Origin: Typha latifolia
Taxonomy: Eukaryota; Streptophyta; Magnoliopsida; Poales; Typhaceae
Direction of reading: 5' to 3'
NCBI GenBank assembly: GCA_019914945.1
Contig: CM034101.1
Span: forward strand, 10,489,188-10,553,187
DNA: 64,000 nucleotides
Shown: in pieces, positions 1-64,000 of the stretch
Position numbering within the stretch: position 1 is the first letter of the stretch
How the letters are laid out: the number at the start of each line of letters is the position of its first letter
Translations under genes and position numbers: made by a program
Notes under the pieces: generated by a model
The model's database searches: none
Told to the model about the DNA's origin: nothing
The model's input: only the letters and a program-made list of their open reading frames with translations

Positions 1-2050
1 CTTTCTGTTTTAGGTAGTTTGATAGCTAATGTAGAACATTTAAGAACTCAAGTACATCACAAAATGGACCTTACAGAAGCAACAATTGGTGTTGTTGAAT
101 GTTGACATGAGGATATTGGGGTTGGCTAATCAGTTTGATTGAATAAGATAAGACAATATTAGATAGAAACTAGAGGTAGCACCCATAGAGGATATGTTTC
201 TTAGAATCTATTAAGATGGTTAAGAGTTATTTCATTCAACTATAAAGTTCCTTGAGAGGGAAGGGTAGACCAAAACTAGCCTGTGGAGGATTAGTAAGGA
301 AAGAAAAGGATCTATATGGCTGAAGAAAAGGATCTGTATGGCTGACCCAAAGTACTTAGGACTAAATGCTTAATTTTTGCTATACTGCATCTGAATTTGC
401 TATATACATCAAGATGCTTTATATGTATATTGAATTTATATGATTTTGAGCATTAGAAGCCCTAGTCAAAAGGGAGACTTACAGTATTATGGGATTCTAA
501 TGGACAATAAAATTGCAGATTCGCAGAGTGGGTAGAAGCACTAACATTTAAATATTCTGAAAATGTATTATAAGATGACCATTGCACCGTTGGCTGAGCC
601 TTTTATCTGAGACAATGGAAGGTATTTAATCCTACTAGTTGTTAGACGCTATCTCTGAGCAACTTTCTGTCAACATATTAGTTTTCTCTTGGTCAAACAT
701 CGTTTTCAAGTTTTGGAACCTTGTACAACTGTATGGTCTCCAATTACTCCATTATTACTTTTTGGATATTACTCTACACAAACCTTGTCATTAAGGATAT
801 TACTACTTTTTGGAAGTTATGCAATGTTATGGGCTCCTTACTCCGTTGGCTTTAATGATACTAGCTTTGGAGCGCATCTTTGAGTCATTGTTGGTGACTA
901 GAGCAGGCCTTGTCACAACTATGGTTGTGGTTGGTGTGGATTGGTTTTGGTAATTTTTTGTTGGTTATTTGTAGGCAAGTTTGGAATTTTATATGCATTT
1001 ATTGTATTCTCATGTTATGCTAGTTTTCATTAGTGGTGGTGTGAGTTATAAATGAGTTGTTGCTAATTGACCAAGTTTTTGTTCATCCACTTGAAAACGA
1101 CATTTGGTGGGTACCATAATTCCAAGAAACTCCCCCTGTTGCATGTTGCCCAAGTTAGCAGAGTTGGTGGATATCTAAATTCATGTAAGATATCATTATG
1201 TGAGCCATCTATGACAATATTAAGGCTTAAACGTGCATGAAAAGTGTGGATAACTAAGTTCATATTGCTTGTAAAGATAATTGAGTTGGACTTTATTACA
1301 AATATAACATGAAATTTGATTTTGGATCTTGTTGAGAATGGTGTTTTCATTGTCAAGTTGGAGTTTTTGAAAATCTTTTGAAACTTGACCTACATGACTT
1401 TATGTACTTGGTATTCTCATGTTGATTATTTTTCAGATCTTATGGAATATTTGTATGATTTGATTGTTCACGTTAGATCTACCTTCAGTATTTTGAAGAA
1501 ATTGTTTCAACATGTGATTACTAGGAGATGATTGATTGAATATCTTCTTAAAGCAATATGTTTCCTTGTTGAATTTATTGCGAGAAAAATTGATTTGGGG
1601 TTTAATCTGAAAATTGTTTATCAAAGTGATTCACTCTGCGCACTTGCGTTTCACAGGTATCTAGTAATTGTTTTTCTTGCAGGGGACTTAATTTTAGAGA
1701 TAAGCATGTTATCATAACTCTAGGATGATTGTAAAGTGGAGAAAATTGTTTAGGTTACTGTTTGTCAAGAAATTTCCAAGGGATGATTGTTAGTGCAATT
1801 TTATATAATGAGAAATTCTCGGATAAAATTACCTATATTTGAGTTGCGCAATCTAAATACATGTATAGTCAAGAACACTACTTTTAGAAGATCAATTGTG
1901 CAAAGAAATTGAAGATCTTTTACTAAATCTGTCAAAGGGTTAAAATGATGAATAGTGTTGGTGAACATTATGATGAACAGCGCAATGAACAATACAACAA
2001 TGCTGATTGGCCAGTCTGAGAATAGTGAATTTCAGAATTGGTTTAAAACT
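1..2050. other. No recognisable gene, AT-rich intergenic DNA
   Basis: Only short open frames of 61-97 codons are present on either strand. None has a recognisable domain, a biased composition or a good start context. No LTR ends, terminal inverted repeats or tandem repeats stand out. It may be intergenic DNA or decayed transposon; I see nothing that decides. Confidence 0.5.
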
Positions 2051-2051
2051 T

Positions 2052-3152
2052 AATTTTTTTTTTGAGTTAAGGAGCCGGCAAAGCCAGCTGGAGGTTACAT
2101 ACAGCTCTTGTTTTGGCGGCTATCCTGCCGGGGGAGGGGGCTCTCGTTACCCCCACGTGACACCAACAGCAATAGGCCTACCTTGCTTACTTGACCAATG
2201 AGCTGCACCGTTCCTTACACTATACTCATGACACATTTTGACAAGTTGAAAGGCCTCTGCACTCGGTAAAAGTACTCCGAAGCCTCCAGGGCACTAACCT
2301 TTCTCCTCTCAAAATTCGGACAGACAGTCAGCATCCATTTCCACCGCGAGCTTTTCATCCTTCCCCTGAGATGCATGGAGATCGACCCAACAACACCGCC
2401 ATCACCTCATTGAACATCATCGATACCTTAGCAATGGGCTTCGCCCCTGCCACCAGTAGTTCACCCTTTGCATCTCTGATTACAAAGCTAGACCCACCTT
2501 GGTAGTCCTGTTCTGCAAATGCTCCATTTGTATTGAGTTTGATCCTCCCACTCAGAGGCAATGACCATCGGACTCTGGTAGGGTTATAGGTGGAATCGCC
2601 AAGGTGCCTACTAGGCATACTAACCTTGAATTCGTGTGCCAACAGCACTTCTTGGCTTTCAATTGCTCCTTAGCTACACAGGTCTTCATCAAATATCCTC
2701 CAGTTTCTAGCCTTCCAAATCCTCCATATCCCCGACACAATTGATGCTCTGATCAAGGAGTCCTGGCCCCAGTCCCTGTCCCACCCTCTGGTGATCCAGT
2801 TCAGGTCCACTGCCGCAGCAATATCCTCTTTTATATTCAGCAACACGGCGACTTGGGTCCAAACAACCCAAGCAAACCTATAGCCATAGAACAGGTGGTT
2901 GCGGGTCTCTTGGAATAGTCCACATAATCTACAATTTTTCCTAGGCCCAATGTTTATGCTTCACAGGTAAGCTCGCATAGGAACTCTCCCCACACGGCCT
3001 TCCATATAAACATCCTCACCTTAGGTGGAACCTGCAGCCTCCATATTTCGACCCACCCATCCCAACCTTCCTTCACAGGCCTCATAAGGAAGTTGCACAC
3101 TGACCTAGTTCTAGCCTCTACATCTTCCTCCGGGGCCTACGCCCGACAGATT
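2052..3152 (-). mobile_element. 5'-truncated LINE (L1-like) 3' end
   Basis: On the minus strand this reads as a reverse-transcriptase zinc-binding region, an RNase H region, a 3' UTR ending in a GGCTTTGCCGGCTCC-like block, and then a run of A (T-run at about 2051-2060 on the plus strand). That order is the usual 3' end of plant L1-type LINEs. The 5' side stops where a family B LTR begins at 3153, so the element is truncated by 5' loss or by that junction. No target-site duplication was identified. Confidence 0.75.
2340..3080 (-). pseudogene. LINE ORF2 C-terminal remnant: zf-RVT and RNase H domains
   Basis: The frame near 3000-3080 reads VPPKVRMFIWKAVWG, then a CRLCG block and a weaker ETRNHLFYGY stretch. 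This is the zinc-binding region that follows reverse transcriptase in plant non-LTR elements. Around 2400-2560 the RNase H signature appears (GRIKLNTNGAF, a GG pair, FVIRDAKGELL). The usual NxDGA aspartate reads as Asn (LNTNGA), so the RNase H is probably inactive. The reading is broken by stops and frameshifts near 2660-2700 and 2950. The reverse transcriptase itself is absent. This type of RNase H is also found in stand-alone plant RNase H-like genes, but the zf-RVT neighbour favours a LINE. Confidence 0.75.
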
Positions 3153-3724
3153 TGTTATGATCCAATTACATGGGTTAAGTCAGTCAAGTTGGTTGAGTTA
3201 AAATTGAGTAAAATTTAGTTAAGTAGATTTATCTTATTATTTTAAATTTTAAATAAATCGGATAATTTCCATGTGGAACCAATCTACTAGTATATTTACT
3301 CTTATAAATAGGAGTGGTCATGTGTTGAAAGTAATTATTGAATGAATATAAGTTTAACGAAATATTTCTTTTTATATATATATATTTTAATATAGACGCT
3401 TGATTGTTTTTATCTTTGTAGGAGTAGATTGTAGCCGTAGAACCTCTCGAGCTTCCAAACTCTAGCCACCATCTTCTTTCTTGAGCCACCCTACTCTACG
3501 GATATCTACCACCACCCTTGGCTGTCTGCTACCTTTTGACGATCACAGCAACATTGGATAATTACTATTTTGCTTCATTTCGATCTTGCTCCACTATTTT
3601 ATTTATATCTTTTCATCTTGACGTCAGATTCATGTAAAATCAGAGAGATTAAAACCCTAACTCATCGAAGCTACCACCACATAAATTTTTATAATTTTTT
3701 TAAGTCCAGATCTGGTCTATAACA
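3153..3724 (+). repeat. LTR of gypsy-like family B (+)
   Basis: The segment starts TGTTATGATCC and ends CTATAACA, giving TG...CA ends. A TATA-like CTTATAAATAGG lies about 150 bp in, and a degenerate primer site (ATTAGAGCC) follows directly. A related sequence in opposite orientation occurs at 12349-12786, and a further piece at 61714-62084. The latter is preceded, on its own strand, by an internal end resembling that of the chromoviruses here. This supports an LTR, probably the 5' one. Confidence 0.6.
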
Positions 3725-4213
3725 TCAATATTAGAGCCGAAGTTTCTCGGCCGTTAGTGAACATGTGATCCAAGACAAATCCAAGAGGGATCACCGTCAT
3801 AGAGGACCAAGAACTCATCTCCATACTAATTGGATCTTCCCTTGCACCAATCTCCCTCGGGCGATCCATGGGCGAAGACATTATTCAAAGAACTTTCGCC
3901 TGATTTGAAAGAGAGCTTAAAAGAGATGCAAACTTCCTTTTAGGCCTTCCAGTTGTTCCACCAGTCATCCTTGGGCAAGGTTGTGGGCCGCCGGTAGATG
4001 ACCTCTAGGTGGTCTTTGTGGCGGCGATCAACAATGGAAGCCCATTATCAAGCTCGGGTTCAGGTTGAAGCAACGACAATCGTGGCACTTCGTCAATGAA
4101 TCCCCTGGTTCCCGGTGGCTGCAGTTGGTGACCAAAGCCCCACTGCCACAGAGCTGATGTGGTGGTGAGGGCCACGGAAGCCACCCTGACTTGGCCTCGC
4201 TCTAGTAATAATG
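3725..4213 (+). mobile_element. Internal 5' region of family B element
   Basis: It follows the family B LTR and opens with a degenerate Met-tRNA primer site. The stretch around 3760-3830 resembles the reverse complement of about 12020-12090, so it is shared with the second family B copy. No retroviral domain was recognised. Its right end is cut by the insertion of chromovirus G1 at 4214. Confidence 0.45.
4209..4213. repeat. Target-site duplication of G1, left copy (TAATG)
   Basis: TAATG directly abuts the LTR end and is repeated at 11798-11802 beyond the other LTR. Confidence 0.9.
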
Positions 4214-5056
4214 TGATAGGTTCTTGAACTAAGGATAGGCTACACAACGATTCTTTCAAGATCTGGATGTATTACAAGAATCAGTCCGCGTAACTATGGA
4301 AAAATATTCGTAAGATATTCTCTAGTAGTCAGAAAATTTACAAAACTAATTGGGTTAAATCTATAACTTTTCGATCTACAAATTTTATATTTATGCCCTT
4401 TACATATTCGAACTATAGCAGGGACGAAAACACGGAATAACGTGGGTGATGGTGGTGGTGACGGGTGGAGTGGATGTTAGGGCTATGGGTGGTTATGGAG
4501 ATAAAGGTGGATGGTGGATGTGATTATGGGAAGTAGACGAAGGAAATGAAATTGTCGAGATCCCAAAGAAGATGGGTGGCTCGACAGTCGAGAGGGATTA
4601 GAAGTTAGGAAAAACCTTGCCAACTGTAGAGGTGGAAGGATAGTGAAGAGAGAGGAGGGAGATTAGGGTAGATAGATGATAGAGAGGCAAGAAATTAATA
4701 TTTCAATAGCATAATAAATTTGACTACCATCCACATATATATAGAGGTTAGCCAACAAGTCCTAAAACAATAAGTAACCATAATTCTAGAGGATTCCCGC
4801 TGATCGCATTCGAATGCACAAAAGATGTTCTTTGTATGTGCGAACGTGATGCAGGCGTTCGAACGCGAGCGTTTGAACTCGCCCGACCGCGTTCGAACGC
4901 ACAATATGGGTTCTTTGTATTTGCGAACCTGATGCAAGCATTTGCAAGGGCGTTCGAATGCGACCCCATCTGCGTTCGAACGCGACTTACAAGAATTTTA
5001 TTTTAATAAAAATAAACAACTTATGCAGTAAGAAAAGATCCTAACTAAATGTATTA
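4214..5056 (-). repeat. G1 3' LTR
   Basis: About 843 bp. On the minus strand it starts TAATAC (the 5' LTR has TGATAC) and ends CCTATCA. It aligns with 10909-11797 along its length. It holds an array of TTCGAA palindromes at about 4798-4985 and a TATA box (CTCTATATATATG, about 4733-4747) on the promoter-proximal side. Confidence 0.9.
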
Positions 5057-5079
5057 ACCCACCATGCTTCCCCCACCTT
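5057..5079 (-). other. G1 polypurine tract
   Basis: A purine-rich stretch (GGTGGGGGAAGCATGGTGGG on the minus strand) directly upstream of the 3' LTR. The same tract precedes the 3' LTRs of G2 and G3. Confidence 0.8.
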
Positions 5080-5084
5080 GCCCT

Positions 5085-5454
5085 CAAGGTGAAATGTTAG
5101 GGAAACGCTCCAAAATGTTAGTCTCTAACTCCCATGTCGCCTCATCGGATGGCTTGCCAAGCCACTCAACTATAATCTCCATCTTCAATCTAGTACCATG
5201 TCGTCGTCGACATCTAGCAAGTCTCTAACTCGCTCTACGATCTCTGTCCCCTCCAATGGCTCTGGTAGAGCTGATCCAATAACCTCATGATCTTCAATCC
5301 GCTCTCTCAGCAATAAAACATGGAAGACATGATGCACTCTCAACCCCTCCGGCAGCTCCAAATGGTATGCAACCTGACCAATACGCTCCAACACCCAAAA
5401 TAGACCAAAGTAGCAATGAACTAACTTTTGGTTACGCATCGGATGCAAGGTCAC
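5085..5454 (-). pseudogene. G1 integrase C-terminus with chromodomain remnant
   Basis: 5454-5185 reads VFHVLLLRERI and the EPLEGTEIVERVRDLL linker. After a frameshift, about 5195-5085 reads WLGKPSDEATWELE, the core of a group II chromodomain (W-G-P-EATWE). This is what marks the element as a chromovirus. The domain typically guides integration to marked chromatin. Confidence 0.85.
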
Positions 5455-5505
5455 CTGTCGATACGGTTGTACTCACACAAACACCAAACTACCGATGTTG
5501 AACTC

Positions 5506-6444
5506 CTACTCCCTATGGCTGCGATCATAAACTTGCTTCATGCGGTTTTGAGCAAGTTTAAGATGAGCACGCAACCTCCTCAATGTGGCGTCTCTATCCA
5601 TCAACAGTAAGTCCACCTCCGTCCGATCTACTGATGTCACTAGATCAAATGTGCGTAACGTTGGAGCCGTGCGCCTATACACCACCTCAAATGGAGTCAT
5701 ACCAATGCTTCTATGGTAGGCGGTGTTATAAGACCCACTCGCCCATGGTAAGAACTCCAACCATCGTCTCGACATCTCTCCAACAAAGCACCTCAAATAC
5801 TGCTCAATACCTCGATTGACCACCTCGGTTTGGCCATCCGTCTGTGGATGGTAGGCCTAACTGAAGTTCAATCGAGTCCCCTACAATCTAAAAAACTCCA
5901 TCCAAAAGTCGCTCATAAATATACGATCATGATCTGAGATAATCGTGCGTGGCATGCCATGTAACCAAGCAACATCTCTAATAAAAATTTCAGCCACCGA
6001 CTTGGCTGAAAACGGATGTAACAATGCTTAAAAGTGCGCATATTTGATTAATCTGTCAACCACCACAAAGATAACGGAATAACTACGCACCAATAGAAGA
6101 CCCTTTATGAAATTCATAGAAATATCTTCCCAAACACGATCCGGTATAGGTAAAGGCTGTAGTAATCTGGCCGATTTCAATATGGTTGCCTTAGCCCTTT
6201 GACAGACTTCGTAAGCACGGATAAAACTCCTCACATTCCGTCTCAATCCTGGCCACGTGCAACTCTGAGAAATCCTCCTATAAGTCCTCAAGACACTCTC
6301 ATGACCAGCCTCTAGAGTTTGGTAGAAGTGCTCCAACAATTTTTGCTGCAATCCTTTATTTGCAGGCACCCGAATGCATCTGCGGTCCAACGACAAACTG
6401 CCTCGATTCTCCAACTTTGGATGGCGCTCTGGATCATCCAACAC
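5506..6444 (-). pseudogene. G1 integrase remnant
   Basis: 6444-6028 holds the zinc-binding HHCC region, with the first Cys of the usual CEVCQRAK changed to Tyr (YEVCQRAKA). The first catalytic position reads SMNFIKGL, where the family has SMDF, so the Asp is changed to Asn. 5823-5506 carries the C-terminal core (FLPWASGSYNTAYHRSIGMT and VVYRRTAP). Stops interrupt the region between them. The domain would join element DNA to the chromosome; this copy cannot. Confidence 0.88.
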
Positions 6445-6718
6445 CTCTTACAACAATCTCAAAATATTTGGGTCAGATGTACATGCATACCTCAGCTCGT
6501 CAAGGAAGGGGAAGGTAGGAGAAGAATAGGATGCAAGCTCGGCGGTATTGGGTTGACGCGATAGTGCATCTGCCGCTCTATTTTTCGTTCCCTTCTTGTA
6601 TTGTATTTCATAATCATACCCCAATAATTTTGTGAGCCATTTATGCTGTCCCAGAGTGTGTATACGTTGTCCTATAAAGTATGGAAGACTCTTTTGATCG
6701 ATTCAGATAGTGAATCAT

Positions 6719-7054
6719 CTATCGATCAAATAAAGCCTCCACTTTGTCACTGCATGCATAATTGCCAACATCTCTCTCATAATTCGATAATTGCTGAGAT
6801 TTTTGTGACAAAGCCTTACTAAGAAATGCTATGGGACGTCCTCCTTGCATTAGTACAGTTCCTATGCCAACACCCGATATATCACATTCCACAATGAACT
6901 CTTTGGTGAAGTCCGATAGTGCTTGGACGGGCACCGTCATTATTGCTATTTTTAGTTTTTTAAAGGCTAAAGTGGCTTTATCCATCCATCTAAAAGAGTC
7001 CTTCTTCAACAAAGAAATGAGAGGAGCAGCGATCTTGCCATATCCGGTAATGAA
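6719..7054 (-). pseudogene. G1 RNase H remnant
   Basis: 7012-6719 reads FIVECDISGVGIGTVLMQ, then PIAFLSKALSQKSQQL and YERD. This is the start of the Ty3-type RNase H with the first catalytic Asp present. The C-terminal half continues in broken frames towards 6560. Confidence 0.8.
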
Positions 7055-8213
7055 TCAGCGATAATATCCGGTCAGCCCCAAAAATCCTCTCAATCCAATG
7101 GTAGTAGTAGGAATAGGCCAAGCGGTCATACATGTAACCTTTTGAGGATCTGCTGCTATACCATTTGCTGAAATGATATGGCCTAAATACTCCACTTGTG
7201 GTACTCCCCATAGGTACTTGGACTTCTTGATCTTCAATTGGTTTTGCTTCAACAAATTCAGCATATCCTCCAAATACCGCCAATGCTCCAATTCAATTCT
7301 GCTATACACCAAAATATCGTCAAAAAATACCAAGACATACCTTCGCAAGAGAAGCCGAAATATATCATTCATGAGGCCTTGAAAGGTAGCTAGAGCATTG
7401 GTGAGACCAAAAGGTTTCACCCGGTACCCGGAACCCGTAATGCCCGTCCGGAGTTCGAAATGCAATTTGTGCACATCGTCTTTTGTGGATCTGCTGAAAT
7501 GATGTGGCCTAAATACTCCACCTTCGGTACTCCCCATAGGCACTTGGACTTCTTGATCTTCAATTGGTTTTGTTCTAACAAATTTAGCACATTCTCCAAA
7601 TGTCGCCAATGCTCCAATTCAGTCCTGCTATACACCAAAATATTGTCAAAAAATACCAAGACATACCTTTGTAAGAGAGGCCAAAATATATCATTTATGA
7701 GGCCTTGAAAGGTAGCTGGAGCATTGGTGAGACCAAAAGGCATCACTCAGAACTCATAATGCCCGTCCGGAGTTCGAAATGCAGTTTTGTGGACATCCGC
7801 CGGGTGAACTCTAATTTGATGATACTCGGCCCTTAAGTCAAGCTTACTAAATATAGTTGTCCCTGCAAACTCATCCAGCTACTCCTCGATAATCAGAATA
7901 GGATACCGGTCCTTGACGGTAATAGCGTTTAGTGCTCGATAGTAGACACAAAAATATCATGTCCCATCTTTTTTCGCACCAAAAGCACGGGGGATAAGTA
8001 TGAGCTATGGCTTGGTTGTATAAGACCTTGCTCCAACATCTCGGTTACTATCTTTGAGATAACTTCTTTTTGCACATGTCGATACCGATATGGCCTCACA
8101 TTCGCTGGTGCAGCCCTGGGTACAATCTCTATGTGATGGTCCGCCGCTTTCCTCAGTGGCAACTCCTGCGGCTCCTCAAATAGTCTAGAAAAGTTATCTA
8201 ATAAATTAGACAA
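7055..8213 (-). pseudogene. G1 reverse transcriptase remnant with a second (about 320 bp) duplication
   Basis: The N-terminal part is at 8213-7929 (EMLEQGLIQPSHSSY, LVRKK). A middle part around 7900-7760 has the KLDLRA-YHQI catalytic region. The palm with the FFDD box is duplicated: 7746-7417 reads FFDN, while 7609-7055 reads FFDD. Duplicate boundaries are about 7150-7450 and 7480-7770. RT copies element RNA to DNA. Frameshifts and the duplication make this copy nonfunctional. Confidence 0.88.
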
Positions 8214-9250
8214 TTCAATGGTAATACCTGAACTTGTTTGAGGCTCATCTCCTGCTGGTCCTAACTAAAGAAGATAGGCCAAATCATATGCACAAGGCAA
8301 CCCCACCAAAGGCTGCATTGTAGGAATCGGCAAAGACCAAACACCATCAAGCCGCACATTTTTGTTTCCCTATTTATATTTCATGCACATGCTCCAAAAA
8401 TCAAATGTGCCGGGTCCCAAACTCTGTAACCACTAAGCACCAAGGACAATGTCCGCACCTCGCAATGCCAATAAGTACAAGTCCACAATGATGTCGAGTC
8501 CTTGCACCCATATACCGACTCGGCGACACAAGCTCTCCGCCCTAAGCTTCGTGCCATCTCCAATAGCAACGTCAAACCCCGTAGCTGAACTTGTTTAAGG
8601 CTCGGTAGTCGACACAAAAATGTCATGTCCCATCTTTTTTTCGCACCAAAAGCACGGGGGATGAGTATGAGCTATGACTTGGTTGTATAAGACCTTGCTC
8701 CAACATCTTGGCTACCATCTTTGAGGTAACTTCTTTTTGCACATGTGGATACCGATATGGCCTCACGTTCGCCGGTGCAGCCCCGGGTATAATCTTTATG
8801 TGATGGTCCACACTCTCCTCGATGGCAACTCCTACGGCTCCTCAAATAGTCCAGAAAAGTTATCTAATAAATTAGATAATTTAATAGTAGTAGTTGAACT
8901 CGTTTAAAGCTCATCTCCTGCTGCTCCTAACTGAAGAAGGTAGGCCAAATCATACGCACAAGGCAGCCCCACTAGAGGCTACATCGTAGGAATCGGTGAA
9001 GACCGAACACCATCAAAACGCACATCTTTGTTTCCTTGTTTAAATTTTATCCACATGCTCCGAAAATCAAATGTGACGGGTCCCAAACTCTGTAACCACT
9101 GAGTACTAAGGACAATGTCCGCTTCTCGCAGCGCCAACAGATACAAGTCCGCAATGATATCGTGTCCTTGCACTCGTATACCGACCCGGCAACACAAGCT
9201 CTCCGCCTTAAACTTTGTGCCATCTCCAATAGCAACGTCAAATCCTGTGG
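7930..9250 (-). repeat. Divergent tandem duplication (about 665 bp) of protease/RT N-terminal segment in G1
   Basis: About 7935-8590 and about 8600-9250 align with each other and carry the same succession: protease C-part, linker, then the RT N-part (VRPYRYPHVQKEV). The two copies differ by many substitutions (for example LFEEPQELP in one copy, decayed in the other). Confidence 0.85.
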
Positions 9251-9370
9251 TCGGTTCAGTATCCACACCAATCTCCTCACTAATCTCTAGTCTAGAAAAT
9301 TGTGTGTACTCCCCGAATCGATGAGGATGTGCATACAATGCTTTCTAACGAGTCCGTCTACTCGTAACGT
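8979..9370 (-). pseudogene. G1 aspartic protease remnant
   Basis: The active-site stretch ILIDSGSTHNFLD is intact near 9330, with the DSG catalytic triad residues. It is followed by a second conserved part with VQGHDIIADLYLLAL and the QWLQSLGPVTFDF block typical of plant gypsy proteases. A frameshift near 9300 separates the two parts. The family cleaves the Gag-Pol polyprotein. The downstream part is repeated, with differences, in the 8240-8590 duplicate. Confidence 0.85.
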
Positions 9371-9479
9371 CCTCGGCGCGGAAGTCCCCAAATTTGCATG
9401 CATCGATATTTCAGCTTGGATATCTTCCTCCACGCCCTTCTCAACGACCTCCTTTGGACACTTTCCATCATCAACAACC

Positions 9480-10900
9480 TCATCGTCCTCCTCAAGACCA
9501 TCGATAAGCATCACACCCCCGATCGATTTCGAACACCGATGACCGGGGGTGAAACGCTCATCACATCGAAAACAAAGGCCCTTCACTCTTCGCTCCTCCA
9601 CCTAGGTAGGTGTGAGAGTTCGAACGGGGGGTCTTGTGCCTCCTCTAACATCGAATAAAGGTCTCAGAGGTGGTCGGGGTCTAGTGCTCACAGCTGCTGA
9701 TTTTGAAACCGCAGAATTTCCAACCGGCGTTCTAGGTGCAAACTGCCCATCTCAATTGCCCCAATTGATTTTCGCTGCCATCTTTAGAGCCCTATGCTTT
9801 GTTCCATCCTCACGACCTTCTCAAAGGTGTAATCAAGAGTAGTAGGACATAGTGCACAAATATCCGCTTGTATCTCCTCTTGCAGCCCTGAAATAAATGC
9901 GCTCATCAATGTTTGTTCGGGCCAAGGTGGCTCACAATGACTACTAACTCTCTTAAACTCAGCTTGGTATTCGATACGGTCGGTCCTCTGTACCATCTTG
10001 CTTAATGTGGCAGCAAAATCTTCATATGCCACTGTCTCAAATATGCGTGTAATCCTCCTACAAAATCAACCCATCTGAAACCACCACCACGAAGAACCGA
10101 TGTATACCAATGCAATGCCATTCCTTGGAGGTGAAAGCTTGCCATCTAGACTTTTACATGTTCGGCTGTACCTTGACGTTCAAAATATTATTCAACTTGA
10201 AACACCCAATCCGTTGGATCACTGTCTTAAAAATTTGGAAAATCCAAGTGTGCAGTTCTCCCCTGAATAGCATTGTTGAGTTCACGAAAGATCTTTGGTT
10301 CAGCTCTAAACCTTTGTGCAAGTTGATCCCCTTCTCTAAATCTTCGAGCCCGTCTGTCTCCATCTCCAAAGGGATCAACCTCATTCTCAAAGTGCCAATC
10401 TTCCTCATTGACGAAGCGCACCGGTGCCGCACGTCTCTCGGGTTTCACCATCTCCGGTCTTGGGTTTTGGAACGAAGGTGAGGAATAATGTGTAGGCATA
10501 GGTAAGAGGGTATAATTGACACTCACATGACGCACCTGGACCTATGGGGGTATGAGTTAGATGAGGTCTCACCGCTGATCCTTCTTGAAACTTCGATCGT
10601 TGTCGAGGAGATGACGAATCAAATCAGTTCATGACATATTCCTTAAATCATTGTGATCCTTTTGAATTGAGTCAACTCTATGCATCAATGTATGGAATAT
10701 GCCCCTAAGTTCATCCATATTCGCACTCATGGACGTTGGTTGACTCGGTCTTGTCGTGGTTGCTCCAAAGGAATTTGCCTCATGGTTAGGGTCATCATGG
10801 ATTGAGTCTTCCCTTATCGGTGTGCTCTCCATAGGTCTCCTTGTTGATGTCATCTTCCTTGTTTCAACCATTAATGGAGGTCCGAGGTTTGCCTGCTCTG
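9480..10900 (-). pseudogene. G1 gag remnant with zinc knuckle
   Basis: Pieces in three frames cover an N-terminal region (about 10922-10629) ending in a short predicted helix (MHRVDSIQKDHNDL). Next come a charged linker (10535-10227), the retrotransposon gag domain (10032-9784, YQAEFKRVSSHCEPPWPEQT then LQEEIQADICALCPTT) and a zinc knuckle near 9570 (CFRCDERFTPGHRC). Gag forms the virus-like particle, and the knuckle binds element RNA. The frames are separated by frameshifts and stops, so no full gag can be made. A parallel, differently broken copy lies in G3 (45700-47150). Confidence 0.85.
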
Positions 10901-10906
10901 ACACCA
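10895..10906 (-). other. G1 primer-binding site (initiator Met-tRNA type)
   Basis: Reads TGGTGTCAGAGC on the minus strand, one change from the usual plant TGGTATCAGAGC. It lies 2 bp inside the 5' LTR end. Confidence 0.85.
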
Positions 10907-10908
10907 AT

Positions 10909-11797
10909 TGATAGGTTCTCAAACTAAAGATAGGCTACGCAACGATTCTTTCAAGATCTGAATGTATTATAAGAATCAGTCCGCGTAACTATGGAAAAAT
11001 ATTTTTCAGATATTCTCTAGTAGTCAGAAAACTACAAAACTAATTAGGTTAGATCCGTACTACAATATGGAATAATGTAGGTGATGGTGGTGGTGACGGG
11101 TGAAGTGAATGTTAGGGTTATGGGTGGTTATGGAGATGAAGGTAGATGGTGGATGTAATTATGGGAAGTAGACGAAGGGAACGAAGTGGTCAAGATCCCA
11201 AAAAAGAAGGGTGGCTTGACAGTCAAGAGGGATTAGAAGTTAGGAGAAACCTTGCCAACTATAGAGGTGGAATGATGGTGAAGAGAGAGGAGGAAGATTA
11301 GGGTAGATAAATGATAGAGAGGCAAGAAATTAATATTCCAATAGCATAATAAATTTGGCTACCATCCACATATATATAGAGGTTAGCCAACAAGTCCTAA
11401 AATAATAAGTAACCATAAATCTAGATGATTTTTGCCGATCACATTCGAACGTGCTCGATCGCGTTCGAACGCACAAAAGACGTTCTCTATATGTGCGAAA
11501 GCGATGCAGGCATTCGAACGCGAGCGTTCGAACTTGCCTGACTGTGTTCGAACGCACAATATGAGTTCTCTGTATTTGGAACCTGATGCAGGTGTTCATA
11601 AGGGCATTCAAAGCGTTCGAACTTGCCTGACCGTGTTCGAACGCACAATATGAGTTCTCTATATTTGCAAATCTGATTCATGTGTTCGTAAGGGCGTTCG
11701 AACGCGACCCCAGCATTTGAACGCGACTTATAGGAATTTTATTTTAATGAAAATAAACAAGTAATGTAGTAAGAAAAGATCATAACTAAACGTATCA
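10909..11797 (-). repeat. G1 5' LTR
   Basis: About 889 bp. It starts TGATACG and ends CCTATCA on the minus strand, immediately before the primer site. The TTCGAA array spans about 11443-11725, longer than in the 3' LTR. The TATA box CTCTATATATATG is at about 11367-11382. The array precedes the TATA box in the direction of transcription. Confidence 0.9.
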
Positions 11798-11802
11798 TAA
11801 TG
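11798..11802. repeat. Target-site duplication of G1, right copy (TAATG)
   Basis: Matches 4209-4213 exactly, which fixes the outer end of the 5' LTR at 11797. Confidence 0.9.
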
Positions 11803-12348
11803 CTACGAGGTTGGCAATTGGGTATGGCCATGTGGTGGTGGTTGTGGGAGGCCGCGATGGCTACCATGGTCTTGAAGTTGGCCAGTGGGAGATAAACGTG
11901 GCTTCCGATGGTCACTAGAACATCAGATTCACAACCACTTGCCATGATTTAGCTATAGTGAGGAGGGTCATTATTAGTAGGGACCGATGGTGGTGATGGC
12001 GTTAAAGAAAACCTAGTCAGTCTAGAGATGTCTTCTTAGTCTTCCATGGTAGCGATCTCCCTCAGATTTATCTTGCATCGCATGTTCACAAATGGCTGAG
12101 GAATGGCGGCTCTGATACTAATTTGATATGAACCGGCTTGACTCGATTCAAATTAGTTTTTGGATAAAATTTGTATGGATCTTTCAAGAGATTTTTCAAT
12201 AGATCTATTTGTTGGATCGATATGAAATTTTGATAAGTTATAGCCCTTGAAAAGGTCTTTCTAATGAATCTATTTTCTCGTAGATTGGATGGCTAGAATA
12301 GAAGATATCTTCAAAAAAAGGATGAAGGTCAAAGGGTCAGCTCTGATA
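11803..12348 (-). mobile_element. Internal 5' region of a second, inverted family B copy
   Basis: Read on the minus strand, this follows an LTR-like end and primer-site-like motifs (TTAGTATCAGAGC at about 12336-12348, and again near 12112-12124). It resembles the plus-strand internal region at 3725-4213. Two primer-site-like motifs 225 bp apart suggest a duplication or nested fragment. No protein domain was recognised. Confidence 0.45.
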
Positions 12349-12786
12349 CTAATGTTACGAACCAGATTTGAACCAATCCGTACCAAATATAATTATGAAA
12401 ATTTAGGTGGTGGTAGCCTCACGAGATAAGATTTTAATGGTTCTGGATGAAAAGATATAATTAAAATAGTTAATCAAGGTTAGAATGGGGGCAAAATGGT
12501 AAATAGGGCAGCTTGTGAAGGTGATGATGGCTATGGATTGGAGGTAGAATTAGGGTTTCTAACTTAGATATACTCCTCGAAAAATAAACAGCTATGATTA
12601 ACTTACTTCTACTCCTAAATTATTTTACTCATACTTCTAAGATAAACTCAAGACTAAAATAATTTCTCAATACTTGGATGCTTAAATTTTTTAAATAAAG
12701 AAGCATAACCCCTCTATATATAAAGGTCGGGTACAATGAGTTTCTATTTGAACTTAGCTCTAAAGTCTTATACAACTCAAACTAGG
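12349..12786 (-). repeat. LTR of inverted family B copy (partial)
   Basis: On the minus strand it ends CTGGTTCGTAACA before a primer-site-like motif. It shares the block around TGGTGGTAGC and the AACCCTAA region with the 3153-3724 LTR, and has a TATA-like CTTTATATATAGAGG near 12715. The 5' part is missing where T1 begins at 12787. Confidence 0.5.
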
Positions 12787-13030
12787 TGTAACAGTCAAAA
12801 CCTTGAACACATGCAAGGCACGAGCCCACACGGTATGTGCAAGGCACCTGGCAACTTAGTTAATTATCGATAATCAAATAAATATATATCAACACCATAA
12901 TTTACCCATAACGTCTAGACTAAGAATAACTCGTCTGATTGTCAACAACATATTGATAACCTTAATAAGGCCCCACGTAGGCCATAACACATCATCAAAA
13001 GCATCTCACTATTACATATACACAACAATG
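12787..13030 (+). repeat. T1 left terminal inverted repeat
   Basis: Pairs imperfectly with 15495-15740 read on the opposite strand. Confidence 0.65.
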
Positions 13031-14689
13031 ATATATACATAATACATCAAGTATTAAATTACCTGCTAATAGAAATGACAAGAATAAAAACATCATTCTA
13101 AAAGTCAAGTGATACATCATATTACATAATGTATCTAGCATATAACATTGACCACACTCTACTTCTCAATTGTTGGCAAGACTTCTTAGGAAGTATCTTG
13201 CTCCACTTATTCACCTGTGTTTTTGGAGGAGAAGTAAAGAGAGTCATGAGCTAAAGGGATTAGTGAATAGACATTACCCTGAATCAGTAATACCAAATAG
13301 AGAGTAAATTATGCACTAGATAATATGAATAAAAAAGAATATCATGCTATAAATGAGCATATAAGCATATTCTCGATAATATTAGATATATAGTAGATCA
13401 AGACTACAATTTTTGACAATAAATAAATAAATCTCTATGTCATACTATCATTGTATCACTTTCAAATATAACACATATGATGCATACCGACTATGACCAT
13501 GCTGTAATGTCAAATGCAACCATATCTGAAGTATGATAATTACTCAATAATTATATATATCAGATGATAATGAAATTATATCCAGTTCTTAGTATTACAA
13601 TCATCATAGTTATCTCGATATAATATCATCATAGTAGACCATCGTGCATGGTCAACAACTTGTATCTGGTCTCATCATCATGCCCAAAGGTCCAAACCAT
13701 CCGCAAAGAGTATCTCAATCATAATTATATCCTGTCATCCTCACACTTTTTATCAACTATCCTATCAATCAGATTTCATATTTTTTCTTCTATATGACAG
13801 ATCACGTGTATATATTTAGTACTATAACAAGTCAATGCATATTAGAAATTTAGGTGGAAGAGAAGTCAAAAGAGATATAATGCGATGCATTCTCGAATCA
13901 TAGATGCATCTATCACATGCATATTCATACTAGTCTATCACATGTATACTCATGCTAAAAATTATCTCGATATAAATTTATAACAGTATAGTCATCTTTA
14001 ATCATCTCTATATATTAGCAGTATACTCATATCCAAGATCAGTCTAATCAAATGCATGATAAAATATGCTCTACTAAAATTATCTGTAGATAAGATCATA
14101 TAATTATGCTAGAGGTCAAAACATGCATATACATAATTATATAATATATCATAATTTGACAAAAGCGTCTATGAAATAAAATTACTCACAATAACTGTAA
14201 TTACCAAGCAACCACTCTTTTATGTTTGCTAAAACAACGATCAGTCTTCGCTAGAAAGGTCTACAGGTTAACCTGACTAGAAGATAATTTTTTGTTGTAA
14301 TCATATAATGTTAATTCCTATATTTGTTTTGTTATTTAGTAACCATAATATATTATATAATAATTTATTTAAGACATAGTCATCTGCTTATTATTCTCTT
14401 TGATAAATAAGAAAGTATAAATAAAAATAAATTAATGGAAGTATCTACATATGAGTATATGTACATAACTCTAATAAATTATTAGACCTAGCTAGGATGA
14501 ATATAGTAATTATATTGCATGTATTTTGCTAATCATGAGTATAATTAGATTTATTTACTAATCATGGTATAATTAGATTTAACTCATAGAGATTGATACT
14601 TTAGATTAACTACAATAATTAAATAACTAATAACATAATTTAAATAATTGAAAAAAAGTCTATTGACACACAGTGGTGGGCTCGGCTCA

Positions 14690-15080
14690 TCACCTCATCT
14701 ACAACCAACAAGGTCGGCTGAGGAGAGCAAAAGATGAAAAGGAGGAGGAGAAGAAGAAGGAGCGGAAGGAAGGAAGAAAAAGAAATGGGGAGGGGAACGA
14801 CCGCCGATGGTCACTTGGCGGCTCAGTTCTTCGGTGGCCCTAAGAGAAAACCATGAGAGAGGAAGAGAGCTAAAGAGAGAGAGAGAATGAAGGAGAGAGA
14901 GAGAGAGGCTCATCAGCGGGTAAAAGGGCCAACGATGGCCTTCCTAGCGATTGAAGGTTGTTGTGGAGCTAGAAGGAGAGAGAGAGAGAGCTAGAAGGAG
15001 AGAGAGAGAGCTAGAGAGAGGAAAAGATCGAGAGAATGAGAGAAAGAGAGAGAAAATTAGAGAGAGAGAGAGAGAGGCTC
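14690..15080. repeat. (GA)n-rich purine tracts inside T1
   Basis: Several AGAGAG runs (14875-14905, 14975-15010, 15058-15077) sit in a purine-rich stretch. Open frames across it are low-complexity and are not called as genes. Similar purine/pyrimidine tracts occur in C1 (20640-20720), T2 (31200-31440) and T3 (62355-62580). Confidence 0.8.
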
Positions 15081-15494
15081 AGGTGGTCTGTGTGGCGGCG
15101 ACAAAGTGGCTAGTGGGCTCGGTCCCATCTCCACGCGTCGCTGCGAAGCTAAACAGGGAGGGTTTGGTGGAGGTGCGTGGCACCTCCACGGTGGTCGTCG
15201 CATGCAATGCATGTTGGGCACGAGGCTGGCCACAATGTGGCCGATCACGTTGTACCCAGCTATTTCTTTTTTTTTGCTACCTTGGGTTATTAAATTAGGA
15301 TTTATTTTAGAGGCTTACATGGCTTAATTAAACTTTCCTCAATGGCTCATGTGACTTAATTGAACTTGCCTTAGTGGATTGTATGACATAATTAGATTTG
15401 TCTTAAAGACTTATATAAGAGATAAATATGAATCAATTAAAAGATAAATAGAGTCGATTCATCGAGCATAATATCCTCATGATTTGATATTAGT

Positions 15495-15740
15495 AGACCC
15501 AAATCATATCAAATAGTGAGATGCTCTTGATGATATGTTGTGGCCCATGTGGGGCCCTATCAGGGTTATTAGTATGTTGTTGATACACAAACATGAGTTA
15601 TTCTTAGTTCAAATATTATAGATAAATTATGGTGTTGATATAGGTTCTATTTAACTGTTGACAACTAACCAAGTTGCCAAGTGTCTTGCACGTGCCGTGT
15701 GGGCTCATGCCATACATGTGTTTACGGATTGGGTGTTATA
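15495..15740 (-). repeat. T1 right terminal inverted repeat
   Basis: Its reverse complement matches 12787-13030, including the GTGCCGTGTGGGCTCATGCC block. Confidence 0.65.
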
Positions 15741-15769
15741 GGCACAATCATATCATCAAGTGATGTTGC

Positions 15770-16140
15770 AATCGGTGCAAAACCAAAAAATATCTCATAG
15801 ATGTTTTGGTCAATTTTAGGTGCTAGAGAGGATCAATCTGGTAGCATACAAGTTGGATCTACCTGAAAGAACCTGTGTGCATTTGATATTCCATGTTTGA
15901 TTGTTGAAGGCAAGGATTGGATAGGACCAAATCGTGAGCATGAAGTTGCTCAAATGAGTTGCAAACTTGTGTGCCAGTTCAAGTCCTAGCAAGATAGAGG
16001 ATGGGACATGATGTGAGGCTGTAGATGGAGGTTTTAGCAGAATGGCTTGCCAAGCCATCCAGCGAAGTGACATGGGAGCTCGAGACTCATATCATGGATC
16101 AATTTCTTGACTTTTTACCTTGAGGATAAGACGAGAAAAG
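15770..16140 (+). pseudogene. G4: old chromovirus integrase C-terminus and chromodomain
   Basis: The strand reads a degenerate integrase tail and then AEWLAKPSSEVTWELET and a DFLP ending before a stop, the chromodomain core. It is more diverged than the tails of G1-G3. The upstream element is missing, cut near the right end of T1. Confidence 0.75.
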
Positions 16141-16151
16141 TGTGGTGAGTT

Positions 16152-16700
16152 GATATAGACCAAATTAAGTCAGATCCATCACTCTCGAGTCTAGGCGTTC
16201 AAACATCTAGGCTAGGGATTCGAACGCCACAGCCCGAGAGTAGAAGGCGCCATTAGGCGTTCGATTGTCTTTGACCTTGTTTGAATGTACAACGAGGAAA
16301 CCTATATGAACTTGATTTCTTTACGTATTTTTCTTGCATTAGGACTCTTTGATTATTCTACGATGTGGGTTAGCCTACAATAGGTATTGATGCAACCCCT
16401 TTTGGATAAGCATAAATTATTTTGAGGATTATTGATCTCTATCTTCATTTATCTCGCTCTCTTTCTATCTCATTCGACGAACTCTAAATTTTGGCAAATT
16501 TAGTTTTGATCTAGAGATGACATTGCTTCCTTCCTCCTTGATTGATCACCCCCTTGTCTGTAAGGAAATATCCAAATTCTCCCTTCTCCCTTCTCCTTTC
16601 TTTCATTCTACTAAGTATTCAACACCTACAAGTTATTTTCACAATCTACTATAATGTAAAATTTACCTAAGGTTATAATCTATTAAATCATATCCTTTGC
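16152..16700 (+). repeat. G4 degenerate gypsy LTR
   Basis: It starts about TGATATAGACC right after the chromodomain tail and a weak purine tract. It carries diverged copies of the palindrome (GGCGTTCAAAC near 16196, ATTCGAACGCC near 16218, GGCGTTCGATTG near 16257). The right end is not defined; 16700 is an estimate. Confidence 0.55.
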
Positions 16701-17748
16701 CTATACCACTAACACCGCGTGTTCCTCTTATTCTTCTCATCGATTTAGCTTACTCACATGCCTAATTTCACTACCGAATTCATACTCTATGACTTGTCTT
16801 AGCTCATCTGCCATAAAATTCCAGAATCGAAGTCAAGACCCTTCGAACCCAATACTTTCTTAAATAGAATGTACCATTGAGCTATTTATTCTCTATCATC
16901 TAAGAAAAGATTTCACATTTCTATTTCACTTATTTAAGAATTAATTATTTTACTTTAATTAAGATAGTTTATATAAGCTACTGAACTATTTCACATTTTC
17001 ACTATTCATGATAGTGCTAAACTATTAGCACTTTTATCTTTTATATAAAATGTTGAACGGTACATTATCTTTTAGATAAACTTATGATTAACAACTGAGC
17101 TAGCGAAAACATATTCTTTGGACCAAAGTGACAAATAAATTTTTAGGAGTTATATTTTGGTCAATGACTCGTAATAAAGGTTGAGAGTGTGTTTCTTCTC
17201 ACAATAGTCAGATTGGCTCAATATAAATCTTTAATGTAGGAATGGTCGTACTTCTGTTAAACTTTGATAGGTTTTTGGTAGTTTGTTTGGTAGGCTTTTG
17301 TTGTATTTCCTCCATGCTGTGTTCTATTCTCTTTGAGAAGGAAAATCGGAAGGAAAAATTCTTTCCCTTTTTCACATAGAAAGAATTATGGTTAGTTTCA
17401 TTTTGTCCCTGCTAATGAAAGGTCAAGATGATACCATCAGTATTGCCATATAAAATGCTTTAGAAAAAAAATAGACGGAACATGTATAACACGTGCTAAA
17501 ATCCGAGTGAGTGTCCCATAATATTTTATTTTTAGTAAGAAGAGAAGACATTCTCCTATTATTAAAGGTATTACGCTATTATTAAAAGATATTATGTTGT
17601 TTTTAAGAAGATATGCCATTTTGATATATACCTCAACTTTTATATCATTGAGGGTATTATGTAATTAACATTGCAAAATACATATTTAACAATCAAGTAA
17701 CCCGCCTAGCCTAGAGCTACCACATAGATAAATTGGTTTAGTTATATA
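16701..17748. other. No recognisable gene, AT-rich DNA
   Basis: Only very short frames are present. I see no repeat ends or domains. Confidence 0.5.
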
Positions 17749-20700
17749 TGTAACACCCGCCACTAAACACATGCCTCTCACGTGGGTAGAACCCATGTGA
17801 TTACCACGTGACCTGCTGGTCAATGTCTCAACACAATATACAAGCGAAAAGTCCATATTTTTACAAATAATATAGACAAAAAACCCATAACACTAATGTC
17901 ACAACAAGCCCAAAATACATATCCATAACCAAAAATATGATAAAGCTCATGCAGGAGCTACAAATCATTTAGCTTAATTTACATGAACAAACTAAGAATA
18001 GAAATAAGAATTAGAAAAAGAAGACTCAAGCTAGTCTTCCCTAGATCCCCCACGAACTCCAGCTCATCTACTAATCTGAGAATATTTCTACCAGAAGATG
18101 GTGAGTATAAAGCCCAGCAAGTTTCAACTTCTACAATCTAAAAGTAGTGCGATGAATGCAATAATAAGTAAATATGAATATGTGCATCATGATCATATCA
18201 ATGCATCAGCAATCAATAACCTACTATGCAATCAATCCAAACTATCAAGTCCTCAAACTTAAGCTCACATTGAGCTCTGCCCATAGGTCATGTCAACACC
18301 ACACCACATAATATGCATCACATCAGACTACCAAATCTGCAACATAGGCTCATCTAGAGCTACACCCGAAGGCCATATCAATTCTCACGCCCGACCACAC
18401 ACATACCCTAAGGGAGGGTAGACACTAGAGGTAGAATCGCCAGCCCATCACCCGGCGAACAGCATGACCAATTGTCCGCCACAGCACACAAAGGACCTCA
18501 ATCGTAAGCCTATTACAAATGTCAGTATCGTATATCGATATTACCATCTAAGCCCTCGGCTCCACCTCATTGCACCACCATGCAAAATCATAAGCTATTG
18601 CTCACAGACGCCCTCACCCTTCGTCATCGGGTACCGCTAGGTTTACGTCATCCTACTCTTCTTTCTCTCTATCTTAAATACCCTAAAGGGTATGACTCTC
18701 GTTGATCGACAATAAATTGCCCATCACCCTGCGCAATGGCTGCCTAATTGTTTGGGATTAACAGACCAAGACCTCACACGTGGGCCCTAATATATATAAG
18801 TATAAGAATATCCCCTGCCCCTAACCCTGGCTAGAGAGGTGTCGAGTACTGTCGAGACGTAGTAGTCACCCCCTTTATGGTCGTGTACATGTGCAAGCGG
18901 CATGATACTATCCAACACAGTAGGCATAATATAACACCTATAATTATCATGTTTTACATGCTAAACACATAATCATACTCAATAAGTATGCGAAGACGTC
19001 ATAATATGTGAAATCGTACCAAACCACAAAATATAATTACCATGCATGATAGTGCAATAATAATAGTAAGAAAAATATATGCACATGCATGATATAGATG
19101 TGATGATTTCATAAAGTAATATTTCATTCTCTACACTACTCTAGATTATAGGAGTTTCACTTGCCTGAACCTCTTTCCTGACACTCGCTGCAACTACGCC
19201 ACTAGATCATCCTCATAGGGTACGGAGTCCACCTTGATAAGAAAAGTAAATAAAAAGCATGATCACAATATTCCTACCACTAATTAGTTAAATAATCTTA
19301 TGGACGTTCACTACCGGCTTAGGTAGTTCCATCTCGTAATTCTAACCCCTATTAATTAGGTAGAGCTGACATAGTTATATCAATGTCTAACGTGTTATTA
19401 AGCATAATAAAAATATTCTCCTCAAACTATCGCTCAAATCACTATTATCAAAATTATGGGAGATAGCATAGACAATATTTAACTAATAAGCTTCGTCAAA
19501 AGAAATGCAACTTGCTTAATATTATTTTTCTACATTTATTTGTATTAATTCTCTAATAGGAGCAATTAATACCGATACACCCAGACCACCGACTCTTTTG
19601 ATAAATTTAAATTAGCCCAAAATTATAATCAGCAAAAGTTCATATCCAATTAGAGCTAGTTCCTGATATGTGTTATTTGTAACAACACTCTCAGGCCATG
19701 GTCTAGCCCATTAAGATTTATTTATAAAACAATTAATATAGCAAACACTACCGGCAACTAAAAAAATATTAATTAATCAAGCCTCACAATTGCTAGCATT
19801 AAAAATAATTAAATAATAACTTAACAATTTAAAGAGATAAATCAACGGATAAACACTCTATTTAGCCAGCACAAAGCCAAAATAAATATACCAAGAATTG
19901 GCCCAAGCTTTCCATAAACTAGAAAAACACATGGGTTGGGCTATAGCCCAACCCACCCCCAAGTTGGGTTGGGTTGTTGGCAGCCCCAAACCCACCACTC
20001 ACCTAGGCTGGGTTGCATGCACCATAACCCACCCCAAGCTCGGGTTGGGCTACACCCAGCCCAGCCCACCCCCAGCCTAGCGTAGCCCGACACACGAGCT
20101 GGGGGCACACCTAGCCCAGCCTGACACACACGAGATGGGACGCTCCCAACCCAGCCATACTCACGGGCTAGGGCACACGGACCTTGGGCGGGGCTACACC
20201 CAGCCTGGCCCAGAATGTGGGCCTCGCGCTGGACCAGACTCAACCCAACACGTAGGCCCTGAGCTGGGCCGCACCTGGCCTGGAACACAGGCCCCCTAGG
20301 CTAGGCCACATCCGACCTAGCCCGACACTAGGGGGCCCTATCTGGGCCCACCCGGCTCGACCCGGAACAGAAGCCCCAAGCTAGGCCACACCTGGCCCCG
20401 GCCCAACATGCGGGCCCCAGGCTGGGCTGCTCTGGCCCAAGCTAGACTCGATGCTCGAGCTGGTTGCACCCAACCTAACGAGAAGGGAAGCTTTTAGAGA
20501 AAAAAACTAAAAATAGTTATTTAATTACAGATCTGACTTACCGGGATAGGGAGGCAGCTTCGACGCTTCGATCCACTAGGTCAGCGGTGCTGGTGGCACT
20601 TTAGCACGGCGGGAAGGAGATGGGGGAAGAGTGAGCTAGCGGGGAGAAGAAGGAAAAAAGAAAGAAAAAAGAAAGAAAGCAAGGAGAAGAAGAAAAGAGA

Positions 20701-20750
20701 GAGAGGGAAGAGAGGAAAGAGGCTTATAGATTACTCGTCGATTCCTACGA
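17749..20750 (+). mobile_element. C1: TGTAACACCC-type repeat element (boundaries right side uncertain)
   Basis: It starts TGTAACACCCGCC and shares an ordered set of blocks with C2 (23683) and C3 (34724): a CACGTG(A/G)CCTG(C/T)-GGTCA block, a GTGAG-AA/GCGCCCAGCAA block, a CATGACCA-TTGTC block, a GTCGTAGGCCCATTA-like block, then AT-rich DNA. Next come a GGGCC-rich minisatellite (19925-20490) and a purine-rich tract near 20640-20720. No transposase or capsid frame is visible. The opposite end was not found, so 20750 is an estimate. Confidence 0.5.
19925..20490. repeat. GC-rich degenerate minisatellite in C1
   Basis: About 55-65 bp units built on alternating AGCTGGGC, CACACCTGGCCC and GACACACGGGCCCC-like blocks repeat with much variation. 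Open frames across it (for example 19941-20288 on the minus strand) are rich in Gly, Ala and Trp because of the repeat and are not called as genes. Confidence 0.75.
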
Positions 20751-22611
20751 CTCAATCTGTACCAACCTTGCTCGCTAGATTCCGCGATGCACTACTTTTC
20801 GTGATAAATTTCTAGACCTTAGTGACCATAGAGGTTGGTCATTCTATCTTAATGATCTTATAAGACACAGTTCTTCCAAATCTAATGTAGATGCATAGTG
20901 TTGAGAATAATTCAGCACGTTCCATCTAAAGCTAAAAAATGATTCTAATGGCCTCCAAAAGATTATCTCAAAATATGATAGACAGCCTCCTTTAGGATTA
21001 GATTAAACTCTTTTATATACCTCTTAAAGATAAGATAAGTTTTTTTTGGAGATAAAGACAAATACCTTTGAGATAAGATAAATACCTCTTAAAGATAAGA
21101 TAAATATCTCTATTAATAAATTACCGACCTCCTCTGGAGTTGGGGCATCCCAACTCATATGTACCTTATAAAGATAATGTCAAATCCAAGTCAAATTAAG
21201 TTTCATAAAGTCCTAAAATTTGCAAGTTTTGCAACTACTTTTGAATAACTAAAAGTGCTCCTTTGTATGTGTGAACTTACTACAAACTATTCAAGGTGCT
21301 TTCAAATGCACTTCAAGTAGCAAAGTGGTTGTTGGTGTGCCCTTGGATATTTTTTTATACTTCTTTAACCATCATGACACCGTTTAAACATTTCAATTAT
21401 AATTCTAAAATTATTTTAAATATTTTAATTTTAAAATTAATCTTTCACTTTAATATTCTTCATGAAATATTTTATAACTTATCACAACTTGTGCATATGC
21501 TCATACATAGAATCTAAACATATTACATAAATAAAAATTATATTTAAAATACAATATGTCAATTACATAATTATAAATAAAACCTACTAGATATGAAAAT
21601 TATAAATCAAGATCAAGAATTAAATGCATGCAAAACCCACAAGACAGGCATTTTATCATGGAAATCTCTCTCTATCGAGAGGAACAAACTGTGAATCAAT
21701 CCAAACCAAATCAATCAATTTCGTCAAGACATAGAAATAAGATTTAGTTATAACTTTTCGCAACACTCTAATTGTTTAAGTCTTCTAGCTTGTACACTTT
21801 TGTGCGATGAACTATGCTTGCGAAATAGAAAACGTTTGTCTGGTTTATACTCGAGCTGCTGATCAACTTTTGGAACAAGTATCATCGTAGACAAAGAAAG
21901 TATAGCTCCTGCAACATGCTTCATTCAATATATTTGAATCTAAAAGCCAAGCATACATTCAGACTATTTGAAGTTGCTCTCCTCATACTTTGTAGAAATA
22001 TTCGTTAAGGGATCCTAAAAGTTATAGATGATTTACTTAAAATTTCCTTGAGTTGTTCTTAGTTATTCAACCTTCTCTAGCCTCTGGGATCCTTTTATAA
22101 GTGTGGATAAGTGAATTGCAAAAGAAAATTTTCAATCGAAATAAGTTTCTATAATTTCCTAGTTTAGTTCTGCACGATCAATTCACACCGACCCAAGTTT
22201 ATCCACACCAAACTTATTATCCTTGGCAGAACTAAGCTTATTCTCGTATCACTGTTCAAATTGTATACAATCTCAGTTCCAACTAAGTTTTGTAGAATGA
22301 TGAATTTTGCTTCTACTTATAAAATTTTATGGTGGATAGAATTTCTTATTTAACTAAGTTTAAAAGATATTATGAATTATATTTTGAAAATTGAAACAAG
22401 TAGGAGACGGGCTGAGAAAGAATAGGAAACGTAAAAGCATGATAATCAAATAACCATGATTTTTTTAATGTAGAAAACCTCTCAGTCCTTTGAGAGAAAA
22501 ACACTAAAAATTTGCTCAAAGCAAATTAATCTCTTTCATATCATTCATATATGCAAGAAGTATTTACAAGCCCCTTGGACAATCCGTTGTACAAGTATTT
22601 AATCTACATCT
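20751..22611. other. No gene recognised; AT-rich DNA, possible old LTR fragment at the right
   Basis: There is no convincing frame. Near 22450-22520 a stretch with TGTAGAAAACCTCTCAG resembles the reverse complement of a copia-type LTR segment. It continues on the far side of G2 at 27005, so G2 may have inserted into an old minus-strand LTR element. This is weak. Confidence 0.35.
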
Positions 22612-22616
22612 CTTAC
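22612..22616. repeat. Target-site duplication of G2, left (CTTAC)
   Basis: Matches 27005-27009. Together they place the right end of the LTR after the primer-site-like repeats. Confidence 0.8.
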
Positions 22617-22639
22617 TGATACACTTAGTTAGGATCTTT

Positions 22640-23682
22640 AAGCAATGTCTCTTACCGACTCGTTAGAAAGCATTGTGTACATCCTCATTGATTCAGGGAG
22701 TACACACAACTTTCTAGACGGGAGGCTAGTGAAGAGATTGGGTTTGGTTGCTGAACCAACTACGGGGTTTGACGTTGCTATTGGAGACGGCACAAAGTTT
22801 AGGGCGGAGAGCTTATGTCGCCGAGTCAGTATACGGGTGTAGGGACACGACATCATTATGGACTTGTATTTGTTGGCGCTACGAGGAGAGGACATTGTCC
22901 TTGGTGCTCAGTGGTTACAAAGTTTGGGATCCGTCACATTTGATTTTCGAAGCATGTGGATGAAATATAAATAAGAAAACAAATATATGTGGCTTGATGG
23001 TGTTCGGACTTCGCCAATTCCTACGATGCAGCCTATGGTGGGGCTGCTTGGTGCGTATGATTTGGCCTATCTTCTTTAGTTAGGACGAGTAAGAGATGAG
23101 CCTCAAACAAGTTTAGGTACTATCATTGAATTGTCTAATCTATTAGATAACTTTTCTGGACTGTTTGAGGGGCCGCACGAGTTGCCACCAAGGAGAGCAG
23201 CGGACCATCGCATAGAGATTATATCTGGGGCTGCACCGGTGAATGTGAGGCCATATCAGTATCCACATCTCCAGAAAGAACTTATCTCAAATATGATAGC
23301 CGAGATGTTGGAGCAAGGCCTTATACAACCAAGTCATAGCTCATACTCATCCCTTGTGCTTTTGGTGCGAAAAAAAGATGGGACATGGCATTTTCGTGTC
23401 GACTATCGAGCACTAAATCTTATTACCGTCAAGGACCAATATCCTATTCTGGTTATCGAGGAGTTGTTGGACGAGCTTGTAGGGGCAACTATATTTAGTA
23501 AGCTTGACTTGAGGGCCGGGTATCATCAAATTAGAGTTCACCCGGCAAATGTGCACAAAATTGCATTTCGGACTCTGGACGGGCATTATGAGTTCCGAGT
23601 GATGCCTTTTAGTCTCACCAATGCTTCAGCTACCTTTTAAAGCCTCACGAATGATATATTTCGGCCTCTCTTACGAAGGTAT
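22640..23682 (+). pseudogene. G2 protease and reverse transcriptase remnant
   Basis: The protease stretch ILIDSGSTHNFLD lies at about 22680-22720, followed by the QWLQSLGS block. The RT part (23131-23640) has the EQGLIQPSHSSYSS region, KDGTWHFRVDYRALN and KLDLRAGYHQI with its catalytic Asp, then the VMPFSLTNASATF region. A stop follows at 23638-23640. The FFDD palm box is absent because the homology ends at 23682 at the junction with C2. Stops also lie at about 22842 and 22974. Confidence 0.88.
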
Positions 23683-25825
23683 GTGAAACACCCACTTCCA
23701 AAATTTACGTGTTCCTCCGTGGAGAATGTCCACGTGATTCCCACGTGACCTGTCAGTGAAATAATCTCACTAAATATCTGAATAAGTCAAGAAATACCAT
23801 AATAATCCAACAAATAATCCAGAATTATAATATCACAGGCCTTAACAAGCCTCTAGGAATACAAGTCCATCACAATTTTGTTAAAACATAATAACTCTCG
23901 CAGGGGCTAAGTCCAACTGAAATAATAGAATAAACAAATGCTAAAAATAAAGGAATGAATCTGCTACTCCTCGATGTCCGCATCCTCTATAATCAGCTCT
24001 GAAATATTTCCACCAAAAATGGCGGTGAGCGCGGGGCCCAGCAAATAAAATCTAATAATAATCCAAGAATATTACATGATAAATAAAAATGCAACTCATA
24101 ACATGTCAGGGAAAAATGTACATTATGACTTTTAATAGTTTTCATCATTATAGCTCATTTTACATAGAAATCCACACAGGAGTCAAGTCACAATAACATA
24201 TCTCACAAAGCACTATAAAAATCGAGGGGGATTAGTCAACTAGTGGTATTATCGCCCATACATGCCTGGCGACGCTGCATATGACCAGTTGTCTGTGACC
24301 ATCAGACTAAGGACCCCAGTCGTAGGCCCATTAACACCATTCTAGTAATCATCGCATAGAGCGAAATCATCACATACGGCTGATAAGAGCACATAGCTCA
24401 TTAGACGCCCTGACCCTGCAGTGTAATCACCTGAATGCTCCACCAGCTACCGACCTCAGGTGTGGGCCGCTAATATAATACTATATAATATACACTCTAC
24501 CCTTAACCCCGAGTTGAGTGGGTAAAAGGGCATTGCCTAACTAGGACTTGACTAACAGTGATACATGCACGTGGTGCCATAACCTCTATTATTTATTTAA
24601 CATAATCATCACAATAACAGATATTATAAATAAGCATAGAGTCTATCATACATGTGTATTAAGTGATAAATAATGCAAGTAAGAATTGACATGTAATTAA
24701 ATACAGATATGAAATGTCATATAAGTTTCACAAGTAAGAAAACGGCATTTAATTATCACAGGTAAGAAATGACATAAGTATGCATTTTTCATAGACTATT
24801 ATAGAGTTCTACTCGCCTGAGTTATTTCTGGAATCCGTCTTACTCTCCTAATCAGTCGGCTCTTCTTAATTTTCGAGATCCTTCCCGCACAATAATGGAT
24901 CTAATAATTTATAAATAAAATAAACATAAGATTAATGGACTTATAGACTAACTATCTGGTTGTATGAATTTAAGTTTGATTTTCTAGGTCAGAAATATTA
25001 TTTGTCTTAATTTTAAAAATAACGGTCATTTAGAGTCGTTTACAATGTAAGTGTCGAAGATAAATGAAAAGACTAATGAATTCAAATATCTAATTTAATT
25101 ATGTATAAATCCTAATTTTATTAATAACATGGTTGAGAAAAGTTAATTAATTACAATTTATGTAGCTAACACAATGTTTAAAAATAACAGACTAAATAAA
25201 TAAATTAGTCTTATGGTTAATGATTGGGCTGGGCTTAAGGCCCAGCAAATTAGGTGAGGGAGAGAGAGAGAGAGTGTGTGTGGGCTGCAGACCTACCTAC
25301 AGCCCACTGGACTAGAGATAGTGGACTGGGCTTAAGAGCCCAGTCCAACAGAATGAGGAGGCTGGCCCGCAGCCCACCAGGTTCTAATGTGTTATGGACT
25401 GGGCTCAAGGGCCTAGTCTAGCAGGGTGATATGGTGGACTGGGCTCTGGAGCCCAGTCCAACAGAGTGAAGAGGTGGGCTGCCTACCGCAGCCCACCAGG
25501 AACTAAGGGGGTGGACTGGGCTCTAAAGCCCAATCCACCGAGGCCTTAGAGAAATTGAGGACCTGGGCAACAGCGCAGGCCACGCCACAGCCCAAAGAGA
25601 GAGCAGTGGGGTGGGGGTTGGCCCAACCCCCACCTTCTCCCCGATTCCTTGCCAGAGAAGAAGAAACAAATGAGAGGTGTGTTGCTACCGATGATCCTCG
25701 TCACCGGCAGCCCCCGGCTCCGGCAACTCCTCCCCAAGTTGACTAGGTCGACTTGGGCGCAGGAGTGGTCAGAACCTCTGGCTAGTACGGCCGGAGGGTG
25801 AGAGTTGAGGAACTCCATGGCCGGA
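23683..25825 (+). mobile_element. C2: TGTAACACCC-type repeat inside G2
   Basis: It begins TGTGAAACACCC at an abrupt break in RT homology and carries the same block order as C1, including CACGTGACCTGTCAG and GGCCCAGCAAAT. It ends with a GGGCTC/GAGCCC hairpin cluster (25210-25545) and a GC-rich tail. G2 homology resumes at about 25826, roughly 2 kb further along the element than where it stopped, so this is not a simple insertion; element sequence was lost as well. No coding frame is supported. Confidence 0.55.
25210..25545. repeat. Tandem hairpin-forming repeats in C2
   Basis: At least four units contain TGGACTGGGCT followed closely by AGCCCAGTCC (25326-25348, about 25395-25420, 25436-25460, 25512-25535). 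Each is an inverted repeat able to form a short stem. The units are separated by purine-rich linkers and GGGCTGC-GCAGCCCAC pairs. Confidence 0.75.
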
Positions 25826-26080
25826 GGGTGAGCTGCCTTTCATGTTTTATTGCTGAGGGAGCGCATTGGAGATCATGAGATCGTTGGATCAGTTCTAACG
25901 GAGCCATTGGAGGAGATAGAGATCGTAGAGCTAGTTCGAGTACTTGCTAGACGCCGACGACAACATGGTACTAAATTGGAGATGAAAATTCTAATTGAGT
26001 GGGTTGGCAAGCCATCTGATGAGGCGACATGGGAGTTGGAGACTGATATCTTGGATTGTTTCCCTGACTTTTCACCTTGA
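25826..26080 (+). pseudogene. G2 integrase C-terminus with chromodomain
   Basis: Reads FHVLLREREIGDH-like sequence (exactly LLRERIGDHEIVG), an EEIEIVELVRVLARRRRQ linker, and the chromodomain core WVGKPSDEATWELE ending DFSP before a TGA stop. This is the best-preserved chromodomain in the window. The rest of integrase is missing. Confidence 0.88.
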
Positions 26081-26083
26081 GGG

Positions 26084-26107
26084 CAAGGTGGGGAAAACAT
26101 AATGGGC
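26084..26107 (+). other. G2 polypurine tract
   Basis: The purine-rich GGGCAAGGTGGGGAAAAC stretch lies directly before the 3' LTR. Confidence 0.75.
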
Positions 26108-27004
26108 TGATACACTTAGTTATGATTTTTTCTTATTGTATTATGTGTTTATTTTCATTAAAATAAAATTCATGTAGGTCGCGTTCGAATGCAGGTGGAG
26201 TCGCGTTCGAACGCTTGTGAACGCTTGTGAATGCCTTGTGAACGCTTGTGAACGCCTTGTGAACGCTTGTGAATGCCTTGTGAACGCGTTTGTGAATGCC
26301 CGCGTTCGAATGACTTATGAACGCTTGTGTCGCGTTCGCAAATCCAGAGAAGGGGCTTTTTGAGCGCGTTCAAACGCGATCGACGGGAATCCTCTAGAAT
26401 TAAGGTTTCATATTATTTTAGGACTTGTTGGCTAGCTTCTATACATATGTGGATGGCAACCAACTTCATATTAGAATTGGATTCTTGATTTCTTGCCTCC
26501 TATCTTCTCTTTAGACTCTTCCCTCCTTCTTCTTCACCATCCTTCCACCTCTACCGTTGGCAAGGTTTCTCCTCGCTTCTAATCTCCCTCGTCTGTCGAA
26601 CCACCCTTCTTTGGGATCTCGACCACTTCGTTCTCTTCGTCTACTTTCCTTAATCACTTCAACAATCTACCCTCATCTCCATACACATACATAACTCTAA
26701 CATCCACTCCCCCCGTCACCACCACCAATCACCCACATTTTTCTATTTTTTCATCTCTTCTACATTTCGAATCTGTGAAGGGCATAAATATGAAAGTTGT
26801 AGATTAGGAAGTTATAGATCCAACCCAATTAGTTTCGTAATTTTCTGACTACCGGAGAATATCTAATGAATATGTTTCCTCGCTTATGCGGACTAATTTC
26901 TGTAATAAATTCAGATATTGAAGGAATCTTAGCATAGCCTATCTTTGGTTCAAGATCTTATCAAATTGGTATCAGAGCCTAACAATTGGTATCAGAGTCT
27001 AACA
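26108..27004 (+). repeat. G2 3' LTR with primer-site-like tandem copies at its end
   Basis: About 897 bp, TGATACAC...TAACA. The palindrome array (26181-26385) is dominated here by short GAACGCTTGTGAATGCC-like units, a local expansion of half motifs. The last 41 bp hold two copies of ATTGGTATCAGAG(C/T)CTAACA. The CTTAC target duplication comes after them, so they are inside the LTR. Confidence 0.85.
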
Positions 27005-27009
27005 CTTAC
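27005..27009. repeat. Target-site duplication of G2, right (CTTAC)
   Basis: Directly follows the LTR end TAACA at 27004. Confidence 0.8.
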
Positions 27010-27879
27010 CCATTGAATATATCGCCTTGCGTCATTGTACGTCATTATAGATTATTATAGATTGTTCCTTAACTCCTCGTGTTGAGTTGGTTTCAGTCTC
27101 GATGATGTCAAATAAAATCACCCAATGCTCCTGGATCAATCTCTAATGTAAAATAAGCACTTGGGCATTTAAATGTCTCTCTCCTCATATTTGACATATG
27201 TGAGAGAAAAATCTAAAACTCTCTAAGTGTAGAGCTTGATCGCCCTTGAGTTCTCTTTGGATGAATGGTTGATGATGACTCTTGATTCAGCTCCTCTCAA
27301 TGCTTCAAGAGATATATGAAAGAAGATAAGCACTTGTGCAAGTAACTTGTCATGTAAAGATAGAAAGTGAAGCTCGGATTATTGGATGAGATGAATGAAT
27401 TTGATACCCTCTTAATACCTCAATATTTCTTATATAAAGGTAAGGAATATCTTTGATTCGTACTAGGTAAATCCCTAACGAAAATTGATGTCTGAATCTA
27501 AAAAAAAAAAAAAAAATTCTTTTTTGTTCCACAAGCGTCGCTCAGATGCCACTTAAATTTCCTTTTCAATTCGATGTATACCTTTCGAACATTGTTGAAT
27601 GCCATTAGGATGCCACTTATGTTTCTTTTTGTGATCCTATGTTGACGACGGGACACCACTTGTCATGTCCAAATTAGGGTACTATTCACCCAATATGGTA
27701 ACAAATGTTGAATTTAGGAATTTTGCTATTTTTCACTTAATTCTTTGATTTCTTCGCAGATAATATTTTTTCATACAATGCATTTTGATCTGCAATAATT
27801 CTTAGATCGTACATTATAAATACTTAGTATTTTATGTCCACAAATTTATCATTATAATATTTTGCATTAGCAATTCTGT
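27010..27879. other. No gene recognised
   Basis: AT-rich, with a poly-A run at about 27501-27516. Possibly the other half of the old minus-strand LTR element into which G2 inserted. Confidence 0.35.
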
Positions 27880-29480
27880 AGTGGATAAAAAGTGTGTAGA
27901 AAAAATAACAAAAATTGTTATTATATTTGTGAAAGTTGTTAATATTTTATCTTCTTTTTTTCATTCTTCTTCCTCTTTTCTTCTGTTGTTAAAATGGGTA
28001 TAGAAAAAAAAAACAAAGTTGTTAAAAAATAATGCAATATAAATTCTTATTACTATCTTTTTTTAATATCTTACTTTATTAATTAAAGAGAGACTTATAT
28101 AGAAAAAAAAATATTAACAAGTTTTGCAAATATAATAACAACTTTCGTTATTTTTTGTATACATTGCAGAATTTACATACTTCACTATTACAATTTATAT
28201 ATAAGCAAATAATAATCAGAGTCATGATTTTGGTTATTTAACTAATTATAATTATCTCACCACTATTTTTGATTAATTTATTATTGATTAGATAAACTTA
28301 CATAGAAAAAAGAAAGAATAATTAAGTGATAGAAGAAGAAACAATAACAGAAAAAAAAAAGAAGTTGAAGAAAAAGAAGAAAAGATATTACAATTTATAT
28401 AGCAACAAATAATAATCATGTAAAGTCATATTTTTAGTTATTTAACTAATTATAATTATCTTTTCTGATTAGTCTCTTACTTTATTAATTAAAAAGTAGT
28501 TAGATAAACTTGTATAGAAAAAAAGAATGATTAAGAGTTAAAAGAAGAAGAAACATAAGAAACAACAATAGGAAAAAAAAGTAGAAGATAAAATATTAAG
28601 AACTTTCATAAATATAATAACAACTTTTGTTATTTTTTATACATTATAGAATTTACATACTTCACTATTATAATTTATATAACAATGAATAATCATCATG
28701 TAGAGTCATACAAGATGGAGAAGAAGAAGGAGAAGAAAGAGAAGAAGGATAAAAAAGAGAAGCAGAAGGAGAAGGAGAAGAAAGAGAAAGAGAAAGAGAA
28801 GGAGAAAAAGGAGGAGGAGAGAGAAGAAGGGTAAGAAGGAGAAGGAGAAGAAAGGGAAGGAGAAAAAGGAGGAGGAGAGAGAAGAAGGGTAAGAAGGAGA
28901 AAGAGAAGAAGGAGAAAGAGAAGAAGGAGAGAGAAGAAGGGTAAGAGGAGAAGAAAGGATAAGAAAGAAAATGAGAGGAGAAAATATATCAACAACTTTC
29001 ACAAATTTTTAACAACTTTTAAGAAATTCTTCTTCTTCTTTTATTCCTTAATTGTTCTCTCTTTTTTTATACACGTCTATATAATTACTCTTTAATTAAT
29101 AAACTAATAGATTAATCTGATATAGTAGTGACATAAATTATGAAGCATAACTCTGCATAATTATTATTTATTTATTTATAAATTATAATGGTAAAGTATG
29201 TAAATTATGCAATATGTAAAAAAATTAATAAAATTTGTTAAAAATTAATAAAATTTAGTATTATATTTACGGAAATTGTTAATATATTTTATTCTTCTTT
29301 TCTACTACTTCTTTCAATTATTGCTTCTTCTTCATCGTCTCTCTTTTTATACAAGTCTCTTTGCTCGCTATTTAATTAATAAAGTAAGAGATTAATCAGA
29401 AATAGTCGTAAGATAATTAGGATTACCATAAAACTTGACTCTACATTATTATTATTTATTTTTATGTAAATTATAACATA
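27880..29480. repeat. AT-rich array of direct and inverted repeats
   Basis: Units of about 250-300 bp carry a TTTATTAATTAAA core, a TATAGAAAAAA block, purine-rich AAGAAGAAGAA and AACAACTTTCATAAAT-type blocks. They occur in plus orientation (about 28140-28700) and in inverted orientation (about 29000-29480), with a partial one near 27890-28140. No protein frame is supported. Confidence 0.55.
28712..28985. repeat. Purine microsatellite (AAG/GGAGAA)n
   Basis: Almost pure A and G for about 270 bp, with a repeated GGAGGAGAGAGAAGAAGGGT unit. The long Leu/Ser/Phe-rich minus-strand frames across it are products of the repeat. Confidence 0.85.
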
Positions 29481-29811
29481 GAATTTCGTACTTAAACTAT
29501 GAATTATTTGTTTCGTCACAGCTAGGTTTCTAATCTAGAGAAACTCTAAATACAAAAGTTGTAAATCATGATGTTACTGATTTTATCCAATTAATTTTAT
29601 AATATTTGGAAGTCATATGATTATCTTCTATATATTTTTTTAATTCTGTATTAATTTTGTAGTTTAAGTACGAAACTATGTGACTCATACTATTTTCTTC
29701 TTCTTATTATTATTATTATTTTATGCAAAAATGCATTCCTATTTTAGAAATTATGAATAGTAAAATTATAGATCATGATGTCACCATCAAATCTATTGAA
29801 TAATAATAATA

Positions 29812-30187
29812 ATAATTAATAGAAGCATATAAAGTAGAAGATGAAGCTGAAAAAGAAGATGAATTAATGAGGTACTAAAGGATATAAAGGGTAAAGTTCG
29901 AAGAAAAAAAATCTCAGGGAGAGAGTAAACTCGCAAGAGAGAATCAATCTTACTCTCAAAATAGGATTTATTTTTAAATATTTTACTTTTTATAATTTTA
30001 AAAGACAAGGAGTATTTATTATTCCATTAGTAGCTATATTAGATTGAACTCAAAGTGTTTATTAGACAATAAAAGAAAAAAATAATATAGGATCAAATAA
30101 TAAATATTCTTATGGTAGGTATGGTGTCAATAATGATTGATAAGCGCAAAATATATGGCGCAAGTTATAAAATTTTTGAACTATTAT
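29812..30187 (+). repeat. Left direct repeat flanking T2
   Basis: Matches 31749-32330 in the same orientation, from TTAATAGAAGCATAT to GAACTATTAT, with several indels. Includes the shared block AAGCGCAAAATATATGGCGC. Confidence 0.65.
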
Positions 30188-31575
30188 GCTCAACTAAAAT
30201 CATCTCTAGATATCACCAGTATATTCATATCCTAGATCAGTTTAATTAAATGTATGATAAAATATGCTCAACTAAAATCACCTCTAGATAAGATCATATA
30301 ATCATGCTGGAGGCCAAAACATGCATATACATAATTATATAATATATTTTATTTTGAGAAAGATATCTAGGGGATAAGACTCTATTTACCGTCTGATTAG
30401 AAGACACAATCTACGTATTCATCTCATCCGTCAATCAAACATCAACCCATCACTCACAAGGTTTATGATGTCTCAAATAAGATGTTCAGGATCTGAAAAT
30501 ATTTAGGTAATACAACGTTAGTTATTTATTCAATTAGGATCTATTTGTGTAACATATAATAAATTATTAACTTTAGAATTTCTTCTTTTATTTTTATTAA
30601 ATGATTTGATTTATATCATATATTTAATTATAATAATATTAATATGTTATTATTCTAATTTTAGATTTATTTATAAAACCATAGTTTGTTAATTATATAT
30701 TAAGTATATAATAGTCAAACTTTTTTGATATAAACGTAAAAGAGCTACATGTACAATAACATAATTTAAAATACAAGTACATATATTATAGTTATACTTT
30801 AATTATTTTGTGACTACTACTCTTACTAAACTAATTAAAAATTGCATATAAAATAATCTTTACTTAATTATGTAATATAAACATTAAGTAAACCTACTAT
30901 TTTATTACATGCATAATAATGTTAATAAGTTGTTGTAATATATATGTGTGTGTGTTTGTGTGTATATACATAATTATAAATACATTAGTTATAAATACAT
31001 GTACTAATCTAATAAAAATATATGAAGTTATAAGTATATTTATGTATAAATATCTATAATTATAATTAACTGAAATTATACTAATTACACTTATCTAATA
31101 ACAACGTTACTAAAATATATATATTCTTGAAAAATTGAATATCTAAATATCTAATTTAGATTAACTAAATAAATAAGTAATTTAGATGGCTGTCTCATTG
31201 CCAAAGAAGAAGGTAGAACGAAGAGAGAAAGAAGAGGAACAGAGAGGGAGGCTCACCTCGGCAGCAGCGGCGGTGGCGCCAGCGTTATTGGTTGCAACGA
31301 TAGTAATGACGACGGTGGCAAACCGGTATCGGTAAGAGAAGGAAAGAAAGAGAGAGATCGAGAGAGGTGATTGAGAGAGAGAGGAGGGTAAGAGAAAGAG
31401 AGAGAAAACAAGAGAGTCAGAGAGAGACAGAAAGGTGGTGAGGAGTTGCAGCGGTAACCGGCGGCGCGTGGCACCCACAGCACCAGCCAAAGGTTTATAT
31501 GGCACTCTCGTGCCATGCAACCAATAGATTTTTTTTCAATTTTGCATCATATATTATTATTATTATTAATTAAAC

Positions 31576-31608
<33 letters not shown>

Positions 31609-31691
31609 TCATTACTATCATTATTAATATTTATTATTTATTTATTTATTTTAATATTATTTTATTTTAGTTTTAAGTCTAGGTTGTTATA
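30188..31691 (+). mobile_element. T2: partial TGTAACA-type element related to T1
   Basis: About 30190-30345 matches about 13980-14150 of T1 (ATGATAAAATATGCTC, AGATCATATAAT, AACATGCATATACATAATT). The interior again has a GA-rich then GC-rich block (31200-31515) and the right end reads TTGTTATA. The left half is missing. No coding frame is supported. Confidence 0.6.
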
Positions 31692-31748
31692 GATAGGTTC
31701 CTAATCTGCGACGGAGACTAAATGACAAAATGGAGAAGAAGATAAAGA

Positions 31749-32330
31749 AGAATTAATAGAAGCATATGAAGCAGAAGATGATGATGAAAAAAAGGATGAG
31801 TACGATATAATTTCTCTCTGTTTATTATAGTACCATGTTAATATTTAATAAGGCACTAAATGACAGAAATGACAAAGATTAAAGAAAAAAAAATCTTAAG
31901 TTCAAAGAAAATTGAAAAAGACCATAACTCCTTAAATAAAAAAAACTAAGTAAATTTTCAATACAAATAGTCCTTTTAGGTGACTTATATGCACGAGTTT
32001 ACGCTCACATAATTTTATAGTTAAAAGAGAGATCGGAGAGAGTAAACTCGCAATTGAAAACCAATCTAAACTCAGCAAGAGAGGGTCAATCTTATGGTCA
32101 AAATAGGAGTAATTTTTAAGTATTTTACTTTTTATAGTTTTAAAAGACATGAAGTAATTATTATTCCATTTGTAGCTACCGTGTTAGATTTAACTCAAAG
32201 TGTTTAATAGGCAATAAAAGAAAAAACAACTATAGGATCAAATAACAAATATTCTTATGGTAGGTAGGGTGTCAATAATGATCTATAAGCGCAAAATATA
32301 TGGCGCAAGTTATAAAATTCCCGAACTATT
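31749..32330 (+). repeat. Right direct repeat flanking T2
   Basis: Longer than the left copy, with about 200 bp of extra sequence near 31800-31990. Otherwise collinear with 29812-30187. Confidence 0.6.
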
Positions 32331-32389
32331 ATCAAATAATCGATAAGCGCATATCATATAACTATTAGTTAGACATTTAATGAGTCTTT

Positions 32390-32830
32390 TTGTCCACTAG
32401 CTATATATACGCGTATATGAAATGCCACCAAATCGTAGAACATGATAACTACTTTCTGACTAGTTCCGGAGGGGAAGCTGTCATTGCATCATCGACTTCA
32501 CATCATTTGAAAGTCCCCAAAAACAATTACGACTTAAACACCAAACGTAGTATTTTGCAACCAAGTCGTTCCCTTGTGAGACGGGCGCTAGAACGTGCTA
32601 ATATTCCATCTGCACTCTATATAATAAGTGTAACTGGGGAGAGAGCCAGAGAGGAGGAAGGAAGAGAGCCAGAGGACGACACTTCCATACCCTTTGAGAC
32701 ATCGCAGACACAGTCAGTAGTATCCTCAATACTTGATCAGCAACATGTATGTCTCCTTTCCCGTAACCCATATTCTCTATCTTTGGAGTTTAAATGCTAA
32801 GCTTAAACTACTAGATCATGCAATATTGAT
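32390..32830 (+). other. Possible promoter plus orphan exon; gene not recognised
   Basis: An open stretch of about 136 codons is less AT-rich than its surroundings. It has TATA-like motifs at about 32401-32410 (CTATATATACG) and 32615-32625 (CTCTATATAATAAG). The predicted peptide contains ILQPSRSLVRRALERANIP and a Glu/Arg-rich stretch; it matches no family I know. The second TATA followed by a purine-rich leader could equally mark a 5' UTR of a lost gene. It could be chance. Confidence 0.25.
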
Positions 32831-34723
32831 TTCTCTATATAAATTTTTTTTTCGTGTTTTTTTTTTCCAATGAGAAATAAGAGAAATCTTATTAAATTTA
32901 AATATATATATATAAATTCAGTTGTTATGGAATTGCGAGAAAATATTGCTCTATAAATTCCATCTTCCCTTTGTTTCAGGTGTTATTAATTGATTTTAAC
33001 TATTCATTTGCACTTTAATTTTATATTTAGGTATCTCGTTGGTCACCTAAAAGATTATAACATAGACTAATTATAGGTTAGATAAAAGATAAAAAGGTTA
33101 GCACTCTTAATAGCATATCTAAACCATTCGGGCACACCTCAATGCTTTACTTTTCAACCGTAGATATATCTTATATTAGCTGTAAAATTGGGTTTTGCCG
33201 GGATATATGTGATAAAGCAGCTTCACATATAAGATTGTCTGTACAATCTTGTCATCTTGTAGTATAGTGTAGGCGTATGAAGTTTGTGTGTTCCCTTTTT
33301 TTTTCGAGAGAAATGGAAATTTAACTGTGTCCACCTTATATCGATGCCGATTAGAATCGAACTCGGAAACTCTTAAAAATATGAGTCCTTTTAACTAACT
33401 AAGCACTATTTCTTAGCAAGTCTATACATCTCGTGAATTAACGGTTATGCTCTTATGGTGTTGTGATGATGTGGACCTTAATGGTTTCTGAGATAATATG
33501 TGCTCACAATGCAATAAATGCCGCTCATGAATATGCATCGGAGCATAGACCTAAATAATAACATAAATATTTCTTTTCATATAAACACTAATATATGGAA
33601 TTTTCTCCAAAAAATCTCGCTCTTTAGATACTTGTAAATCAACCTTTTTATAGATATATTTGCTGAAAAACCACCTGTAAATGTATAGTGTCAAGATACT
33701 CTATATTTATTGACAAATATTCACCTTGGGAGATTTATTTACAAGATAGTAAAGGAAGAAAAGAAGACAGTCTTGAAAAGGTGACGAATTTACCCGTTTT
33801 CAAGAAATTTATCACTTGATTAGCTGCAAAAATAAAGAGCCCTAAAAATGGGCCTAACCTAACCAGAGCCTTTAAGAGTTTTGGCTGAGCTCGGCCACAC
33901 AAGTTGTGTGTGGGGACAAGACTTGATACCTCAAGCCTCTCTCCAACCCAAGACCTAGTCGGATTTGATGATGTTTTGGTTCAGCTCAATGTTGACTTGA
34001 TAGTTTTGGCTCGAACCCAACCCAACCTAATCCACCCTAGAATAGAGATGATCATTGGGTCTAACCCACCCAGGCCTAGCACGAACTTGGTTTGGGCCTA
34101 ACCCAACCTGAGTCTGAGATGGTAATGGGTGACATCGACTAAAGTTTTTACTCATTTGGCCCAATCCATTATGCATGTCAATTTCCATAGGTTTTTGTCC
34201 CAACAGTAAATATTTAGTAAACTAGATGTTAATATATAAGAATATGCACGTAAAAGATAACTAAAATATCTTCATGTAATCCCATTATGCTCGACCTGAT
34301 AAGATATTATATTTTTTAATTTGGCTACTTACGCTAGCCCTATTATAGCCGACCCAAGCTCAAAATCTTAATGGCTAATAGGTGGTAACGCATTATAATA
34401 TTCTAGCTTAGCTCGAAGCCAACCTATCCTAAGTGATCAGTGGAGCGGGCCATCAATAAATACTAAAGTCTAGTCTGCCTAAAAAGCCTGACGGAAACTC
34501 AGTTCGGCTCACCCGACGATCACCTCTACCATAGAAGCATCCCAGTTAAATTAAGATCCTCATTGTATCCTAATTCAATGAGCTAGATAAGTATCTACAT
34601 TAAATCCTTTCAATTGAATTGGACTATGAATCAATCATAAAATAGACTCCATTCTCTTTGCATAGCATAATTCACAAGCATGTGTTAGAGAACATTACAT
34701 AAATAGAAAAAAAAGATATACCA
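32831..34723. other. No gene; AT-rich with degenerate GGCCCAAC-type repeats
   Basis: Around 33840-34130 and 34300-34520 the sequence carries repeated CCCAACCTAA and GGCCTAACC-type words, like a diverged version of the GC-rich minisatellite seen in C1. No frame is supported. Confidence 0.4.
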
Positions 34724-34933
34724 GAAAATCCTATCACTAAATACATGTGCCCTTCATGTGGTTATCACATGACCTGCTGGTCAACAATTTATAATATATC
34801 TAAAAAATATCTAAATACCATAAATAGTCCAACTAAAATAAGCCAAATAAATAAATACATAGAACAAAACAAACCTCTAGATATACATATCCATAAAATA
34901 TAACTAAAAGAACAAAGCCTCACAAAAAAACTT

Positions 34934-34937
<4 letters not shown>

Positions 34938-34972
<35 letters not shown>
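34938..34972. repeat. (AT)n microsatellite
   Basis: About 17 uninterrupted AT units. Confidence 0.9.
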
Positions 34973-34976
<4 letters not shown>

Positions 34977-36966
34977 ATAAAATATAACTAAAAGGAACAA
35001 ATCCCACTTAAGGTTACAATCTAACTAGTCCAAAAATATATATATAAACAACTATTCCGTGATGTTAACATCATCCTCCCTTAATCTATCATATTCTACG
35101 AGAATGTGGTGAGCACACAAAATAACAAGTATAGTCCAAAATAGTCTAATAGTAAATGTAAATGTATGATGCATACTCATAAGTTCCACAAAAATAAAAT
35201 AAAACACAACCAACAAGACTTTGATAAAAATTTCAATCAAAATTTTTATATCTTAAATTCAATCAAAATTTTATTTCACGTGATATGCTCACATAGAATT
35301 AGAAATTACATACCATTATGCTCACATAGAGCCTTAAATCATTTGACAAGTACATACTAACATTGAATCCTGCATATCAAGGGGAGATAAATAACGCTAA
35401 TATTACTCGTACATACTTAGCGATGCTACATCTGACAGATTATTTGTGGCCATCAAATTAAATGCACTAGTCATAAGCCCATAACCCCATTTCCATCATT
35501 TTCATCATTATCATAACAGATAGCAAAATCATCACATATAATAGAAATCTCAAGCACACAACTCAAAATGAATGCTCTAACCCTATATCATCGAGTATCG
35601 CTAGAGCTATATTACACAATTATCTTTCTACTATTACTAAGTGTTTAGTCTCCCCACAAAATAGTGTGATTATCTGAATCTACACAAGCGACGTGACCTA
35701 AGGCGTGGGCTGATAATAAGATAAAGTACTATAAAATATATCCTTGCCTTTAACCCTAGGCTAAGTTAGTAGAGAGCACTGCTAAAATAAGACTCGACTA
35801 CTTTAATAATATATATAAGTGGTATAATGCCTTCTATCATATTGTTTATAAAATGATCATTGAAGTTAACATATGTCACATATATATACAATGAGTCTAT
35901 TTTGAAGAAAGAGATAAACAATAAATAACTAACAATTAAATAAAAAATGCATATGCATGTAATCATATGCAATAAAGACATGGAGGAATTATCAACATAA
36001 TATTTACACTACTCATAAACTAATATAGGATCTAACTCGACTAAAATGTATCTGTGGTGCAACCAGCTCTCCTCAACTATCGGGCTTTTCTTGTATCTCA
36101 AGATTCTCCTAGCATGGTGATAGATCTAATAATTTATGAAAGTAATCAATATATAACTAAGACGATCTACCTAGAATTAGCCAACTTATTGCATAAGACA
36201 CATGTTATCGTTCTAGGTTCAGATATATTTAACTTGAGCCTTTACATTTATTATCTAGGTAACAATGATATTAAATAATATTGATCTAGAAATCATCAAG
36301 AGTAATAATAAGACTATAATCTCATTAACATTTATAAATTTCATTTATACTAAGCTTTGGACATGATTTACCAATGCTAGTAGTTATTCCTAAATACCCT
36401 AAATTTATCATCTGATAAATATTAATGTTGACAATTAGAAAAACAAAAAAATAGAAAAATCATAATTAGCCCACCCCACTACCCAACGTTAGGTGTTGAG
36501 ACTCTAGCTCAACCCACTAATATTGTCTTCTTTTCTAAAGGGAAATGGCAGAACGAAGTATAGAAAAAAATGGTTGAGCTCGATGGTAGGATAGGTATTG
36601 AGATTGTGATACATGTGATCATCCGGCCTAGATATAGCTCAAAGTAATAAAGAGGGTTGAAAGTTTACAAGAAGTTGTAAGGGTTGTCGATTGGGATAGT
36701 AGATGACCACTAGATAGCTCCTCTATGGCCAGTATCCATGGAAACTTCACTTCCATCATCTAGGTCATGAGGGCACCAACCAAGGGTATATACAACTTTA
36801 CTCGAGGAGAGGAAAATGACACCAAGGTAACTAAATTAGGGTTATAAGGGTAGCGATCGAAACTATATCTAATGCCCAATGGGAAGAGGCTACATGCTAT
36901 GGCCTCACCCAATGGCTAAGGTGTTGAGAGGAGTGTACCACCGACAAGGTGACACTAGGAGGAAAC

Positions 36967-37839
36967 TGATACGATTCAAATTTTACCGATGTCATCTCGA
37001 GCATGAATACACTTTATGTGTGTCTTTTATTTTTTGTTTTAGTGTTTATTTTATAGAAAATTAAGTTTTCTATATGTCGCATTCGAACGCGGGTGGGGTG
37101 CGTTCAAACGCGCTTACGAACGCCTGCATTAGATTCGTAAATATAGAGAATACAAAATGAGCGTTCGAACGCCTACATTAGGTTCGCATCGACGGAGAAC
37201 GCTTTTTGTGCGTTCGAACATGTTCAACCCCATTCGAACACAGTCGGCGAAAATCCACTATTTCTAGGGTTAATAAATACCATTTTTGAATTATTTAGTT
37301 AGCCTCTAAAGGTGTGGATGATAACCAAGGAGTTATTATTGAATGAATTGAGTTTTGCCCTAGTATTTTTCTTTTTCTTCTCTCTCGTTCTCTCATTCCC
37401 TGGCATCGCTGCTTCTAGCCTCCCTCGACTGGCCACTCACCCTAGTCCCTTAGGAGCAGCCACTCCCTCCCCTTCTTTCAATCTATCTATTACCTTGCCC
37501 TTACCCCTTCCATCATCTATAATCCTTCCACCACCACATACTCACCGGTGCCACCCCATTACCGCTGGTCTACCACCATCCATTATCACCTAGGATCTCG
37601 TGCCTCCATCCACAGATCCATAGACGGACTCTCTGGCGTTCGTCTACTTCTCGGACAATATCTCGAGATCCCACTTGTCGATTTGCTAGAAAGCTCTTTT
37701 CTAGGGATATAACGTATAAAAATTTCACATTGATCTTATGGCTACATCTTCCGAGATCCATTTTCAAAGTTTCGTGCCAGATTCTGTCCAGATCTGAAAC
37801 AGAATAGGTCAAAACTTAGCCCAAGGGGAGATCATATCA
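36967..37839 (+). repeat. Solo LTR, gypsy type, with TSD GAAAC
   Basis: 873 bp, TGATACGA...CATATCA, flanked by GAAAC at 36962-36966 and 37840-37844. It lies within the first copy of the C3 duplication; the second copy (near 39070) is uninterrupted there, which confirms the insertion. It resembles the G1-G3 LTRs: a TGTTTATTTTAT block, the TTCGAACGC array (37078-37245), and a CTAGGGTT then TTAGCCTCTA then GTGGATGATAACCA succession. It is clearly diverged from them. No internal region remains, so it is a recombined solo LTR. Confidence 0.88.
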
Positions 37840-38756
37840 GAAACTTCCTAGGTCAGAGGGAGATCAAGCAGCGATTGTTGACCAGCAAATTGCTTTGGTG
37901 AACTAGGAAAAAAAAAAAACTAAGATAAACTACAAATTACTTGACAAAATTCAAACTATTTGTAAGATAATACATGGAACTAGCATATGGACCGGATGAA
38001 GGGGTTAGTGTGATCCAGTGGTGCTTAGACAGCATGGACGGCGAAGTCATAGAAGGCACTACCAAGATGGGACTCAACTACTTATTGATACGTATAAGTG
38101 GTATGATGTCTCCTTTCACATCTTGTGTCTCGGGATCCTTCTCTTACAATGACAAACCTAACAACTTAGGAAAATAATCAATAAATAAGTACGGCTACCT
38201 ACGAGAATTAGCTAACTTATTACATAAGCCACATGTTGTCGCTCTAGGTCTAATAAGTTCAAATTGGGCATTAACCTTTATTGTCCATGTAACAACATTA
38301 TTAAATGATATCGATCTAGAAAACACCAAGAGTTATCATAAGACTATAATCTTATTAACAATTATAAATGTCATGATTTACCAATCCTAGTAATTATATT
38401 CCTATATACCTAAATTTAACATATGATATATAATTGTGTTAATTATTTAAAAAATAGAAAACTAAGTAGTCATAATTGAGCCAACCTGTGGCCTAAGGCG
38501 ACAGCATAACTGCAACCCACCTAGTCCACTACACCAATGGGTGGATTAGACTAACGGACCCGATCCATAATTGGGTTGCGGTCAAACTAGGTTTTGTGTA
38601 GGTTCGGCTCTAGCCCAAACACACTATTGTCATCTTATTCACCAAAAGGGAAGGGGAAAGCAAATAACGAAAAAAAAAATGGTTGAGCTCGATGGCAAGT
38701 AAGGTATTGAGATCATGATACAAGTGTTTATCTAGCCTAGAAATAGCCCCAAGTAA

Positions 38757-38776
38757 TAGGGGGGGGGAGGGGGGGT
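38757..38776 (+). repeat. Poly-G tract
   Basis: Nine G, an A, then seven G within the second C3 copy; the first copy has AAAGAGGG there. Confidence 0.8.
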
Positions 38777-39560
38777 CAAGAATGTACAAGGGGTTATAAG
38801 GGTCGTCAATTAGAGTGACTGACAATGGCTAGATGGCTCCTCCATGGTTGGCAGTTATGAAAAATTCACTACTATCATCTGGGCCATATGGGCACCAATT
38901 GTGCCTACCTACAATTTCTATGCAAGGAGGGGAAAGTGAGCACAAGATAAATAAGTCAGGGCATCTGCGGTAGCCATTGAAACCATGTCCAATGGTCAAT
39001 GAAAGAGGCTAACCTCACCCAAGGACTAAGCTGGGGGAGGAGGCTACCACCAGCAAAGTGACACTAGGAGGAAACTTTGTAGGTTGGAGAAAGTCTAAGT
39101 GGCGATCGTCAGCTGATGAATTGCTCTTGTGAACTTGAAACAACAAAACTAATATAAACTATAATTTACTTGATGGAAATCAAATTATTTCTAAGAGGAG
39201 ATAGGAGACTAATTTGTGGATTAGATGAATGGGTTGGCTTGATCTCACGGTACTCCGATGATGCACAGGGCACGACAAATAACTTCCAGCGAGAAGAAAA
39301 GAAAGAAGGGAAAAGAGGAAAGATGAGGAAATTGCCTCGGGGAGGAGAAGTAAGAACGTAGGGCTTTAAAAGGTAGAGACAAGAGGAAAAAGGTTTTTGA
39401 CGAAGTCCCCTCCTCATCAGCTATCTCGGCGAACTCCGGGCATCTAATTCACCTCTCTCATAATTGTTATGAGAGATAAGGCAGGGAGAGTAGCGCATGC
39501 ACATTGGGCGTGCAGGCTAGCCACAACATATTGTGGCTAGTCAACTACAAGTCATGTAAT

Positions 39561-40794
39561 ATCCAAACATCAATAAAATCCTAACGACTATGCTTTCCCA
39601 ATAAAATCTTAGATATACCAAACAATATCTATTATATATAATAATAATAATAATAATAATATATATATATATATTATATATACTAATATCTAGTTTGGAC
39701 TGACATTGGATATAATCTTAGCATATGTCAGAATATGGTTCTGAGTGATGATTATACTTTTAGCATATGGTAGAGTACAACTATCATTGATATACTCTTA
39801 GCGTATAGTAAGGTATGATTATTACTAAGATACTTTTAGCGTATGAAAAGTTATGATTATCTCAGACTTAGCATATGACAGGGTATACTTTGAGCTTGTA
39901 GCATGATAGTAGAACTGATATTAAATTTGAGGCCAGATACCATGGTCTAGGATAGTGGATGATATTCAGAGTTGAGATTGATAACTTTGACCGTAAGATA
40001 TATGTAAACCGTATCTAATTCTAATATATAATTATCGAGTGGTTGGCATGTATCATACAAGTATAATAAATGACCATAACTATACCAGTATAGAATTTAT
40101 TCCTCATGTGAATACCCCTAAGGATTATACTGATTAATAATTGTTAGACAATTTTTGGTGTGTATTACTATATGATTATTTGATAATAGAAGTTCTAGAG
40201 AGAGGGTGAGAGTGTGAGAGAGTGAGAGGATGAGCCTTTGTTAAATTATGTCTGTACACTTATTTCATTAACCAAAGTGCAAAAAAATTGTCATATATAT
40301 ATGTAAAGTTCCTTTTTTCTCTTCTATTACTATTAGAAGTACTAGCGCAAAACTTAAAATTATTATGCTTTGGAAAACCATTCATGTATCCTACATTGGA
40401 TTATTGGCTTAATCTAATTAGAATTATGTCTCTTCTTTGGCTGCCAATCCGAAAGAAGATTTACTGGCAAGCTTAATTTCACGTTGATATGAAGAATAAA
40501 AGACAAGGTTTCTCAGTATGGGGACGGGTGAAAAGAAGTTTTTCTTTATTTTCTACTACCTGCATGCTCATAAATTAATCTTAAGAGAGATGTGTAATGA
40601 AAAATAACTTATCTCATACAAATAGTATGTACATGTGCCACCATACCGGATCCCTAATATGAACTAATGCAATGCTATTTTCCATTTATTAGATGAGAAG
40701 AAGGAAGAACTCTACAGCGTAGGGTATTAATCACAAACAAATTAATTAAGAAGAAAGGAGTACAAGTATATATAGCTAGTAAGAAAAATCAAAT
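39561..40794 (+). promoter_or_regulatory. Upstream region of the NLR gene
   Basis: Contains an AT/TAA microsatellite (39635-39690), then about five copies of a TTAGC(A/G)TATG word spaced 40-60 bp apart (39720-39890), and a GA-rich patch (40195-40235). TATA-like stretches lie at 40290-40300 and 40767-40774. The latter is only about 20 bp from the ATG, too close for an ordinary leader, so the start of transcription is probably further upstream. No other gene is seen. Confidence 0.4.
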
Positions 40795-43638
40795 ATGGCA
40801 GAGGTTGCTATTCTTCTTGCTGTTGGGAAGATCAGTGCTGCTCTAGGAGGAGAAATTGTGAAATTATCTAGGCAATTGCTAGTAAAAGAAGTCTCTTTGT
40901 TGGTAGAATTCCCATATGGAGTGGGCCGTATAAAGAGTGAACTTCTAGTAATGAAGGGCTTCTTTAGCCAAATAGATATGCGCGATCGCAATAATCAGGC
41001 CCTCGAAGCTTGGATAGGGGAGGTGCGGAAGCTGGCCTATCGTATTGAGGACATTATGGATGAGTATGTCTACGTTGTAGCTGAGAATCAAGGGAAAGGA
41101 TTGTGCGGGAATGGAAAGAAAACCCAAACTTTGGTAATCTTGCATAATATTGCTACTGAGCTGAAAGAAATAGAGATTAACCTTGCCAACCTCTGGAAAA
41201 TTAAAGGCCGATGGGTCCAGATGGCCAGTTCTGGACTTGGTGACAGTTCGACGTATGTTAATAAGGTACAACTCGATCAGGCAATCTCTTCCCAATTACT
41301 TGATGAAGAAGAGCTTGTGGGGAAAGAGAAAAACAAAGAAGACTTAATTAACCTGCTATTGTCTAACGGGATAACTAATCTCCGTATAATTACAGTGTGG
41401 GGTATGGGTGGTCTAGGTAAAACAACTTTAGTCAGCAATGTATATAAAACAGAATGTCACAGATTTGAATGCTATGCATGGGTGTCTGTCTCACGGTTCT
41501 ATTATATTGATGTACTCTTACGAAAGTTGATAAAAGATTTATACCACAAAAAGGAAAGCAGAGTGCCACTTGGGATCAAAAACATGGACACTCTACAATT
41601 AAAAGAACATTTAAAAAGTTTTTTGGAACATAAAAGGTTCCTAATTATATTAGACGATGTATGGACTAGACGAGCATTTGAGGAGATATGCGGTTACTTT
41701 GTTGAGAATGTTCGAGGAGGAGGTAAAATAATTATTACGACTCGGATTAGACAGGTAGCTTCTCTTGCACATGAACATCATATGCTTGAACTCCATCCTT
41801 TAGTTGCAGATGAGGCATGTAATCTCCTTTTCAAGACGGTCTTTGGCAGAGAACAAGTCCCTACAGGTAGTGCATCAACAGCTACAGTGGCAGTTCGAGG
41901 TTGGTTGTTAACTCAGTTAACAAAATTTGTAAGTTTTATCTCCAATCCTTACAACTCACCAGCCCTTAACGAGCTGCCAGATACTCATAATCCTCCTTTG
42001 GAGGTAAGATACTGGGGAGAGGAAATTGTTAAGAGATGTCGAGGCCTGCCACTTGCTATTGTATCTATAGGCAAGACATTGTCCTCGAGGGAGAAGACTG
42101 GGGAAGAATGGAAACGACTCTATCAGCATCTCAGTTCGGAGCTGCGAAGCGACCAAAATTTGGATAGCATTCTACATCTGAGCTACAACTATCTACCTAG
42201 CCATCTCAAGAACTGCTTCTTGTATTGCAGCATGTTCCCAGAAGATTTTCGACTCTCGAGGAAGTTGCTTATCCAGCTATGGATAGCAGAGGGGTTCATA
42301 CAAGAAAGAGGAGCGAGCACATTGGAGGAAGTTGCGGAGGGCTACATCAAGGACTTAATCCATCGGAGCATGCTCCAACTTCACAGAAAGAATCATTTTG
42401 GCCGGGTAAGTAAGTTTCGGATGCACGATGTTGTTCGAGAATTGGCTATCTCTCTATCTAGAAAGGACAACTTTCATGCAGTGTACAAGGAAAATGAAAC
42501 TGTTGGAATAGTTGACGATACCCGTCGCCTGTCAGTAATCAAGTGCAGCAACGATAAGGTATCAAAACTCGATCTGCCATGTCTTCGAACTTTCATAGCG
42601 TTCGACACTTCCACCCCCGTGTCTTTGTTGCTGTCATCGATTATATCCAAATGTAAATATATTACGGTACTAGATCTATCACGCTTGCCGATAGAGACTG
42701 TACCTGATGCAATTGGGGACTTGTTCAACCTTCGCTACTTAAGTTTGAGGCATTCAAAAGTGAAATTGCTCCCACAATCTATCCGAAAGCTCTCTAACCT
42801 ACAGACATTGGACCTCTTTTCAAGTAAGATTGAAAAGTTGCCGCGTGGGATAGTGCGACTAACGAAGCTGCGACACCTGTACGCTAGCAAGAAGATTAAT
42901 GGGGGAGTAGAGATATTCCAAAGGTCCAGCCCTCGAGCACCAAAAGGCTTAGGGAAACTGAAAGAACTGCAAACTCTGGTAGCAGTGGAAGTAAGCGACG
43001 AGCTGGTGGAGTCTCTAGCAGATTTGGTCCAACTAAGAAGCTTAGCTATATACAATGTGAAGGGCATCCATTGCAAAGAGCTGTGTACCTCCCTATCGCA
43101 GATGAGCTCTCTCTCCCGCTTATGCTTGTTTGCCAGCGACGAAAATGAGGTTCTCCTTTTGAAAGACTTTGATCCGCCACCTCCGCATCTTCACCGTCTT
43201 AATTTAGTAGGACAATTGGCAAAACGTACATTACGTTCCCCCTTGTTTCGAGGAAACAACATCAAGCACTTAACCTTGAAAAGGTCTCAGCTGAATGAAG
43301 ATCCAATCTCATCCCTACATCGCTTGCCAAACTTAGTGACGCTGTTTCTTCAGAACACATACAACGGGGAGCAGTTGTTGTTTCGTGCTGGATGGTTTTC
43401 CAAACTAATAAAGCTTTCTATTTCTGATATGTTAAATGTAAATCAAGTGGACATACAAGGAGGAGCCATGGAAAGCCTACAGACCCTTGAACTCGATGAC
43501 CTACCGGAGCTGAGGGATGTACCGCATGGCATTGAGAACCTCAGATCCCTCCAAGAGTTCTATTGCATCGACCTGGACCCTGCATTTAAAGAGAATATGC
43601 AACAAATAAACGTCAACGCCAATGTCTATTTCAACTGA
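40795..43638 (+). CDS. CC-NB-ARC-LRR disease-resistance protein (RPM1-like NLR)
   Basis: A single uninterrupted 947-codon frame, the size usual for this class. NLRs of this family act inside the cell as ATP/ADP switches that sense pathogen effectors and trigger defence. Residues 1-95 form an Rx-type coiled coil with the EDVID-like motif IEDIMDEY (about 84-91). NB-ARC follows: P-loop GMGGLGKTT (203-211), RNBS-A YAWVSVS, kinase-2 LIILDDVW (283-290), RNBS-B KIIITTR, GLPL (about 417), RNBS-D CFLYCSMFPEDF, and MHD at 543-545. Leucine-rich repeats run from about 620 to the end. All key nucleotide-binding motifs are intact. An extra stretch of about 40 residues lies between RNBS-B and GLPL (about 350-403). 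The start context AAATATGGC is good. No sister NLR is in the window. Confidence 0.95.
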   Translation: MAEVAILLAVGKISAALGGEIVKLSRQLLVKEVSLLVEFPYGVGRIKSELLVMKGFFSQIDMRDRNNQALEAWIGEVRKLAYRIEDIMDEYVYVVAENQGKGLCGNGKKTQTLVILHNIATELKEIEINLANLWKIKGRWVQMASSGLGDSSTYVNKVQLDQAISSQLLDEEELVGKEKNKEDLINLLLSNGITNLRIITVWGMGGLGKTTLVSNVYKTECHRFECYAWVSVSRFYYIDVLLRKLIKDLYHKKESRVPLGIKNMDTLQLKEHLKSFLEHKRFLIILDDVWTRRAFEEICGYFVENVRGGGKIIITTRIRQVASLAHEHHMLELHPLVADEACNLLFKTVFGREQVPTGSASTATVAVRGWLLTQLTKFVSFISNPYNSPALNELPDTHNPPLEVRYWGEEIVKRCRGLPLAIVSIGKTLSSREKTGEEWKRLYQHLSSELRSDQNLDSILHLSYNYLPSHLKNCFLYCSMFPEDFRLSRKLLIQLWIAEGFIQERGASTLEEVAEGYIKDLIHRSMLQLHRKNHFGRVSKFRMHDVVRELAISLSRKDNFHAVYKENETVGIVDDTRRLSVIKCSNDKVSKLDLPCLRTFIAFDTSTPVSLLLSSIISKCKYITVLDLSRLPIETVPDAIGDLFNLRYLSLRHSKVKLLPQSIRKLSNLQTLDLFSSKIEKLPRGIVRLTKLRHLYASKKINGGVEIFQRSSPRAPKGLGKLKELQTLVAVEVSDELVESLADLVQLRSLAIYNVKGIHCKELCTSLSQMSSLSRLCLFASDENEVLLLKDFDPPPPHLHRLNLVGQLAKRTLRSPLFRGNNIKHLTLKRSQLNEDPISSLHRLPNLVTLFLQNTYNGEQLLFRAGWFSKLIKLSISDMLNVNQVDIQGGAMESLQTLELDDLPELRDVPHGIENLRSLQEFYCIDLDPAFKENMQQINVNANVYFN

Positions 43639-44842
43639 ATATTTGGAAAGAGTATGTTTATTCATCTTCAAGTCATACTATATGATATCAAAAGTAATAC
43701 TCATTCCTCGTACAATAGTTTTAAGATCATGACATAGGGCAAGTTTAACATGATTGATATGTGCTTCAATTTTCTTTTTCTCATTCATGTCCCTGATTTG
43801 TTGTTCTGTTATACTATCTTGCCTTACTGTCATTTCTCTTCTTAATTTAATTCTAATTTAGCATATCCTTGCTTCTTATATATTTACGGGTAATCTGATC
43901 ACACGTACTTTATTCCTATTACTTTCAGTAAACCAAATCTAAGGATTCGTTTCCTTAGCTGCATATGTATTATTTATCAACCAAAAGTTTAAATTCATTT
44001 TCCCTAGCTTTGATCATTCCTGAATTCCCATGTATACATTCACAACAATCCACAGTCTCAGAATTTATTCGGTGACATTAGTCTATGCAGGGTATACTAT
44101 TTCAATATCCTTCTCATGCATTCAAAGTTTATTTTATTCGATGACAGGTAAGTAACATATTAAAGTGTATATCTAACTAATCTCATTTCTTCTCATTGAA
44201 TCTGATAGAATAACAATTATTTGCCTTGCAGGAATTCCTATTACAAGGACTGGGACATCTCCCGGGCAACATACACCCAATTAATTGTTTTGTTTTCCTT
44301 TATATTTCTAATAAACATTCTGGTGTCAATGTAAGCAACAGTAAGAGACACACTAGTGTTCGAGGCTACTGCACCTTTTACTACTACTACTGGGTTGCTG
44401 GAGAGCTTGAATGATTATTTCAATGTGTGTATGACAGTCATGTTTCTCTTTTCAACTGGGGGAAAGCTAGTAGCATTAAATTTTGTTTTACTTTTTAATA
44501 CGCTTGAGAAATAATTGTTTTTAGACTATTCTGCGATTTGTTTGTAGGCTTTCTTTTTTAGTGTTCTTGGTTATGGATTGTAATTAATTAAAAATGTTGG
44601 ATTGTTTGTGGATATTGTTAATTAATTTTCATTGCTTGTGGTCGGCTTGTAGTTTGTGCCATTGTTGGATGTTACATACCAGATCTGGATGAAAAAAAAA
44701 TTGTCAAAATTTATGTATTGTGAGTTAGGATTCTAATGGATTTAGTTTTATATGAATCTGAGATCTGGAAAAGTTAAAAATAAAAGAGTGAAGGAAGGTC
44801 AGAATAAGGTAGAATAGTAAATATCCAACGTTGTAGCAGTCG
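43639..44842 (+). other. 3' flank of the NLR gene
   Basis: AT-rich, with no supported gene. A splice-acceptor-like TTGCCTTGCAG lies at about 44220-44230 and an AATAAA at 44310-44315. A 3' UTR with an intron would fit but is not proven. The region ends at the G3 5' LTR. Confidence 0.4.
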
Positions 44843-45683
44843 TGATACACTTAGATAGGATCTTTTCTTATTGCATTAGGTGTTTATTTTTATTAAAATA
44901 AAATTCCTATAGGTTGTGCTCGAACGTAGGAGGGGTCGCGTTCGAACGCCCTTGCGAACACCTGCATCAGGTTCGCAAATACAGAGAACGGATATTGTGT
45001 GTTCGAACACCTGCATCATGTTCGCACATACAGAGAACGTCTTTTGGTGCGTTCGAACGTCATCGACGGGAACCCTCTAGAATTAGGGTTTCATATTATT
45101 TTAGGACTTGTTGACTAGCCTCTATATATATGTGGATGGCAGCCAAATTCATTATGTTATTGGAATATTGATTTCTTGCCTTCTATCTTCTCTCTAGACT
45201 CTCTCCTTCCTCTCTCTTCACCATCCTTCCACCTCTACTGTTGGCAATGTTTCTCTTAACTTCTAATCTCCCTCGACTATCGAGCCACCCCTCTTCTTTG
45301 GGATCTTGACCACTTCGTTTCTTTTGTCTATATCCATAAATCACATCAACAATCCACCTTCATCTCCATATCCATCCATAACCCTAACATCCACTCCACC
45401 CGTCACCACCACCATTACCCACGTTATTCCGTGTTTTCATTCCTACTATAGTTCGAATATGCGAAGAGCGTAAATATGAGAGCAGAAAGTTACAAATCTA
45501 ACCCAATTGGTTTCGTAATTTTTTGACTACCGGAGAATATCTGACAAATATTTTTCCACGGTTGAGTGGACTGATTCTTGTAATACATTTAGATCTTAAA
45601 GGAATAGTTGCGTAGCCTATCTTTGGTTCCGGATATTATCAATTTGTTATCAGAGCTTATCAAAATGGTATCAGAGCTTAACA
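44843..45683 (+). repeat. G3 5' LTR
   Basis: About 841 bp, TGATACAC...CTTAACA. The TTCGAACGC array spans 44920-45062, with two GTTCGCA(A/C)ATACAGAGAACG blocks, followed by the TATA box CTCTATATATATG (about 45119-45131). The last 50 bp include two primer-site-like copies (TTGTTATCAGAGCTTATCA, ATGGTATCAGAGCTTAACA) before the true primer site. Confidence 0.88.
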
Positions 45684-45685
45684 AT

Positions 45686-45697
45686 TGGTATCAGAGC
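45686..45697 (+). other. G3 primer-binding site (initiator Met-tRNA)
   Basis: TGGTATCAGAGC, the standard plant sequence, 2 bp inside the LTR end. Confidence 0.85.
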
Positions 45698-45699
45698 AC

Positions 45700-47156
45700 A
45701 CGAACCTCAGACCTCCATTAATGGTTGAAATAAGAAAGATGACATCTATAAGGAGACATATGGAGAGCACACCGACAAGGGAGGACTCAATCCATGATGA
45801 CCCTAATCGTGAGGTCGATTCCTGTAGAGTGACCACGGTAGGACCGAGTCAACCAACATCCATGATTGCGAATATGGATGAACTTATGGGCATGTTCCAT
45901 ACATTGATTCATAGAGTTGACTCAATTCAAAATGATCACAATAATTTCAAGGAATATGTCATGAATCGATTTGATTCATTATCTCCTCGACGGCGATCGA
46001 AGTTTCAAGAAGGACCAGTGGTGGGACCTCATTGATCTAATACCCCACAGGTCCAAGTATGTCATGCGAGTGCCAATGATCCCTTCTTACCTATGCCCAC
46101 ACATCATTCCCCACCTCCATTGCAAAACCCAAGACTGGTGGTGGTGGAACTCGAGAGGAGTATGGCACCGGTGCACTTTGTCGATGAGGAGGATTAACAC
46201 TATGAGGATGAGGTTGATCCCTTTGGAGATGGTGATGGACGTGCTCAAGGATTTAGAGAGGGTGATTAACCTGCACAAAAGCTTAGACCTGAACCAAGGA
46301 TCTTTCGCAAACCCGACAATGCTATTCGGGTGAGAACCGCATGCTTGGACCTTCTAAAATTCTAAGGCAGTGATCCAATGGATTGGGTGTTTCAAGTTGA
46401 ACAATATTTTGACTGTCAAAGTATAGCGGAAGATGCAAAAGTACAGATGGGAAGCTTTCACCTCCAAGGAACGGTATTGCATTAGTATAGATCGGTTATT
46501 CGTGGTGGAGGATTTATCGGATGGGCTGATTTTTGTAGGACGATTACACAAAGATTTAGGACTGCAGCATATGAAGATTTTGCTGCCACATTAAGCAAGA
46601 TGGTTCAAATGACGACCGTATTGGAGTATCAAGCTGAGTTTGAGAGAGTTAGTAGTCGTTGTGAGCCACCTTGGCTTGAACCGACATTAATGAACACATT
46701 TATTTTAGGGTTACGACATGAGATTCAGGCAGATATTCGTGCTCTTTGTCCCACTAATCTTGAGGAGGTCTTTGAGAAGGCCGTGAGGATGGAGCAAAAC
46801 ATAAGGCTCTAAAGATGGCAGCGAAAACATATTGGGGCAACCGAGATGAGCGGTTTGCACCTAGAATGCTGGCTAAAAATTCTGCGATTTCAAAAACAGC
46901 AACTGCGAGTACTAGACCACGACCATTTTTGAGACCTTCTTCCGATGTTAGAGGAGACACAAGATCCCCCGTTCGAACTCTCACACCTGCCCAGGTGGAG
47001 GAGCGAAGAGCGAAGAAGGACCTTTGCTTTCGATATGATGAGCGTTTCACCCCCGGTCATCAGTGTTCTAAACCGATCGGGAGTGTGATGCTTATCGACG
47101 ATCTTGAGGATGATGAGGTTGTTGATGATGGAGAGTGTCTAGAGGAGGTCCAGGAG
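45700..47156 (+). pseudogene. G3 gag remnant, interrupted by solo copia LTR
   Basis: The N-terminal region with the VDSIQNDHNNF helix is at 45685-46035, the charged linker at about 46170-46330, and the gag domain (EYQAEFERVSSRCEPPWLEP, HEIQADIRALCPTNLEE) at 46600-46812. A zinc knuckle near 47030 reads CFRYDERFTPGHQC: its second Cys is Tyr, so metal binding is probably lost. Several frameshifts and a TAA at 46810-46812 break it. It is cut after EEVQE by the LTR at 47157 and resumes at 48163. Confidence 0.87.
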
Positions 47157-48157
47157 TGTTAGGTTTTTATTTGTTGGCAATTGTGTACAAAATATTCTAA
47201 GTGTAATTTTTTCATGTATACGAGCTTTACACAAGTCTAGAATATCTCTGGTTTGAAGAATTGCAAGATTATTGGAGAAAAGCCATAGAGTTCACACCGC
47301 GTTCACAAACGCGTTCGAACGCGGAATCTGCGTTCACACAGACAGAGAGCCGCGTTCACAAATGCGTTCGAACGTGGGTACTGCGTTCACACAGACAGAG
47401 AGCCGCGTTCACAAATGCGTTCGAACGCGGGTACTGCGTTCACACAGACCGAGAGTTGCGTTTACAAACATGTTCGAACGCAACCTGAAGAATTCAAGTT
47501 GTCGCGTTCGAACGCACTCGGGCCCGTTCGAATGCACCTGAGTTCAAGTCATGCCGTTCGAACGCACCCGGGCCGCGTTCGAACGCACCAACGAAGTTTG
47601 ATAAAATTGGACTTTCGTGAGTACGGATAAGACTTAGATTTGTGAGTACGGATAAGACTTGGATTTGGCTCTATCTTGGAGATCATATACAAGGATTGTG
47701 ATGCCCTATCTTGAGGGTAGTTGAAGAAGCATTATTGAAGAAGACTTCTTGAGGCTACATCGGTTCTTCAACTAACAAGGTTCCACTCATCTACAAAAGT
47801 TAATCTTTCGTCTTAAAGGCTATCTAGACGAAAGATCAATCTCGAGGGTTACTGAGATTGGACTTCAATCACGAGAAGCGGTGAATTGTGGGTTCTAGCG
47901 AGCAAGACTGAGAGGAACAAAGTCGTTTGGATCGACGGGTTGTTTTGTGAGTCAGTCTTGTAACTGCTACTATTCTAGTGATTGGTTTTGATCCGAGTTT
48001 GGTTCTGTGGTTCTTTCCCGTTTGAGTTTTTCCACGTTAAAATCTTGGCGTTCATCTCTGCTTTCGTTCTTAATATTTCTACGGACTTTTACTTAAGTGA
48101 ATGAGTGATATCATTGCCTAGTATTTAGATACATACTTGAGTCTAGGGATTTTTTCA
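47157..48157 (+). repeat. Solo LTR of the copia family, TSD AGGAG
   Basis: 1001 bp, TGTTAGG...TTTTCA, flanked by AGGAG at 47152-47156 and 48158-48162. It aligns with both LTRs of the full copia element. It holds three tandem units of about 53 bp with the GCGTTCGAACGC palindrome and GTTCACACAGACAGAGAGCC block (47300-47470). Two further palindromes follow before the TATA region, GGAGATCATATACAAGG here (the full element has CATATATAAGG). Confidence 0.93.
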
Positions 48158-48162
48158 AGGAG

Positions 48163-48860
48163 GAGGTTGTTGAGGTGGGTGCGGAAGAAGATATCGAATC
48201 TAAAATATCGATGCATGCATATTCGGGTGCTTCCGGCCGAGGACGTTACGAGTGGACGGACTCATTAGAAAGCATTGTGTGCACATCCTCATTGATTCGG
48301 GGAGTACACACAACTTTCTAGACGAGAGGTTAGTGAGGAGATTGGGTTTGGATGCCGAGCCGATCACCGGATTTGATGTTGCTATTGGAGACAGCACGAA
48401 GCTTAATGCGGAGAGCTTGTGTCACCGGGTTGGTATATGGGTGCAAGGGCACGATATTATTGTGGACTTGTATCCGTTGACGTTGCGAGGAGCGAACATT
48501 TTTCTTCGTGCTCAATGGCTACAGAGTTTGGGACCCGTCACATTTGATTTTCGGAGCATGTAGATGAAATATAAACAAGAAAAAAAAATGTGCGGCTTGA
48601 TGGTGTTATGTCTTCGCCAATTCCTATGATGTAGACTATGGTGGGGTTGTCTTGTGTGAAGGATTTAACCTATCTTCTTTAGTTAGGAATAGCAGGAGAT
48701 GAGCATCAAATGAGTTCAGGTACCACCATTGAACTATCTAATTTATTAGATAACTTTTCCAGGACTGTTTGAAGAGCCACAGGAGTTGCCACCGAGAAGA
48801 GCGGTGGACCATCACATAGAGATTTTACCTGAGGCTGCACCAGCGAATGTGAGGCCAATC
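48163..48860 (+). pseudogene. G3 protease and start of RT
   Basis: The continuation of gag-pro after the solo LTR. ILIDSGSTHNFLD (about 48276-48320) keeps the catalytic DSG, followed by VQGHDIIVDLYPL and QWLQSLGPVTFDF. A stop at 48561-48563 and further breaks follow. Near 48740-48860 the RT approach region ends at the copia insertion point. Confidence 0.85.
48856..48860. repeat. Target-site duplication of copia element, left (CAATC)
   Basis: Identical to 58590-58594. Confidence 0.9.
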
Positions 48861-49911
48861 TGTTAGGTTTTTAATTATTGGCAATTGTGTACAAAATATT
48901 ATAAGTGTATTTTTATATTTATATGAGTTTTATACAAGTCTAGAATATCTCTGGTTTGAAGAATTGCAAAATTATTGGAGAAAAGCTGTTGAGTTCACAC
49001 CGCGTTCACAAACGCGTTCGAATGCGGGTACTTGCGTTGACACGGGCCGAGAGCTGCGTTCACAAACGCGTTCGAATGCGGGTACTTGCGTTCACACAGA
49101 CCGAGAGCTGCGTTCACAAATGCGTTCGAACGCGGGTACTTGCGTTCACACAGACCGAGAGCTGCATTCACACAGACCGAGAGCTGCGTTCACAAACGCG
49201 TTCGGACGCGGGTATTGTGTTCACACAAACCGAGAGCTGCGTTCATAAACGCGTTCGAACGCAACTTGAAGAATTCAAGTTGTCGTGTTCGAACGCATCG
49301 GGCCCGTTCGAACGAACCTGAGATCAAGTTATGATGTTCGAACGCACCCGGGTCGCGTTCAAACGCACCAATGAAGTTTGAAAAAATTGGACTTTCGTGA
49401 GTACGGATAAGACTTGGATTTGGCTCTATCTTGGAGATCATATATAAGGATTGTGATGCCCTATCTCTAGGGTGGTTTAAGAAGCATTATTGAAGGAGAC
49501 TTCTTGAGGCTACATCGGTTATTCAACTAACAATGTTCCACTCATCTACAAAGCCTAATCTCTCGTCTTAAGGGCTATCTAGATGAAAGATCAATCTCGA
49601 GGGTTACTGAGATTGGACTTCAATCACGAGAAGCAGTGAATCGTGGGTTCTAGCGAGCAAGACTGAGAGGAACAAAGTCGTTTGGATCGACGGGTTGTTT
49701 TGTGAGTCAGTCTTGTAACTGCTACTATTCTAGTGATTGGTTTTGATCCGAGTTTGGATCCGTGGTTTTTTCCTATTTGGGTTTTTCCACGTTAAAATCT
49801 TGGCGTTCATCTCTGCTTTCGTTCTTAATATTTCTATGGACTTTTACTTAAGCGAACGAGTGATATCATTGCCTATTATTTAGATACATACTTGTGTCTA
49901 GGGGTTTTTCA
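48861..49911 (+). repeat. Copia 5' LTR
   Basis: 1051 bp. The tandem array at 49000-49260 has four full units and one 22-bp partial unit of about 54 bp, each with GCGTTCGAACGC (or a variant) and a GTTCACACAGACCGAGAGCT block. Further palindromes lie at 49280-49370, then the TATA box CATATATAAGG at 49439-49449. Confidence 0.92.
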
Positions 49912-49913
49912 AT

Positions 49914-49925
49914 TGGTATCAGAGT
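49914..49925 (+). other. Copia primer-binding site
   Basis: TGGTATCAGAGT, one change from the initiator Met-tRNA type, 2 bp after the LTR end. Confidence 0.85.
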
Positions 49926-49960
49926 AGGTTCTCTCACCCTTTGAGAGAGATCAAATAGAC

Positions 49961-51592
49961 ATGGATTTTCATAGAGATGGACCATCATCTATTAGACCGC
50001 CTATCCTAGATGGATCAAATTATGGATATTGGAAAGCTAGGATGAGAGCTTACTTGAAGTCTATAGATGAATGGGTATGGTTTGCCATTGTGAACAGTTG
50101 GAGTCCACCAATGTACATAGTGGATGATAAACTTGCTGATAAACTGATAGAGTCATGGGATAGGTCAGACTATGAAAAAGTTGGTTAGAATAGTAAGGCA
50201 ATAAATGCAATTTTTAGTTGTGTTTCTTCGGAAGAATTTAGAAGAATTTCTACTTGTGAGATAGCTAAAGAAGCTTGGACGATCTTAGAATCTACTCACG
50301 AAGGAACTATGGCTGTAAAACTTTCTAAACTTCAGAGGTTGACTACTAGTTTTGAAACTCTACGTATAGAGGAGAATGAGACATTTGATGAGTTCTATGC
50401 AAAGTTGAGTGATATAGTCAACTCCAATTTCAACCTAGGAGAGAAAATTCTTGAAAACAGAATGGTCCGTAAGATTCTTAGGTCTCTTCTAGAGAGGTTT
50501 CAGGCGAAAGTTACAGCTATTGAGTAAAATAAGGACATCAATTCTATGAAAGTTGAACAATTGGTAGGAAATCTATAAACATTTGAGTCTAGTCTTTCAA
50601 AACCGAGGAAGTCCAAAGGGATTGCTCTATCATAGTTGAACAAAATATAGAGGAGTCTGATGATGAAGGTGATTTAGATGTTGAAATGTTGGCCATGTTC
50701 GTTAAAAAGTTTAATAAATTCTTTCGGAAGCCAAACAAGTTGAATGCTGAAAAACTTGAGAAAAGCAAAGCCTTTGTGAAAAAGAAGAATACTGCGAGTT
50801 CGAATATAGGTGTGAGCAACAATAGTGTCAAACAGAAAAATAAGAATTCTGAGAATAAAGTTCGATGTTTTGAATGTTCTGGTTTTGGATACATAGCACA
50901 AGAATACCCTAATCGCCTTAAGAAAAAGGGTAAAGCTATGAAAGTTACTTGGGATGACTCAGATGAATCTGATGATGATTCTAGAAAAGACGAAGAAAAC
51001 TATGTAGCTTTTGCCTCTTCTCTACTTAATATCGATTCTGTTGTTGATACTGATAGTACAAATGATCAGGATATGTTACCAGCTGAGGAAGATGAATATG
51101 AAATTGAAAAGGCATATAATGACTTGCACATAGAGTCGTTTAAACTCAAGAAAAGCAATCTTAGACTACTTCAAAGACTCAAGGTAATCGAACTAGAGAA
51201 TTCAATTTGAGGAGAAGTACAAATTGGAACTTGAATGTGTCAAAGACCTTTCTGAACAACTTGACAATGCAAAAAATAAAATGAAGGTTGATGAAATTGA
51301 ACTAGAGCGACTAAATAAAAAAGTGACATTTCTAAAAGGGAAGAACAAACTTGTCGAGATTCTAAAGGCTCAGATCTCTGGAAAAGACAAATATGGTGTT
51401 GGATACACTAGTAATTCAAATAATAATAAAACTATCTTCGTTTCTGCAGGTATACAAAAGGAAGAATATCTGAAGTCATCAACCGCATTTACAAAGCAAT
51501 CCTGGATGAATGCTTCTAAACTGAAGGTGAATCTACAAACTGGTGAATCGTCAACGACACCAAAGGTAAACTTTAGTCACACTCCTCGATAA
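49961..51592 (+). pseudogene. Copia gag remnant
   Basis: It begins MDFHRDGPSSIRPP, then the copia gag core (YWKARMRAYL, 49961-50188). A TAG stop at 50186 is followed by THEGTMAVKLSKLQRL and further gag to 50530. TAA stops near 50525 and 50577 and a frameshift follow. 50686-51210 holds the zinc knuckle region CFECSGFGYIAQEYPN, where the His and last Cys of CCHC read Tyr. 51224-51592 is a Glu/Lys-rich coiled-coil stretch typical of Sirevirus gag tails. Capsid function is lost. Confidence 0.87.
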
Positions 51593-51595
51593 AAG

Positions 51596-52411
51596 GTGAG
51601 TAGAAAAGGGTTTGTTTCGATATGCTATCATTGCGGCATTCTAGGGCATATTCGACCTCATTGCAAATTTTTGCAAAAACCTAGAACTGCTTTCATTTAT
51701 GGGATGAAAACAAAGGCCATGTGGGTCAAGAAAAGTGATTTGAAATGTTATGTTGTGCATACATCATTAAAAGCTTTAAATTCTGATTTGTGGTATTTCA
51801 ATAGTGGCTGTTCAAGACATATGTCGGGTGACAAGTCATTATTTTCTAATCTTGAAAAACATGAAGGGAGAGTTGTGACATTCGGAGATGGTAATTCGTC
51901 CAAGATAATAGGTAAAGGAAAGGTAAGTTCTCCGGGGGTTCCTATTCTTGAAAATGTTCTTTATGTTAAAGGCTTCAAAGCAAATCTTCTGAGTATCAGT
52001 CAATTTTGTGATGAAGATTATGAGGTAAAATTCTCCAAAAATGATTGTACTATTCTAGATCATGGTGGTAATGTTATATGTTATGGATCTAGAACATCTG
52101 ATAATTACTATGTTGTTGGAACATCACATAAACTGAAATGTAATAGTGCCTCTTTCGACGTTGCAGATCTTTGGCATCAACGTCTTGGACATGTGAATCA
52201 TAAGGAATTATTTACTCTGTCCAAACAAGAAGTGATAAGAGGAATAGCTAAAATGAAAGAAATGTCAAAAAGAGTGTGCGGTTCGTGTCAAATTGGAAAA
52301 CAAATTCAAATCTCACACAAGAAGGTAAATGCAGCTACCACTGACCATGTGCTTCAATTAGTTCACATGGACTTGATGGGTCCAACAAGAAACAGAAAGT
52401 CTTGGAGGTAA
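51596..52411 (+). pseudogene. Copia protease, GAG-pre-integrase and start of integrase
   Basis: A second CCHC motif CYHCGILGHIRPHC (about 51620-51665) precedes the protease, where the active site reads WYFNSGCSRHMSG. The family has Asp before Ser-Gly, so the catalytic Asp is Asn here and the enzyme is predicted dead. The GAG-pre-integrase zinc region follows (WHQRLGHVNH, CGSCQIGKQ). Integrase starts with HMDLMGP, keeping the first catalytic Asp, before a TAA stop at 52409-52411. Confidence 0.9.
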
Positions 52412-53264
52412 ACGCTATATATTCTTAATGGTCGATAATTACTCCAGATATACCTGGGTTGCCTTTCTACGTGAGAAGTCTGAAACCTTTGAAGTTTTTA
52501 AATTACTATGCTTAAAATTGCAGAATGAATAATCTACAACCCTAGTTAGGATTCGTTCTGATCATGGTAGAGAATTTGAAAATGAAAATTTTTCTACATT
52601 TTGCGATTCTCTTGGTATTCAACATAAGTTTTCAACTCCTATAACTCCACAACAGAACGGGATTGTTGAAAGAAAGAACCGAGTTGTGCAGGAAATGGCT
52701 AGGGTTATGCTTCACGCTAAACAGGTTACTCAAAGGTTTTGTGCAGAGAGGGACAATACAGCGGTACATGTGATAAATCGTGTTTATCTAAGACTACGTA
52801 CAAAAATGATTACTTATGAAATCTGGAAAGGTAAGAAACCTAGTGTTAAATATTTTTAAGTTTTTGGTAGTAAATGTTATATCTTGCGTGATCGAGAATA
52901 TTTGACTAAATTTGACACTAGAAGTAGTAAAGGCATCTTCTTAGGGTATTCGAATAATAGCAGAGCCTACAAAGTATTTAATCTTGACACTTCTACTATT
53001 ATGGAATCTGCTAATATTATGATAGATGAATCCATGACTGATTTAACTGAAGCTACTCCTATTTCTATTTCTGCAGATACATATGATGAAGAAATAGGAA
53101 AGGAGCTTGATCTGGAAATTGAGAATCAGGACGAGGACAAAGTTGAAATGAACAAAGATGACTGCAACGTACCGGAACCATCTGCTAGAGTGAAATCAAA
53201 TCATCCACTATCACAAGTGATCGGAGACGTGAATGAACCAATTAAGACAAGACGACAAATCTAA
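52412..53264 (+). pseudogene. Copia integrase core and C-terminus
   Basis: After a frame break the core continues with DNYSRYTWVAFL, RSDHGREFEN (second catalytic Asp) and PQQNGIVERKN (catalytic Glu). A stop lies at about 52530 and another at 52857. 52884-53264 carries the conserved C-terminal KGIFLGYSNNSRAYKVFN region and an acidic linker. The DDE residues are present, but the frame is broken. Confidence 0.88.
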
Positions 53265-53312
53265 AGTGAGGTATCATTTACTTGTTATACATCTTCTTTT
53301 GAACCTAAAAAT

Positions 53313-54062
53313 GTGAAGGAAGCATTGTTAGACGATTCTTGGTTTAATGCTATGCATGAGGAATTAGAGCAAATTTCTAGGAATGATGTTTGGTACTTAG
53401 TTCCTAGACCTAAGAATGTGAACATCATTGGAACAAAATGGATTTATAAGAATAAAAGTGATGAACATGGCAATATAGTTCGAAATAAAGCTAAACTAGT
53501 AGCACAGGGATATACTCAGGTTGAGGGTATAGATTTTGATGAGACATTTGCTCATGTTGCTAGATTAGAGTCTATTCGTATACTTCTTGCTATTGCTTGT
53601 CATTTAAAATTTAAATTATTTCAAATGAATGTTAAAAGTGCTTTCTTGAATGGTACTTTGAATGAAGATGTTTATGTGGAACAACCGAAAGGGTTCGAAG
53701 ATAAACAATTTCCTTCTCATGTGTTTAAACTGAAAAATGCCCTCTACGGGCTAAAACAAGCTCCAAGAGCTTGGTATGAGAAGTTAACCACTTTTTTAGT
53801 GGATGCGGGGTTCATTCGAGGGGGAGTGGACAAGACATTGTTCATTAGACGGTCGAACAAGAGTTTAGTTGTGGCACAAATATATGTGAATAACATTGTC
53901 TTCGGGGCAACGAGTCAATCGTTAGCGAAAGAGTTTGCAGATCTCATGCATAGTCATTTTGAGATGAGCATGATGGTTGAGTTGAAGTTCTTTTTGGGAC
54001 TTCAAATTACTCAATTGGAAAGAGGGATATTTAACCTAAGGAGACACATTTGTTTGTTGTGA
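53313..54062 (+). pseudogene. Copia reverse transcriptase remnant
   Basis: A 249-codon open stretch with NDVWYLVPRPK, IGTKWIYKNK, AKLVAQGYTQVEGIDFDETF and LYGLKQAPRAWYEKL. Two catalytic positions are changed relative to the family: FQMNVKSAFLNG (family Asp) and the YVDD box, which reads YVNN. Both changes are Asp to Asn. About 100 codons between the LGLQI region and the KRIIKYV region of RNase H appear deleted at about 54055. Confidence 0.9.
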
Positions 54063-54598
54063 AACGTATCATAAAATATGTCGGTGGCATAGTTGACTTA
54101 GGTATCTGATTTACGTATGACTCGGGAGCTATCATATCTAGATACACAGATTCTGATTGGGTAGGTTCATGTGATGATAGAAAAAGTACCTCAGGTGGAT
54201 GTTTTTATATTAGAAACAATCTAGTTGCTTAGCATAGTAAGAAACAAAACTCGGTATCTTTATCTACTGCGGAGGCCGAGTATATTGTAGTGGGAAGTTG
54301 TTGTTCTCAGTTACTATGGATGAAATAGATGGTCAAAGATTACGGTATTGAACAAGATACTATGGTGCTTTATTGTGACAACATGAGTGCTATTAATATA
54401 TCGAAAAATCCTGTTCAACACTCGCGTACAAAACATATTGATATCCGACATTATTTTTTACACGAGTTAGTTGAAGACAAAATAATAGCACTAGAACATG
54501 TTGAGACGGAGAAACAGTTGGGTGATCTATGTACTTCTTTGGATTTACAGAGATTTGAGTATCTTCGTACTTCTTTAGGGATTTGTGCTTTGGATTGA
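54053..54598 (+). pseudogene. Copia RNase H remnant
   Basis: Reads KRIIKYVGGIVDLGI, a stop, then YTDSDWVGSCDDRKSTSGG, a TAG, SVSLSTAEAEY, a TAG at 54326-54328, and LYCDNMSAINISKNP, HSRTKHIDIRH and TEKQLGDL, ending in TGA at 54596-54598. The main catalytic motifs are recognisable, and each interruption is a single stop. Confidence 0.88.
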
Positions 54599-55640
54599 TT
54601 TTTTTTTTGTTTTGGTTTGCATGGTTTGGTTTGCGTGTTTCTTTTTTATTATTTCTTTTCGTTTCTTTTTAGGTTTTCTTTACTCTGAACTTTTCTTTGG
54701 TTTTATTTTCAGATTTATCAAGAGTTTTTGTCATAAAAATAAAAAAAATAAAAGAATAAAAATTTGATGCACTCCTAGATTCAATAATATACTCTTGACA
54801 TATAAATATGATTTTTTTCTTGATTATGAGTTATTATAGTTAATTTTGTCATCTTGTAGTATATTGTATCATTTCTGATTTGTTCACTCTCTCGACTTCT
54901 ATGATAATTAAACTAAATTTAATGCACTCATAACGTGTGTATATTCTTGAGTGAGCATGACATCATGAAATTTTTTTTAAATAGCTCACTATTGACGTTA
55001 ATTTGCACAGTTTGACCTCATTCTTAGTCATCACAACTGTGTTCATAAAAGATCAATGAAAAGGGCTACAATGAGTTAGTGTGTAAACCATCTTGTTTAG
55101 AGTCCAGTTTGACTCAGTATAATGCTTGCAAATTAATTAAATTTTTTTTAATGTTTGTGAATATCTTCTTGCATATTGTTTGATATATACTACAAAAAAA
55201 GGGCTACCTACTTATGTGTGAAAGCCATAATTGCACCTATATGGTTTATGTATTAAAAAAAATAATACAGGAAAAATTCCTGTTCAGTTATGGAGAATAA
55301 GACGAAAGTGCAAATTTGAATACTAAGTCGGTTTGACTACTGTGTTGTATCATTGTTTAAATAGGAAAGTTTATTTGAGAAGAATGTTTCATGTTATCTA
55401 TGCTCGCCTTGCATATGCATATTGTTATGATCAATCAAGATTAATTTAATTTTAAGTGATGCATTAGAATTGATTATAATATGCTTTTGATGATTTGATT
55501 GATCTGTGTATGACTTATTTCATTCGATTGTCATATTCTATATCTCGAATCTATTTTGAATTTCTAGAAGTGCATCTCCAAAAAGATTTTTTGATTTTTT
55601 CTTAGATTTTTTATTTAAAAAAAAAAGAAAAAGAAAAAAG
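54599..55640. other. Non-coding spacer between copia pol and the internal promoter
   Basis: About 1 kb of AT-rich DNA with T- and A-runs and no supported frame. It belongs to the copia element because it lies between its pol and 3' LTR. Confidence 0.6.
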
Positions 55641-55644
55641 GGGG

Positions 55645-55742
55645 GCGTTCGAACGTAAATTTTTGAGTTCGAACATGGTGACTGGTGCGTTCGAAAGCGC
55701 AGACTGGTGCGTTCGAACGCACTCGAGGATTCTTTATATATT
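55645..55742 (+). promoter_or_regulatory. Internal palindrome array and TATA box upstream of copia 3' ORF
   Basis: Four copies of the motif lie within 76 bp: GCGTTCGAACGT (55645), GAGTTCGAACAT (about 55665), GCGTTCGAAAGC (55687) and GCGTTCGAACGC (55709-55720). The TATA box CTTTATATATT follows at 55732-55742. Downstream is a pyrimidine-rich leader of about 430 bp before the ORF at 56196/56172. The motif-then-TATA order copies the one in the LTRs. Promoter function is inference. Confidence 0.6.
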
Positions 55743-56171
55743 GCGTCCGAACCCAAGGGTTTTCATCTTCCATTTTCCAAACCCCAGAGACTCTTCATTT
55801 TCTCCCTCTCAAATCTTCAAGATCTTGGTCTTTTTCATCAAATTTCTCACTATAAACCCTTTTAAAGGGTTGTTCTCCTCTGGATCTAGCATCTTTCGGT
55901 CGAATTTCCTAGTTTTTCTTCACTTTTGCGAAGTATGATCATCCATCAATTTTCCTATTTTTTTTCAATTAAGTCTCTTGATCTTGATTGATTTCATGCG
56001 TTTTCGAGTTTTGATCACGTTAAAGTTACTATCTTGATGTTTCTTGTGTGATTGAACGTGATATCTTAGCGTTTTCAAGTGGATGATGGATTTCATTTAG
56101 GGCCTTCATGGTTTCTTGAATTTTTTTTATTTCTTGCTATCTTTTTGTTTGCTTTGGGCATGTATTGAATC

Positions 56172-57242
56172 TTGCATCTTGTTTCTTTCTCAAGAATGCC
56201 TAGAAAAGCTGCAGTTTCCAAGAAACCTAGGCCGCCTTCCGCACCTACTTCGGCTCCCAAGTTTTCTACATCTACAGCTTCGGGGCGTTACAAACATAAT
56301 TTTGTCACTCGACCTGTTATTTGTGAACGGCCCGTGGTCATTTCTGAATTTTTTGCCTTGGGGATCAAACATATCTTTACTAAGCGAGGATGGTTATCCG
56401 TGTGTCGAATGAGTGGGACTGCATATGTGGAAGTGGTTAGGGAATTTTTTAGTAATGCCACGGTTTTAGAACGCTGTATACGTTCTACTGTCTGTGAGAT
56501 TTTGATCTACTTGGACTCCGATGTTATTCGTGTAGAACTCCAACTTTTTGATGGTGAGTTCCAGTATCCGTCGTCTGCTAGTACTGATGTCAATGAATTT
56601 GCTAGTACTGTGTTAATCAAAGGGGAACGTTGGAAGGGCAATATGATGCCTCATGCGAAACTGACATCAGTGGCTCGCATGCTTCACCTGCTTTGTCTGT
56701 ACAACGTCACCCCCAAGACTCGCCATTCTAGTATTAGTCTTGATTGTGCCTTCCTCCTTCATGCGATGTTGTCGGGAGTTTCTGTTGATTTTGCTGCGGT
56801 GATCTACAATTCCATTCTAATAGCTGCACAGAAAGAAGCGCCCCGTGAAGGGTTGCCGTTTGGCATATTTATTACAAATTTGTGCACTTAGAGTGGGGTG
56901 CACGTGGATGCCATGGAACCTTCTCTTACTTCGCAAAAACCGTTAGATCGGATTACTCTTAAGCGGAGTCAAGCTCATGATCAGTCGTCTCCTCTCAAGC
57001 CGTCCTCTTCCGCCACTGAGCGTTCCTCACACCTTGATATTTCTGATGACAGTTCGGACGATGACTCATCTCACACTGAGGAGGAGTTACCACAGTTCTC
57101 TAACTGTTTCGATCAGCTTAGCACTTAGGTGCAGGACCTCTATTCGGTTGTGAATGATTTACGAGCTGAGCAAGCACGTCAGGGGACCGTTCTTGACTCT
57201 ATCTTGTCGATTCTTCATCGTCAGTTCCCTCCGAGTTCCTAG
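56172..57242 (+). pseudogene. Copia extra 3' ORF (env-like position, plant-transposon-protein type)
   Basis: One continuous frame of about 356 codons with two internal TAG stops (56889-56891 and 57126-57128). The start is probably MPRKAAVSKKP at 56196, and the frame is open from 56172. The N-terminus is Lys/Pro/Ser-rich. The middle has RPVICERPVVISEF, a VVREFFSNAT block and a LLHAMLSGVSVDF block, resembling the domain of unknown function found in extra ORFs of plant LTR elements. After the first stop the sequence is acidic and Ser-rich, then a short helical segment (DLRAEQARQGTVLDSI). No signal peptide or clear membrane span is evident, so an envelope role is doubtful. Its role is unknown. 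Confidence 0.75.
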
Positions 57243-57254
57243 TCTTTGGCATTT

Positions 57255-57612
57255 GTGCCAAAAAGGGGGAGAGTGAGTGTGAGTTTAGACGTGTGTTTGG
57301 AGTTTAGGAGTTTACTGGTGTAGGGGGAGTAATGGCATAGGGGGAGTTTACTAGATTCTATTTACTGCTTAAATACCTTTCCGTGAATACCTGTGAACTT
57401 TGTTTGCTTGAGTACTTGTGAACTGCTTATTTGATAATTTGTGTTTGGATTGTTATTCATTTCAAGTTATTTTCACTTGATCTTGGTTTGGTATATTTTT
57501 ATTTGTAGGGATTGATGTGCTAAAAGTACTAGACTTGTTGAATGCTCATTTTGAATTCTTTGTAATATCTTGTAAACTAGATGTTTTGTCACAAATTGCC
57601 AAAGGAGGAGAT
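57255..57612 (+). other. Polypurine tracts and 3' non-coding region of copia element
   Basis: CCAAAAAGGGGGAGAGTGAG (57254-57273), two further GGGGGAG repeats (57325, 57340) and CAAAGGAGGAGAT just before the 3' LTR. Multiple purine tracts before the 3' LTR are a known Sirevirus trait. Confidence 0.75.
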
Positions 57613-58589
57613 TGTTAGGTTTTTAATTATTGGCAATTGTGTACAAAATATTCTAAGTGTATTTTTACATGTATATGAGCTTTATACAAGTCTAGAATAT
57701 TTCTGGTTTGAAGAATTGCAAAATTATTGGAGAAAAGTTGTTGAGTTCACACCGCGTTCACAAACGCGTTCGAACGCGGGTACTTGCGTTCACACAGACC
57801 GAGAGCTACGTTCACAAACACGTTCAAACGCGGGTACTTGCGTTCACACAGACCGAGAGCTGCGTTCACAAACGCGTTCGAACGTGGGTACTTGCGTTCA
57901 CACAGACCAAGAGCTGCATTCACAAATGCGTTCGAACGCAACCTAAAGAATTCAAGTTGTCGCGTTCGAACACACTCGGGCCCGTTCGAACGCACCTGAG
58001 ATCAAGTCATGCCGTTCGAACGCACCCGGGTTGCGTTCGAACGCACCGACAAAGTTTGAAAAAATTGGACTTTCGTGAGTACGGATAAGACTTGGATTTG
58101 GCTCTATCTTGGAGATCATATATAAGGATTGTGATGCCCTATCTCTTCGGTGGTTGAAGAAGCATTATTGAAGGAGACTTCTTGAGGCTATATCGGTTCT
58201 TCAACTAACAAGGTTCCACTCATCTACGAAACTTAATCTCTCGTCTTAAGGGCTATCTAGACGAAAAATCAATCTCGAGGGTTACTGAGGTTGGACTTCA
58301 ATCACGAGAAGCAATGAATCGTGGGTTCTAGCGAGCAAGATTGAGAGGAACAAAGTCGTTTGGATCGACGGGTTGTTTTGTGAGTCAGTCTTGTAACTGC
58401 TACTATTCTGGTGATTGGTTTTGATCCGAGTTTGGATCGGTGGTTTTTTCCCGTTTGGGTTTTTCCACGTTAAAATTTTGGTATTCATCTCTGCTTTCGT
58501 TCTTAATATTTCTACAGACTTTTACTTAAACGAACGAGTGATATCATTGCCTAGTATTTAGATACATACTTGTGTCTAGAGGTTTTTTA
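57613..58589 (+). repeat. Copia 3' LTR
   Basis: 977 bp. Its array has three full units instead of four plus a partial; that accounts for nearly all of the 74-bp difference from the 5' LTR. Outside the array the two LTRs differ at a few percent of positions by eye. Confidence 0.92.
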
Positions 58590-58594
58590 CAATC
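58590..58594. repeat. Target-site duplication of copia element, right (CAATC)
   Basis: Follows the 3' LTR, whose last bases read TTTTTA where the 5' LTR has TTTTCA. Confidence 0.88.
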
Positions 58595-59505
58595 CACATG
58601 TGCAAAAAGAAGTTATTTCCAAGATGGTAGCCGAGATGTTGGAGCAAGGTCTCATTCAACCAAGTCATAGCTCATACTCATCCCACGTGATTTTGGTGCG
58701 AAAAAAGGATGGGACATGGCATTTTTGTATTTCCATTCTGGTTATCGAGGAGTTGTTGTACGAGCTTGCAGGGGCGACTATATTTAGTAAGCTTGACTTG
58801 AGGGCCGGGTATCATCAAATTAAAGTTCACGTGGCGGATGTGCATAAATTTGCATTTCGGACTCCGAACGGGCATTACGAGTTTCGAGTGATGCCTTTTG
58901 GTCTCACCAATGCTCTAGCTACCTTTCAAGACCTTATGAATGATATATTTCGGCCTCTCTTGCAAAGGTATGTCTTGGTATTTTTTGACGATATTTTGGT
59001 GTATAGTAGGACTAAATTGGAGCATTGGCGGCATTTGAAGGATGTGCTAAATTTGTTGAAGCAAAACCAATTAAAGATCAAGAAGTCCAAGTGCCTATGG
59101 GGAGTACCACAAGTGGAGTATTTAGGCCAGATCATTTCAGCGGATGGTATAGCGGTGGATCCTCAAAAGGTTGCATGTGTGACTACTTGGCCTATTCTCA
59201 CTACTACCACCGGATTGAGAGGATTTTTGGGGTTGACCGGATATTATCGACGCTTCATCACTGGATATGGCAAGATCGCTGCTCCTCTAACTTCTTTGTT
59301 GAAGAAGGACTCTTTTAAATGGACAGATAGAGCCACTTCAGTCTTTGAAAAACTAAAAATAGCAATAACGACGATACCCATTCTAGCGCTACCGGATTTC
59401 ACCAAAGAGTTCATTGTGGAATGTGATGCGTCGGGTGTTGCCATAGGACTTGTACTTATGCAAAGAGAATGCCCCATAGCCTTTCTTAGTAAGGTTTTGT
59501 CATAA
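58595..59505 (+). pseudogene. G3 reverse transcriptase and RNase H start
   Basis: The continuation of G3 after the copia insertion. EMLEQGLIQPSHSSYSS, then KDGTWHFC joined directly to ILVIEELL, so about 15 residues including the VDYRALN motif are missing. KLDLRAGYHQI and the FFDD box are intact, followed by LTGYYRRFI and the RNase H start VECDASGVAIG. A TAA at 59503-59505 ends the frame. This is the longest gypsy pol frame in the window (about 300 codons). Confidence 0.9.
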
Positions 59506-60430
59506 AAATCTCAGCAATTATCGACTTATGAGAGAGAGATGTTTGCAATTCTGCATGCGGTGACAAAGTGGATGCCTTATTTGATCAGTAGACGATTCAT
59601 TATTTGAACTGATCAAAGAAGCCTTCCATACTTTATGGGACAGCGCATACACACTCCGACACAGCAGCGATGGGTCACAAAATTGCTGGGATATGATTAT
59701 GAAATCTAATACAAGAAAAGAACGAAAAATATAGCGGCGGATGTACTATCACGCCAACTCGATACCACCGAGCTTTTAGCCTATTCATCTCCTACCTTTT
59801 CCTTCCTTGATGAGCTGAAGTATGCATTTACATCTGACCCAAATATTTTGAGATTGTTGCAGGAGGTGATGGATGATCCGGAGCGCCATCTAGAGTTAGA
59901 AAATCGAGGCGGGTTGCTGCTGGACCGCGAATGCATTCGAGTGCTCGCAAATGATGGATTACGACAGAAATTGTTAGAGCACTTACACCATACTCCAGAG
60001 ACTGGTCATGAGGGTGTCTTGAGGACTTATAGGAGGATATCTTAGAGTTGCATGTGGCCAAGATTGAGGTGGGATGTGAGGAGTTTTGTTCGTGCTTGTG
60101 AAGTCTGTCAAAGGGCTAAAGCAACTACATTGAAACATGGCCGGATTATTATAGCTTTTACTACTTACCATGTTTGGGAGGGCATTTCTATGGACTTCAT
60201 AGAGGGTCTTCCGCTAGTACGTGGTTATTCTATTATCTTTGTGGTGGTTGACAGATTGAGCAAATATACGCACTTTTCAGTATTGTCATATCCATTTTCA
60301 GTTAAGTCGGTGGCTGAAATTTTTGTTAGAGATGTTGCTCGGTTATATGGCATGCCACGCACGATTATCTCGGATCGTGATCATGTATTTATGAGTAACT
60401 TTTGGATGGAGTTTTTCAGATTATAGGAGA
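59506..60430 (+). pseudogene. G3 RNase H end and integrase
   Basis: After the stop, RNase H continues (QQLSTYEREMFAI, AADVLSRQLD). Integrase has the HHCC region (H...GHEGVLRTYRRIS, CEVCQRAKA) with a TAG after RRIS near 60045, and the core SMDFIEGLP (first Asp) at about 60190. The second Asp is in IISDRDHVF (about 60367). Stops lie at 59608, 59708 and about 60426. Confidence 0.88.
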
Positions 60431-61222
60431 CTCGATTGAACTTCAGTTCAGCCTACCATCCATAGACGGACGGCCAAACCGAGGTGGTTAATCGAGGCAT
60501 TGAGCAATATTTGAGGTGCTTTGTTGGAGAGATGCCGAGATGATTGTTGGAGTTCTTACCACGGGCGGAGTGGTCCTACAACATCGCCTACCATAGCAGC
60601 ATTGGCATGACTCCATTTGAGGTGGTGTATGGACGCACGACTCCGATATGACACGCTTATGATCCAGTGGCATCTGCAGATCGTATGGAGGTGGACTTAG
60701 CTTTGATGGATAGAGACACCACCTTGAGGAGGTTGCATGCTCATCTTAAACTTGCTCAAAACTGTATGAAGCAAGTTTATGATTATAGCCATAGGGAGTA
60801 GGAGTTTGACACCGACAGTTGGGTGTTTGTGACGGTGCAGCCTTATCGACAAGTGACCTTATGTCCGATGCGAAACCAAAAGTTAACACACCGCTAGTTT
60901 GGTCCATTTCGGGTGTTGGAGCATATTAGTCCGGTTGCATATCTATTGGAGCGCTAGATGGGTCAAGAGTGCATCCTGTTTTTCATGTTTTATTGTTGAG
61001 AGAGCGCATTGGAGATCATGAGATTGTTGGATTGGTTCTGCCGGAGCCATTGGAGGAGATAGAGATCGTAGAGCTAGTTCGAGTACTTGCTAGACGCCGA
61101 CGACGACATGGTACCAGGTTGGAGATGGAGATTCTAGTTGAGCTACTTGGCAAGCCATCTGATGAGGCGACATAGGAGTTCGAGACTGATATCTTGGAGC
61201 ATTTTCCCAACTTTTCACCTTG
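60431..61222 (+). pseudogene. G3 integrase C-terminus and chromodomain
   Basis: TDGQTEVVNRGIEQYLR holds the catalytic Glu (about 60480). SSIGMTPFEVVYGRT and the GPY/F-like region follow with stops. 60969-61175 reads VFHVLLLRERIGDHEIVG, EEIEIVELVRVLARRRRR and the chromodomain core LLGKPSDEAT, where the usual TWE is broken by a TAG (W to stop), then a DFSP-like NFSP end. Confidence 0.86.
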
Positions 61223-61225
61223 AGG

Positions 61226-61250
61226 GCAAGGTGGGGGAAGCATGGTGGGC
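61226..61250 (+). other. G3 polypurine tract
   Basis: GGCAAGGTGGGGGAAGCATG directly upstream of the 3' LTR, the same as in G1. Confidence 0.8.
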
Positions 61251-61712
61251 TAATACACTAAGATATAATTTTTTTTTATTACATTAGGTGTTTATTTTTA
61301 TTAAAATAAAATTCCTGTAGGTCGCATTCGAATGCAAAAAGGGTCGCGTTCGAACACCCTTGCGTATGCCTGCATTAGGTTCGCAAATATAGAAAATGCA
61401 TATTATGCGTTCGAACGCGGTCGGGCAAGTTTGAACGCCCGCGTTCAAACGCTTGCATCGCGTTCGCACATACAAAGAACGTCTTTTGGTGCGTTCGAAT
61501 GCGATCGTGAGCATTCGAACGCGATCGGGAGCGTTCGAACGCGATCGACGGGAATCATCTAAAATTAGGGTTTCATATTGTTTTAGGACTTGTTGGCTAG
61601 CCTCTATATATATGTGGATGGCAGCCAAATTCATTATGCTATTGGAATATTGATTTCTTATACAGATATTATCAATTTAGTATGAGAGCTTATCAAAGTG
61701 GTATCGAGCTTA
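61251..61712 (+). repeat. G3 3' LTR with internal deletion
   Basis: It starts TAATACAC (TG changed to TA). The array 61324-61552 has about eight palindromes or variants and a GCGTTCGCACATACAAAGAA block (61461-61480), then TATA at 61602-61612. At about 61660 it jumps to the LTR end, losing roughly 400 bp. The end again shows primer-site-like copies (ATTTAGTATGAGAGC, GTGGTATCGAGC). No CA terminus or target duplication is clear. Confidence 0.8.
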
Positions 61713-61713
61713 T

Positions 61714-62084
61714 TAGGTTTTTCAGAGGATAGCGGATGGCCAAGGGTGGTAGTTGACAGCCATAAAATAGGGTGGCTATTGGAGAAAGATGGTGGGGTAG
61801 GGTTTGAAAGATTAGAAGGTTTCTATGGTTACGATCTACTTTTAGAAAGATAATGACGATCTAATAGCTATACGAAAAGATAAAGACGAAAAGAATAATT
61901 TGGCTAAATTCATATTTATTTAATGATCATAATCAATTGATCACTCGTATTAATAGAAGTAAAGTCATAGAGGGTTGGATCCACATGCGGATTATCCAAT
62001 TTATTTGAAATTCCAAATAATAAGATAAAACTAACTAACTAACTTGTCTCAACTTAACCTATATGATCGAATCATAATAATCCA
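61714..62084 (-). repeat. Partial family B LTR
   Basis: Read on the minus strand it starts TTATTATGATTCGATC and shares TTTTATCTTATTATTT and AAATTGGATAATCCGCATGTGG with the 3153-3724 LTR. It is preceded at about 62085-62105 (minus) by CCTTGAGGACAATGTGTCAG, a chromovirus-like pol end and purine tract, so it is a 3' LTR. It is cut where G3 ends. Confidence 0.6.
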
Positions 62085-62208
62085 CCACACTTCTGACACA
62101 TTGTCCTCAAGGTAACTAGTCTCTCATGTCCTTGTACTCGTAGAGCTTATCGTGATCAGTGGACTCAGGTTCATCCTCTTCATGTCCTCCTAGGAACATG
62201 ATCTGGGC

Positions 62209-62502
62209 TGTAACAACCTATCCTTAAAATCTTTGCATGGGCATGACGAGGCCGGCCACACCCCTCGCATCGCCACAGCCAACCGGCTGCGGCCAGCTGG
62301 CCGCGGTGGGCCCCAGCGCCGCCACAACCACCGCCAAAACCCCCACCGCCTTCCCTCTCTCTCTCTTTAAATCTCTCTCTATCTATCTATATGTCTCTCG
62401 GTCTCTCTCTCACTCCACTCTCTCTCCACTCTCTTCTCCTCGTTGCCGACATCGGCCCGCCGTCACCTTCCCAAAGCCACCGCCGCCGGTGAGAAGCTCT
62501 TC

Positions 62503-62578
<76 letters not shown>

Positions 62579-63098
62579 TGCCCAAGCTCAGGCTCATCGG
62601 AGCTGAGCCGCCGGTGAGAGGTCGACCGCTGGTTGGCCAGTAGCGGCCGGTAACCTCCCCGCCAGCCCGGGTCCGCGACCTCCTCCCTCACCCTCTCTCT
62701 TTATTCTCTTCCTCTTCTCCTCTTCTTCTTCTTCTTCTTCTTCTTCTTTTCCTTTCTTTCTTTCTTTCCTTTTTTTCCTCCTTCTTCCTCAGCTTCTTCT
62801 CCCTCACTGATGGTAGATTTAATTAATTAATTATTTATTTTATTTATGTTATTTATTTAGGTAATTTTCTTCTTAATTAATGCAAATAGATTATTTTTAC
62901 ATTAACTATTTTAATAATATTATATATTCTTCAATATAATTTTATTAATTCTATTTTTTACAATTAATGATTAATTAGGTATAGTAGGTAATACTTTTAT
63001 TTATTTATTTATTTATATATCTATTAGTTTAATATTCTATTATTAGATTTATATTCTAATACCTTCATCATATATATATATTTTAAGTATTTCTATTA
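62209..63098 (-). mobile_element. T3: right part of a TGTAACA-type element
   Basis: TGTAACAACCTATCCTTAAA matches the reverse complement of the T2 right end. As in T2, a GC-rich block (62238-62350), a CT-rich block and an AT-rich stretch (62815-63098) follow. It is truncated at the copia LTR at 63099. The open frames at 62237-62691 are low complexity and have no recognised domain. Confidence 0.55.
62355..62790. repeat. (CT)n and (CTT)n microsatellites in T3
   Basis: Long CTCTCT runs at 62501-62578 and CTTCTT runs at 62715-62745. Confidence 0.9.
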
Positions 63099-64000
63099 TG
63101 AAAAAACCCCTAGACACAAGTATGTATCTAAATACTAGGCAATGATATCACTCGTTCACTTAAATAAAAGTCCGTAGAAATATTAAGAACGAAAGCAGAG
63201 ATGAACGTTAAGATTTTAACGTGGAAAAATCCAAACGGGAAAAAACCATAGATCCAAACTCGGATCAAAACCAATCACTAAAATATTAGCAGTTACAAGA
63301 ATGACTCACAAAACAACCCGTCGATCCAAACGACTTTGTTCCTCTCAGTCTTGATCGCTAGAACCCACGATTCACTGCTTCTCGTGATTGAAGTCCAATC
63401 TCAGTAGCCCTCGAGATTGATCTTTCCTCTAGATAGCCCTTAAGACGAAAGATTAAGATCTATGGATGCGAAGGACCTTGTTTGTTGAAGAACCGATGTA
63501 GCCTCCAAAAAGTCTCCTTGAATAATCTTCTTCAACTCCCTCAAGTTAGGGCAACACTATCCTTATATATGATCTCCAAGATAGAGCCAAATCCAAGTTA
63601 TATTCGTACTCACGAAAATCCAATAAATTGCAAACTTCATAGGTGCGTTCGAACGCGGCCCGTGTGCGTTCGAACGCAACAGCTTGAATTCTTCAGGTTG
63701 CGTTCGAACGCATTTGTGAACGCTGCTCTCAGTCTGTGTGAACGCAGTACCTGCGTTCGAACGCATTTGTGAATGCAGCTCTCTGTCTGTGTGAACGCAG
63801 TGCCCACGTTCGAACGTGTTTGTGAACGCGGCTCTCTGTCTGTGTGAACACAGTACCCGCGTTTGAACGCGTTTGTGAACGCGGCTCTCTGTCTGTGTGA
63901 ACTCATATTTCGCGTTCAAACGCGTTTGTGAACGCGGTGAGAACGCGACGGCTTTTCTCTAATAATCTTGCAATTCTTCACACTAGTGATATTCTAGACT
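63099..64000 (-). repeat. Copia LTR (minus), continues beyond the window
   Basis: On the minus strand it ends GTCTAGGGGTTTTTTCA at 63099 and aligns with the other copia LTRs. Roughly 90 bp of its 5' end lie outside. No primer site follows its 3' end, so it is either the 3' LTR of an element to the right or a solo LTR. Its array (63642-63950) has four units of about 53 bp, closer to the solo LTR type (CAGACAGAGAGC) than to the full element (CAGACCGAGAGC). Confidence 0.9.

Follow-up and report, generated by a model that had tools for sequence, protein, structure and literature searches.

The repeated-motif (RM) boxes of Sireviruses (Bousios et al. 2010, PMC2829016) are the closest known kind of sequence to the arrays described here. 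In the published description, 3-14 boxes lie in each 3' LTR (its Table 3), a CGG-CCG core is found in all but one element (Tnd-1 being the exception), and the boxes are reported to be Sirevirus-specific and absent from classic copia; the same account gives no conclusive identification of an internal promoter in Sireviruses. The window analysed here, 64,000 nucleotides of the Typha latifolia genome (contig CM034101.1), carries palindromic arrays at the position of RM boxes, with a core that is TTCGAA rather than CGG-CCG and with an occurrence that is not restricted to Sireviruses. The same box, partly with a linked block, is found in several LTR lineages among which no relationship is apparent beyond the array.

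The TTCGAA core emerges from base counts over the array sites. The window holds 24 exact copies of GCGTTCGAACGC and 47 of GTTCGAAC, and the sites fall into 11 clusters; the copies of GTTCGAAC at 9618 and 46971 lie outside the clusters, within gypsy internal DNA. Genome-wide (214 Mb), 14,944 exact GCGTTCGAACGC were counted against 0 for the reversed control word, a count that overstates the number of events since copies inside one family are related. Dispersal was checked in 20 samples of 10 kb, taken at round coordinates on C1-C10, which yielded 14 dispersed clusters at eight loci. The flanks assign 13 of these clusters to gypsy or copia elements, and the remaining one (L016) belongs to an LTR-like family, assigned without pol seen. 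In these samples the word behaves neither as a common satellite nor as a word frequent in random AT-rich DNA. Its carriers are LTRs of Ty3/gypsy chromoviruses, of Sirevirus-type copia, of a second, shorter copia lineage and of further LTR-like families, so that the compound array, claimed in the initial annotation for two superfamilies, extends within them to a second copia lineage and also to other families.

Arrays lie in both LTRs of gypsy element G1, which were detected as a pair, at 4855..4983 (minus strand; four sites with at most one mismatch; TATA at 111 bp in element orientation) and at 11461..11705 (minus strand; five sites; TATA at 82 bp). Further gypsy arrays occupy an LTR at 26181..26377 (plus strand; no TATA recognised), a gypsy-type LTR of a second subfamily, the solo LTR at 36967 of the initial annotation (array at 37079..37172, plus strand; no TATA recognised downstream), the G2 LTR (44938..45060, plus strand), which contains the blocks GTTCGCAAATACAGAGAACG and GTTCGCACATACAGAGAACG (the latter at 45020), and the G3 LTR (61346..61542, plus strand; six sites), with a TATA 62 bp downstream in both G2 and G3. 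The features of a chromovirus were seen in separate copies: an RVT_1 reverse transcriptase frame (58555..59502, plus strand, E 8.9e-32), the initial 35 bases of which are copia LTR, lies in the element hosting the copia insertions, and a Chromo domain (PF00385, 26.6 bits against a cut-off of 25.1) lies in a G1 fragment.

The Sirevirus-type copia is represented by a solo LTR (47157..48157, plus strand; 5-bp target duplication AGGAG; array at 47311-47586) and by an element at 48861..58589 (plus strand; target duplication CAATC; LTR divergence K2P 0.063), nested in the gypsy element, with ends taken directly from its sequence. Its 5' and 3' LTR arrays (49014..49366 and 57766..58044, plus strand) each have seven sites and a TATA 74 bp downstream, and another copia LTR near the window end, the end of which was located, has an array of six sites at 63645..63923 (minus strand; TATA at 75 bp). 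The element shows an RVT_2 reverse transcriptase (E 5.9e-64) and multiple polypurine tracts near the 3' LTR (57264..57610, plus strand), namely three exact AGGGGGAG past the ORF described below (57264, 57322 and 57339) and a terminal octamer at 57603, AGGAGGAG, one mismatch away from AGGGGGAG, whose first base lies 10 bp ahead of the 3' LTR; another AGGGGGAG match lies within pol at 53819. The putative primer binding site, TATCAGAGT, has one mismatch to the Sirevirus TATCAGAGC, which follows a related LTR in L019 exactly. Between pol and the 3' LTR, the position of the Sirevirus envelope-like gene, an ORF at 56196..56888 (plus strand, from the first in-frame ATG) matches PF20167, a putative plant transposon protein (E 1.8e-27, obtained with frame 56169-56888) and is by its place a candidate envelope-like gene. 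An internal array (55645..55720, plus strand; four sites with at most two mismatches) precedes this ORF, 14 bp upstream of the TATA-like TTTATATATTG. The second copia lineage holds at least three GTTCGAAC in all 15 fetched copies, picked from 40 scored matches. The L033 family, a candidate Tork-type copia, has an RVT_2 with 47% identity to the Sirevirus-type reverse transcriptase over 159 aligned residues, and LTR pairs 4.9-5.0 kb apart. The sharing of TTCGAA-cored arrays between gypsy and copia LTRs, proposed in the initial annotation, is therefore borne out by the 11 window clusters, and so is the unrelatedness of the two pol genes, with RVT_1 and a chromodomain on one side and RVT_2 on the other.

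TATA boxes were called by a simple pattern within 200 bp downstream of each cluster, in element orientation. In the main gypsy subfamily 10 of 11 clusters gave one, six of them at 62-63 bp, as did 13 of 17 Sirevirus-type LTR clusters, 11 of them at 74-75 bp; the array also lies ahead of a TATA in 2/2 L002/L016 clusters, in L031, in L033 and in 2/2 internal Sirevirus arrays. The second and third gypsy subfamilies had recognised TATA boxes in 1/7 and 2/4 clusters, none being found within the 200 bp for the other six and two, respectively, nor for L028/L037. A palindrome followed by CTATAAA at 10-40 bp gave 76 matches, five of which overlap L031 LTR matches (40 in number), and the reversed pattern gave 0. 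Because of the recognition rates per subfamily, an array upstream of the TATA box, claimed originally for gypsy and copia LTRs alike, is well supported for the main gypsy subfamily and the copia, but the subfamily to which the solo LTR at 36967 belongs does not bear it out.

The palindromes are paired at a strict distance. Genome-wide, 5,907 pairs of GTTCGAAC are spaced at 19-22 bp and 84 at 23-26 bp, as against 7 and 22 reversed-control pairs, and all seven sampled groups show some 19-22 bp spacing. The next spacing level shows a weak preference: 592 pairs fall at 40-43 bp (85 in the reversed control) and 356 at 44-47 bp (7 in the reversed control). The common spacings besides 20-22 bp vary between groups (49 and 61 bp in gypsy, 53-55 bp in Sirevirus-type and 41-43 bp in second-lineage copia). 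Arrays within a family contain tandem units, and the CpG observed/expected ratio is 1.6-2.2 in four arrays and 0.74 in the whole window. Position, CpG density and pair spacing support, at the level of sequence, a role for the array as a putative promoter module. Over 455 sites, with up to three mismatches allowed, 254 of 305 departures at the six CpG positions are C-to-T or G-to-A changes, a bias that suggests methylation of the arrays in the past.

With moderate confidence, we regard the array as an upstream activating sequence on which a single factor would act, and its spread as the result of exchange combined with tandem growth. A sequence-specific DNA-binding protein, most likely a host transcription factor, would bind GCGTTCGAACGC as a dimer; two such dimers would sit next to each other at a distance of some two helical turns and would drive transcription from the TATA box that lies a little further on. 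The short array probably moved between element families, either by template switching or through gene conversion among nested LTRs, and then underwent tandem duplication and selection for the same factor within each family. More tentatively, and as something short of probable, a compact palindromic enhancer module may have passed between Ty1/copia and Ty3/gypsy and placed many LTR families of one genome under one trans-acting factor.

A tandem repeat without a regulatory role, hitch-hiking in LTRs, would account for the tandem units inside families and for the clusters without a recognised TATA, but is highly improbable in view of the near-constant distance to the TATA box in main gypsy and Sirevirus-type LTRs, the pair spacing preference and the array ahead of an internal promoter-like site. 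The B box consensus of tRNA genes has a GTTCGA core, which makes GTTCGAAC B-box-like, and the array could be imagined to tether TFIIIC as a chromatin boundary or RNA polymerase III-type site; this is scarcely credible, as the fuller form GTTCGANNC occurs only three times in 63 arrays with 263 GTTCGAAC. It is also improbable that the palindromes recruit an anti-silencing protein (with the PF20167 protein as candidate) that keeps the promoter unmethylated, as VANC does on VANDALs, which are DNA transposons. Dense motif arrays with tandem units in non-coding element DNA, and the array in front of the PF20167 ORF itself, would fit such a protein, but the VANC21 motif is described as seldom found in other elements (PMC5735166), unlike the palindrome here, and the CpG departures point to past methylation. 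The half-sites TTC and GAA are those of a canonical heat-shock element array for plant heat shock factors, a distinctly improbable reading given that the 63 arrays contain one GAANNTTC and no TTCNNGAA, the forms with a gap found in plants; on these counts the arrays do not qualify as heat-responsive elements. According to the protein-binding array data described for the oomycete Phytophthora infestans (PMC11267843), ungapped TTCGAA is a target of some heat shock factors and one bZIP counts GTTCGAAC among its 8-mers, and an unusual heat shock factor or an unusual bZIP is therefore a candidate for the factor.

The initial annotation had aligned a linked block between gypsy and copia at 16 of 20 bases. 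The gypsy block GTTCGCACATACAGAGAACG lies at 45020 and the copia block GTTCACACAGACAGAGAGCC at 47332 and 47385; genome counts are 2,576 for the copia form (0 reversed controls) and 2,203 for the gypsy form (34 reversed controls), and the order palindrome, 7-8 bp, GCGTTC(G/A)CACA(T/G)AC recurs, as described, in both G3 and copia. The best match inside the window (17/20) was equalled by 1/200 shuffles, but masking of the half-sites removed its significance (33/200 shuffles equalled the observed value at 16 bp and 85/200 at 12 bp), so the window match is marginal alone. Lineages were also compared with palindromes masked and 40 shuffles per pair, a stricter version masking half-sites too. Gypsy against Sirevirus-type copia reached 20/20 identical bases (null maximum 16; 0/40 shuffles), a value that depends on a single locus, the diverged copia LTR L003. 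All 40 shuffles were also exceeded by gypsy against L002/L016 (19/20) and, at 18/20 each, by L028/L037 against gypsy and against Sirevirus-type copia. Under the stricter masking, the two copia lineages were identical at 14/14 bases (null maximum 13; 0/40 shuffles), and significance was gone for Sirevirus-type copia against gypsy (11/40) and against L028/L037 (14/40). Gypsy and the second copia lineage had nothing significant in common besides the palindrome (37/40 and 5/40 shuffles equalled the observed values). BLAST matches of gypsy LTRs to copia loci L003, L034, L041 and L042, checked by eye, lie within the array or at its edge.

Convergence, in which each LTR lineage would have made its own array by point mutation and tandem duplication with the same host factor as best activator, is somewhat unlikely. 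It agrees with the palindrome and pairing being all that gypsy and the second copia lineage share, with the variation between groups in spacings other than 20-22 bp, and with the recurrent gain of heat elements described for Brassicaceae copia (PMC5059998); it is opposed by the L003 identity and by a linked block that keeps its distance and orientation in the gypsy, Sirevirus-type, L002/L016 and L028/L037 groups. The proposed exchange of a regulatory module between superfamilies is thus favoured for gypsy and Sirevirus-type copia only, with the strongest support coming from L003, and the resemblance between gypsy and the second copia lineage could be attributed to convergence. For the other route suggested in the initial annotation, copying from a host sequence, no candidate source came up among the loci analysed.

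Should the arrays of many families indeed answer to one and the same activator, that factor would set the activity of a large share of the genome's LTR retrotransposons, and its loss should quiet copia and gypsy together. Promoter modules, besides whole elements, could then cross superfamilies, and on the exchange reading the retrotransposons of the genome would share a regulatory key as a community, the parts exchanged being promoters. The specificity of the 12-bp word is enough to make the hunt for the factor direct.

Compared with RM boxes as published (PMC2829016), the arrays are likewise palindromic, CpG-rich and upstream of the LTR TATA, with extra boxes before the gene at the envelope position and multiple AGGGGGAG tracts in the copia element; the four copia LTR arrays of the window have 6-7 sites (at most one mismatch), to be set against the published range. 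Unlike RM boxes as described there, they are also present in chromoviruses of the Ty3/gypsy superfamily and in the second copia lineage, and the internal boxes have a TATA-like site immediately behind them. The heat elements of ONSEN and Brassicaceae copia (PMC5059998) are likewise LTR activator sites gained by several families, duplicated in ONSEN, but those described are nGAAn clusters in copia families, and the gapped form is nearly absent here. VANC arrays (PMC5735166) share dense short motifs, non-coding location and tandem growth, but their motif, as described, is a directly oriented 9-mer, no palindrome, and hardly found outside the VANDAL family to which it belongs. Gypsy Del elements (PMC4029996) also have a CpG-rich LTR part (CpG islands), but the main text of that report contains neither 'palindrom' nor 'tandem', and the passages considered name no motif in common with copia. 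Relative to these accounts, the arrays combine the RM-box layout of Sireviruses (PMC2829016) with a TTCGAA core and a distribution across superfamilies; if one activator is indeed served, the RM box would not be private to Sireviruses.

The window was placed at C3:10489188-10553187 in a 214-Mb genome, and its palindromes are carried by two retrotransposon superfamilies. The 12-mer GCGTTCGAACGC occurs there 24 times in exact form and its shorter 8-mer GTTCGAAC 47 times, grouped into 11 clusters that lie, as the initial annotation had proposed, in both gypsy elements (RVT_1, with the chromodomain in a different copy) and copia elements (RVT_2). The Sirevirus-type copia at 48861-58589 has the target duplication CAATC and an LTR divergence (K2P) of 0.063, while a solo copia LTR at 47157-48157 has the target duplication AGGAG. 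Both were judged to have inserted into gypsy sequence, because repeats with the gypsy copy G1 lie on both sides and an RVT_1 frame follows. The primer sites of the LTR elements are presumably of the tRNA-Met type. The Sirevirus-type copia has a PF20167 ORF (56196-56888) at the envelope place, and within 55645-56888 a palindrome array and a TATA-like site (about 55735) immediately precede this ORF, forming a candidate internal promoter; locus L022 holds a second instance of the same arrangement. Amid the retrotransposons, positions 40783-43635 (+ strand) hold a resistance gene of the CC-NBS-LRR type, whose open frame of 951 residues encodes Rx_N, NB-ARC, winged-helix and LRR domains. Taken together with the primer sites, this gene points to a plant.

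The palindrome is not a chance word, as GCGTTCGAACGC was found 14,944 times genome-wide and its reversed control not once. Twenty 10-kb stretches were taken at round coordinates and yielded 14 clusters in 8 loci, assigned by their flanks to gypsy-type sequence (7), Sirevirus-type LTRs (5), a Sirevirus internal region (1) and the LTR-like family L002/L016 (1). Clusters from the C1 arm, of which 23 of the 24 first found were fetched, contributed the families L028/L037, L031 and L033. The last is a second copia lineage with RVT_2, LTR pairs 4.9-5.0 kb apart and an RT 47% identical to the Sirevirus-type RT over 159 residues, and all 15 copies fetched, picked from 40 scored matches among 239 candidates, hold at least three GTTCGAAC, one of them (L052) being devoid of the exact 12-mer. 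L002/L016, L028/L037 and L031 are known here from LTR-like sequence alone; for L031, 5 of 40 LTR matches at other places overlapped palindrome-plus-TATA matches.

Families were delimited by clustering array flanks at 170 bp; clustering at 700 bp was discarded, as nested insertions chained families together. Gypsy and copia each form one linked group, inside which three communities (the gypsy subfamilies) and two (the copia halves) were told apart; the labels gypA/B/C, F002, F028, F031 and F033 were coined in this analysis. L044 stood alone by its 170-bp flanks and was assigned to gypsy from a BLAST match, whereas L028 and L037, separate at 170 bp, were merged because their 700-bp flanks link them. 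L001, at the same place as L002, was left out of the clustering, the isolated palindrome L027, assigned to no family, out of the 63 arrays, and L004 out of one linked-block table only.

The proposal that the array lies upstream of a TATA box held for the main gypsy subfamily and the Sirevirus-type copia, and not for the gypsy subfamily of the solo LTR at 36967. Within 200 bp downstream, the pattern followed 10 of 11 main-gypsy clusters (at 62-63 bp in six, at 82-165 bp in the others) and 13 of 17 Sirevirus-type LTR clusters (at 74-75 bp in 11), but only 1/7 and 2/4 clusters in the other two gypsy subfamilies. It was present in both L002/L016 clusters, in L031 at 51 bp, in L033 at 31 bp and after both internal Sirevirus arrays at 14 bp, and in neither L028/L037 cluster over the same 200 bp. 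Genome-wide, the palindrome followed by CTATAAA at 10-40 bp gave 76 matches and the reversed pattern none. Spacing within arrays is also constrained: GTTCGAAC pairs number 5,907 at 19-22 bp (7 for the reversed control) and 84 at 23-26 bp (22 for the reversed control), although copies within one family are related and neither these counts nor those of periodicity represent independent events. At 40-43 and 44-47 bp the preference is weak (592 vs 356; controls, 85 and 7); a helical-turn rule across all spacings was accordingly rejected, and only the first preference is claimed. Periodicity at 10.5 bp exceeded all 300 random arrays in the sampled gypsy, Sirevirus-type, L033 and internal arrays and 297 of 300 in L002/L016, and was absent in L028/L037 (value reached by 263/300) and L031 (65/300). 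Other regular arrangements were encountered as well. At C1:13207712-13207810 a short stretch has GTTCGAAC each 13 bp, differing from the usual 19-22 bp pairing; four paired-palindrome sites recur with a 3.29-kb period at C12:3678804-3688715, perhaps another tandem array; and eight copia-type LTR segment matches with a 5.12-kb period at C5:9788208-9824264 give the impression of one LTR element repeated head to tail.

The linked block, a second sequence beside the palindromes, had been put forward as a further shared feature. Its best match in the window is 17/20, equalled by 1 of 200 shuffles and without significance against shuffles once half-sites are masked, so the argument is weak within the window. 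The larger data support the block, the gypsy form GTTCN6ACAGAGAA occurring 2,203 times genome-wide (control, 34) and the copia form GTTCNCACAGACMGAGAG 2,576 times (control, 0). Families were then compared with palindromes masked, and again with GTTC and GAAC masked too (40 shuffles each). Gypsy and Sirevirus-type sequences have 20/20 bases in common (null maximum, 16), and with half-sites masked the best 14-mer reaches 12, equalled by 11/40 shuffles. The 20/20 match stems from L003; this LTR is of the copia type but diverged, its identity to the window copia LTRs being 68-72% over 427-502 bp. L003:1377-1512 holds the gypsy-form block, 19/19 against a window gypsy LTR, and further genome copies of this LTR subfamily were found. 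The Sirevirus-type and L033 families share CAGACAGAGAGCAG, which under the half-site mask gives 14/14 where the shuffles reach 13 at most. Gypsy matches L028/L037 at 18/20 and L002/L016 at 19/20 (0/40 shuffles each), and both at 13/14 with half-sites masked (1/40 each); L028/L037 matches the Sirevirus type at 18/20 (0/40), falling to 11/14 (14/40) under the stricter mask, and gypsy and L033 show no significant block match (37/40 and 5/40). These pairwise matches form a chain from gypsy through the Sirevirus type to the second copia, each link being partly supported.

One palindromic word is similarly placed and paired in several families, and the favoured reading is that the arrays are probably upstream activating sites for a single DNA-binding protein acting as a dimer. 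Copia nested in gypsy, as in the window, provides the physical closeness for the proposed transfer from LTR to LTR. No chimeric breakpoint was demonstrated among the LTRs compared, and separate gain of arrays by each lineage, to which the missing gypsy-L033 match would be no obstacle and the chain of block matches would be unexpected, seems the less probable account. Sites for heat shock factors, the tRNA B box and VOZ-type factors have consensus forms that can be sought in the arrays. Against 263 GTTCGAAC in the 63 arrays, gapped heat-shock forms gave 1 match, the B box 3 and the VOZ-type GCGTN7ACGC site 0, and all three were rejected. Binding by an unusual heat shock factor or a bZIP would be a long shot; the idea is retained because, in the available excerpts of PMC11267843, some heat shock factors of the oomycete Phytophthora bind ungapped TTCGAA in vitro and one bZIP has GTTCGAAC among its 8-mers. 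This may serve as a lead on protein class, and is not evidence for a plant factor. The arrays may have been methylated. CpG observed/expected is 1.6-2.2 in four arrays vs 0.74 for the window, and 254 of 305 departures at six CpG positions (455 sites, up to 3 mismatches) exchange C for T or G for A, counts shaped by the mismatch limit and the relatedness of copies; such departures would be the mark expected of methylated cytosines.

Among the titles and abstract openings surveyed, with subscription literature mostly outside the survey, no report described one such box common to gypsy and copia LTRs. A search for GCGTTCGAACGC gave no plant or retrotransposon title among the matches listed, and for GTTCGAAC with retrotransposon and LTR the sole plant paper among the matches was on rice, the rest having mouse or embryo titles. 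A 2016 Genome Research study reportedly treated the palindromes of maize Sireviruses. In the rice paper (PMC10952705), as far as its available text goes, GTTCGAAC appears once, within a haplotype string. The Sirevirus repeated-motif boxes outlined in the accessible part of PMC2829016 are palindromic and stand upstream of both the LTR TATA box and the envelope-like gene, a layout equal to that of the arrays here. The copia element here has multiple AGGGGGAG tracts, and a PF20167 ORF at the envelope place. Unlike those boxes, reported in that part of the source as Sirevirus-specific, the box here has the core TTCGAA and is also found outside Sireviruses.
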